DNA of 64,000 nt from Thunnus maccoyii (lineage: Eukaryota > Chordata > Actinopteri > Scombriformes > Scombridae), in the NCBI RefSeq assembly GCF_910596095.1, contig NC_056538.1, forward strand, positions 18,586,501 to 18,650,500. The letters are read 5' to 3'. A model generated the notes under the pieces. It made no database searches and had not been told where the DNA came from. It saw only the letters and a list, made by a program, of their open reading frames with translations. A program made the translations under genes and the position numbers. Below, piece after piece: positions 1 to 64,000 of the stretch (position 1 is the first letter of the stretch; each line of letters begins with the position of its first letter).

Positions 1-2105
1 GAGTCCCAACAAATATGTACCACACGTCTGAATTCAACACTGTTTTGTCTGTATGTATGTCAATCAATTGATGTGTCGTTGTTGCTAGCCTATGATGCTT
101 GCTGCTCTTTCTGATAGAACCTGTCAATATGCTAACAGTTACTATCATGCCGAAGAGAGGGTCAGTCTTTTCTAGAGCTCCAGGAGGCTTACTCCTTCCT
201 TTGTATAGTACCCAGCAACAAAAAAAGCTGTGTTCTGCAAACACTGCAAGACTACATTTTCAGCCACACATGGTGGAAATACCAATATAAAAGATAATAT
301 TAAGATGGCCAAACATAAGCGGTGGTTTCCATGAGAGCTGAGAGCTCCAGAAAAGAAACTGCAAAACTGCAAAAAAAGACTGCAAAACATAAAGTACCCG
401 GTAATCTTCTTAAAAGTAACTTTCTTAAAGGCTCTCTCTTTATTTTTGTTATTATTAATGTTTTGATGTTTTAATCTTTTTAAACTCATGACCAGCTCAT
501 GGCATAGTGTTGTGAAGATGTTAGTTAAAGTTATTTTTACATTATAGCCTATAAAGTTATTTATAGGCCACAAAGAGTTTTGTACCTTGTTTTATTTTAA
601 ATAAATAAATAAGAAGCTGGCAAAGAATGTGTCACAGTTGGCTATTTAGGCGGCAGCCTACGCTTGTTCATGCTGGCAAATACCTTGGTGGATTTTGGGG
701 GACAAAACATAATTTTTCATCTGCTGAGGTGCTATCCAAGGTGTTAAAAGATGCGCTTGGTAGATGTGCTAAGCTGAAATAATTGTCCCCCATACTGATG
801 AAAATGCCTATGGTGCATGCATAAGTGCACACATGTGTGCATGCATGAATGTGCAGTACAATCAAGTCCCAATTTAAGGGTTAAAAAAATATGGTCACCC
901 TACCTTTGTGACCAAGCAAAAGCATCTTTTATTTACTCGCAGATGTCCTTGTTGGAGCATTATCTGTCAGCGCTCTTTTTATTCTAGTTGTTTTGTGGTT
1001 GATTTGTAGTTTGTTAGCTAGATTTTTCTGTGAATGGTTTACTGCTAACTAAGCAGCTAGCTATTATACTAGCTGTCTAAAGCTAAGGCGTTGCTACTGC
1101 AACATACTGTTATTTACTGCTAACTGTTGATGTTATATAATTCACCCTTTTTCCTTTGACTCATGTGGACTCTGCATGTCCACAATGATGTTTGTGAATC
1201 CAGTTTCACTTGTTACTGTACTGATTCATTTTTACAATACCTTCAGTTTAACATTTGTTTATGATATCTCATCATTTTCTGATTTATAATCATTATGTCT
1301 GAATTTATTGCCCAATACTGTTTTCATAGTTTCACAAAAAAAACAAAAACAAAACTCAAAGCCCAACTGCTGCCTTCAATCTTTATTGGGAGTGGGTTTA
1401 GCTCTCTGCAGATTTGTGCACCTACATAGTACATGAACATAGTGAGGGCTGATGAATCATAGTGCTGACAATGTTAAGTAAATAATGACGATGTTGCAAG
1501 TAAATAATGTTTCACTGATAACTTAAAAATGGATAAAGAAAAACGGTAGAGATAATGCTAAGAGACAGCTTTTTCCATTGTATATTATTTCAATGCAGTG
1601 ATTAAGGATTCAGGTCAGAGATTCACAGCATGAATTTAAGTCTGAGTCAATAATGATTAAGAATTCCTCATGATAGAGAGATCAAAACCACTGAAAAATC
1701 AGCTTCTTTTTCTGTAGAGGAACTACTTTATATATTTGTTCAATTATTAGATAGCAGTTAAGAATTCATGATTAAATATTTTACATCATTTTCAATTGGC
1801 ATATTATGTTTACATGATGCTATACGATGATCAAGTCATTTGGTCTGGACATTTATGAAGAAAAACAACATTGCAGAAGGTGCTTGTGCGTTTTCTTGCA
1901 ATAATAAATGAGCTAACCCATGAGAGACATTTTCTCTAAACAGTCCATCACAGAGGCTCGATATAACTGTCAAGCCACAAACATACATTATATTAAACTA
2001 GTATTAACAAGCTATCAATCTCAAAGTGGGATACAAAGAGTATTGATTTGTTGCCAGTGAGGGAAAATAAAAGGATCAAAGCAGCTTTTCTATTTGGGGA
2101 TGGTG
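1..2105. other. Non-coding flank 3' of the ZP-C/mucin gene
   Basis: AT-rich sequence with no supported exon apart from the BED-finger fragment near the left end. The short ORFs here show neither splice signals nor protein-like composition. Confidence 0.6.
200..332 (+). mobile_element. BED-type zinc-finger fragment, probably a hAT/ZBED remnant
   Basis: One plus-strand frame reads FCKHCKTTFSATHGG and then MAKHKRW. This is the CxxC, HGG, KHK pattern of BED-type fingers found in hAT-like transposases and ZBED-type domesticated genes. It is open for about 40 codons and then stops. No transposase core is seen around it. Probably a decayed fragment. Confidence 0.4.
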
Positions 2106-2111
2106 TTTATT
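2106..2111 (-). promoter_or_regulatory. Polyadenylation signal of the ZP-C/mucin gene
   Basis: AATAAA on the minus strand, about 250 nt past the stop codon at 2363-2365. It is the first canonical signal I see downstream and would give a 3' UTR of about 270 nt. Confidence 0.55.
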
Positions 2112-2362
2112 TTCAGTGAATGATAATAGACTGCTCATGGTTAAGTGTGAAATTTGACTGCAACAGCTGTGTCACCTATGAGAGGAGGTGTGAATTGGAT
2201 TGCTCCTCATCATCTAGTCTGGCCTATACCGGCTGATACGACTGGCCGCCTCTGCTCTATGGCTAATATGATTGACTGCTCACTGTCTGTTGACTAATGT
2301 AATTGTCTGCAGCTATTTTGGTGGGGACATGATCAGTGTAATTGGCAGCGGTTCCTCCTTGG

Positions 2363-5300
2363 TCACGGTAGGATCAAGTCACCTCCTCGGCACAGACAGC
2401 CACAGCAGGCTCTTGGTGGAGCTGCCGAGTGGAGCAGCCAGATTGCCCGGCGACGGTAGGCCAGCCACACCAGCAGCAGTGTAACTGTGACAAGAGAGGA
2501 GCCGACCACCAGGCTGACGATGACCAGAACCAGGTCCAGCTCTGATGGGTCTGAAAATCAAACAGACGAATAATGTGTCATGAGGTTACAGTCATGATTT
2601 GATTGTGCACTAAAACACTGTTTTCCATCTGCCTTCACTGCATTCAAATGTTTTTGATAATGTGTAGACTAACTTTACATGACAAACCTGTGAAGAGCTG
2701 TATGGCACAAACACCATTTAGCGATATAGCTCTTTTCCTCAATTGCTATAGATAAATGGCATGGTCATCTTTCATTTCCTGTTCTGCAGCATCTCTCGTG
2801 CATGCTCTGCTATCTCAGATCGATCGTTTTTGTTTTAAGGCACAGCTAATAATTACCTATATCCTTCGGGAAGGTAGAATTCTGCACTTCTTTCAACATG
2901 GGACCAAAGGATATGCGATTCCTGAGATTGGTGACAATAGCCTCTGGACCCTCTAAGGGAAATGCACTCCTCTGCTGAAGGCACTGCTATAAAAAGACAA
3001 GGGAAATATGTAGCATGTGAGAATGAAAAATGATAGAGTGGCTAAGAGGTAATTAAGTTTTTGGAAGAAGGATGGTGTTCCTGTTTATTATCAAAGACAG
3101 TGGAGAACAATGCACAGAAACAGTAATTGAAATAAAACAGGTGCACCTCTCTGATAAATATGTCTAAAACCTGTTTTCCTTTGTGGTATTTTTTTTCTGG
3201 ATAAAAGGGAAGGGGAAGATGCATGTATTTCAAACAGAGAGCTGGAAACAGGATTTTAGTTTGAGAGCAACACTATGTCTTTTAATCTAAGCAGCCCACT
3301 CTGAGCTTGCACAGTTCAAACATGGTAGTTGAGGTATAATGTATAGCTCTTATGTAAATGAAATGTTCCAGAAAAATATTAAGCATGACATCAAGTGCTA
3401 AGAAAGAAACCATTTTTTTCAAAGAAAGAGGGAAAAAGTGAACGCCGTACTTAGACGCAGCTTGCAATCCTGTTTGAGTCATGCATTTTAGGCATCAGTA
3501 AGTCAAGTGCAAACACCTATCATGTATTTTAACTGACCCACTGCAAAAAAAATTGCTGGTCTTTAAGAAGCTTGCAATACTACAATAACAAACATGATGA
3601 GACTCTAGGAACATTACTGTTGAGAGCTGTTGAAGAACTCTACAAAGGCAGACATCAGAATGAGTCTCCAGAGTTTATCCTCTGCTTCACCTCCGCCCTC
3701 TAACACGTACTTGTCAGATGACTCACTTTTTCCCATTAAATCAAAAGCCTCATTCCCACAACAACAGGAGACAGCAGTTGGTATCAGAGCATCAGCATCC
3801 GTTGTTACTCTGCAAGTTTTATTCTGTAACTTTTCAAAGACCTTATCTGACCTTCAGTTTGCATAATGACATGATAAATATTTTAGACTATGTGTGTTTG
3901 GCTGTCAGCCTCACTTCAGTAGTCCTTTTTCAGTACATCTCACTCTTTCCACATTTAGAAAACACTTCTTACACCTATGGCAGGATATTTATTTATTTTT
4001 TATTTATTTATATCAGACTACACTCCCCCCACTCCCCTCTTTTCACTTCTGATCCAGGAAAATAATTTATCCTCTTGCTTGCAAACAATCCTTCCTCTCC
4101 TCTGTTTTTCATCACATATGGAGTCATTTACCTCTTCACCAGTTGCACACTCACCTTGCTCACCCTTCTTTCTCGGATCCCCAGCCCATTTACACCTGCC
4201 TGTTCGCTCCTCGTCTGTCTCTCTGTTTTCACAGTGTCACACCCCGCGTCACAAAATTTAAATCACTCTCAGCTGCTCATTCTCTCATCCACTCGCATTC
4301 ATTACAGCCACTGCAGTCTTACCCTTTCACAGTCAGAGTGGTTTCTCAGGCAGACACTGAGATCACAGTGTAGGTACACTACTGAGTAATTAATCATTTG
4401 GAAGAGACTGATGGTGAAGCTGGCACTGGTTGACAGGGCACTGGGCAGCAGCGTGATCCCAGCTGGCTGTGCTGCTAACCTGAGGCACCAACACAAACAC
4501 ACAATAAAACCTTAGCAGTCATTTCATTTCCCCTCAAATGAAACTGTAAAATGCTTAGGGAAAATGTTAAAACTGAGAATATCCTGCAGGTAAAGTCTTC
4601 ATACAGAGCTGCACTGATCAATAAACATGAAAGCAGAAAAAAACACAGACCAGCTTGCTATCAATATTTTAAATTGAATTGAGCTGAAAGCTTAAGAGAA
4701 AAGAAATCATGTTAGGTAAAGGTCAGCTTTCCCTTAGTATCATTACTCATGTTGCATAATGTTAATAATATATGTGTAACTTGAATTCAGCATTATCATT
4801 TATTTAAATCGATAGACCTGAAAGGGGGCTCGAGCCCCTGCCCATTTGGCCTCTGAGAGAGAAAATGTCCCTTTTGTGGGGTGTTTTTTTTTTTTTTTAA
4901 TAAATAAATTCCTGTTATTCCTGCTACTTCCAGCGTTTCTGAGTGTAGCTGACAGATAATTTATATTAGATGGCCTATATGTTAGTTTTAATAGTTTACC
5001 ATAAGGTAAAGTGATTGTAGTTGAAAGAACTCAGTAGTAGTTATACATTTGTGAAAAGGGTTTGCATCTTTATCCCCCACAAGCTACAAAATAACAACAA
5101 TATGATACATTTAAGAAATACAACAAAATTAAGCACATTTGCCTCCTTTCTGTAACAAGCAGCCAATGAGGTGCATTCAATGTTAACTAAGTTAATCTGA
5201 GTTTCTAGTGTCAAATTGATCTGCATTAACTATACTCAGCAGTGATGTTGCCATTGTGTTTGTGTTGTTAATGTCAGAAATTAAAGTAACACCTAGTGTA

Positions 5301-8300
5301 TGATTACATGTACAGTGAGCATATATATTTCCTTTCTTTGTATTTTATGTGTTATCTTTGTTCAACAGGTGAATATCTGAGTAAAGACAGTGGATCCACC
5401 TATATTTACATGAATGTTGAATGTTAAATGTTTACTAAATGTCATTATATATTTAGGAAAATGGTTAAATTCAAGCACTCTTTTCAGTATTTTTGGAGGG
5501 AGGGAGCGAGGGAAGAGATGAAGGAATGTTAACTGTTAAAATCTTTTATAAACTAGTGTCTAATACACCTGATCTAAAGCTAATGTGTTGCTTTTTAGAA
5601 TTGTGGCTTAAATGCATGAAGTCTCAGTATTATGATATGATATGTGAATTATATTAAACTAATTTGTTGGTACATAGTAATAGTATCTTAGCCATACAAT
5701 ATCAGCATCTTCTTATTGCCCATATTTACTGAAGCAGTTATGCCCTCTATGGAGAGGTGGTAAGAGACGAATATAGAGGCGAGAGAGGCAGCCATGCAGC
5801 CAGAGAAAGTATATCCTTGTCAGCAGTTTTAAGCCGAACTTCTGCAAGTGAGGATGTCAGTCAGAGGGCTACAGTGGGTAAGAGTTGGGCTGGTTAACAT
5901 GTGAGGAGAATTTACTGAAATATACTTCATTTCTTTGCATGTATCATCAATTAACTGTCATGTAGCAGCGTTTGAACCAACCTCAGTCATGGGTTTGTTT
6001 TAAAACATACATTTTGATATCAATGTCGCAAAAGTAGTCATTCTGAGCATATATTTATTTATTTGCAAAAATCGCCTTTTATGAATTTGGGCCTCTGCCC
6101 CTCTAACATCCTGTGCACAGTTTTGATTAACAAGTAGTGATTTGCTGTAAATGTGCATTTATGACCACTAGCCTCCGCTTTAAAACAATGCAAGCATGAC
6201 GATAGAGAAACAAGCCTATCTGTCTGTAGAGTTGTCTTTAGTGTTTGACAAACATTAGCAAAATAACTGATGACAAAACACATTAAGAACTGCATTGATT
6301 GCACAGACGGGGGCATCCTCATTAGACAAACTACTTCAGAAAACACCAGAGAACACCAGTGGCAGCTAACGATTGTGCGGTAATTATTAAAAAGTCCACT
6401 GAAAGCGCTGCATTTTCCATATACGTCACACAGATGTTTATGGGCTTAATGAATGAACAAATTAATGAATTATCATTATTTACATTGTCCTTTTTACAGC
6501 AGAGCCATCTCTAAGACACATTGCAAACACACACTAAAACAGGCAATGTTGTCTGTTTAACAGGCATGTGTCATATGAGGAAAATGTAGGCTGTGCCTCA
6601 GCCTCACACTCAGGATGATAGTGAAGATGAAAATGAAGACATAGATGACTAGAAGAGTTGATTCAGTAGATTCACATGATGGGAGCAAAGTGATTCACAT
6701 GTTTAGTTATTTTAGAGTTATTTTTGGCATAGGTTTATTTTATAAATAATTTAAAACCAATACATAGCCTAGATGAGACATGGGATTAAAAACATGCTCA
6801 CTCTTCAAATAACCTTGTGTATTTTTGTTGAATAAGAGTGCATTTATATTTCTAATAAAAGAATACATTAACCATCTTTGTGGCATGCCTTGATAAACCT
6901 TACAGTGAAAGTGTCAATAAATAAATAAAGATTAATAAATAAGGTCAAATGATTCTTAACTACAAAAGTTCTGATCAGTCAGGAATATGCTGGTTTTAAA
7001 CAGCTAGTTACAGACTGTGTGGGCTAGAAGCCTATTTCTCCTTTACAATAATTCATTACATGTTTACAATCGGTAGGCAAACTCATTAAAATATGCAATA
7101 ATTAAGATCAGTTCATATGATGGAGTAGTGGCTACTCCATATCTTTGTGGAAAGCCCTGCTATTCACATTTGACATATTTTAGAATTTGTTTATTCATTC
7201 ATACCGCTCCCTCTCTAACTCTGCAGGAGTACGTTGAATTTCTACCCATCTGAGTGAAGCTGGTTCACAGTGATAACAACCATCAACCTACAGCAGTCCT
7301 CTGTTTACTGAGCAGATAATATTCTGCTTTTAAAAATGTACCTGCAACTCTAAGCATTGATATGAATTATGCCCACAATGTTTTTCTCGTAAACATGTTT
7401 GTAAGGCATTACAGTCCAGCAAGGTTGTATTAAGGCTGTTACAAAGGTTGAAGACCTGCATTATTCATGGATGTGTTTTTATATGTTTATAAAAAACAAA
7501 AGTCAGGATTTTACCATTTTCTTTGAAAACCTCAATGCAAGGTCTACCATATGATGCAGCATATGAAAGAAAAATATTGCAAAACCCCTGTATTTGCTGA
7601 CTCTGCTCATCTTCATTCAGCTTTTTTACTACTGAAAAATACATTTTCTAGGCTGCCTTTTTACCTTGAAATGAAAACACATCATAAAAGACTAAAATCT
7701 TTTCCCAGTCACCTACAATATGTGTGGACCCATGAGTATTCCAGACTTTCCTTTGTACCTGGAGAAGAGGCAGCAAGTGGAGCTGGTGAGGTTGGGCTGG
7801 ATGGTGGGGGACAGACAACAGGAGGTGACCTCAAGGTTTATCTGACTGTTGTTTGTCTTCAGGTTGATAACCACTCTGAGATTCCCCAGGGCAGGCACGG
7901 CATCGCCAGGCTCGACACCTCTCTCCAGGTTCAGACTCATCTCTGCGGTGTAGTTCCCACTGCCACACAGGTCTTCTGAAACTTCTGTTACTCTGGTAAT
8001 AGATTCATATTATTGCAGTTTGCCAGAAAAAAAAACAAGATATGTCTCAGTGAAACTTTACTGAAATGACTCACAATTATTTTCATTATCATTGATTCAT
8101 TTTGTCAATGAATTGATTAAATGTTTTGTCCATAAAATGTCAAAATAGTGAAAAATGCAGATCACAATGTGTGTAAAGCTTAAGATGAGATCATATAATG
8201 TCCTGTTTTTTCTGACCAACTCTCCAAACCTGAAATCTTACTATCACATAAGATGTAGAAAAGCAGCATATCATCACAATTTAGAGGCTGAAACTAGTGA

Positions 8301-11300
8301 CTGCCATTTTTACTTACTAGTACAACACTACAAAGGAGCATTCCAGTGGTTTAACATGTTGTACGCCACGAGCTACATAACAAATTACACGCTTTCCTTT
8401 AATGCTGACTATGGCCCAAAATAGATGGGTTTTAAAAGTTTTAGATTGATGTCATACCTTCCTGGCATTAATTTCTTTTCAATCATTTTGCTGCACTATG
8501 AAAATCGACTTCAGAGAACTGAAACTTGCCTGAGACAGGTAATCCATCACAGTGAACAATTTGACTGTCTGTATCTTTTATCAAAGTTGAGCAGGCACTG
8601 TTCTGAAAACTGTCCTCAAACTCCCCATTGGTGAATTTAAGGATGCTCTTATATCTGACAATTCAGATTTGGCTGCCAAACAGCATCGTCTTCAATGCAA
8701 ACAAGACTCTATATGATGTACAGCCATGCTAGTGGCTCTGTAAGGCTGCAGGCCTACTTATTATTTAGGCACAGCAGTGTTCTGAGCTAAATGCTAAGGT
8801 AATGCTAATATGCTCACAATATCAATGCTAACATGCTGATGTTTAGCAGGTGTAATGTTTAGCATGTTCACCATCTTAGTTTAGTGTATTATGCTGCTAA
8901 TTAGGATCAAACACTATAAACATTATAGCTGAGACTGATGTGAATGTCTTTAGTTTTGCATGTGATTGGTCATAAACCAACACTGGATAAAATTATAAAT
9001 GTGACCTGCTCATAACTGTATTACTATGTGACAATATTAATATAGGAAAAAGTAAACATGACAAAATGTTGTGCTGTGATTACCTGCCCAATAGCATAGT
9101 GTAACTCATGCAAAACCACCAGTAATGGTTCTTTAATGGTAATGTGTAATTAATTGGATACAAGGTAAGATTACCCAGAGAGATATAGATGAGATGAGGC
9201 CCTTCTCCTGTGTTGCAGTCTCAGTAGCTCTGATTCAGACTTCTGCTCCAGCAGTAATAGCCTGTGCCCAGACTCTTGAACTGCCATCTCTCCTTTAACC
9301 ATATTACGAGCTGACCTGTTGGCATTTTGTGCCTCAAATATCTCAGCTTTGGCTGTTCCTCTATTTAATTGCGTTTTTGTATTTTTTTCAGTGAACAGTG
9401 TGTGCTCAGTAGTCTTTTCAGTGGTCTGTACAGTAGTTGCTTCAGGTTCAGATAAAGTGACCTCTGTTGCAATAGCCTCCTGAGTGTCAGAGGTCTCTCT
9501 GTGAGAGTTTCTTTGTGTTTTTTTCTCTACAAACTGAGCCTGCTCAGGTGTCCCACGTCTCGCCAAATGATCTGTTTCAACACGTAATCTCTGTGTTTTT
9601 GTTGAGGGTCCATTTGTCATACTCTTGGCTTTTTTTGTCATAGTCTCATCAACAATGACATGATCAGATTTAGTGGTGACTGGTGAAAGGGCTGTGCTGT
9701 CGAGGTTGGTGGCCTGTGGTGAAGTATTTCCAGGTACAGGACAGTCAGTGCCACAGTTGCCATTCTCTGGTTTTGTGTCAGGAGTCTGCACTGCATTAAA
9801 ATGATCTCCCCCACTATCAGCCTTTGTTTTATACATTCTCTCTCGAGTGGTATGATCAATCTCACCTGCTCCAATTGTTGTTTTAGTGGTCCCACCTGAT
9901 GTAGCACAGCCAATTGTCTTACAGCTGGTTTTATTAATAATCTCTGGAGGCAAGATCCCTGTAGGTGGTACAGAATCAGTCACAGCTCCAAGTATCACTT
10001 GACTTATTGAGGTCTTTTCAGGTAATGTATGCTTCTTATGTTTGTCTGCACTGTCCAGTGTATGTGCTGCAAAAGTCTTTTTAGACAGAGCATAATAAGC
10101 TTCAAAAGCACTCTTTGTTGTCAGAGCTGTTTTGATGTATTTAAATGATGAGCATCCAACTCTTTTAACCACAGTAGGTGTTGTTTCATGTGCCCCTCCA
10201 GCTATGTGGGTAGCCTTTAACACAGATGCTTGAATGCCCAGCTCTGAGTCATTGATAGGACGAATTATTGCAATCATGCCAGGTGGGGCATGCTGGCTTT
10301 GTTCGATAACTTGTCCAGACATTTCATGCTCAGGCTGCTCCACACTCTGTGTTTCTGTTGTGTTTTTTCTTTTCACAGCAGGGGTGAGCTTGCCAATAGT
10401 GGGAGCTGAGGGAGGCTCTCTCAGTGACAAAGCCTCAGTATGACTATTGGAGTGTACCATATGCTCAGCATGTGCAGCCTGAGATGACTTTTCAATAACA
10501 GCTTGCACATTCTCACTAGTGGTCACTGCTGATTCATGAGCTTCTGTGGACACTCTAAGACCGCTTATGCTAGCAGTTGGTGCCAAAGACACATAATCAT
10601 TGGTTCTAGTAGTGGTCATCTGGAATTGAGAGGTAATATTCAATATCCGGTCAGAAATCTGCTGTGTGGATATATTGGGGACCTTAAGGTCAATTCCAAC
10701 AGGCAGAGTGCTGACAGAGCCATGTGGTGTGGAGGGATCATGTTGCTTTTCAGGTGCTTTTGCTGCATGATGCTCCATATCATAAATAGTATTGTTAGTC
10801 ACATCATTAGTCTGTATTTTGGGTATTTCAGGCTGACTGTCTGACTCAACAAATACTGTGGTGCCAGCTTGATCATTTGCATCAAGCACAGGTGTAGCAA
10901 AATCATTTGTAACAGGCGCAACATGCTCATTTGATGCCTGCACAATCTTGTGGGCGGTCTCAAATGCAAATGTGATAGTATTTGTTTCTTTATCACCTTC
11001 TAACTGGGACAGATGATGAATATTTTGGAGGGTTGTTTTCACTGCACTGTTGGACGGGTCACTGTGGTTATTCTTGTTAGTGTTTTTTACCGCTGGTTTC
11101 TCAGTCTGTATTAAAGACAAAGAGTTGAATTCATCAGCGTTATTAGCATGGTATTTACTCCTCCCAATTGTTTGTGCTATAAAAGAGGAACTGTTGTTCT
11201 CATCACTGTTCTCTGCCATTTGCTTTGTGATTGCATCTGAATGTTTCACCGCAAAGGTCACCATAGTTTGCACACTGTCATTCTCCTCAATTTGATTTGT

Positions 11301-14300
11301 CTCATCAGCAGTCCCTAACAAGGACTCAGCATGGGCACGTCCACTATTTGCATATACAGCGTTGGAGTTTGCCCTCAATATTTCTTTTTCTGAGGTTGAT
11401 CTTGTTAGCCTCGTCGGGCTATAGGTGCCAGGTAAACTGTCACCTCCAAACAGCATGAGATTTAGCAGTGGTGACATGCTGCTGAGAGGAAATTGATTGT
11501 TTTTTGCTTTAGGGCTCATTGATGCCATTAGGGTCTGTACAGATCTCTGCTCGTTATCAGCAGCAGGAGCATGCAAAACATCTGAACAGGCTGTCTTCTC
11601 TGACAATTTAAATGAGCACGGCTGGCCTGAAGTCATGTCAAAAGAGGAGGAGGACTGACTTATCTCAGGGGCAGACTGCCCTTGGTGAGGCTGTTGCTGG
11701 CCATTGGACATGTGGGCCTCAGATGACAAGGCTGCTGCTGTGGGTGGCCTGGTAGATGAGTCATTATACATCCGCTGGGACAGATTCACTGAAGTAGATA
11801 TATTTACTTCTTCATTCATGTTTGAGGTTAAATGGTCCTTGACACCGGATTCAAATACATGTGCTGGTATAATGTGTTCCACTCGCTCGCCCTCATTCGT
11901 GGTCCGTAAAAGTGAATTTGGCTCCGAAACTGAAGTACTAAATTTATGCCTGTGATCTGAGATGCTGTAAATAATTGATACATTGAGAGTAGAACTATTT
12001 ACTGTAAAGTGGGGCTTAGCACTCGGCAACCCGCTTGTGATTGCCAATCGTGGGGTGGTGAGTGACAACATATTACTAATACTCTTTAGTTCAGAGTGAG
12101 CTGATTTAGTTTCACTCTGATGTGCAGCAATTGGCTTCAAGGTTCCGTGAAATTTTGAAGTGCTAACTTTAAATGGCTTTGGGTCCGTTTTCGGAATGAC
12201 AGTCACAGAAAATGTAGCCTCAACAACTTTGTTCCGAGTACTTTCTTTAGTAAGTGAAGCCGTTGCCTCACGCGTTGTAAGCATGGCCCTGTGGCTTGAC
12301 GAATGAGGTTTAATTTGTGTGTGTGACTCTTTAAGAAGAGATGTCATTCTTGACACTTCCGGGCTCTCAGATCCCAGAGTTGAGTGTTGTAGTCTGTGAT
12401 TGCTTGTCACTTTGTAGGGAAATGGCATATATTTCATTTCCACTATTTCTGCTTTTTTTTCATCCAGATGAATGCCACTGTGCTCAGTGGCTCCCAACTG
12501 TTTAATCAAACTGTGGCCGGAGGACAGGTTTGTAACAGTGTGCCCTTCATCTCTGTTACGTTCTTTAGAATTAGTAGTATATCCAAAGGGAACATATGTC
12601 GTTTGTTTAATGTCTTCCTTGTTCACTGTAACTTTTCTTCCAGCCTCTTCTCCCTCCTCTGTCAAAGACACTCTCTGCTTTTCAGCTATAGACTCCTCAT
12701 CCTTGGTTATGTTTTCTCCATCTCTGCTGGTATTCTCTGTATTTGTTTCAGTCATACCATTTCTTTTAGCTTTTTCTTTGTCCATTATTTCCACTTGTCT
12801 TAGATCTTCGTCTTTTCGACCTCCATCTTCCTCTCTACTTGTCTTGGCCTCGTGTTGTTTCATTTTGTCCTCCTCTCTGCCTGCATTTTGATTTATCGCT
12901 ATCACAGTAGTAATTATCTTTTCTTGTTTACTGCTTTCAGTCTTATCTGATCTAAGTAATTCCTCTCCTCTGTTCCCCAACTTTTCATCATTCCTTGTCT
13001 CCTGTTTTTGTTGCAACTTTTGTATGTCTTTAATTTCTTTGTCCTCATATTTGGCGACTACAGTCACCATCTGCTCATTTCTATCTCCCAGCTTCAGATT
13101 GTGTACTATTAGTGACTCTCTGATTAAATCCCTGTTATATTTTACAAAAGACTGGGGTGTTGGTGCCACACGGTTATCATTTCCAACATCAAAAGTGATT
13201 TTTGATTGACTCCCTAAAAGTCTGCTCATTGTCAGACTCTCAGAGAATGACTTTGTTGATCGCGTTGTCAACATGGAAACATAATCATCAAAGTCCTGTC
13301 TTGATTCTGAGAGAAACAACTTCCCAGGCACAACGACTTTTTTCATTGTGAAGGTTGGAGTAGGTGTTTTTTCCATAACTGGTATGTTCACCGTTCCTGA
13401 GGGATGAACAGAAGCCTGTTTAATCATGCTGTTTACAGTGCTAGGCGTATGAGGATCTTGCTTATCTGTCAGTTGTCTCACTGTGGTTATAGTTGCAAAT
13501 TTGATGGAAGAATCCCCAGGTAACAAAGTCAATATGGGCTCTTTCTTGTGAGAGCTTGGTTTAACAGGCATTTGGCCACTAAATACAGAGTTCAAAGAAT
13601 CTGCTCTTCCTGTCAGAGAGAGAGATTCAGGATTTTCGACTGCAGAAGTGTTTGGCTTACTAAGTCTGAAGGGTGTAATTACACTATGGGCTTCAATCAA
13701 ACTCATTCTTGTAGTTGGATGTGATGCAGTGCTGTGATCACTACCTTCTGGAAGAACACTTTTCTGACTGTTTTGGGGAGCTTTAGAGATGCCAAGCATA
13801 TTTCTTACAGTGGGACGGTTTGAAGCATCGTTGTTATTCTTACTGAAATAGATTAGTTTTGACTGTGTGTCCCTGATGCTCACCTCTTTACCGAACATCT
13901 CTTGATCTCCATTTTTTACCGATTTCCTTACAGTATAAAGTGACTTTGATGAGTGATAAAGTGCCGTGGTTGTTGAGATCGGTCTCTCTGCAACAAAGGT
14001 TTCACTAGGATAGGTGTGCCCTGATTGTTTCTTGGTGTCTTTTTGTGATTCTGACGATATCTCAGAATGAGGTCGTGTGTCAAACTCAGCTGTTCCTGTA
14101 TCTGAGAAAAAAGATCTGATATGGGAATTAATCAAAGTGCTTTGACTATGATTTACAGTTTTACTGAAGGATGAAGGAGGAAATGTCTGATGGTGAACCA
14201 TTTTTTCCGTCACACTAACACTGGACCGCATGGTAATGTTTTGGTGACTTTTGTCTTTGCTCAGTATTTTTTCTCGTTGTCCAATTGACTGTTGCTGTAA

Positions 14301-16504
14301 ACTCTGTAATGAGGTTGGAAATTGATTGAAATCTAAAGGAAGACTGTCTCTACTAAGAGGGTCTGAGGAGCCATCAGGTGACAGTGGAGGCAGAGCCACA
14401 GGTTTCTCAGTGGACACCTCTCTTCGATCTTTCCGGCAGGTCAAACACAAGTTTGTCATGATGTTTCCTCTTACTGAATCTTCTGCTGTATTGTTTTGGA
14501 AGATGGATGGCAAAGTACTGAACAGATACTCATTTCTTCCAAGGTTTGAAATCCCCTTTTCATCCTTGCCTTGAGATTGTTTTTCATCATTGTCATTACG
14601 CTGCACAGCCAGGTTATCAATTACATGAGGGTGAGGTGTGGGTAGGACAGGAACTCCCAGCCCTCCGTCAGCAGATGTGAGTGTAATAGAGTCAGTGTTT
14701 CTCTGATTCCTGTTATCAAGCAGAGTGTGAAGCCAAAGAGAGGCTTTCACTGCATCTGTGGACAAATGGACCCCTGGCTCGGACGTGCCATTCACCATTG
14801 ATTCAAATGCAGCTTGTGTAGAAGAGAAAACAATCTTCTCATAATTAGAGATCAAGGGGATTTCTGATCCAGTGTGAATCATCATAACTGATGGATTGTC
14901 TCTCATTGATGTGAGAGAGTTTTGCCCAGTTCTGGAAACAAAACGTTCTTTGCTCGGTGAAATTACAGCCAATGCTTTTGTGATATTTGTTCCCTCATAA
15001 GGTGGCACTGGTCTTGTGTCAGACAAGATTGCCCCTGGAAACTTGGCAGTCACTGCCAATGCAGTGTGTCGAAATGTATTCTCTTTAGGTATTGCTTCTG
15101 TGCCATGGCCAATTGTGTTTTCCTTTTTCAAAAGCCAATCTTTTGTGACAGTTGTGCCTTTTATTTGTTCTGTGTGGTAACCTTGGAAATCTTCTTTATT
15201 GGCCCTGACTGCAAACAAAAAAACAAAACATGTCACTCAAATTTCCTCCTGGAAGGCGTCTTTCCTAAAAGTATCAGAGTAAAGATAAATTGAGAATAAC
15301 TAAGACTGTAAATCCATACTGTACCTTCAAATGCACCGTACCACATTTGAGGAGTTCATTATAGTTTTGCATTATTTTCGACATTAACACATTAGTCACA
15401 GTAATTTAAAATGGTTGTGCCAGTGCTATTTGTTAGGTTGCAAGATCCAAATGTTGCAAAATATTTTCAGTTTATTGTGTCCGGCAATAATTATGTTGAT
15501 ACACTGTATGTTGTAGGTAACAGAGGGGCTGATATGTGAATTATGCCAAATAAATATATCAGGATATCCACTGATATTCAACACATATGCAACTTGTGCA
15601 TCACTGGTGGCCCAGAAACTACAGATAGAATTGAGCTTTTAGGTACAATAAATGTATTGTGCATTGTCCTAGTTAACCTGTTAAACAACACTGTCCGATC
15701 CATGGGTACAGCATCACTTATACAGGACCATTTATACTGATTCTGACTTTTTGGTTGTACAGTTTGAAGAGTTGCCTTTCAAGGGAGACCACAGTTATGA
15801 ACAGTAACCTTTTTTTATTTTGGGTACATTATTTTCAGGCTGGTGCACAAAAACAGGAGTGCCTGGCAAGAGGTTAAAATAAATTACATAAAACAATGAT
15901 TTAGTAATAAACCAGTAAAAGAGGAGAAGCTAATGTAAACAATATGGGTTTAAAAAAAAAAATTCTTTAACTTCATGTAAATAGCAGCAGTGATTTTGCA
16001 AATGTTTTATATGATAGAAATGTATTTGACGTTTGTCTAATGCCAAGAAAACTGTTTTTTACAATACAACCTCCACAGTTAGATGGAGATTATTAAATTA
16101 CCTTAAATAATTTGAAATCTGTTGTGGCAGGCACAAAGCTGGGAAAAAAAGTTAATCTGTCACTCTGAGAATGATGTTGACACCGCTTGGTGTGTGATTG
16201 ATGGCTAAGTTAAATGCTTTTACCCTTTTTTGTAGAACTAATATTATTAACATTCTCTAATTAAATGAACTTGTGTAGATAAAATGATCAAAGACAAAGT
16301 ATGAGGTGAAACATGGAAATCATATTACCACTGCTGACTGTCTATCTATCCATCTATCTATCCATCTATCTATCTAAATCAAACATTTAACAGCAGCAGA
16401 AACATAATGGGATTGTACTGTGACGAAAAAATAAACACACACACACACAAAAAAGATTACATACCTGTGAGCAGGAAAAGTGTGAAACAGCAAAGCCTTC
16501 TCAT
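2363..16504 (-). CDS. Giant mucin-like type I membrane protein with a lone ZP-C-type domain (6 exons, 2259 aa)
   Basis: Coding exons on the minus strand, in order: 16504-16465, 15208-9175, 7992-7759, 4479-4323, 2983-2857, 2550-2363. All junctions are GT-AG, every phase matches, and the sum is 6780 nt, or 2259 codons plus stop. Residues 1 to about 16 form a signal peptide (MRRLCCFTLFLLT). Residues 14-2025 come from one huge Ser/Thr-rich exon. Residues about 2030-2198 look like a ZP-C module: an SCCLSP..QPN segment, then VYLHCDLSVC (cysteines 2141 and 2146), then an ISFGPM strand. Residues 2202-2229 are a transmembrane helix, followed by RRR and a 30-residue tail with four cysteines. I see no ZP-N module. 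Known: ZP modules polymerise or bind ligands, and betaglycan, endoglin and TGFBR3L carry related ones. Inference: a heavily O-glycosylated surface protein distantly related to that group. Exon 5 could start 3 nt earlier, at 2986. Identity is uncertain; the gene structure is well supported. Confidence 0.85.
8690..8920. repeat. GCTAA/CATGCTAA-rich interspersed repeat in intron 2 of the ZP-C/mucin gene
   Basis: Repeated GCTAA, CATGCTGATGTTTAGCA and TTTAGCATG phrases within 230 bp. These resemble a common teleost interspersed repeat recalled from general knowledge. Boundaries are approximate. Confidence 0.45.
9175..15208 (-). CDS. Exon 2 of the ZP-C/mucin gene: a 6-kb single exon
   Basis: An uninterrupted reading frame of about 2010 codons. 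It is bounded by a good acceptor (pyrimidine tract, GCAG at 15209) and a GG|GTAATC donor at 9175, with a stop three bases into the intron. The product is rich in Ser, Thr, Asn and Gln and has many N-x-S/T sequons and Thr/Pro patches. It has few cysteines, mostly in short pairs near the C-terminal end. No tandem repeat unit or known globular domain is visible. A strongly charged Lys/Glu/Asp/Arg-rich block (about 12.6-13.06 kb) interrupts the Ser/Thr-rich sequence. The many shorter ORFs on the opposite strand across this interval are antisense shadows. Such length without a stop in AT-rich DNA cannot be chance. Confidence 0.93.
16340..16377. repeat. (ATCT)n tetranucleotide microsatellite
   Basis: About nine imperfect TCTA/TCCA units in intron 1 of the ZP-C/mucin gene. 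A short (AC)n tract follows at about 16435-16450, close to exon 1. Confidence 0.9.
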
Positions 16505-16844
16505 TTCTGTTCAGTCCTGTTTACAATTACACAAGTCCCAGTGAATAAATGTTCTTATTACTGTTTCATCCAACTGAGCAGAAGGTATCGGTTGTTTGCA
16601 GACATACACAGATGGTATCATCCCTTACAGAGAGCTTTTGTACTCCACAGTTCATTTGTACATGGATTCGATTTCTCAGTAACCCTTTCTTTCACACTCA
16701 CTGTCGCTGCTACATACCAACAAGTGTAACAGACTTAAAAAATAGCACAATATTAATGGAACCAAATAGATATTACTAAAGTACTGTACTGCTGCTTACA
16801 CACTATCATAATCTAATGATGTCATATATAATAATATATCGGTC

Positions 16845-17030
16845 AGAGGGACCAAACAAGTACTTTTACTGAAATACTTAAAGTACACTTTGCTGCTATT
16901 ACTTATGTATTTGTACATAATTAGGATTTTTCATGCAGGACTTTTAGATTTAATGGAGTATTTTTACATTGCTGTATTGGTATTTCATCTGAATAATAAT
17001 GATAATCTGAATACTTCTTCCACCACTGTC
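16845..17030. repeat. Degenerate teleost interspersed repeat (AGTAC...TTCTTCCACCACTG)
   Basis: The phrases ACTGAAATACTTAAAGTACACTTTGCTGCTATTACTT and TGAATACTTCTTCCACCACTG resemble the stereotyped ends of a short non-autonomous repeat common in fish. Related phrases recur near 56.6-57.2 kb. Classification rests on memory; limits are approximate. Confidence 0.4.
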
Positions 17031-17844
17031 CAAATGTAAGCATTTATGGTATTACTCATTATTTTAATAAGCTGCATAGATAGAAATTGACACAGTTTGA
17101 TGGCAACCATACTGTTATAATATCTAAAGAATTGGGGCAACACTTTTAAGAACATGTTCACGTTATCAATTCCCAGAACAGTTTTGAGGGAACTGAAACT
17201 CAACATGCTGATTGTCATGCACGAGTGAACACTTACATGAAATGCCTTTCTCTCTCATTTGTGACAGTATGATCAGAACTAAGATAACACCTTGTAAAAG
17301 AAAATCTAAACTCAGTGGAGTTTAGTATTGCACCTCTATAAAGTCGGGGAACTTGCAAGTGACAGATTTTTCTTTTTATGGTCAAAATCAAAGCAGCAGA
17401 GGTATCTTTTATAGATCCCCTGTGACTAGTAAATGCCCAAGTCTTTTAAACTCCCAGTTTATAATTTTGTCTTCCTGTTAAAAAAATGAAGTCCCCAGGG
17501 TGAGATAACCCTGAAATAATCAAAACTTTGGAAAGCTCCCTTCAGAGCCACAGAACACATTATGCGACTATTTTCACAGGCTGAGTAGTACTCTTTATGA
17601 CCTTCATGTATAAATTTGGTGGAGAGCCCTTGGTAGAGTTGATTTATTTTCGTTCAAGGTAAGGTTAATCTCTAAGCCATCATCAGATATTAAGTCACAG
17701 CTCTAATTACTTGGTTATTTACTACCATATGTTTACATTATACGTATGCTGTTCTTTGGTTAACTGAAAAAAGTTGCTACAATTTCTGATCAGTAAACAA
17801 GCAGAGGATACTTCACAAACCTTTTTCTTTAGTTCTCATATATA

Positions 17845-18488
17845 AGGTTGATGGGTCCACAGTTGTTCAAGTCTGTCTTAAAACAATAGTCAAGTGTCCA
17901 TATGAACATTTAAACATGTTTTGCCCTCTGTAATCATTCCTCCTGTTCATACTGACCATTAGAAAATGCACTTAAAATGTAAGTGATGAGACAAAATCCA
18001 CAATCGTCGTTTTGAGCAAAAATGTATTTAAGTTTATCTGAAGATAGTATGTGGCTTCAGCCGTCTAAGTTAGTCAACTAAGGTGGATATCTTCGACAGT
18101 CTTTTTAGTAAAAAAAAAAAAAATCCCTCTTTGTGTCTCGACGGACAGTGTTTCCTGTTCAGCTGCAATGGGAGGATAGTAACAGGAAATTTGGCAGAAA
18201 AGCACCGAAACTTTGAAAGGTATCTATTGATTTGACTAATTTGGACAGCAGAAGTTTCATATTAGCTCCAAAAAAACTTACATTCATCACTTACAAATAC
18301 ATTTTTGCACAGAGGGAGGACTGTGGATGTTATCCCATAACTTACTTTGAAAGTGCATTATGAGGGGATCTCTTAATGGCCACTATGAACAGGAGGAATG
18401 ATTACAACAAGAAAAATGTGTGTTAATGTTTATTTGGACACCTGTCTGTTGTTTTAGGGCAGACTTGAAAAACTGTGTACCCATCCTT
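17845..18488. mobile_element. ~640-bp foldback (MITE-like) element
   Basis: The left arm (from 17851, ATGGGTCCACAGTTGTTCAAG) and the reverse complement of the right arm (ending at 18484, ATGGGTACACAGTTTTTCAAG) align for about 250 bp. Shared landmarks are AATCATTCCTCCTGTTCATA, GCAAAAATGTATTT and TTAGTCAA. The loop (about 18110-18200) contains a poly-A run. This is an imperfect long inverted repeat typical of foldback or MITE DNA elements; it has no ORF. Confidence 0.8.
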
Positions 18489-18789
18489 TAATAACTCTGT
18501 GGCCTTAATATTCATACTCAATTTTTCTACATGTTATACCAAGTTTTTGATGCTATCCCATCACAGGTGTATGCATGTGTATACCAGCAAACACACTGTC
18601 ACACACTCACATCTACACTCTCAGGCTTTATCACAATATCATGTAGTTAAGGTGAAAGCAAACATCTTTCCTGTTCGACTTCTCTCCCAGTACAGCCCTA
18701 CAAGCCAGCACAGTGGGTGTGCAAACATTATGCTAGCAGAGTTATGGCTCTGACCTTCTCACAGTGGGTTGGGTTCAACGTTCAAATAG

Positions 18790-18905
18790 CAAGAGCAGCA
18801 CTGTGGTGCAGTGGCTTTAACTGTTGTCATTCAACATGAGAAGCCCCATGTTAAATGCCTGGGCTCTGCCCCTTCCAAGAGTTTAGAAGTTTTCATATTT
18901 CAAAG
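18790..18905 (+). repeat. Degenerate SINE-like repeat
   Basis: The stretch GCAGCACTGTGGTGCAGTGG, then a cytosine/thymine-rich run, then CCTGGGCTCTGCC and a GAGTTT segment resembles the widespread fish GGTGGTGCAGTGGTTAGCAC...GGAGTTTGCATGTTC repeat. Highly diverged. Confidence 0.45.
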
Positions 18906-20329
18906 AAATGCAGATCTGGCAAACTCCAAATGCAGTCGGACTGTAAACAGACTTTTAAACACAAATGTGTTTATTTGGAGATGATTTGTCCTTCCAGTGC
19001 TGACATCCAGAAAATTCAAATACATATGAAAAGGTAGTTGTAGTTTATCACTTATATACACAGGACTTAACTGCACCTTTCTGGAAGTGAAATCAAAACA
19101 CAAACTAACAGACTAGACATCTAAAGAGCCAAAAAATCTGAGAAATATCAAGGGTGCCAAAAAATAAAAGGCCCCTTTAGGGAGACTCTTTTTATAAAGC
19201 TTATCATTATGGTCATATAGGGCTACAGCTGTTGTGATTGCCAGTAATAGAAGCTGTTAAGCAAGCAGCACACTGCATAATTTGCATTTAACACACTTCT
19301 CCATAATAACTAAGAGAAAGATGGATATATAAGTACCCCTGTGCACAGCCTTAAACCACAGGGACACATTGCCCTAATCCACGTCTCACTTCAAATACCA
19401 TCAATGTGTTAATGCTGCTATATCAACATCAGTCCTTCACAATCCAACAATTACAATATGTGCCAAAAGTATTCAGAACAAATATTTGGATTTATGTTAT
19501 GACTGATATGATATTTGAATCTAATAACACATAAAGATGGTAAAAGTGACTTTACTTACGCCTCCATTCCCACGTCTTGATGGTAATTAAACATATAAAT
19601 TCACATGGGCATGAGAAACAAGGACAGCCAAGAAAGTTGCCATGTTTATGACCTTGTTTATGTAGATTAAGCAATTAGGAGCAGAATTTTATTCAAATGA
19701 AATAAATCTTTGATTAATCTCTAGACAGGCTTAGCTTTCTTTTGTAAAAAACTTCTATAATTTAAAAATGTAATATCAGTTAATTAACCAGTAGTTAATG
19801 ATGAGAGTTCACTATCAGGTCTAGTGAATTTTTATTTTCCCCTAAAACAGAGGACAGAAGAGGACAAGCAGGGAGATTATAAAACATGTTACTGTCACAG
19901 GTTCAAATGATGAGCTTCATACAAGAGTGCAGGATCTCAATGCCATGTAGTTCTTGCAGTTTGTTCACATGTCTGGAAATGAAGAAAACAGGTTTGTCAA
20001 AAAAAAGGGCAGTGACAAGGTCTTCCTGGATTGGCATTCCATTCAAACAACCCTTGTGTGAATTTGTAAACTTGGGAACTAAAGATCTACACCGTCACGG
20101 CAGAGCTCTTTAGCCTGGAGGTTCAGTAAAGATCTTTGTAGGAATACAAGACATGAGACATGTTTGTTGCTTTGGGATACGACAACACAACAATTATACT
20201 CACGTAATTAGAGAGATGCTGTATGAAAGATCACCTACAGCAGCAAAACATCAATTCAATTAAGCATGTGATTACCTTTTATTATACTCAACTTCGAGTG
20301 TAGAAATAAAAGTGTGTTCACACTGACTG

Positions 20330-20600
20330 ATATATTATTATATATGACATCATTCAATTATTAATACTGAAGCATCAGTGTGTAAGCAGCATGTTACTGT
20401 TGTAGCTGCTGGAGGAGGAGCTACTTTGAACTACTTTATATTCACACAGCCTAATAATGTAACTTATACTGTAACAATACTGAACTTAAGGTAAGGGAAG
20501 CTATTTAATGTACACTTGTAGCTGCTGGTCAAATAAATATTGGTTTTCAAGAAACTAAAATATTATCTTTAATATTATTTACTGATGCATTGCATATTCA
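20330..20600. repeat. Degenerate interspersed repeat related in style to the 56.6-kb copy
   Basis: Contains TGTTGTAGCTGCTGGAGGAGGAGCTACTTTGAACTACTTTATA and TAATAATGTAACTTATACTGTAAC. These resemble GGTGGAGCTAATTTTAACAAACTTT and neighbouring phrases at 56.86 kb. Match quality is low. Confidence 0.35.
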
Positions 20601-21531
20601 TTTTAGTTCTAAATTTAAAAGAGCTGAAACAATTCCACAAGTGCACTAATAGGGAAGTCGATAGATGGAAAATTAATCATCAAAAATGCTAAACATTTTC
20701 TGGTTCCAGCTCCTCAAAAATGTGAGGCTTTGTTGCTTCTCTATATCACAGCAAACTTTATATCTTTGGGTTTTAGGCTGTTCGTTAGACAAAACAAGCA
20801 CTTTGAAGACGTCACTTTGGGCATTTTTCACTATCTTGAGACATTTTATAGACAAAACAGTTAATTAATAGAAAAAATAATAAAAATAAAAATAGTTGTT
20901 AATTGCAGCCCTGAAATATATATCCAACAGGTAGCAATGTTTTATTAATCATATTGCCTATGTGGCAATAGCATAAATTGACTAAAATTTGTTGTGATGT
21001 AAGCCCACACCCAAGAACTTAATACTGCAACCCAAACACAAACCCGAGCTGAAATCAACTTTCTATAGTTAAAACTCTCTTGCTCTCTGTCCCTCCTCTT
21101 TCTCTTCCACTCTCTAGACTGCAGAGGGCACAATCTAAAAATGCTATTAGTGCAAAGTGCAGTAAAGACATGACTTGGTCTGCTGCTGGCTATCAGCCTT
21201 TCCATCATGATTAAGCAGTAAACTAAATGCAAATATTAAGAAACAGTCTTCATACTATGACCAAGCATTAGCTTAGTTATCCAATCATCACCCACACAAA
21301 ATGATTCTACAGTAGAGTGGAACATGTGTATAAGAGCAAACAAAAAAAGCTCAAAATAATACTAAAATAAAATCAACTGCATTTTGAATACTGACTTTGA
21401 AGTGTTAATACCAATAACAAACAGTTGAATATTTCAGGCCAGAAGTCACTGAATTTGCTTTATGTGTGACCAACTTCTTAACCAGAGCTATAACATCACA
21501 TTAGCTCATTGTCAGTGTGGCATTTGATCTA

Positions 21532-24500
21532 TCAATGCTCCTTCAGGCTAGTTTCTAGAATGTAATCAACAGCATGTGGTTTATAGAGTGAGGTGAGAGG
21601 GCACCTGGGCTCTGATCGACATAACTTCCCCAGAGCAATCGCTGCATTTTTCTGCACAGCTGTCCTCTTAGCGTCCCCTGCAGCGTGGCGCAGCAGCATC
21701 AGCACAATATCAGTGCCCAGCAGGTTGCTGGCAATTCCCTCCAACTCGAGGCAGTGGGCCAGACACAGGGCTGCATTTCCTGACACCATCTCATCACAGC
21801 TGGAACCCAGCAAATGACGTAAAACAGACAGTTCTGTGTAGAACAATAAATGAATATATGAAAATATATTAACAAACACACATAATGGCATGGAAACACA
21901 CACACATGCATATGATAGTATATACACAAACACATACACTTCATTTGCATATTATGTAAACTCAAATATTATTCATGGGCTTCTAAAAGTAATGTAAACA
22001 TGTCAATCATTTCTTACTTTTATCAGACTTCACTAGCTCCTCCCGTGCCAAGCGACTGGCAGCAGTGCACACTGTCAGAGTCTTAATGGCATACTTAGTG
22101 GCAATCTGCCCTGTTCCCTGGATAGGCAGACAACAAAATGTGTGTGAACATATGTTTGTAAACTCTAACTTTATGTCAGGCACTTAGAGGGCCTAAGAAC
22201 TGACCTGTAAGTGAAATTAGTAAAAATCTTAAGGATATATACACAGTTATTTAAAATGCTGTTTTTTTTTCTTCAAACAAGACTATTGTCATAATACAAT
22301 ACACTAATAGTTTCATTACTAATACTATGATCGCAGAAATATACAGATTTTTTTTAAATGAAATTTATGTAACTTGACCCTTTTCAGGAACTGTGCATAA
22401 ATGTAATGCTGGATACTCAAGCTTCACACCACCCAGAAACAAAATTGCTAACATATTTGGCTCAGGCCTAGTATGGAAGGTAAAACATCTTATGTAACCT
22501 GTTATATTACAAATGACATGCAATTTTATGTCATCTTTAATCATGTCAATCTTTTAAGAGTCCTAAATCCAATTAAAGATGGGCAATAGATTATTTTTCT
22601 ATGAGTATGATAGAATCTCTGAAACTTGGCTGTGTGCACCTTCAGCAGTCTCCTCATGGTCTGGACCACATCCCCCTGAATAACATGCTGAACGGCCTCT
22701 GAGGACTGTGGGAGGACAGTGCTCAACACACCTGTGGCTCTCTGGAGGACAAAGAATTTGTTGGCAATAAAAAAGGAGACAATAGAAGATAAGAGAAAAA
22801 GTAGAAGAAATATAGATGGGAAAACAAAGCGGAGAAATAGACAAGATAGCAGAGAATCACGAAATGACTGCTGGAAGCTAGCAAAGAGAAAAAAGTCAAT
22901 GAAAAGAGACAAGTTGAGACAAAGAGAATGGGAGAGTGTGGCAGGAAAAAGGTGACGAATAGGAAAAGAGACATGAAATGAAATCAGTTGGGGTTATGGA
23001 TTGAGTTTGCAGCAATAAAGGAGAGAAAATGCATTGTAAAGATGGTGAGAGAATGTGTGAAAACCTGTCTGAGTGAATATAAAATTACAGCAACCCTTTC
23101 AAAGACAGAATAATAAAATGAAAGACAAGAACAGGCATAAAATACAATTAGAAAAACATCATACATGGGTGCTTGCTTTGTCTTGCAGGTGGGATCTGTT
23201 GCATCACACATTATCATTGTATACAGTAATTTGAGGACACAATTTAGTAATTTTACACACAAATAAAGTAATTTCAGGGTGTGAAATACTAAATTGGGGG
23301 ACAAAATAACAATATTTAGTTTAGTTGAATGAACAATTTATCAAAAAATCATCCATCTAATGAAACTTGCATTTTAGCCGATGTAGCTGGCAGTTCATCA
23401 TCAGTATTCATAGCAGCAGCAAGTAGCCATTTTCCACAAATTTGCTCTGATTATGTCACTGCTCGCTGCGTGCCTAGCACCAAATGGCAGACAAAAAACA
23501 ATTAGCGAGTAGCTGGTGAAGAAAGTTAAACATCTAAGCTGCTTAAGACAAAAAGAGTTGCTGTAGACCAAATCAGTTACATTTGTCAGGTGGCCAGAAA
23601 CACAGCTCCAATGGAATAATAATGTTCCTCCTTGTCTGCTACATTTGTAAAAAGAGAACAGACTGCTAACATGCTAGCCATAACAACATTTTAAGGAAAT
23701 CATACTGTATGTCAAAACTTATTTTGGAGTTCTTCTGCCCCCTAGTGGACAGTGATTAATACAGCTTTAAATCTTTGGAGAATTTAAATTTAACTGGCAT
23801 GCACATATTGCAAAGTTTGTGCAGTAACACTTCTTCGCTTACACATCTCAGCTCCCAACAACTCCTCTCAACAAAGCCAAACCTACATGTATACAAGACA
23901 AAAAAGAAAACAGAGCTGCATTGATAATTGATACTGAGGGGACACTACAGATTGTGGATTTAGGGATTTGGCTTAACCAATATGATGGATTGCATCATGC
24001 AAGAGAAAAGTAGTGAAGTAAAGTCAATACATTAAAAGAGAAGACAAGAACAGAGAAAAACATTGAGGAAAAAAAAAGGATGTTGATACCAGGCAACAAG
24101 GAAGAAAAAGTGTCAGCTAGGCAGTGAGTGAGCACTAAACAGAGTAAAGAGACAGATGGGTTGGAATGTGGGACTCAAAGGGCATTGCATAGGCAGTGCA
24201 CTAATAGGCATAAGCACAGACAACAGCACCTGCAGCCGGAGTTTTAATCAAATGTAATGACACATATACAGGATCCTCATCATCGTGAATTGCTGGTACC
24301 CTCTTTTGGGACACATTTCCAGCAAGCGCAAAAGCCAAAGAAAAGGCCATTACTAAAGACAAATGTCTTTTATTTTCATCTAGTTAACTGAAAGAATGGC
24401 TTTTGCTTTGGATGCACGCAACTTTGAAAAACAAATAAGAAAAAGTTTTCAGCAAGTCATCTCAACAACTGTAAAAAGTTTTATTTTGCAAACCTCTCTT

Positions 24501-27500
24501 GGTCCAACACAGTCACACATGAAAACCTGATGGGAGTTAGGATACGGTAAAGTCTGATATGGTAGATGTCCTAGTCCTACTACTGATTAAGAATCTTTTT
24601 TCAGCCCTCCTGAGTACTATTGTGTAGTGCTATAGTAAGATTCACTCACAGTTATGACGCCTCCGTCACTATCCTTCAGCAGACTCAGACAGCAGCCACA
24701 GAGTGAAACAGCATGTTCCTACAAAGCAGCAGAGATAATAGTGGCTAAGCCAATTTTCACATATATTTCACCTCTAAATGGGTGACATAACACGTCAGAG
24801 TTCACACAAATGCTCCCACTGCTTCCCTTAATACATATATATATATTTCTTTAACAACATAGTCTACTATATTGAATTCAGTGGTGTGAAGTGGATTTTC
24901 AGTCAAATTCTTTCCAGATGTCCCCAAAACAGAATGACACTTCATCTCGATATTATCATATCAGCAAAAAGTGCAGTGCCCAATATTAAGATAACTCAAG
25001 ATACGCCAGAAATTCATTTCTGAAACAAAAGTACTCATAACATACCCAAGCAGGCATCGCCTGTCTTACCTGGATGACTGGAGAGATGATAGTTGAAAGG
25101 TTGATGATCAAGCCAAGCAAAGGGTAAAGGATTTCTTTGTATCCACATGTACTGCACTGCTTCTGCAATAACAGCCAATAAATTCTACACTGATTAAAAT
25201 GCATACAGTGAGCGCAAACATAATATCCAATATAGACTAATTCCATTATGTCTAACTGTGACATTCACACTATACTGATGAGGTTTTTTTTCAAAGGGAC
25301 GAATCCATAATGATACTAACAATGGCAACCAGAAAGGCCTTCCAACATTCAGGATCATGAGCAAAATTGTGACAGATGACATCATCCCGAGTCAGACAGC
25401 CAATAGCCGATATCAGTGATGGAATGACATGCTGATTGGACTTGTTGATAGTTCTCTGAAAAATTAAGCAAACAGATGTGCACATTTGCTCAGACACACA
25501 CACAAACAAACATATCTTTACATATACAATACATAGTTTATATAAAAATTAATCTACATGTCTTACCAGTGTTGTTGTAAATGGCACAATGACAGCATCT
25601 GTTCTCTTCCTTAACTGAATGCAAAATCTGCAAGAAAATATGAAAAGATTATACAGACACGGTGTACATTGGTATAAACAACAGTATAAATACAGTATGG
25701 ACAATGGCTGAATGTCTCAAATTATACTAATACATACAGGAGTATCATATACAAATTGTTAAGTCAGAATAACCATAAATGTTTGTGCAAGGTAGTGAGT
25801 GAAGTTAAGTTTAATCTTAGTTTGAGTTCTTCACAGCCCAACATGAAACTAGGAAGCAAAACAACTGAGTCAACTGAGCAACTTGAAAGAAACATTTGGA
25901 TGAACCACAAAAGAGGGGACTTCTTCACACAAATGCAAAAAAGTGCAGTAATAAGTAATAAGTGCATCAGACACCACTGTAGACCCATATGGTCTTTTAC
26001 TCCCCAAAATACACTAAATATCAGAGTCATAAAGGACAGTTTACACAGCAATTCAATTAAGTGGTCAAATAGCATTGATTGCCATGTCTCTGAAGATTCA
26101 CACTCATCCACTAAAAACGCAGTAAAAGGCAGATGGATTAGCTGTGACAGCAAGGTCCACTTGCCTTTGACTGAAAACAATAATTGAATATGCTGTATGG
26201 TATATACAGAATGTATATATTGTATAATATACATAAATACCTGTGTGTTTGTGTTTGTGTGTATATACATTCAGACTGTTTTAGTAGTAAAGATTTGTAC
26301 ACCAAAACAAAAAATATCCATTAAAGCGCAACATTGACCCAGCTGAGCTGTTATGATGAAAAGAAAACCTCTGTAGGATATAACACATTTTTGTTGAGTA
26401 ACTCTCTTTGAGCTATAGACAGGGAAAATTGATCTTCCCATTTCACTGCTTGGCACCTCAACTTATTTCCTGCTGTGTTTGAGAGCCTGGGTTGTCCTTT
26501 CATGTCTATTTTCATGAGGCGCCAAAGAGGGAAACAGGTTGAGAACGGCCTTTTGCCTTCAAGTGACATTAACACTTGGATAGCACATGTTGATTTATTA
26601 AAGATGCTGCACTTTCCATTTCTCAGAGGACCTCTCCTGACGTGGGTGGATTTTAAAGTGCTTTTAATATATATGGTTATGATATATGGTAGGATAATAG
26701 ACTGTCCTGTGGCTCATGAATTCTGCAGAGTATCTGAAAATGTGTGTCCTTGTTCGGAAATCAAAATTAATCATTTTGTAGGGACTGAGGAGAATAGCTC
26801 TGGTGTTTTTGTTTGACTGTGTTGTTTCGTAGTAATACTTGTTTTCTGAAGCAAAGTTCTCCAGAATCTTGACCGCTGTGTTGTCCTGCTGCTGCTCGGG
26901 CTTTGAGATGCACACCATGAGGTTCCTCACTAACCTTTAGAGCCAGATTAAGAGTAGAGCAAGATAAAGAAACAGAGAGAGAGAGAAACAGAGAAAGAAA
27001 AAAGAAACATAAAGAAAAAGAGAATCAAGCATTTTGCAAAATGATATGTTCTTAATAAATATCATCAAGATATCAGTTAATATTTGGCACCCAGATAATG
27101 ATGATTTGCGCAATTCTAATAATGCCAAATTGGAGCAACACAATCACTTATTCTTCATAATTGTTTGAAAATCCAATCAGTAGCAACTCAGATATTATCA
27201 CAGGTCACTTAGTATGATTTTAAATTTTTGTAACAGAACAACAATATAAAACATTTCCTGATATCCCATTGAATGAACATGACAACAGGACAACGACTTT
27301 ACTCAAAATGGAAAGCTTTTTACACCAGCTGTGATATTTGCATCAACATAAAGAAATTCTTACATGTGCACATTCAATTTGTCAAGGGCCAAATGTCTCC
27401 CATGTGGCATCTGTGAGTATAAACATAGTAATGCCAGGCATTCTTTCCGTAGTGCAAGATGCTCTGATGTTACCAAGTGAACAAAAGACTCTCTGGATAC

Positions 27501-30500
27501 TGGGCATGTCATCAGCATCTTCTGGTTTTCATCTGAAAGCAAAAGAAAAAGGGGTATGTAAGGATGAGTCATATACTTTGTTGTTGGTATTAACATAATA
27601 TCATTGTGAATAGCTGTAAATAAGTTATCACAGTTGGCACAAATAGATGATGGACTGACAAAAGGGGTTTAAGTAGCACAGCGACAAGCTGTGCAGTAAT
27701 CATACAATGCCATAATAGAAGGTTATACTAGTATTTTTCCTGTATTTTCCTTCCAACTCAAGGAGAGCAAATTGCTACATGGACAAAGACAGAAAATTAA
27801 GTGTAACTCAATTATCTGCATACCATTTTCACAACAAATAACCCTCCATAATTTTAGAACAGACACGCACAAGTCCTGGCTGTGTGGATCCTTTGTTTTC
27901 TGCAACAGGCAACTGTGGAGAAAATAAACAAGGTAGTCTTATCTCTGTCCTCTTCCAACTGACATAAAACAAATCAAATGTGTTGAATAATGATTTTGTT
28001 TTTTTACACAGTACCTGTTACATAGTATCTCAACAAAATGTATGTAAATACAAAAGATGTAACACATGACAAATATCCACAATATTTTTTTTTTTCAAGT
28101 AAGGGTTAATAATACAGACAGAGAGCAATCTATTATTTCATAGGGATATCAAGCAATCTTGCTGCAGCAATGGTCTATTTTTTAGGGACCAAAAGGCACC
28201 CTTTTATAAAGACTTGACGAATAAAGAAGTGTGTGTTAAAGATTGTAGTGCTTTTTGAGTAACAAAGCCACTTGGCCACAATCACAAGTTACAAATTAAT
28301 CACAAGATGCCCTCTGTTATCCCACTAAGGTGAGTGCATTTGACATGCCACTGTTGTCATTGCCCAGAAGAAGTATATATGTGCTGCTACTAGTGGACTA
28401 AATGTTATAGCCTGATTTCTTACCCTAATTTTATCCTTAAAAAGAAAAATGTGTTGCCTTTTTGGGAGACCTATAGGTTTCACACCAAGGGGACACCACT
28501 GATGACTTTTTTAACTTTCAAGCATTCTAGACCTCTCTCCACATTGCCTTTTTGTAACTCTTGATAAAGAATTTAGGCTTTTTACAGTATAGCAGTGCCA
28601 AGAGGACATGAAATCAAAGTGCCCCTTCAGATTTTGATCAAGATTAGCCTTCTTTGCTACATCATAGATGTAGCTCTAGTAGATTTCAGCTGGTAATCTA
28701 TGATATGTCAGGCTCACAGCATTGTCCTAATTGGCTATTTTCATCAAGCTCAGACTGCTTTTTTTTGCCCTCTCTACTTTCAAGACACTGTGTTCTTACC
28801 TAAATAATGACAGTGCTAACAATATACAACATGGAAAGTATGTGACAAGTTAATAATAACCTTACTGATCTGACATGAGGGAGTCATAATTTGTATCTTG
28901 TACAAAACACCCCCTCTTTCTGGGACAAAACACAGTGCCTTTGCTCATTAAAGTCTCCAGTGTGATAATCTTTTCCTCTTTGGGTTATCACACAAACAAC
29001 CAGACAGAGGGAGAGAGAGAGAAAAAAAAGGGGGGGCGGAGAATGATCTCTCTAGTTTAGGCCATCATTGTCTCCGTATCCTCCTGTCTCTGGGTCCATC
29101 TGTCAAAGCTCCACTGAGGCCTGACAGCAACCTCTCCCTCTGGTCTCCTTACCTCCTCACTGTGTCATTGTTGCTGATGATACTAAAGCCATTGTTCAGT
29201 CTGAAAAGGGTCTGGCCAGTACCTGTTAGAAGAGAACAGTAGATAGTGTAAGGAGGCAGAAAACCATATATCATCACCGGGTAGCCTCAAGGTTTTAGAG
29301 AAACATGAAACACCCAACTCTTTTAGTTTAGTTTGCCTTGTTCACTGGTTTGCAGTCAAGGGCATGAGAGAAAATAATAAATAAAATGTGGTGCCAGAGT
29401 GAGGTACAGTGAGGAATGGTCTATTTTCCACTAACAATGAGTTGGAGTATACAGAAAGTAGAACAAGGAAGTGAGGGAGTACTTTTAGGGGAGAAAGCTT
29501 GTAATGTCAGCCCTGCTGAGATCCTTTCAGTTGTGAGTTATGTAAGTTTTGCCCTTTTCCATTGAATGGCACTGTGAGACAGGCATTATATCATTTGACA
29601 GTACACTTTTATTCATCTAAATGAAGAAAAAAAGAGACTGGATAAGAAATGTTTGCCATTCTGCAGAGGACAGCCAGTACAAAGGAATATGGTGTATTAC
29701 AAGTAGTGATGCATGTTGAAACAAGGATAGAGAGCATTACACTATGATGCAAGTTTTTTTTTTTTTTTATAGCTGTATGGTTTGTTGCAACATGCTTAAG
29801 TTTCACCCCATAAATTCCATCAGCCTTGGCTGTGTGATCGAAATACCTCAGCTGATGTTATCCTAGGCCTGTATAAGAGCAGCAATGGGGCAGAGCATGT
29901 CAGAACTACTTCATTAAAGACACCTACTTAGCTGAAATACAACAAAATAGATACTCCTGAGAGGGCAAATTACCTTGCTGAATTGTACTGTTAGGCTGTT
30001 TTACAAAACCTGTGAAGTCTGCCTTTTGGCAATAGCTAAAAAATAGTTATTTTAGTGGTGTGGAGTTTCAAAGTCATTTGTTGGGTCAAAAACATTCACA
30101 AAAATATCAGCAGCTGACAGAGGAGGGGTGAACAACCTGATGAAGAGCAACTGCTGCCTCCAAGTTTCTACAATTACCCCTTTTCATAAAGGACTTGGTA
30201 AACAAATACTGTATCAGATACTTTTCAACCTGATGCCATCATTATAAAATGGGTGCATGAGGTGAAATATCTTGTGCCCGACAAATTTCCCACTTTGACA
30301 CAAAATTACAATGCTTAATCTGTGCCAAGAAGAAATTAGGGCTGTAAGGGCATTTTCTCACTTAACCTGTTAAATTCAGTTCACTTGAAACCGCATGCAA
30401 CAAGCACTGTGCTAGAATCAAGCTAAAACAATCACATTTGATTTGTCTCATGCAACTATTTCCCTTGTCATGTTATGGTATGGGATGTGTTGTCTCCACT

Positions 30501-33500
30501 TTGTGAGCTCTTTCTTCTTAATCAGGGATGTTACTAGAAATTGTGGCGTCCCTGACAACAGCTCATTCTTGCCCTGAAATATAGAGACGGGTGGCAAATT
30601 AAAGAAAAAACCAACATAAAGTGTCTTAGTAAGGTGTTGGGGCCACCACATGCTGCCAGAACAGCTTCAATAAACCTTGGCATTGATTCTACAAGTCTCT
30701 GAACTCTACTGGAGGGATGAACACCATTCTTCTCCAAAAGATTTCCCTCATTTGGTGTTTTGATGATGGTGGTTGGGAGCACTGTCTAACACGTCAGTCT
30801 CCCATAGATGTTCAACTGGGTTGAGATCTGGTGACTGTGAAGGCCATAGCATATGATTCACATAATTTTCATACTCATCAAACCATTCAGTGACCCCTCG
30901 TGCCCTGTGAACTGTGGCATTGTCATCCTGGAAGAGACCACTCCCAACAGGATAGAAATGTTTCATCATAGGATAAAGGTGATCACTCAGAACAACTTTG
31001 TTTTGATTTGTGGTGACCCTTCCCTCTAAGAAGACAAGTGGACCCAAACCATGCTACACTCACTGTAGGTGTCAAGCATTCAGTTCCTGTTTTTCCTTTA
31101 ATTTGTCACCTGTCTGTATATAAGCATCAATAATCCCTGTCCATCTAGAGGACCTCAGGCTAGGCTGACTTAAATTTACAGAGCCAAAGGACAGGTACCA
31201 CTATTCACTAGCTACCTACTATAAATCTGACAGGGTTGAGTGCAGCTATGCCACTGAGGATATGGAATGGACACCTGCTATCACAGACGTTTCACTAAAT
31301 TGTACCCAAGACAGCTTCAGAAAGCTTAATAGTGTTTTCTGTCTTCCTATAACAACCCCCTCAATACATGCTCTCTACACCAAATGCCTATGTGACCCTG
31401 TACCTACACCAAAGACAATCCCTATTTTTTATAATGTCATTTTAGTTTCATAATTAATGATAGCTGATGGAACAGTTGATGCTGCTGGCTTAGAACAGTT
31501 CACTCAGCAGTTCAGCAACCAAATCAGGATTTATAGGCCAGGGGAATGTCTAATTCTGCTGATTGAGATGATCAAAAACAGTTCGCAAATCAAATTATAG
31601 CAGCACAGGAGGTTTTTCCAGGAGTTGCAAAATATTATATACAATATATACATATACAATTTGTTGTTATTGTTCTGAGAACAGAAGAAACTATTTTTTT
31701 AAAAATGTTCTGCACAGCAATGTTTTATGCAAATGCATAAGTGTAATTTTATAGTATTATAGTATATTTATCTTCTCTGTGCACAGTAGACACAGTAAGT
31801 TTTGCTCTTTCAATGTGGTTTTATAGTCTATATTGGAAATTTGCTCACTGTGACAATCAAGTGGAACATGGAGAGAAATCAGTGATAGACACTGTTAGGT
31901 CTCACCTCTCTTCCATTGTCATAGAACAAGACAAGAAACAATTTTGCGGCCCTGCTTCACCTGATGCCAGTACTTTAGTACTGTATTAACTCTATTTTCT
32001 CCGTCAAGTCTTCTTAACCTTCCTGGCCGATCTTTTGCTATCACTTTAGCCATAGTCCCGTGAAATAGGTAAACCAGTGAAGCAGTTATTGAGGAAAGAG
32101 GGGGCACAAAGAGATTAGAGGAGAAAGATAATTGTACAAAGCATCACTCACAGTCAGTAACTGCTTGTGACAGGATCTCCAATCCTCCGCAGTAGTAGAT
32201 TGGCATCTGCCCGGGCCTTGACAGCTTCTCCAACAGCTGGGGCACTGTTGTGGCCTTCCCCTTTCCCTTGTCAAACTCTTGCCTCGCATTCATTTCCTGA
32301 CTGTCTTTTTCCTCTTCCAAATCTACCTTGGTTAGGTATTCTGCATGGGGAAAAACAAAGAAGTTAAAAGAGAAGACAAAGCATACTGTACAGTAACTGT
32401 ATTTGCACTATCACAGTAACAAGTGAGCTGAAAGTGTATTACAGTTAAACAGCCTGAGATGACAAACCCACTCGCCATTTGCCTTAAATGTGTATTAAGA
32501 TAGCAATAGGTTAGAAATTTAAGTCTACACTACATACGATAATAGCAAAGAGACTGCAGAACTGTTTACATAAGACCATCGATAGGAAGGTCAGGTTGTA
32601 AAAAGAATTAAAGGATGAATTATTTTCAAAAGTATTTCTAAAAATAACTATAGTACTGAGCCCAATTACACTGGGAAGAAAACAAAATGTCTTTTTTGCC
32701 TTGGCAACGGCAGAGTGACATGGAGCTTTAGGTTGTCATGAAAGCCTTGCAATTAAATGCGCTGCTACTGGAAGTCAGTGAGGACCACATCACTGACAAC
32801 CAAGTCAATGACAGTGGAGAATCTTTCCTCTATACTTTGGATTAGCTTCAGTCTTACTTTAATTCTGTGCATAAATGTCAAGATCATCCTGATTTAAGTT
32901 GAACTGATTTCATAAAATAATAATTGAGTCACACTGAAAATATCTAAAAAGCATGAATACGTTCTAAAACTTTATATGATGTGGAATAATAAAGCCCTAA
33001 TGAGGACAATGCCAACAGAATGACATACATACATGAGAGTTTTCCAATCCTAACCCCTGAAAACAACATTTTCTTTACCTTTTGCCATCTTCTCCTTCCC
33101 AGGTTCCATTTCCACTATCTTTTCAAAGCAGTTTCTGGACTGAAAAAGACAAAATTTGGTTCATCACTGGTTAAATGATGTGTTTCACTGGTAAAATCCA
33201 CTCCAAAAGCCTACAGTATCGCAGCACAAGACTGACAGAATCTAATGAATGGATTAAAATAGCTACACAACAGATTTTACAGATGACTGCTGTGAGATCC
33301 CATTACACTCATTTGGATAAATACTATGCACATAATATGCAGTACTGGCCAAATGCTGCATATGTGCTAATCCTTAGTTTAAAGCTCTTATTCACTTCAT
33401 TCTCTATTCCAGATAGAGAACTGTCATAATGTAAACATGTTTCTGCTATATATAGTTAGATGAGATGCCAAGGGTGGTTGTGTGTATACAAGAGCAATGT

Positions 33501-35454
33501 GTAAAAGAAATGTGGTGTGATTAGATGTAATGAGCGGTAATTATACTTACTGTACCTCATCATATTTCTTCAATGCCAGATATGCTTTGCCCATGTGTAT
33601 GTAAGCCTTTATGCATCTTTCATTGCACTGACGGAGAGAAAATGATCATGGGGGTATATTAGTTAAAACACTTAATCAGCAGCACATCTACATAATGGTG
33701 ATTTAATGTTTCTGCATTGATAACACTAGCGAAGTAAGGCACAAATATTCAATCTGAACTTCACAAATACACCCCACTCCAGCAAGCTTAGTATGTGTTA
33801 CAGTGATATCATTACATACAATCATTTCCTTTACAGAGTTCTTTGTCATCCAAAAGCCTATTTCATCATAAAAACATACAAATTAGGAGCAACCCATGAA
33901 CACTTCATTTTTGTCCCCTTTTTCATACACAGCATTCTCTTCATTTCTGTGCTGCTGATGACTTGTAGCCTGCACCTATAAGAGGACCCAACCAATTTCC
34001 TACCAAACACATGTTTTCTGAGCTCGCAGGATCACAATGAATGGTGCATCAGATGAAACTATGATGAATGAGATTGCAACTGACTAACCCAGTTCCCAGC
34101 TGGGTCTTACCTTCAGGGCCCATTCACAGTCACTGATGGCCTCCTTGTACTTTTCCAGCTTGATGTAGGCCTATGTAGATTTGAACATTAGACAGTGACT
34201 AGGCATGAAAAAGAGAGAAAAAATCTTGCCTCACAAAATAAAGAATCTGATTGGTATTATAACATTGTTTGGTTATCAATACGACAGTCCTGACTTTCAA
34301 GACACTAGGTCTAGGTCTATAGATAATCATATTGAAATTTAAATCCATAGCGGGCAACCCTCAGGTTGCCTGGAGATCTATTTGAAACAAAAGTTTCTTT
34401 ATGCATGCTGGGAAGGACAAATGGATGTCAGAGAGAGGAAAGGAAAAAGGAGAAAGTCAAGGGAGACAAAGACAAAATTTCATTAGATGTTCACATGAAG
34501 GAATCTATTCCACTGAAAAGGCCACACATCCTCCATGAATGTACACAGCAAGAGAGACAGAAGGGCATGTATGCACGCACACAGCAACAGACTACACACA
34601 AGCACACAAGCACACAAAAGCCTCTGTGTTTCAATTTCCTTCTGAGGAACAAAGAATTATTTGTCATTTTCGCCATTAATTCATGAGCTTAAATTATAAA
34701 AAAGTTGAAAATATTCACTTGTGCTCGGTTGGTGTACAAATGCTGCATGTCTCGTAGTTCAGCCAAGCCGTCACTGTAATACTTCACAGCAGTTTCATAG
34801 TCTTCTTGGGCAAAAGCTTCATTCCCTTTATCCTTAAATGCTGCACGAACACAAACAGTACAAAATTTAAAAGGACGTGCTGCTGGCCCAAAAGAGCAGC
34901 AAGTACTGCAAACTGTTCACCTCCAACAACAGCTTTAAGGAACAGAGAATTACACACCAGTGGCCTTTTTCTCTTTAGCAATCCTCCTTTTTCTTCTGTC
35001 TTCAGCATCTCTCTCCATAATCTTCATGAAATTTTCTGGTCATGAAAAGACAAATACTTACAGTAAGAACAAAAAAGGTGGCAACTGCAACGATAATTAA
35101 ATTTTCTCTCCAATCGTCAAATCAAAAATTAGGGCCTGGGTCAAAGAAAAAACAATTGGCTTCTAATTATGTGTTTGAACCCAACACCGGTATGTGTTAG
35201 AAGTTTTTAAACTAGTTTTTGGAAGTCATTATTAGTGACTATAAAGATCCCCACAAGCTACTTACTGTGTGTGATTGTTAATGCTAAAAAGGATCCTATG
35301 CACAATAAAGACATATACGTCTGCTTACAAATGTTGTTATTCATTGCAGCAGACAAGGTTTTTTTTTCATTGTTGTTCTCACCTGGACTTTCACTCTGTG
35401 GACTCTGTAAAACACACAAAACAAAAACAAAATAATGTAAACAAAAACCGATGT

Positions 35455-35532
<78 letters not shown>

Positions 35533-36265
35533 AGAGACAGAGTGCAATTGTGTTTGAGTGACATGTGGACCATAGCCTTTGTGTCTTTATGTCTTTACCA
35601 AGGGAACCTGGAGTGGTGGGTTTGTGTTGATTGCTGTCTTGTTGACTTTTGTCCTACAAGGTTCATCCAAGGCAGCAATATAGCAATCAGCTTTCTCCAC
35701 TGCCTTCTGCTGGACTTCGACATCAGAAGAGTTCAGATCCTTCACTAACTCACCTGAAAATAAATTAATAATTAATTAATGATTTATTTTACTGTGTACA
35801 GCTTTCACTCTCCATTCTCACGTTAAATATGAATGAATCACATCTGCAATAAAATATAAATACATTTATCTCACTCAAATTTATACATCAACCATGTTTT
35901 GTATATTATAACCTATTTGCATAGGTTACAATATACACACTACCTTTCAACTCATGAAAGTGGACATCATATAGAAAAAGAGGCTACAGTTTCACACAAA
36001 CTGAATGATTAAGCATAACGTTAAAACAGTAAATTTTACAACATATACGTTTTATTTCTGTGGTTGATGACGTTTAGATATCTCTAAAGTTAATATGTCA
36101 CTAATGGTATTTTGGCGTTAACACAGACAATACTCCATCTTTATGTTTAGCTAGCTAACTTGTTAATGTTGGTGGTTCCGCTTGATTAACTTCACGGCTT
36201 TATTACTTACTTATTTTGTCAACATTCTTCAAAAAACTCTCGAAGTCTTCAAGTTTGTCCATCAT
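21532..36265 (-). CDS. ttc12: Tetratricopeptide repeat protein 12, complete (20 exons, 699 aa)
   Basis: Exons on the minus strand: 36265-36211, 35753-35599, 35404-35383, 35035-34958, 34840-34719, 34170-34111, 33627-33556, 33139-33079, 32340-32152, 29222-29153, 27912-27824, 27532-27364, 26934-26839, 25627-25567, 25455-25321, 25162-25070, 24718-24650, 22741-22640, 22117-22018, 21833-21532. The sum is exactly 2100 nt with every phase consistent, which matches the roughly 705-residue human protein. The start is [21 protein letters not shown] helices occupy exons 4-8 ([20 protein letters not shown], then LYTNRAQ, then DCEWALK). Armadillo-like helices fill exons 9-20 and end with [10 protein letters not shown] and AIALGKLC. 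Known: TTC12 is a cytoplasmic co-chaperone-like factor needed to assemble ciliary dynein arms, and its loss causes primary ciliary dyskinesia. A second ATG directly follows the first. No inactivating change is seen. The exon 15 donor (GTTAGT) is the weakest junction. Confidence 0.97.
23340..23775. repeat. Teleost-type interspersed repeat in ttc12 intron 18
   Basis: Ends with TTCTGCCCCCTAGTGGACAGTGATTAATACAGCTTTAA. The CCCCCTAGTGG...GCAGCTTTAA phrase is a frequent edge of fish non-autonomous repeats, and GCTAACATGCTAGC motifs lie inside. It sits in the intron between exons 17 and 18. Boundaries are approximate. Confidence 0.4.
30540..31140 (-). mobile_element. Tc1/mariner-type transposase remnant in ttc12 intron 9
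   Basis: The minus strand encodes the C-terminal half of a DDE transposase, with [12 protein letters not shown] around the second catalytic Asp and [12 protein letters not shown] around the catalytic Glu (31047-30748). The frame then breaks near 30780 and homologous-looking sequence continues in another frame ([15 protein letters not shown]) to about 30540. The N-terminal DNA-binding half is absent. The piece sits antisense-neutral in a 2.9-kb intron, transcribed in the same direction as ttc12. It is a dead, 5'-truncated, frameshifted copy. The outer limits are approximate because I could not define terminal inverted repeats. Confidence 0.85.
35383..35404 (-). CDS. ttc12: 22-nt microexon (exon 3) of ttc12
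   Basis: The exon encodes SPQSESP plus one base of the next codon. It is bounded by TTTTACAG and AG|GTGAGA, and it is required to keep frame between exon 2 (phase 0) and exon 4 (entered in phase 1). Skipping it would shift the frame. It lies directly downstream, in transcript sense, of a long microsatellite in the 194-bp intron 2. Confidence 0.85.
35452..35526. repeat. (TG)n(GA)n compound microsatellite in ttc12 intron 2
   Basis: About 14 TG units followed by about 24 GA units on the plus strand. In the ttc12 transcript this reads (TC)n(AC)n and ends about 47 nt upstream of the microexon 3 acceptor. Spurious HTHTHT and SLSLSL frames arise from it on both strands. Confidence 0.97.
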
Positions 36266-36481
36266 GCGTTTGCTCTTCCAAAGCTGTTGTTATAATTCAA
36301 TAACCTGTTATATCTGACGCTAAATTTACTTTATGCTGCTGACTTTTCCATCACGAGTGTCCGCGTTGTGAGTTACCATAGTGACGCGATGCCTTCATGT
36401 CTACTCGTAAGTTCCTGCACTAAACCTGAAACTGGACATACTTGTAAAACATCTAGACCCGTATCCACCTCCCTTTGTTGT

Positions 36482-36931
36482 TTATTCATCATTAACAACA
36501 AAATGTATCACTGTAACTTTTTTATCACCTTGCGATAGGTGAACTGTGCATACAACGGGTAACTTTTGTTCCTTAAAATTGTGATCTTTCCGAAAGCACT
36601 TTAAGGCAGCACCTCTTACCCTAGATTTAGGTGGCCACATTTTTGCCTCAGTCCAAAACAAGAGAATAAGTGACAAATGTATTTTTTTTATGACAGGAGG
36701 AGGAAGCGCTGCATGGTTGTGATGGCTCATACGACAGGTGCTCTTTAGTGGTGCAGGTGAAAGTACAAAAAGCAAAATCCAGGAAGTCTTGCTAAATATT
36801 TGTCCTTCAGTGGTACAGTCAACTCCGTCTTCAGGTGAAATAATATAGTGCATATATTCTTTGAGCACAGGCAATCGAGCAGACCAACGCGTATCAACTC
36901 TTAAATCTTCATCAGGGTCTGACAAACACAT
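36482..36931 (-). CDS. Unidentified 149-codon ORF or terminal-exon candidate upstream of ttc12
   Basis: Open for 149 codons on the minus strand. A possible acceptor (TGTTTGTCAG) precedes codons beginning DPDEDLRVDTRWSARLP, a charged and protein-like start. The stop (GAATAAAC) overlaps an AATAAA hexamer, as expected of a compact terminal exon. The C-terminal part (KKIHLSLILLFW, then KVTVIHFVVNDE) has no motif I recognise. It lies 217 bp upstream of the ttc12 start on the same strand, in the region expected to hold the ttc12 promoter and first UTR. It may be part of a tandem gene, a retroposed fragment or chance. Confidence 0.3.
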   Translation of the reverse strand: MCLSDPDEDLRVDTRWSARLPVLKEYMHYIISPEDGVDCTTEGQIFSKTSWILLFVLSPAPLKSTCRMSHHNHAALPPPVIKKIHLSLILLFWTEAKMWPPKSRVRGAALKCFRKDHNFKEQKLPVVCTVHLSQGDKKVTVIHFVVNDE

Positions 36932-37031
36932 AATCGGTGTGAGTTATGTACCAGCCGTGGGTGGCATTCCACCTAACACATATGGCTCTGAATACCCAAT
37001 AGAGGGCGTTAAAACAAAAGCATGGGCCCCA

Positions 37032-37083
37032 TACATACATACATACATACATACATACATACATACACACATACATACATGCA
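37032..37083. repeat. (CATA)n microsatellite
   Basis: About twelve ATAC/CATA units with one ACAC interruption. Confidence 0.95.
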
Positions 37084-39572
37084 TACCAAAAATGTGAATC
37101 TACAATAAGGCATGATAACAATAAGTGATTTACATATTGAATCCCGAAAATACTGAAAAAACTCAACAAATTCTAATAAACAATAATATTCAAAAAAGTA
37201 AATGAAAAAAAATATGTCCATGCCCCAAAACAATTCCACACACTATCAATATTTTCAATTAATTTCAATTAAGACTAGTGCATCTGCACCAAAAAACAAG
37301 TTTGCATAAAGCTTGTAGATACACAAATCTCAGTTTGACAACTGATTACCTGATCCCTTACAGAGTGACCAAATAATTAAAGCAAATGCTAGAGTCTACT
37401 ACAAAACAAAATTGGCATCTGTAAGGAATAAATAAGCATATCCAAATTTGTCAGATTATATTATGCTCAAGTGAGTGACGATAAAATGTTGAAGTGTAAA
37501 GACACTATAAATATAGGCTGATGGCAGTCACTAGACAATAAGTGTATATAATGTTTAAACGAGCAAATTTTTTTCACTATAGTTTCTGGCTGCTGGGGAT
37601 TTTTACATTTTTCCATGATTGTCTGTACCAGTAAAGGACAAATATTTGTCAAAGATTTGTGATTTCCCACCACCACCACCACCACATGTATTCTGTGCAT
37701 TGGTATAGTGTACCAAGTGGCCAAAGATACTGTCACCTCAGCACTTCAATGAATGGGCTTTTATGGTTTTCAAGAGTGAGCATCTTAATATGAGAGCACC
37801 ATACACCTTGAATTTGAACCACAAACTTTGTTCTTCTTTTTGCTCAGCAATAGATCAACACTGCCTCCCTGTGGTTTAAGTCACATAAAGAGACACAACT
37901 GCAGTATGTAAACGTGTTTGCTAAAATCAGCTGATTCTCATTATATAGTAGATGAACATTAAATTTGACCATAACTTTAAAGAGTAAAAAGCGACTTATC
38001 TCCATATAAATGTAAATCTATACAGTGGCAGAGAGAGAAAAGACTCATCAGCTCATAATAATTTCTTCATACTGTGTGTAATGGGGCAGAGAACAGAATT
38101 TTTAACAGCAACAGGAAGGGTCCATTTGATACCTCTAAAACTGTTATTACCTATGTCAACTATTTGAGCTAGTCAGTTAATTAAAACCAGTATTTTGACA
38201 CAAGCACAATCAGTGGATGAATATTATTATGTACTGTATGTAATAATCAGTATCTTAAAATATCCAAAAGTATCATAACTACACAATCTAGGAAGTGTCT
38301 GCTGTATCAAGAGTAAGAAATATGGCTGAATGCATTCTTGTATGTAAAAGTTACTATGCAGTTTCGTTCTTCATCTAGCCTAGTGGAAATTCTCAGAAGT
38401 AGGTGATGACTACTAAAACAAGTACTAACATTGACTGAGATAAACTCATTCATGTGCAGTGAAGCTGTAGCAGGATAGGCGGTGTGGCCTGGGCATGCCA
38501 CATATGGCTTTCAGCTGTCTATGCTCATCTGGGCCATGAACTTCAATGCCAGAGGGGATATGAAAGACAATCTCTCTCTAATTGTGACGGTATTATAAAA
38601 CATAAATGTTATGCTATGTTAATCTCAGGCATGTGCAATCACTGGAAATAGGAGGGCAAAAGTAAGGGGGCAGAGGGGCCTGCACTCGCCCTTGTGAGTC
38701 ACTTCAAATGCCCCTATATTGCAACACTTGCGGTAAATAAAATAAAAAAAGACTTTCCTGTGAATCACAGAAAATCTCCTGCATCTGGTTTGCGTTTGTG
38801 TCAACATCAATAGTGAACACAACAGCTGTGAGCGCAGTGCCAAAGGTTTGGGTCCATCCAGTAGGTTATGTGGGCTGGCACTGCTTCAGCCCTGAATGGT
38901 TTGAGCTGGACTCCGCATATTTCAGCTCCTCAAAACTGGTATTTTAATATAACAGAGTGGAACTTAACGTAACGTGGAGGCGACAGGGGGAGGGAGAGAA
39001 ACACGGTGCTGCATATAACAAGATGTATACAGGCCATGGATGTATTACAGGCAGTAAAGTTGCTGTTTACAATGGAGCGGTTTCTAATGTTTTATGCTTT
39101 CTTCCACATTTCAGCACACAGATTGATCCAATAATGAAAACTGCAGAGAGCACAAAAGCCTCAAATAACGTGGCTTTAATTAGCGGTAATGCACACACAC
39201 AGAGTTCTCCACAATCACAAACCAACTTCCATGTGTTTTGCTTCTTTTACTTCTCTAGTATATAACATAATCTACTGAAATGCCTGTCAGAATAGACTAT
39301 AGCTACAGTATTAATGTGACTCAGGCAGGTCTGAAACTGTTACACACTGATTCCAGGTTTATAAAGTGGAATTGTTTGCAATAAAACGAGGCTTGTTTGA
39401 ATTGTTTACTCCGGTTAGAGTAAAAGATTATTGCGTTTAAAGCTGATCAGAAAAACATTGCACAGCGGTTTGTAATACTCACAACTCTGGAAAGTTATCA
39501 CACTGCAACCCTGTTTACTAGTGGGCACATGTGGAATGTGTTTGTGTCCTCGGCTGTATGAAAAGGCCATAA

Positions 39573-39612
39573 CACACACACATAAACACACACACACACA
39601 CACACACACACA
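39573..39612. repeat. (CA)n microsatellite
   Basis: Two CA runs separated by a TAAA interruption. Confidence 0.95.
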
Positions 39613-40700
39613 CTTCTGAGATGAATCCAGCTCCACTAATAACAGCACAGTAAGTAATCAACATTCAACAGTAAACTTTTTTCTTTATATTTTTTTATTC
39701 AATTATGTTCCATAATTTTAATATTTTTTTTAAATGTAGGTATTTGGGATATTTACCACATTTTACATGATTTAACAAAGTAATTCAGATTATATGGGCA
39801 CATATTTGAAACAATTAGAGGAAACCATCTGATAAGCAGAGAGTCCTAGAAAGGAATGGCAACACTGACCTCATCCTCACAGGACCACTGCGCTCACAAC
39901 CAGATCACACTCAACAATAGCCACAGTGGGACTCTTTATCCTCAGTTGCACAAAGAAAATAAAGACATTCCGCATTCACAGCATTGAGCATCCTGACTTG
40001 TCACACACTTTGATTTTGTCGAAGTTTTGTTAATAGGTCTCGTTTTAAAATTACCATGCTTGCAATACATCTGGAACATTCCACAGTGGCAGGCTTTTAA
40101 AGTCTTTAAATAGCAAGCTTCCACAACCAAGACCTCAAAGGTCAAGAGAGATTATTGCCAGACACTTATACCAAAAGGAAGGGTTTTTGCAATGATGAGG
40201 AGTGTGGTGAGTAAACATGCTTTTAAAATAAAGTTAGCCCGTAGAATTGGAATATACAGCTGCTGCTTATGCACTGAGTATCAGAATAATTACCAGAGCT
40301 TGTGATCTGCATTGCACATGTCAGCTGTTGAGGAATAATAATGGCAGATATACCACAGTATGTGTGGACTGAAGTGGAACAGAATGTATGGAGTTATTTC
40401 CGTGACGGCTATAACAGACAGGGGCTTTTCTGTGGCCAGACTCAAACTGCCACAGTGTCCTGTCTCACAGAACAACAGATACTGGCAATACAATGCTGTC
40501 ATTGATTAAGTGCTCTCACTTTATCTGCCTCTGCACAATAAATCTGCTCATGGCTCCAGTCTTCCTTTTGAGGTTATTTCAAAAGATGAACACCACTTTA
40601 AAACTCCACTGCAAGCTAAAAATTTGTTTCTAGATAAGCTATGCTTACTGTTTTGTAAACATGACAGACGAATACTGTACACAGAGTCCTTTCAACAATC

Positions 40701-40706
40701 TTTATT
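40701..40706 (-). promoter_or_regulatory. Polyadenylation signal for the orphan terminal exon
   Basis: AATAAA on the minus strand, about 100 nt below the TGA at 40807-40809. Relevant only if that exon is real. Confidence 0.35.
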
Positions 40707-40806
40707 ATGTAGTACACCATTACAGTAAATCCAACATGAACTATCACATAAAAATGAAACTGTTGTTCTTCCTGTTTTCCCTAAATATTTAACGATGAAT
40801 CTTCTT

Positions 40807-40884
40807 TCACTTCTCCTTTAGTTCCTCTTTGTCAGCAAACATTGATGCTGAATTTAGGAGATCATGTTGGGTCCAGAAGTAGAC
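40807..40884 (-). CDS. Orphan terminal-exon candidate (25 codons plus stop)
   Basis: On the minus strand a TTTTTAG acceptor precedes VYFWTQHDLLNSASMFADKE, a few more residues and TGA, in phase 0. A canonical AATAAA lies about 100 nt downstream (40706-40701), so the segment has the three marks of a last exon. I cannot find its partner exons with confidence: the nearest sequence above it is repeats and the LINE, so the partners may lie many kilobases upstream. The peptide is not one I recognise. Confidence 0.35.
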   Translation of the reverse strand, partial: VYFWTQHDLLNSASMFADKEELKEK

Positions 40885-42592
40885 CTAAAAAGAAAGGACT
40901 GGTTTGAAATACAATATATAGAACAAATACAAAATACAAATATGCAAAAAAAAGCATCATAACCCATAATCAAATAAATTGTTATGGCAATGCAAAGACA
41001 TGTCTATTGCAGAAAATTCTATTATGATTATATAAATAAATATTAAATATATTATGATTTTGCTTCTTACTGTTATTTTTTACTCTTTTTAATATGAAAA
41101 TTCTCTAAACTGTTGAAGAAAGACAAAAAAATGTAAAATAGGAAGGTGCTTTCTCAGAATCAAATGCATTATCTGCCTGCAGCAAGACCTTGAACTTGGA
41201 GAATGAGCATTATTGTCCTACTGCGGACTGTCAGAGTACGCCCAGCAAAAGCATGCAAACATATGACTCCTGAAGCCCACTCCCATTTGTGGCTCAGACA
41301 TAACCTTGCACATCTGATTTACTGGCCCTACAACTGAGACATGATGAATGGAAGCTATTCCACTGCCATTATCCAATCATTTAGGTGCGCAGTCAGTCGT
41401 CTGCGCTCTCTCAAATGAATGCTGCTATAGCGTACCCTGGCAGGCACCTATTGTTATGTACTTAAACATTAATTTTGCCGACAGCTTATCAAATTATTCT
41501 TGATTGCTATTGAGAATTGTGTGAATCTATTTTGTTGGCAGTGACAAAATCTGCACTCAAACTGAGAAAATAACTTAATTAGCAATGATTATGGCATTGT
41601 GCTGATGTGTAATTACTAGCTATGAAGATGATTAAGTGTGAATACAGTGATTTTAGAAGATAAAGGAGACAACAAAAAAACTGAGGCTTATCAAACATTA
41701 CATTGACAGGGATACACATTGAGATCTCAAAGCTGCACAATTGTAAATTTACTTGTCAGATAGCCGATGCCCTGGAATGACATGGAAATATTATCGGAAA
41801 TTACACTGGACTGAACATGAAACTTCTATTGATAATCACTACAACTTCTCTTAAGATTTGACGTATGTTTTCAAGAGCAAATAAATAGCATCATTATTGA
41901 TGACAAAGCCAGCTGAATGAGTGAGCCAATTACCCACTTACAACTAAAACTGCACTGCCATAGCAAATCAGAGAGCATGTTGATGATGAGATGTGGACCT
42001 TACGAGCTGAGCATGAAAAAGATCTGCAGAAGCTGCTTCATGTTGTGGTTGTATGGTGCAGAAAGTAGGGACTGGTGGTAAACCAGTATAAAACACTATT
42101 TTCAGACAGGAATTAGTTGCAAGCGAACTTGCTTTTTATCTCAGTCCATAAACTGACCAAAATAAGTATTCAGGTTTTAGTTTGAGGATTTCGCTTTTAA
42201 AAAGTGTATTAGTGCTTTAGTTAATTCAGCAAGTAAAGCACTGAGATCAGTGCAGAGCATAGTCAAATTAAGTAAGGATCTGAGATTGTGTCCTGTTTCA
42301 GGTTTTATGAATGTGTATTGTAACACAGTTAATTAAAGAGCAATTTTGAGCGTTTCTGGGTTTATAAACTCAGACGTAAATGTGAGATGATCCAGCTTTA
42401 GAACAGATTTGGGAATACAGTAGGCCTATGTCTGAACAGTGGCTCACTACAAAGATCTTTAACTAGGTTATTTTGCATGGGCATCCCTGCTTACTGAGGT
42501 GAAATCTTTATTTTGTATGAGTGATTATTTTGTTATTTTTCAAAAGATGATTATCAGCACAAATTGTTCCTTATGTATAGGCTAAAGAAACA
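40885..42592. other. No gene recognised
   Basis: AT-rich sequence without a supported exon or a recognisable repeat of defined limits. Confidence 0.5.
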
Positions 42593-42800
42593 TTAACAGC
42601 AGGTTCCAAAATTAACACCAAACGCCAACGCCAAAGGCAGGTAAATTTTGAGCTTGGGGGAAAAATAAATCAGGGTCACCAGCCAGGTGGCCAGAATCAA
42701 TAATTCGGAATCAAAGCTCTGTCTCTCTCCTCTGCTCTCTGTCTGTAAATGTGCCTGTTTGCACAAGGGAGGGGCTAAGCTCCACACACGCTCACACACA
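42593..42800. repeat. Probable interspersed-repeat fragment before the LINE
   Basis: GTGCCTGTTTGCACAAGGGAGGGGCTAAGCTCCACACACGCTCACACACAC resembles the GC-rich end of fish hAT-like repeats. No coding potential is credible. Confidence 0.3.
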
Positions 42801-42839
42801 CAGTAGATAACATTAGGGACTCCCTAAAAACTTGGTGTA

Positions 42840-45660
42840 GGGCGGGTGGGGTGAGTGGCAGAAGTCAGTTGGAGCGGGAGTTTGCAAGAAATTTTGAATT
42901 TGGTTGCTGTTTATTGCTACACTGCGAAAGAGGAAGAAACAGGATGAGGCAAGCCTGGGAGGAACAGAGAATGAGGGATGGGAGGATGATGCAAGGAATC
43001 CTAAGACAGGATTCGCTAATGTTGTTGTAATGTTTGAGGGAGAAGGTGGAATAAAGAAAATCAACCCTTTAAAATTCAACAAAATAAACAGAGCACAAGT
43101 AGGTGAAGAGTGCTAGGGGATGGTAACTTGCTAATTGGGTGTAACACAGAGATCCAAGTACAAAGGTGAGAAAGCTACTGTGTGTAGGAAAAGTCAAAGT
43201 CACAAAAACAGTGAAAGTTGGAGAGCTGAGACCCAATGGGAGTAAGGAGATAATAACAGGGGTCCCCCTTATTGTCAGTATGAGGGAGCTAGTTGAAAAC
43301 CTTAAAGTGTATCTCAAGACAACTTTATTTTGGACTTATTAAATATAATGTGAGGGAATTTGTCGCAGAGCCAATGAGGTGTTTCAGTTGCCAGGAGTTT
43401 GGGTACATAGCTAAGATGTGCAAGGTGTGGCGGTGATTATGAATATGGAAAGTGTGGATTGGGTATAAAACCGAAATGCTGTAACTGTGGAGGTGAACAC
43501 AGTGTTGCGTAATGGGGATGTGAAGCAATGAAGTGAGAGCCTGCAGGACAGCAGATAAGAGCAAAAGTTAAAGTCTCTTATGTTGAGGCAATTAAGATGG
43601 CTGGACAGGAGAAACTGACAAGCAGGGGTTTGGGAAAGAGCAAACATTGACAAGTATTGTGAAAGAATTTGAAAAGATGATGTTGGCAGGGGAAAAAAAC
43701 TGGTGACGTTCATAGCAGGGGTTAGAAATGCGACTGCAGATGTAAAAATCTAAATTGAAAAAATCCAGATTATTGTCAAAGCAGCTGTCCAACATCTGGA
43801 TATGAGAGTTGTAAGATAGGAGGAAGTCAGGGGTGAGTTAAGTATCCAGGTATTCAGTATTCAATAACAATTTTAATCCTCCAGTGGAATGCTAGAAGTT
43901 TGATTGCTAATGGCAAGGATATCAAACCGTTCATCTACAGTTCATCCAGACCTGCTGTGTATCCATGATCATGGTTAAAACCAAGCTTAGAGTTAAATGG
44001 ATATGTGGCAATCAGGCAGGACAGGAAAGATGAGAGTGTGTGGTTACTGACATGTGGACAGAAAGGAAGAACCTGGTGGTTATAAATTTATATAATCCAT
44101 GCACAAAATTAGAGCTCAGCAGACTTGAGAAAAAGAGGAAATAAATAGAGGAAGCACTGTGTGGTGTGGAGACTTCAATGCACGTAATATGTTATGGGGG
44201 CGTGATAAATCTGATCACAATGGCCAGGTAGTGGAAGAATTGCTGGATGAGAAACACCTTGTTTGTATCAATGATGGCAGAAACACAAGGATTGATGTGA
44301 ATACTCTCAAGGAATCTGTGCTAGATCTGACAGTAGTAACCAATACCTTAGCACCATTGTGTGACTGGCATGTGTATCAGGAAGGGATAATTGGCAGTGA
44401 CCATTATCCAAAATACAATAAAATAAATATAGCGATGGTACAGACCACAGAGAGCACAGGTGGAAATTGGATTTTTGGAGAAGCTTATTGGGGAAATGTG
44501 ATAAACATCTCAGATTAGTAACAATATGAGCACAGAAATGATTAACTGTAAAATAATGCAAGGTATAATACCAGCTGCAATAAATTCTATTCCCAAAGGC
44601 ACAGACAGGACAAAGAAGAAATTAGTACCATGGTGGGATGATAAGTGCAAAGAAGCAGTAAAGAACAGAAACAAAGCATTCAAACTGGTAAAAAGACCCC
44701 ATAATTTTCAGCATTTGATTCAGACAAGCCGAGGCAACGGTTAGGAAAACAATAAGACAGACAACACCACTCAGATAGGGGAAGTCTTGGTAATGATAAA
44801 GAAAATGGGAGGTGATAGGAGGGAATGGAACTACCCTGTTCTGAGCACTAGAAACGAAGTGACGATAACCAATAAAGAAAAGGCTGAGCTAATGGTAAAC
44901 ACCTTTGTCGCATACTAAAGTAGATTTAGGAGAGGCAAGAGCACAATGGACCCGGTTCTGTGTTTAGAGCATGAGGTTAGAAAAGCCCAGGTTAATAAGG
45001 AGACAGTGGCTGCAGTGTTTTATGGAAGAGGTATATGACATGTTATGGAGAGAAGGGTTGTTGATCAAGCTTCATCAAATGGGAATTGAGGAAACATCTT
45101 CAGTTGGATTTTGGATTTTCTAAGTGGAAGGACTATTCGGGTTAAGATAGGGTCAGCGCTCTCAGAAAAACATGTTGTAGAAAATAGTGCGCCCCAGGTG
45201 AGTGTTCTAAGTCCTAAGTTATTCTCAGTTATGATAAATGATATATTTAAAAATATACCTTTAGGCATGGGACGGCCTCCATTTGCAGATGGTGGGGCTT
45301 TGTGGAAGAGGGAAGGGTATCTAGAACATACAGTTAAACTACAAGAAGTGATAAATCAAGTGGAAAGATGGGGAATGGAATGGGGGTTTAAATTCTCTGT
45401 GGAAACAACTAAAGTTATATTCTTCACAAATAAGAAAATTAAGAAAATCGGGGAAGCAAGAAAGTTAGAGTTATATGGAAATAACTTAGAGAGAGTAAAA
45501 TGCTTTCGGGGGGGGATTATTTTGACCCCAGGCTAACATGGAGATAACATATAAGAAGCATAGTGAAGAAAAGTAAGACCACCACTGTAAAAGAGACATC
45601 TGTAAAACTATTGACAGGACACCTCAAACGGCAAGAAGATTTATGACTCTTTCTATTATG
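42840..45660 (+). mobile_element. Decayed non-LTR retrotransposon, I/Jockey-like group
   Basis: Landmarks in element order on the plus strand: a gag-like start (VVVMFEGEGGIKKINPLKFN, about 43020); CCHC zinc-knuckle fragments (MRCFSCQEFGYIAKMC near 43378, then KCCNCGGEHSVA near 43470, broken by stops); an endonuclease piece (WCGDFNARN near 44159 and the GSDHYP active-site block near 44390); the linker VPWWDDKCKEAVKNRNKAF (near 44630); and reverse transcriptase fragments (45111-45536). The RT active-site box reads FADG instead of FADD, and multiple stops and frameshifts separate the blocks. Known: this domain order is typical of gag-containing LINEs of the I/Jockey group common in fish. The element cannot encode working proteins. 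Confidence 0.85.
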
Positions 45661-45861
45661 AATTTTTGATCCATGGAGGTTTTATATTTGTTAAACTTTC
45701 CCCAAGCCAAGAAAAGTGATTTAAAAATCAATAACATCATCACAATGTAAAGTCTATGGGCAAAGCGGAAACTTGTGGGTGGAGCCAGTGGGGGAAACAC
45801 TACTGTGCATATTCAGTGGGCTGCACAACACAGAAGTAAACCCGGAAGCTAGAAACTTTTT

Positions 45862-45937
45862 TGGCATATGCACCAGCTGAGCAATTCTCATTGGATTGAA
45901 TGGGTGCCATTTTTGGTCCGGGATCCAGCTCTTATAA
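45862..45937. repeat. Direct repeat R, left copy
   Basis: Shares CCAGCTGAGCAATTCTCATTGGATTGAATGGG and GCCATTTTT.GTCC..ATCCAGCT with 47004-47075. It runs up to the pogo-like insertion at 45940. Confidence 0.9.
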
Positions 45938-45939
45938 TA

Positions 45940-46510
45940 CAGTGGAAACAGCTTATAGTGATTACGTCCATCCGGGTCAAATTGATCACTATAAGCAGAT
46001 GATTATTATAGCCAATTTTTTTTCTTTTTCTTAATTGTTCATGCAAATTACCATGTAATTGACATTTGTATATTTATTACATGAATATAAAGTAAGGAAA
46101 CGGGCATCTTTGCTATTTACTTAATTTTATTGACTGTTTCAAAATACAGTACAGCTGTTTAAACGCTTGTTGTTTCGCTGCTGCATCTCATTGGCTTGTT
46201 TATGGTAGTTTGTCATAAGCTCATTAATTCATAATTCATTCATTGGGCCTGCCCCAGGTAGTCAGCTGACAGGCTGACGGGTTGTGCATTTCGGCTGCCA
46301 GGGTGGGGACCACAAGGGCGCTGCAGCGAGAAAGTTAAACCAGAATTAACTCTTGGGGAAACGCAACCTTTAAAACTGTACAACCCTGCCATGAGGGAAG
46401 ACAAAAACATTACTAGGAAGAGGGAAGGATGTCTCTCTTTGTTTGATAACGTTAAAAGTAAAGTTAGGCTTTGTTGACGGCTTCCTGACTCATTTTAAAA
46501 AAGATGTGAC

Positions 46511-46541
<31 letters not shown>

Positions 46542-46891
46542 AGCAGTGGCCAGCGAGCTAGAAAGTGGATGAGGAGAGCGAGCAGTGGTAGCGAAAAAGC
46601 CACTGAATGAGAGGAATAAAATGTTTATGTCTGATTGTTTCACAGCAGTTAAAAATAAACACCCACACCCCAAACCTCCACACAACCCTGCGGAGGTGCG
46701 CTGCAATGCCTTCCATATGCCTTCTATATGTTCTCATGTCTGAAAAGACCCAAAATGAACACTGTAAGCCAACTACTTGATAGCCAAATTATTTAAACAG
46801 CATTTGTATAGGAATAATTCTGTCCCGAGCTTCTTGATCCATATAAGCAGTTGATCACTGTAACCGTGCTCACTGTAAGTAGTTTCCACTG
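45940..46891. mobile_element. 952-bp pogo/Tigger-like non-autonomous DNA element with TA target duplication
   Basis: The left end CAGTGGAAACAGCTTATAGTGA and the reverse complement of the right end CAGTGGAAACTACTTACAGTGA match over about 22 of 25 positions. Both ends begin CAGT and are flanked by TA (45938-45939 and 46892-46893), the hallmark of pogo-type members of the Tc1/mariner superfamily. A second inner motif (GATCA..TATAAGCAG or its complement) lies near each end. The interior has a (GA)n tract at 46509-46541 and no transposase frame, so it is non-autonomous. Confidence 0.85.
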
Positions 46892-46945
46892 TACATCCAT
46901 GCTTTTTCCCCAGAGTTGTAGCCTCCATCACCCCCCACCCTCCTA

Positions 46946-47165
46946 TAGCTGTTGAGGACTAAATATTGCCACCCACTCCCCACTCCCTAATTGCCCGGGA
47001 GCTAGCGTATGCGCCAGCTGAGCAATTCTCATTGGATTGAATGGGAGCCATTTTTAGTCCAATATCCAGCTATATATATATAGCTTGTCATATACAACAG
47101 ACATATAGCTGTTGAGGACTGAGGACTAAATATTACCACCCACCCCCCACTCCCTGATTGTTGCT
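46946..47165. repeat. Direct repeat R, right copy, with an internally repeated 50-bp segment
   Basis: 47004-47075 matches the left copy at 45862-45937. The phrase TAGCTGTTGAGGACT...AAATATT.CCACCCACYCCCCACTCCCT occurs at 46950-46992 and again at 47106-47158, the second time with GAGGACT doubled. Confidence 0.85.
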
Positions 47166-47345
47166 AATGCACACCAACACTTTATTACATACATCTAACT
47201 TGTTGTGCAATACCTTTTTTATTATTCATTATCTTGTTATCTTGTTTTTATCTTGTTCTCATTGCTGCTGGTCACTGAGAGTTACCAAACATAATTTTGT
47301 TGTATACTGTCAATGACAATAAAGTGTCTTATGTCTTAACTGTAA
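47165..47345 (+). mobile_element. L2-like LINE 3' tail
   Basis: Ends with TAATTTTGTTGTATACTGTCAATGACAATAAAGTGTC, which resembles the conserved 3' end of fish L2-type LINEs (TTCGTTGTAC...CAATGACAATAAAG). Only the tail is present. Confidence 0.6.
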
Positions 47346-49235
47346 AAAGAGCCTGAATGGGAAATGATTGCATGTCTAATTTCCCTGCCTATATTTACAA
47401 ACTGTACTCGCCATATCAGTTGTGAAAAGTGTCATGCCAGACTGTTATGTAGTGGAGTTTGCTATATAGTTGTGCTGTCTCTACTGTAGACATTATGTCA
47501 GCCCTTGCATTTATGTATTGCATCTTAATGTAAGAGGTCTCAGCATTTGCTATAAACTAGGGGTGTGCCCATATACAAATTCATTATTCGGCAAAGCATA
47601 AATAGTGTGTTTTTTACCAACATTTATTTCATACAAGTATTTTAAAAATTATTTGTTTTTGGGAAGAAAAAAAAAAGTCAAATATCAGCACACAGGTCGG
47701 TTACATCACTATCTCAGTCTCTCTCCTCTGCTCCGCTGTTACATCTATCAACAGGTCCCAACTAGGGGAATCCTATCAACCTGCCACATGACGTACATTT
47801 CCTTATTTGGACATCACTCCCTGAGTTGGGGGTGCTTGCCACAGATAAAGGTGAGCTACTGACACAAGCAAAGTACGTACAAGGGTCTCTCTGTAACCTG
47901 TTGTTCCCCTTCTCCTTTCCACAAAGTTAGGTTGTAAAAAAAGGCAATAAATGAAAAGTGCGAAGCAAGAATCTAGCTAGCTACAGGCATTTTGTTAGCG
48001 TTTCAGCCCTTGTTCGCATTTTATAGCACCAATTGTTTTCGTGGTTTTCGGAGTATGACACACTGTGCTCTGTCTCTATTGGAGATCATAACATCATAAC
48101 ATCCAAACACTTCTCTCTTGGACAAGCTGCCAGGAGAACTGAACCAACTGTTCAGTTTAATTTCCTCTTGCCTTCACCCCATGTCCTTCAGGTTTCAGTA
48201 AAGATTACATCCAACTTCTGCAGGTGAACGAGAATTGTTTTCATCACAAGCCTCTTCTTCCCGTGAAACAACACCCCTCCAAAACCATCTGTTAATACTG
48301 CAACTCCTGCTCACTTCCTGTCACTTTCTAACAGGCTCCCCCCACTTTTGCTTTATGTAGTACAAGTTATGCATGGCATGCAGGCATGTCAAACAGCATG
48401 CACACAGGCACACAAATTTACTGCACTGCACGAGATGGACAGCATTTAAAAATACTGTATATGATGACACAGCATGATTCAGCTAAGCTTAAGAATTTGA
48501 TGTGTTTCAAGGATCCCACTGCAGCTCCCATTTTTCCCCAGAATCATACAGCTTAAGTGTCCAGCAACTGTATAGTTATTCGATTAGGAGAATCAGACAA
48601 TGAGGATTAGTCTGGTGGAGGTTGCTTTCTAAAAATATAGTTAAACATGCTCAGTTTGTCTTTGCATGAAGACCTGGACAGCCTAACCATAACAATTTCC
48701 TACAGGCTCTTTTGTTTCATACACATTTCACTTATGCTTGCTAATATTAATACAGTAGATGAAGATTACGCACATTCCCTGTAACAATTTTAGCAACAAA
48801 CAGAATATTTAATTCATAAAAAATGTTTAATTCAAGTTGTTTTGCTTAGCTCAAAACATTCCAGTTTTTGAGATTAAAAGCAATGCTAATGAGCAGGCAG
48901 TCTCTCATCAGATGGAAAGTCATAAAAACATAGATAAGCCTGTTTCTGTTTCTTGTCAGAACACCATGCTACGATGGTGATACGTTGCACTATGACGTTA
49001 CTTTACTCGACTACGACTGCTTGCTGGTGTAAGTGCAACAAAATCCAGTGTTCTGACAATTTATGCTGTCTTGTCAAAAAATCCTACCATAGCACAAAAC
49101 AATAGCAGAGTCTATTTTTCAGAACATTTTCTTTAAAACTGGCCAAATGACTTTACTAAAAATAAAAGTGTAATAAATAGTTATGTTTAAACATGTAAAA
49201 AATAACTTTGTTTGAATTTATAACTTATATTAATG
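47346..49235. other. No gene recognised
   Basis: Short ORFs only. A segment at about 48160-48230 ends in CTTCTGCAG|GTGAAC, which could pass for an exon edge, but no coding frame supports it. Confidence 0.45.
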
Positions 49236-50902
49236 ATACAGCTCTGGTTTCAGGCACGTCAGCGAATAAAGTAAACAATAAAGTAAACATTTTGCAGAGT
49301 CAGGCTCTTTATGTGTGTGTGCATATGAAAGAGAAAACAGAGACAGAGAGCAAGCGCACATCCACAACTATTTTTTAAAAAATGTCCCTTTCAAATTTAA
49401 AATCAAACCTACGCTCTTGTCATGTATGTACATGCAGAACATGCACATGTTCATTTTCACACTCTACTCTATGCAAATCAGGGAGAGCTGTATGTGCTTG
49501 CCTTGAGTGAAAAAAAAGATGTGGTAGTTGGGGAAGAGCTTTGATTGTGTGATTACTTAATGCATACATATCCTTAGGGGGAATTCTTACAAAACATCTA
49601 AATTTTAATATTTTCTTTTTACTACAAAGTACAACTCTCAGGATGAGATGCATTCTAAAACACTAGCACTTTGCTTCAAGTGTGTGGTGTGTACAAAATA
49701 TCTTTTTCACATGCTTTTAAATCACATAGTAACTAACTACCTAACTAACTAAGGTGTATCTATTGAATAAAACTATTGGAATTGTCTTATGTGTTCTGTA
49801 AAATGACCTCAGTTACTATGAGTTAAACAGACTGCAAAAGTAGGCGACAAAGTCAAGCAGGATGAGGCTCTTGAAAGAGTCATGAGGGGTTTCCACCTCC
49901 ATCTTGAAGTCTTCCCTCTCACTATACTTCAGCCAGTCAAGCTCAAGTGAAGTTACAAGCGACGCCCAAAGACATGGCTGTGTTGCATTCCATAGCAGAT
50001 GGTGTCTTTTTTTCTCTATACTGGTTGCTCACATACGTAACTGTTAGTCTCATTTGGCCCCATAAACCCCACCTATGAGGAATAAAAGGATGTAGGATGC
50101 CTCCCCCATCAGCCAGTAGTTCCAGACATTGGCCAACAAAGCATAACTCCCATCCACATAAACTGAGACAAAGAGCCAGTATAGAATCAGGCCAGGCCTG
50201 CGCTGTTGCTCCATCCTACCTAGGATGGTCCATCTTCAACACTTTATGTTACTGTCTGCCTCTAGGGATTGCAGCTATCGTCTGCTCCTGCAAGGTAGGT
50301 ATTTTCTTCCTTAACATTAAACTTTTTTTAAATCTTCATCTGCTGCTATCTACTCTTGCATGCCTTGAAATCAAAAACTGCAAAACAATTTGTAAATAGC
50401 AAGCAATTTCAATTAAAAGTGAAAGTGAAGAGGGATAATTGTAATTTTCTATAATTTTACATGAACTGTAACTTGTAGTCTGTCTGGTTTGAGGCATCAG
50501 GAAAAAAATCTTGAGACTGCTCTGTTGTGACTGTGTTGACTGACTGCTCATAATGTAACCAGTTGGATTAATTTTGCATGTATATGGATATATTTTCCAG
50601 CTCAAAAATGTCTTATAAGTGAATCTGAATCACTAAATTACAAAAGTTAATCTCATTTTCAGTGTATGGAGCAGCTCACATTTTTTTCTCTTTGTGGCAG
50701 ATTGTTTGAACTGAATGTGACTAAATTTGAGGATTTTATGTCGTCAGTCAAACACATTTTTTCCAGCACTTGAATAGCACATACAATGGAACTAATCTTG
50801 ATCATTGCTTTTTAAAAGGCACAAAATGCGAAGGCTCTTGGGGAATCCACTAGAGCTGCAGAAGCATCGAGGACAGCCAAGGTCCTAAACATCATCGCAC
50901 TT
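49236..50902 (+). repeat. Segmental direct duplication, upstream copy (~1.67 kb)
   Basis: Nearly collinear with 52165-53824 (offset about 2.92-2.93 kb) with high identity and small indels. It starts at ATACAGCTCTGGTTTCAGG. Similarity stops abruptly at ATCGCACTT inside the second coding exon of the CD225-like gene. It carries promoter, exon 1, intron and part of exon 2. Confidence 0.95.
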
Positions 50903-50980
50903 AAAATATTTTTGGCTGGTAAATTATCTCATGAATATATCATGAAAAACTGCTGCCATGTAGAGCCTTACAGTGGGTGA
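50181..50980 (+). pseudogene. Degraded upstream copy of the CD225/IFITM-like gene
   Basis: Equivalent of the intact gene at 53134: exon 1 at 50181-50294 and exon 2 from 50819. The start ATG of the intact copy is ATA here (50181-50183). One cysteine of the CCC cluster is Tyr (codon TAC). Homology ends after NIIAL, so the second membrane segment is replaced by unrelated residues (KIFLAGKLSHEY...) up to TGA at 50978-50980. An in-frame ATG exists at 50097, but it lies only about 9 bp past the TATA-like AATAAAAG (50081-50088), probably before the transcription start. The truncated end coincides with the duplication breakpoint, so the copy was probably born incomplete. A non-AUG or alternative-promoter product is possible but unlikely. 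Confidence 0.8.
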
Positions 50981-52164
50981 AGGAGAATTTAACCAAAAAT
51001 CAAAGATCTCTGTGTGCACACTTTCATTACCGTTAGCTATAGAAACAGACTTCATTATATGATTATTTAAGGGATACACTTATTAGTAAAATTGTTGAAG
51101 AAACTGGAGGGAGAAGGCCTCAAAGCCTAAAAAGGTGATCCCTACTGAGAAAGCCTTGAGAGCTAAATCCTCCCATTAAGACGTTGACTCACTAAGTTTG
51201 TTGTGGATATGTATCCCCTTGTAGTGTTGCAAATAAAAATTACAAACGCACAGACAAAAACATGAGCTAAAATTCTTTTGTTAATGTTAATCTCACATAC
51301 TAAAGTAAAGTGACTCATTCCTTCCATCTTTAGGGCTTTATTTAACTGGGATTATCTTTCCCCAGTTTATTTTACATCTTGTGTTACCTCTGTGAAGCAT
51401 TCTGCCAGCTGGGATTGACAAATGAAAGGGTAGAGTATAATCCAGAGGACTGGCATTCGAAGGTTAAACCATTAGCAAAGATTTGGGTATAGACAGTAGG
51501 GACATGTCCCAACCAATGTTAAGGTGTGGCTTACTTGTTCATACCAATGTTTTTACCCATCTTGCCATTTTAATTCCACATAACATCAACGGTAAGACCT
51601 GTGCAGAGTTTGTGTGTTTTCTGCAAAAAGTGGGTTATTACGATAAAGAGTGAAAAGACGGATGGGGGATACTCGATGTGATTACGTGGCAACCTTCAAC
51701 TTCAAACTGTGTGACACATTGTCAACTAGCAGCAGCCTGGCAGCAGTAGCAGTAGTGGAGTAGGTGAGGTAGAGAATTTGAAGCGGTTAGTATTTACAGT
51801 TTAAATGTTTCAAACCTTGCAGAATTGGTGAGCTGCAGCCTCTCAGGTAAGCTCTGATGTCTTAGTGAAAGATATAGCCAAGAGTTTAGGAGTTGAATGA
51901 CAAATAAGACAAGCAGGAGCTTTGGAGATGATTAAAAAATATCAATCAACAAACTGAAAGAAAGACAGAATTAAAGAATCTCAGGTGAGGTTTGAAAACC
52001 ACAGCAGATAGTTGGTTTAAAGAGAGCAGCACATTACCTTCAGGCTTTCATACATTTACTTTTGTAAATTTTACTGTGATGATCTCTGAGTTATCAATTT
52101 CAAATGTTAATTTTGGTCTCAGATTTCAATAAAATAAAATGCAAAAATCAGTGAAAAATTCACA
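50903..52164. other. Unique spacer between the duplicated copies
   Basis: No exon or complete repeat supported. A phrase near 51490-51540 (TAGGGACATGTCCCAACCAATGTTAAGG) looks like a fish interspersed-repeat fragment. Confidence 0.45.
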
Positions 52165-53824
52165 ATACAGCTCTGGTTTCAGGCAAGTCAGCAAATACAT
52201 ATTCAATAAAGTAAACATTTTGCAGAGTCAGGCTCTTTAGGTGTGTGCGCATGTGTGCATATGAAAGAGAAAACAGAGACAGAGAGCAAGCGCACATCCA
52301 CAACTATTTTTTATAAAATGTCCCTACCAAATTTAAAATCAAACCTACGCTCTTGTCATGTACACACATGCAGAACATGCTCATGCACATTTTCACACTC
52401 TACTCTATGCAAATCAGGAAGAGCTGTATGTGCTTGCCTTGAGTGAAAAAAAAGATGTGATGGTTGGAGAAGAGCTGTATTTGATTGTGTGATTACAAAA
52501 ATTTAATTAATTTGAACTTAATGCATACATATCTATAGGGGGAATTCTTTCAAAACATCTAAATTTTTAATATTTTCTTTTTACCACAAAGTACAACTCT
52601 CAGGATGAGATGCATTCTAAAACACTAGCACTTTGCTTCAAGTGTGTGGTGTGTACAAAATATCTTTTTCACGCTTTTCAATCACATAGTAACTAACTAC
52701 CTAACTAACTAAGGTGTATCTATTGAATAAAACTATTGGAATTGTGTTCTGTAAAATGACCTCAGTTACTATGAGTTAAACAGACTGCAAAAGTAGGCAA
52801 CAAAGTCAAGCAGGATGAGGCTCTTGAAAGAGTCATGAGGGGTTTCCACCTCCATCTTGAAGTCTTCCCTCTCACTGTACTTCAGCCAGTCAAGCTCAAG
52901 TGAAGTTACAAGCGACGCCCAAAGACATGGCTGTGTTGCATTCCATAGCAGATGGTGTCTTTTTTTCTCTATACTGGTTGCTCACATACGTAACTGTCAG
53001 TCTAATACAGCCCCAAAAACCCCACCCATGAGGAATAAAAGGGTGTGAGAGGCCTCCCACATCAGCCAGTAGTTCCAGACATTGGCCAACAAAGCATAAC
53101 TCCCATCCACATAAACTGAGACAGAGAGCCAGTATGGAATCAGGCCAGGCCTGCGCTGTTGCGCCATCCTACCTAGGATGGTCCATCTTCAACACTTTAT
53201 GTTGCTGTCTGCCTCTAGGGATTGCAGCTATCGTCTGCTCCTGCAAGGTAGGTATTTTTTCCTTGACATAAAACCTTTTAAAATCTTCATCTGCTGCTAT
53301 CTACTATTGCAGGCCTTGAAATCAAAAATTACAAAACAATTTGTAATTAGCAAGCAATTTCAGTTAAGAGGAATAATTCTAATTTTCTATAATTTTACAT
53401 GAACTGTAACTAGTAGTGTAGGAAAAAAATCTTGAGACTGCTCTGTTGTGACTGTGTTGACTGACTGCTCATAATGTAACCAGTCAGATTAATTTTGCAT
53501 GTATATGGATATATTTTCCAGTTCAAAAATGTCTTATAAGTGAAACTGAATTGCTAAATTACGAAAGTTAATCTCATTTTCAGTGTATGGAGCAGCTCAC
53601 TTTTTTTTCTCTCAATGGCAGATTTGTTTGAACTGAATGTGACTAAATTTGAGGATTTCATGTCCTCAGTCAAACACATTTTTTCCAGCAATTGAATTGG
53701 ACATGCAATTGAACTAATCTTGATCATTGCTTTTTAAAAGGCACAAAATGCGAATGCTCTTGGGGAAACAGCTAGAGCTGCAGAAGCATCGAGGACAGCC
53801 AAGGTCCTAAACATCATTGCACTT
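52165..53824 (+). repeat. Segmental direct duplication, downstream copy (~1.66 kb)
   Basis: Counterpart of 49236-50902. Sequence continues without a break into the rest of the CD225-like gene, so this copy is probably the parent. Confidence 0.95.
53034..53041 (+). promoter_or_regulatory. TATA-like element of the intact CD225-like gene
   Basis: AATAAAAG, preceded by a CCCCACCC (KLF-type) box about 10 bp upstream and a C-rich CAGCCCC run. The start codon is about 95 bp downstream. The same arrangement is at 50081-50088 in the other copy. I see no GAAANNGAAA-type interferon response element in the first 150 bp upstream. Confidence 0.5.
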
Positions 53825-53878
53825 GTCTGTGGAATAATTTTGATCATCATTTTCATCGCGATCAAAGCCACAGCATAA
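53134..53878 (+). CDS. CD225/dispanin (IFITM-like) small membrane protein, intact copy (83 aa)
   Basis: Two coding exons: 53134-53247 (38 codons, TGCAAG|GTAGGT) and 53741-53878 (45 codons plus TAA). The protein begins [24 protein letters not shown] cluster (residues 23-25) lies at the membrane edge, in the place of the palmitoylated cysteines of IFITMs. The loop [15 protein letters not shown] (residues 49-64) matches the signature region after the first hydrophobic segment, and residues about 60-80 form a second, very hydrophobic helix ending IKATA. Known: CD225 proteins sit in plasma or endosomal membranes; IFITMs block fusion of viruses, while others act in trafficking, synapses or bone. 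The N-terminus is very short and lacks an endocytic YxxPhi motif, so function cannot be assigned. The start was chosen because this ATG is the first after the TATA-like box in frame. Confidence 0.88.
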
Positions 53879-54788
53879 ACTGCACTACAGCTTCGAAGGT
53901 GTCCGCTTTTGCTGGCAGACGTGTTGGAATCTGAGCAACGCCTTTGTTATGGACTTCCCCTCCCCCCCACACACGGCCACTAAATAGCAACAGATGTCTG
54001 AATCAGTGTGTACATACAGATTGTACACATGTGTTGCTCTATATACTGGATCAAGCTCCCATAAAAGAGGAATGAATGCCATTATAAAGCACTATTTGTG
54101 GTGGTAAAAACCAAAAGCATGTATGATTCGTCTAAGGAGAAAGCTGTTTCTGATTTACAAGGTAATACTTGTTTTGTTACAAAAAAAAACAAAAAACACT
54201 TCAACATGTATGTTTCTGTGATTAGTGATTATGAGAACTGAAGCAATGTCATAAATAATGTTCACTGAAAAAAATACAACTAACTAAACAAAAAAATTGG
54301 AAGGCAAAGTAATGCTGCTCAAAATCTGTTTAAATAATTCAGAGAAAAAGATGATAGATGACTTATTTTTTTCTTATTTTATTTTGATTTGCTGAGCTTA
54401 TGATGTAAACAAAAATTGTTTAAAAGTAAGTAACAAAACTGATTAAAAGTAACACTCGAGATTAGACACGGGGCCAGGTTGAACAAAATGTTCTGAAGTT
54501 GGTCCTCATGTTGTACAATCATTTTCCTGAATGTCCATGATTTTAAGGATGTAGTTTGGCTTTTTGATATGTTCTGTCTGTATTTTCTCTAATAATCTGA
54601 GTAGTGCTTTGCCTTTCTGTTTAACATTAACTCTGTGTTTGCATGACTTCTCTGATTGTATACAACACCACATAAAATATAACTTGCTTATTTGGCGACA
54701 ATTCTGCCTGTATTTGTTTTGATGTTTATGTGTCAAACTGATTTGGATTTTAAATATGCATTTTTACATTGTACACCACATTTGAAGC

Positions 54789-54794
54789 ATTAAA
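54789..54794 (+). promoter_or_regulatory. Possible polyadenylation signal of the CD225-like gene
   Basis: ATTAAA about 910 nt past the stop. It would place the transcript end close to, and tail-to-tail with, the last exon of the minus-strand gene at 54.8-58.1 kb. Confidence 0.35.
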
Positions 54795-54800
54795 CTCTGT

Positions 54801-57800
54801 TTACCAAATCTGGTTTTCGTTTTTCTCTGCTGCAGAGCTCTTCTCTCTCAAAAGTCCTTCAAGATGGGAGAACAGAGATGTTTCTCTGTGCATCCTCTGA
54901 AGTTCCTCAACTTCCTGATCCCATAATCACAAACAGACACACAACAAGAAACACACGAGACAGCTCTGGTTACTCTCCACTTGACAAGTATTATCTTGCC
55001 ACTCTTCTACCTGAGTAATCAGAAAGAAGTAGTTAAAATAACAGCTAACTGCTGAACTGTGCTGTAGCTAATGATCATAGTTAGAGGAAATATTCTGTTC
55101 TTACATCTTGAGAAAGCAATCCTCTGCTTGGTTTTTGTAGCCTGTCAAGCAGAGAAGCAGCATGAGAGCCTGACAGATTCCCCAAAGGGGCCTCTTGGTC
55201 CTGGAACCAAACACATAAATTGGCTTCCTGTGTAGAGTGGCACACACCCAGTCTTGCCTGAAATAGCTCCCCCAGACCTGCCTGCAGTACCTGTGATGCA
55301 CATTAAACAAAACAACAAAATTAAAATTGACATTATGCCAACACCTGACAATGGAATTGATAAAAATCCACCTATCGATAGTGAATCAATTAAAACTGCT
55401 GGAATTTCAAAGTTCAGCTCCACCTGAAAAAAGAATGTACTCTCAAAGCTATTTTTCCCAGACCATTAAAGATTCATGCAGACTTTGGACGTTTGTCTGT
55501 ACCTTAAAGAAAAGCCTCTGGAAGGCAGGACTGGAGTCAGAGCTCATGTCTTTAATTTTGACATGGGACAGACAGTGGAGCAGGAGCAAAGAGAAGCCTC
55601 CGACCGACTGGAGCCTCTGGCGACGGACAAAAAGCGCCTCCTCTGCCTCCTGTCAATAGAGGAGTCATGCACACGAATCTCAATTATTCTTAGTAACACA
55701 CTGCAGCTGTACAAAGACTAATACATTCATAATTGATTAATAAAAAACAAGCACGGTATCACATAGCACTGCAATGTACAATACAATCTTGGGTGTCATG
55801 CCATCTTGAGGGAAGTGAAAGGACTTCTGTGACTAACTGGAATAAACAAGAGAAAGTGACTAATTCAGCGATACAAACGTCTTCAAATTCTGTTCGAATG
55901 CTTATTTGTCTCCCATAAAGTGCACTAAATAAAGTGCATGAAGAAAATGATAGACGCTTGTACAAATGAAACCCATCTATGGACTGTACTATATAAGCAG
56001 TACATATACAGATGTATAGGATATGCTTTAAATATTGGAAACTGTTTATTCAAAGCCTGTGTTTGCCCTGCCATGGGATGAAGTGGTTGCTCACAGAGTC
56101 CAAATAACATCTGCAGCTGATATCCTCCTCCAGTTCAGTGAATCCCCCTGAACTCCAAAGGAATCTGAAATACCAAAACCTACCCCAGAAACAAACTTTA
56201 TTACCCTGAGCCCAGGAAACCTGAAGGTTGTGGAATTGCTGGTTATTTACTGATTTGAAAGGTCTTTTAGTCTGACCTCTCTCCCTTGTGAACAGAGGGG
56301 GGTAGGAACATATATGGAGTCTTTTGTGTCTGGAGATCAGCAGGGCTCAGGAGGATGTTGTATAAACCCTTTCACTATTTAGACTGTTCAATGAATTGCC
56401 CCCTCAGCACTAGTGAAGGCTCCAGAAAGATGTAAACAGCAAGTTGGTGTTCTGCTGTTGTCTGAACTGTTTTGTTGTGATATAAAGGTACTGTGAATAA
56501 AAAGCAGATTATTAATGTTGTCAGAGTACATGTGGGAGTGCTGCTACATGTAGGCTAGTTTGTTCCATTATTCCCCTTTTCCTGCTGCTGCATTCACTTA
56601 TTCCCTTATTTACTTTAATTTGTCAAAAGTATTGTAAGTATTCTCTCTCATTACTTGTTAGTTTTGCAGAACATTAGAACATTACCAGTAAATGTCCTGC
56701 ATCCAAATTGTTACTTAAAAGTAAATAAGTATTAACAGCAAAATATACCTAAAATATTAAAAGTAAAGTTATTCATTATACAAAAGAATTGAGCCTGTGT
56801 ATGTTATTATATGTTATAATACCATATTATTATTAATGATGTATGGAGAATTTTGGTCAAGGTGGAGCTAATTTTAACAAACTTTCATACTGTTTAGTAG
56901 ATTAATCTAAAACAATGTATGATGATACAGTTTGTACGTTTTATAAAATGTTAATTTGTAAACTAACCAATAAGTACACCTGTCAGATAAATGTGGCCAA
57001 TAAAAAGTAACATTTCCCTGAAATGTGGTGAAGTTCAATTCTAATTAGCATAAATTGAAAATAACCATTGTAGATTAATCTCAAACAATGTATTGTCAAG
57101 TAAAATAAAATGACCTCAAAATTGAATTTAAGTACAGCACTTAAATACATTTATTTTGTTACTTTCCACCACTGACAGTATTACAGTTGTCCAGGGGTTC
57201 ATTACTCATAAATCAAAACAGTATCCAGTATCCAACACAGAAGACATTATTTTTACTAAAACAGGAAATAGCACAGTTATGTGTCATCTTCAAAAATCCT
57301 GTGATATGGGATGTATGTTTGATATCCAGCTCTAAGGGGTTTTGTTTTTTTTGTAAATTCAACTTATGCACACAGAAAAGAGCTCCAAATTTACCTGATA
57401 AAAGAAGGAATTTCTGAAGGCGTTATTGAAGTAGTTGTTGTTTGGAAGACTAGCTGCTATCTGAAGTGAAATGGCTGGAGTCTGTGAGGAAAAACAATAG
57501 AAACCCGATCCTTTTTATTACAATATGCCTACTATAGACCTGCCCATAATAAAAATGAAAAAAAAATATATATATACAAACAGATTCATAAAGCCAAAAA
57601 AACAAAGCAGAATAAATTAATAAATACATTCGAAAAAGACGAAACATCAAGTATACAAAAAAGCTATGGAGTCTGCCAGCTTGAATTCTTTAGGAAGGTC
57701 AGATTAAAGCCCCAGAGCTCTCACAACATAGGCCAAGTCACCTTTAGTCTTTAACCGTAATGCAGACTTAGTTAGAAGGTTGCCTGCCTGAATACCTCAG

Positions 57801-58098
57801 GCTGCACAGAGGCTCGTCAGGAATTAAAATTTAAAAGATTGCTCCGAGCCAGGCCACTCACAGCCTCAAAATTAAACAGTAAAATCAATTCAAAAATGAA
57901 TAGGCAACAAAGTTGAAAGTAAGAGTGAAACTATGGTACCAACCAGTTTTAGACTGTGTAATGTGTGCATCAGGAATAGTCCGTGCTGGTAGACCAGGAA
58001 TTCTCTGGGGTTGAGGATTGAGGGCTCCAAAGGAATCAGCTCTCCCTCACATTCCCACTGAGCATCAAGGATGTCTACAAAACTCTTCTTGCCTTTGT
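54801..58098 (-). CDS. Unidentified multi-exon gene (partial; 5' exons not found)
   Basis: Minus-strand exons with good splice sites: 58098-57944 (SFVDILDAQWECEGELIPLE...), 57481-57395 (LPNNNYFNNAFRNSFFYQ), 55649-55503 (RRQRLQSVGGFSLLLLHCLS...), 55423-55372 (VELNFEIPAVLIDSL). The first three join in phase 0 and the fourth follows in phase 0. Two more candidates follow. 55290-55105 ends in AAGAT|GTAAGA, with best frame ...RQDWVCATLHRKPIYVFG. 54914-54801 begins EVEELQRMHRETSLF and ends in TAA. The phases of these last two do not fit simply, so the 3' structure is unsettled. The first exon enters in phase 1, so more exons lie upstream. The product looks soluble and alpha-helical; I recognise no domain. 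Introns of 80-100 bp separate the clustered exons, as is usual in compact fish genes. Confidence 0.6.
56620..57180. repeat. Degenerate teleost interspersed repeat inside the unidentified gene
   Basis: Starts with phrases such as AAAAGTATTGTAAGTATTCT and TCCTGCATCC...GTTACTTAAAAGTAAATAAGTATTAACAGCAAAATATACC and ends TTACTTTCCACCACTGACAG. These are similar in style to 16845-17030. TAGATTAATCTMAAACAATGTA is repeated at about 56899 and 57070. Confidence 0.45.
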
Positions 58099-59189
58099 CT
58101 ACACAAAAAGCAGAGAGAACACACTAGAACAAGCAACTAGCCCATAACTTACTGTACTGTCTATAATGTACAGAGCACATGCAGTGGTCAGTATACAGTT
58201 ACTTTGTATGCAAAACGCAACAAAACATTGACGGTTCAGGATTTTTGGAAACTACAATATGAACCACAAATCTGTTAAATCTGTTAAGGCTGCACACACA
58301 TACATCACACACATCAAAAACTTTAAAGTTCCCTTCCTCTCAAAAATGTGTTGTTCTTCTTCCCTCCTTCAGTTGGATGTTTGAGCTTCACTGTGCAGAA
58401 TGATGTATGTGCAGAGTTTGACACTAGATAGCAGTTTTCACATTCATCTGCTGAAGGGACAAACTTTGTCTGTACCTACGAGCAAGATTTGTGACATCTC
58501 AACTAGTTTGGAGCCAATCGTGTGCCAGTATTCAACTTACACAAGGGTGATGTGGAGACTTGAAACCTCCAGTGCACATACACTGAGAATGGACTTTGCA
58601 ATGAAGTAATAAACTTCAATAAACTTTTAACTATCTAATATTAATATTAAATATTACTTAGTATAATAGAGAGTAAATAAATATTTGCATATTCATAGAT
58701 TCTGGAATTTTTAATGAGGAAGAAGGAGTAGGTGTCATTTTAAGGATTTTAATGAGATAATCAGGTGTGTATGTGGCACTGGCCCACCCAGCCAAGCTTG
58801 ATCAAAATACATTTTGTAACAATAACTATAAAAAGTATAATATAAGGAAATAAATAAATATAAACTCGAATTATTGTGGACTTGACATGTGTGTTGAATT
58901 TGTTATCTAATTAAAGTGGAACTGTTGAAACAAGTTGTAAGAACAGGGTTGCCAAATCTCACGCCACACATGTCTTTTCTCACGCCACGTTTTCATCTTT
59001 GCTTCCTTGTTATTTTAAAAGGCCCCATGGCATGAGAAATACATTTTCCCAGTTTCAATCCTGCCCTGAGTCTTTCCTCTTCCTGTAAAACGGTTACAAA
59101 TGTTTGATGACTCATATTGCACTCAGGGACATTTATAAAAATTCTTCCAGTCAAGTGTGACTCTGGATGTGTAGTATGGAGGACCACAA

Positions 59190-59480
59190 GGGTCTTGCAA
59201 ATAGTAATAAAGCATTTAATTAATTAATATCTAATTGTGCAATAAAACAGGAATTAATAAATTAGTTTACAAATCAATTAATTAATCCATAAATTAATCT
59301 ACTAAATTACAAAGTAATTCATTATTTTATATTTTAATGGGCAATAAAAAGAGGAATTATAAAAGAATTTACAATGAAATAATTCAATAAATTGCTCAAA
59401 TTAAAAAGAGCAAAAGCAACTTTAAAATAGTCAATAAGTACATCATTTAAAAATGCATGAATGTATTCCTAAATAAATAA
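59190..59480. repeat. AT-rich low-complexity tract
   Basis: Dense AATTAATTAA/TTAAT words over about 290 bp with no coding potential. Confidence 0.85.
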
Positions 59481-60971
59481 TGGCATTTCAATATCAATTT
59501 GAAAATGCAGTTTTAAAAAGAGAAATCAAGAAATGAATTTGCAAACTGAGTTAAGGAAACAGCTTTTAATCAGGAATTTAAAAGCGCAATTCCCTTTCCA
59601 ATTTGCATTTCCAATTCCTCACTGCTTTTCCTTTTCCTATTTCTTTTTTAATCTTTCCATTTAGCCTTTTCATGACACTTTGGTCCCTGCACTGCTGAAA
59701 CAAAGCAAATAAGTCTACCTCGGAAGCCCCCCCTCCTGTCAGCTTCTCCTGGTCTTCCTAATAAAAGTTCTGTTGAATCTCATCAGTACAGGCTGTTACA
59801 TCATGTCGGTGGTTTGATTGTTTGTTGTGATACTCAGGCTTTATTCTAACAAATGTGGGCTCACTATGTTGTATGTATGTAAATAACGCTAGCTCTGGTG
59901 AATCTGGCAGTTCATCCCAGTAACTTACAGAGCAAACACTAACGTGATGTCAAATACTAGTATCAATAAATAACTCTCTGGACGGCCACAGAGAGTTTGC
60001 CAAGTGCTGGAGCAACAAGTGCAAATCTATAAGCTGCTGCCAAGACAACGCACACTGTTACCTCAGTAAAGGTGAGTTAGTCCAGCTGTTAGCATCGCCC
60101 CTGTGTAACTTAACGTTGCTCAGCTGCATGATTAAAAGCTGTTTTCTTAATTCAGTTTGGGAATTCAGTAGCTAGCCACACTGATCATATAAAACTGCAG
60201 TTCACCATTTGTCATAGTGGTTAACAGAGCAATATGGAGAGAGATAGGCAGAGATGTGTGTTTTGATATCAGTGGACAAAAACTTTGTTTTCATCTCCAA
60301 AACAATGTGGCTAAGGTCTAATTCATTCATCTCTCCCTTGTCCTCCTCCTGACCTAACAACGGGTGAGGGAGGTGTGTGTGCAGCCCACAGTCCTCTGTA
60401 ACTCTGTTTCTCTAGAGCTTAACTCTAAGCCCCGCCCACTTTTTAACAGTCCAATCAAACCCTAACCCTAAGCTAAAGACGCTCTAACTTCTGTTTCATA
60501 ACTATCTCTCTGCACATGCCTAAAACTAACCAAGTGGGTGTGTCATACAGTAAAGTGGGTGTGTAAATACTGTGAGTCTGCAGATAGACCTACTTGACTT
60601 TAAGCGTGTGTGTTTGTGCTAAACACAAAAAAAACCTAACACAAAGCAGCCCGTAGAAGTCTAAATAAGTTGATTTCCAGTGCTGAACATTTAAATATTT
60701 GTTAAATTCAGACACTTTCACATTGTGATGAAAAGCTCTGCTGTCGGTCCTCCTCTCACTGTGCTGTCAATCTTCTCCACACAAACACTCACACCAAAAA
60801 CACAAAACAAAAAGTTAGAAAGCAGCGCCTTCTCTCACTGGTACAGTTCAAATCAGTGAGCCACACTTCCAGAATAAGGTGACAAAATCTGATTACTGAC
60901 CTGCTGCATGTAAACAAGGATTTACAGTAACCGGGTTACTACAGTGAATGTAAACACATTGTAAACACATT

Positions 60972-61023
60972 GTTTAGTTTCACTACAGTGAATGTAAACA
61001 CATTCACTGTAGTGAAACCAAAC
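60972..61023. repeat. Hairpin with 23-bp arms and a 6-nt loop
   Basis: Arms 60972-60994 and 61001-61023 pair at 22 of 23 positions, and the inner 17 bp (TTTCACTACAGTGAATG and its complement) are perfect. The motif CTACAGTGAATGTAAACACATTG also occurs just upstream at 60949, so one arm repeats a nearby direct repeat. Probably the tip of a foldback element. Confidence 0.95.
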
Positions 61024-61149
61024 ATTTCAAACCTGACCACATCTGTTTGGATTATAAATGGATTTTTATCGACATCATTTATTCTTTATTCAGATTGAGT
61101 GGCCGCAGTTTGTCAGAGATCGGCTAAACTGGTTCTGGGTCTGTATTAA

Positions 61150-61372
61150 GAAGATCATTTTTCAGATATTACTTCTATTTCGATAGACTTGAGAGACTAA
61201 AGTGGTGAGTGTCTCATGAGGAGCACAAATCTTTCTTATATTCTTATATTATGTTTTGAAGAAAAATATGTGTAATATCTGGAATGTATCTCAAAAATTC
61301 TACCCAATAAACACAAATTAGCAAAAAGATAAAGTCTTATGAAAAAGGCGTTGGTTCACAAGGCCAGAGAGA
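61150..61372 (+). repeat. ~210-bp direct repeat, copy 1
   Basis: Shares CAGATATTACT, GAGAGACTAAAGTGG, TTTTGAAGAAAAA, GTGTAATATCTGGAATGTAT, CTACCCAATAAACACAAATTA and GTTGGTTCACAAG in the same order with copy 2 about 950 bp downstream. Confidence 0.9.
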
Positions 61373-62124
61373 GGTCCAGTGGGTCAATTTACCAGGAATA
61401 ATGTTCATTTTATTATTATCATTTTATTATGAACGTTTAATTATAAATGTAGGGTAAAGTCCCTGCATGTTTCGAAGGCAGACATGACAACCCTCAAACA
61501 ACAGACCAGCTCTCTCTTCCACCCCCAGGAATGCCGGCCAATATCACATAAGTGAGAGTTCCAAACTCCTCACTGATCAGACCATGTAAACACCATCCTG
61601 AAAACCATAAGGATTAGATAAGGAACCCCCCATCTCCTGCATGGTCACTAAACCAGACCACTGACCCAAACCACCTTTGATCCTTCAAGCTACAAGAGCC
61701 AGCAAGATGGAAAGACTAATTCACACCCCAATGTGAAGTGATAGTACCACTTGGATAAACAACCCCCACCACTGGCTATCACAACTCACCTCTGAGAGCC
61801 AGTCACACACAGAGACGAGCTGGCACCAACTTTAATCCCACTGTGTACTGATTTTCAGGACTTGAATAACCGACTCAAGAACTGATCACTGGATAAACCA
61901 GCAAAACAGCACCAGGCAGCTTGTTTAGTATGCTAAAGCTACTATCAAAAATGCAAAATTAGGAATCATGCAATTGCTAAATTGTAAATACTTTGATCAA
62001 AAGAATAACTGCATTCACGAGTTGAACTGACAGACTCTGCTCCCCCAGAACTCTGCAACCCCTGGGATTGGCCGGGATGAAACTCCTGGGTGGGCAGACC
62101 GAAACTTTAAAACAGTCTCTTATC

Positions 62125-62332
62125 TTCAGATATTACTCTAGTTGGATAGACCTGAGAGACTAAAGTGGCAAGTGTCAGATGATGGGAGTGACTTGGTGAG
62201 AAGCATAGATTTTTCTTATCCTACATTTTGAAGAAAAAATTGTGTAATATCTGGAATGTATATCAAAAATACTACCCAATAAACACAAATTAACAAAAAG
62301 GAAAAGTCATAAAAAAAGGTGTTGGTTCACAA
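62125..62332 (+). repeat. ~210-bp direct repeat, copy 2
   Basis: Counterpart of 61150-61372, with about four of five bases the same and a few indels. The two copies bracket unique sequence, as two ends of one element would. Confidence 0.9.
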
Positions 62333-64000
62333 GTCTCTTAGCTGACTGAGATCTTAGATATGAATGAGACTCCAGGCTGCTGGCTGTTTTTTCTTGCTGG
62401 TTTCTTCTTGCTTTTGTCTTTGTCTTCTTGCTTTCTGCCATGCAGATGGAAAGCTTGTATTTTGCTAGTCTGAAGATGTGATTCAGAACAATAGCAGGTG
62501 AAATCTCAGAGTCTAGAGTCATGAGTTAAGAATCAAGACCAGGAGAGCCTAAACCAGGAGTTCTCCTTCATTGGGAACTTTTCAAATCCGGACCAGCTGA
62601 CTCACTCATCATTACAAGATCCAGACTCCAGCCTTTCACCCCAGCACATCAGACTCCATTCTCTGTGAGAGGCCACCCTGGGGAGCAAGCATAGTATGCA
62701 TGCTTTCATAATTTCTAACTTCAATTGGGAATTCAGAACTAAGCTGTTGTACATCTGTTTATCAGGTCTCTCATACAAACTACACTATAGATAATCCTTC
62801 CACTTTTCATTTCAATCATACACTAGCCATAGCCTTGTGTACCAGTTTCCCTTTCCCTCTAGTGTTTTGTTTGTAAAATGTTGAAGTGTTTAGTACTTGT
62901 AGCTGTAGTATTAGTAGTACATGTGTATGTAAATAAAGTGAACTTATTTGTGACCTATACCCTCACAAAATCATAATTAAGATGAATAACAATCATAATT
63001 CTAATTGACCTCTCTGGTGTAGCCCACCAGGAGGAGTTATGTTGCAAATAATTTCATGTTGGAGTTGTGCACAATAATAACTCATAATTCCCCCATAAAA
63101 TCATAAAACTATTTGAGTGTGCAAATTCCTACATGAACACCCGCCCCATGGGCACAAATCTCACTCCAAGCTTAAGTCCAAAGTTTGCAGCAATGTGTGG
63201 GAAGTCTCTGGACATGCAGACCTTCCTGAGCTGCCTTCAGCCAACTAGCTGCTTTTCAGGTAATGTAATGCTAATAATGTCATGTAATGCTAAAGCTACA
63301 ACAATGGCTACACAAAGTTTTAATGTGTTATTTGAAAAAAGTTGAGGAAGAAGAAATTCCGCTGCCTCCATTGACCAAGTCCACCATACTCATCAGCCCA
63401 CAACTTGATCAGCCGGCCGCTTGTTCCCTGGCAATATAGCTCTTTCTCCCAGTCAGCCTGATGTGGGTTCACCTATAGTCACAGGAAGAAGGGGTGCTGG
63501 GGGAGCTGTGGGCTCCAGGTGGCTGCCAACTTATAGGCCCATTTGTGTTGTTGCAATAATTATGTTTTTTCTGTCGGTTGCGAGCTGGTCCAGCAAAAAT
63601 AGACCTTGCATATAAAGATAGTGGATTGGGGAAAAGAACTGGGCGTGAGATGCACGGCTCACTGACCCGGTTGACGCATGCCGGTTAGAATTGTCTCCGG
63701 CAGCCGGACTACTAAAAACTGTAGTTATAAACTTGACAGGACAGAGGAAACTCTCCAGAGGAAACCAAATTAAACTAGCTTCTGAAATAATTTTTTAGAC
63801 AGCTCTGATAGAGCTCTGGATTTATCAGTAGGACAGCTGCTTCACTCAATTTCACTGTCCAAACCGGGGCTGTGTGTGACCTTTTGGATCTGTACAAACA
63901 CACTGACCATTAATTTACATAAGATTCTGACTGATCCTGTCGGCATGTTGGGAGATTTAAATAATCACTGAAGTTACACTGCTGTGTCTTGTGCATATAT

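Follow-up and report, generated by a model that had tools for sequence, protein, structure and literature searches.

Gene structure and genomic setting

We confirmed the six-exon, minus-strand gene model at positions 16504-2363 of the window, the 64,000-nt stretch of Thunnus maccoyii DNA analyzed here, as a real gene. Its features and its upstream neighbor are, in window coordinates:

19924..36262, minus strand: upstream neighbor, a TPR and HEAT-like gene ending ~3.3 kb before exon 1
16465..16504, minus strand: exon 1, start codon and signal peptide (MRRLCCFTLFLLTV..); the predicted proteins P0004 and P0018 begin alike
9175..15208, minus strand: exon 2 (6034 bp), a Ser/Thr-enriched ectodomain of ~2010 residues with 22 homologues
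7759..7992, minus strand: exon 3, linker-like strand and first half of the ZP-C (..SCCLSP..STCCLFS)
4323..4479, minus strand: exon 4, second half of the ZP-C (FTISLFQMINYSVVYLHCDLSVC..DCER)
2857..2986, minus strand: exon 5, final Cys of CxxxC, candidate monobasic cleavage Arg and EHP-like strand NRISFGP
2363..2550, minus strand: exon 6, transmembrane helix, RRR, short Cys-rich tail and stop codon
2106..2111, minus strand: AATAAA polyadenylation-signal-like hexamer ~250 bases past the stop

The exons join in compatible phases into a product of 2260 aa with zero internal stops, and all five introns are GT..AG, bearing out the exon structure that a sequence-only reading of this DNA had proposed. 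Its figure of 2259 residues needs correcting by one; the exon 5 acceptor is of the NAGNAG type (..ATAG-CAG-TGC), relatives occur both with and without the resulting Gln, and the earlier count probably reflects the other acceptor. A minus-strand frame is open for 2021 codons at 9171-15236; a chance ORF was rejected, a 2011-codon run at this GC having a probability of ~2e-60. Two alternative exon-3 acceptors were incompatible with the reading frame, and no tRNA or Rfam match was found within the window. The domain order given by that reading (signal peptide, ~2000 residues from a single 6-kb exon, ZP-C, transmembrane helix, short tail) also holds, and recurs in a separate LOC model of 2283 aa from Dicentrarchus labrax (P0004). 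The signal peptide was recognized by eye and the transmembrane helix by hydropathy and an AlphaFold helix; the ZP-C starts in exon 3 and has its last strand in exon 5, ahead of the hydrophobic helix (residues ~2203-2227), which is followed by RRR and the Cys-rich tail. The linker-like strand of exon 3 carries one Cys, invariant across nine aligned fish.

The upstream neighbor, which we take to be TTC12, ends with its own stop and has an AATAAA shortly past its last exon. Downstream, within the 9.5 kb preceding the window, exons on the same strand match most of the kinase end of the Scomber protein P0002 at 86-96% identity, with one edge piece at 56%; these are presumably ANKK1-type. In the T. 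maccoyii genome the lone-ZP-C gene thus sits between TTC12 and an ANKK1-type kinase.

The model might still be wrong or merged, with exon 2 and the ZP exons drawn from different genes or the whole an extension of TTC12. Many fish models contain the ZP exons only (some are named isoform X2), P0005 and P0018 stop precisely at the end of exon 2, and P0002 (Scomber) and P0034 (Albula) are predicted as fusions of TTC12 with the lone-ZP-C gene, which we take to be merged models or read-through. Against a merger, signal peptide, exon 2 and ZP-C occur together in P0004, P0026 and the cyprinid proteins P0029-P0031, and the exon-2/exon-3 junction (LSG-V or LSG-F/L) recurs from sturgeon to tuna. The exon-2 donor is GTAA in phase 2, so that intron retention leads directly to a stop and accounts for the models ending with exon 2; the stop and AATAAA of TTC12 within the window rule out the extension. 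We regard a wrong or merged model as very improbable.

Relatives and distribution

Searched separately, as the sequence-only reading had suggested, both parts of the protein matched relatives. The exon 2 product retrieved 22, with identities falling from 99% (Thunnus albacares LOC122983408) to 35%. With the ZP region of P0004 the long matches numbered 19, and those from Oncorhynchus, cyprinids, Astyanax ('mucin-5AC-like'), Albula and Acipenser were among them. The same design is repeated in fish as far as sturgeon. Between tuna and Dicentrarchus, the stretch from ZP-C to tail is 94% identical and exon 2 64%. With a ZP-only profile, 47 proteins reached E<=1, including sauropsids (Rhea, Pogoniulus, Gekko, Alligator, Mycteria, Pitangus, Prinia). 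The bird, crocodile and gecko models have the ZP-C-membrane part in common with the fish gene, so that the gene is not fish-specific, as had been supposed, and a fish-specific origin is ruled out. In five sauropsid models measured, 82 to 198 residues stand ahead of the ZP-C. In a tree of 24 rows the six sauropsids were set apart from the rest by a fully supported branch, with 9 of 21 inner branches unresolved.

No mammalian names appeared among the 19 and 47 matches, names being incomplete. We can only suggest a loss in mammals, because of these incomplete names and because the ZP-part searches covered proteins outside the range of ~400 to 1250 aa.

Members of the family carry public-database labels as different as 'mucin-5AC-like', 'uromodulin-like 1', 'transforming growth factor-beta receptor type 3-like' and 'serine-rich adhesin for platelets', which shows that four labels conceal one family. 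Among open-licence papers we recognized none describing this gene; it is unnamed and, within that literature, apparently undescribed, as had been proposed. PMC11415648 covers another teleost uromodulin/GP2-like cluster.

The ectodomain

The exon 2 product contains 22.6% S+T, 5.3% P (27.9% S+T+P) and 23% K+R+D+E, with 9 Cys, 2 Trp and 26 N-glycosylation sequons; its richest 100-aa window has 35 S/T, and 52% of such windows are classed as disordered by charge-hydropathy. Seven relatives' ectodomains have 21.4-25.8% S+T. Searches of exon 2 found neither tandem repeats nor self-similarity, so the product is Ser/Thr-enriched and not a classical mucin: the earlier description as mucin-like is right about the enrichment and loose as a label, and a tandem-repeat mucin was rejected. 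No Pfam family matched exon 2.

Along the exon 2 product, sixteen percomorph-type rows align with conservation in islands. Compared with P0004, two blocks align in Oncorhynchus, the first 280 residues in Megalobrama and the last 70 in Astyanax, and Acipenser gives a weak match (19%). Ectodomains of the complete fish models compared span ~1080 to 2060 residues (1084 aa in Megalobrama, 2056 aa in Dicentrarchus); in the window the ectodomain is a single exon.

Neither exon 2 nor any of 14 relatives gave a Pfam match to ZP-N; Pfam also missed two ZP-N controls, a tectorin-like ZP-N exon and a complete ZP protein of the T. maccoyii genome, so that only the Cys count speaks on this point. Exon 2 has four Cys within 110 residues, and the ectodomains of all five distant fish checked have at most two Cys. 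On this count exon 2 is unlikely to conceal a ZP-N.

The ZP-C domain

Pfam identified PF00100 (ZP-C, E 7e-8) in the sequence encoded by exons 3-6, as well as in 14/14 long relatives. Among the families on the list searched, to which the statement is limited, it was the sole one above the cut-off in the 14 long and 7 short members; the short P0068 fell below the cut-off. The AlphaFold model of the ZP part has a ZP-C fold whose best Foldseek match was the uromodulin precursor; 8dc0 ranked second, and a first model, too poor for use alone, gave uromodulin first and betaglycan eighth. Among the ZP-Cs compared within the genome, the nearest was alpha-tectorin-like and betaglycan ranked tenth; with the second half of the domain, against 26 distinct genome ZP-Cs, the alpha-tectorin-like genes scored 104 and 103 and the next 74.

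In uromodulin filaments, the FXF motif of the ZP-C and a pocket formed by Y520, D532, T534 and Q551 are reported to accept the ZP-N of another molecule (PMC7737619). By alignment, the window protein has T, P, G and S at the pocket positions and FQM at the FXF site. None of the 56 relatives showing the site (84 proteins examined) has FXF; they have FQM (50), FQL (2), FRM (2), FQR (1) or SQM (1). Of the 26 other ZP-Cs in the T. maccoyii genome, taken as a control, 23 have FXF at that place by reading (24 by a looser script counting any FXF); it is missing from the betaglycan-like L012 and from two near-twins, L033 and L040. Of the 54 relatives matching a stricter core, 47 have the EHP-like motif, the other 7 leaving the frame past exon 4; 45 have C-x2/3-C by pattern, which in P0061 caught another pair; and 35 have Arg four residues past the last ZP-C Cys (C+4), a residue not conserved in birds or Alligator.

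These features bear on the possibility of a polymerizing matrix protein, whose ZP-C would join the filaments of a ZP-N-supplying partner after cleavage and loss of the EHP. The closest paralogue is alpha-tectorin-like, and alpha-tectorin is a matrix protein. The fold closest to the uromodulin precursor and the retained EHP-like strand fit this possibility as well, as does the C+4 Arg, which lies close to where uromodulin has its RFRS site (PMC4755741). Its partial conservation, the absence of FXF in 56/56, the change of all four residues of the pocket for an incoming ZP-N, and the lack of a recognizable ZP-N of its own speak against such a role, which we consider unlikely.

The sequence-only reading had seen a TGF-beta co-receptor-like ZP module. 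A lone-ZP-C surface protein is what we find; the likeness to a co-receptor is weak. As a TGF-beta superfamily co-receptor, the protein would bind inhibin or TGF-beta through its lone ZP-C, like betaglycan or TGFBR3L, the ectodomain being a mere stalk. The overall plan is that of TGFBR3L, a single-pass protein reported to resemble the C-terminal ZP region of TGFBR3 (PMC7795056), and the betaglycan ZP-C by itself is reported to bind inhibin A (PMC11865472). In the same direction point the TGFBR3 ZP-C score of 28.2 bits, close to the 30.4 of uromodulin, the second Foldseek rank of 8dc0, the missing FXF of the betaglycan-like gene, and one bird model named TGF-beta receptor type 3-like. Ten of the TGF-beta-binding residues of betaglycan listed in PMC11865472 could be placed in the alignment, and two (P71, I161) are kept; D72, E81, N82, K86, L156, D157, A158 and T159 are replaced by N, F, S, A, E, G, P and E, with L156 to I161 lying in a weakly aligned FG loop and D88 in an insert. 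A co-receptor is, in our judgment, improbable.

Proposed function

The product of this conserved gene, flanked by TTC12 and an ANKK1-type kinase, reads as a type I membrane protein with one membrane-proximal ZP-C, a domain of the egg-coat type. We give roughly even chances to the full explanation that it is a non-polymerizing, membrane-tethered glycoprotein whose ZP-C acts alone. The ectodomain would be a largely disordered, N- and O-glycosylated brush on the cell surface, probably of apical epithelium. The ZP-C would have descended from matrix-forming ZP proteins on the tectorin/uromodulin side and be kept in a closed, precursor-like state, with NRISFGP as its last strand; it would form no uromodulin-type filaments, because a ZP-N is not recognizable and FXF is absent, as are all four ZP-N pocket residues. 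It may instead dock apical matrix at the membrane side, a role reported for the LET-653 ZPc (PMC7665627), or dock some ligand. In ray-finned fish the C+4 Arg could be a shedding site. The ZP-C would then be the functional constant and the ectodomain a long, drifting brush.

More tentatively, the family may be an unnamed class of its own among vertebrates, made up of ZP-C-only receptors. In it a tectorin-type ZP-C, with FXF replaced by an almost fixed FQM and CC..CC pairs added, would have lost polymerization and acquired a new binding function at the base of a giant glycosylated brush. Such a class would occur in ray-finned fish and sauropsids and perhaps have been lost in mammals. ZPc-only proteins were once thought non-existent (PMC7665627). 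A lone ZP-C 94% identical between tuna and sea bass, beside a drifting 2000-residue ectodomain, offers a natural system for ZP-C function without ZP-N.

Comparison with known systems

Mucins have PTS-rich tandem repeats, none of which were found in the giant lone-ZP-C protein. UMODL1, whose name many fish models and some from birds bear, shares a ZP-C with it and also has WAP, EMI, SEA and FN3 domains; Pfam found none of these four in the 14 long or 7 short members.

Alpha-tectorin-like genes of the same genome, with NIDO, VWD, C8, TIL and ZP-C exons and which we take to be TECTA, show the greatest likeness in the second half of the ZP-C, a kinship that comes from a single short exon and that the tree leaves unresolved. 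They have a large VWD-type ectodomain with many Cys, and FXF, which the window protein does not; NIDO and VWD/C8/TIL were absent from exon 2 and the 14 relatives, and the same Pfam library found them in L043 and L044.

Uromodulin (UMOD) and GP2 share with the window ZP-C an EHP-type last strand and CxxxC. They have ZP-N, EGF and D8C, none recognizable in the window protein (no Pfam match for EGF or D8C there or in the 14 relatives), and a GPI anchor where the window protein has a predicted transmembrane helix, RRR and tail. The window protein differs further in FQM for FXF, an altered pocket, extra CC..CC pairs and a giant ectodomain.

TGFBR3L, an inhibin B co-receptor, and betaglycan (TGFBR3) have in common with the window protein a membrane-proximal ZP-C, a single transmembrane segment and a short tail, and FXF is missing in the betaglycan-like gene too. 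The betaglycan/endoglin orphan domain had no Pfam match in exon 2, in a scan without a positive control, and mammalian TGFBR3L was not among the names of the 47 ZP-profile matches, in a search where most proteins are nameless and candidates must share words with the query. In the window protein the ligand contacts are mostly changed, the Cys pattern differs, the EHP-like strand is retained and the ectodomain has ~2000 residues.

In C. elegans, five ZPc-only proteins are predicted and the LET-653 ZPc is reported to be functional without ZPn (PMC7665627). LET-653 possesses a ZPn; its likeness to the window protein would lie in a ZPc that acts by itself.

Ectodomain, fusion models and short form of the lone-ZP-C gene

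Within the part of the ectodomain encoded by exon 2, residues 1802-1863 of the Dicentrarchus labrax relative (P0004) contain four cysteines arranged as two close pairs, which are kept in 13-14 of the 16 aligned rows. The ectodomain around these pairs is otherwise cysteine-poor, and the distant fish have at most two cysteines in total.

TTC12, the upstream neighbor, and the lone-ZP-C gene are joined in gene models from Scomber (P0002) and Albula (P0034), and read-through splicing from TTC12 into the lone-ZP-C gene is possible. The GT directly ahead of the TTC12 stop (window 19924-19974) has a phase equal to that of the exon-2 acceptor (15208).

We also identified a short form, isoform X2 of Epinephelus fuscoguttatus (P0039), which lacks exons 1 and 2 and has a start of its own that is possibly signal-like. 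The corresponding stretch of intron 2 in the window has a stop in the frame of this start.

Neighboring features

Features of the neighborhood:
window 44129-45533, LINE-type element, based on endonuclease and reverse-transcriptase matches
window 50079-50396, + strand, ORF in the first copy of a duplication, CD225/IFITM-type match (5e-10)
G000:C6:18682076-18682249, same strand as the lone-ZP-C gene, further ZP-C exon, ~31.6 kb past the right end of the window

The duplication is in tandem (window 49316-50902 and 52252-53824), with copies ~2.9 kb apart that share four blocks of 93-97% identity. Given the CD225/IFITM-type match, the two copies may be paired genes of dispanin or IFITM-like type. 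The further ZP-C exon belongs to a second ZP gene of the neighborhood and carries FRF, a normal motif.
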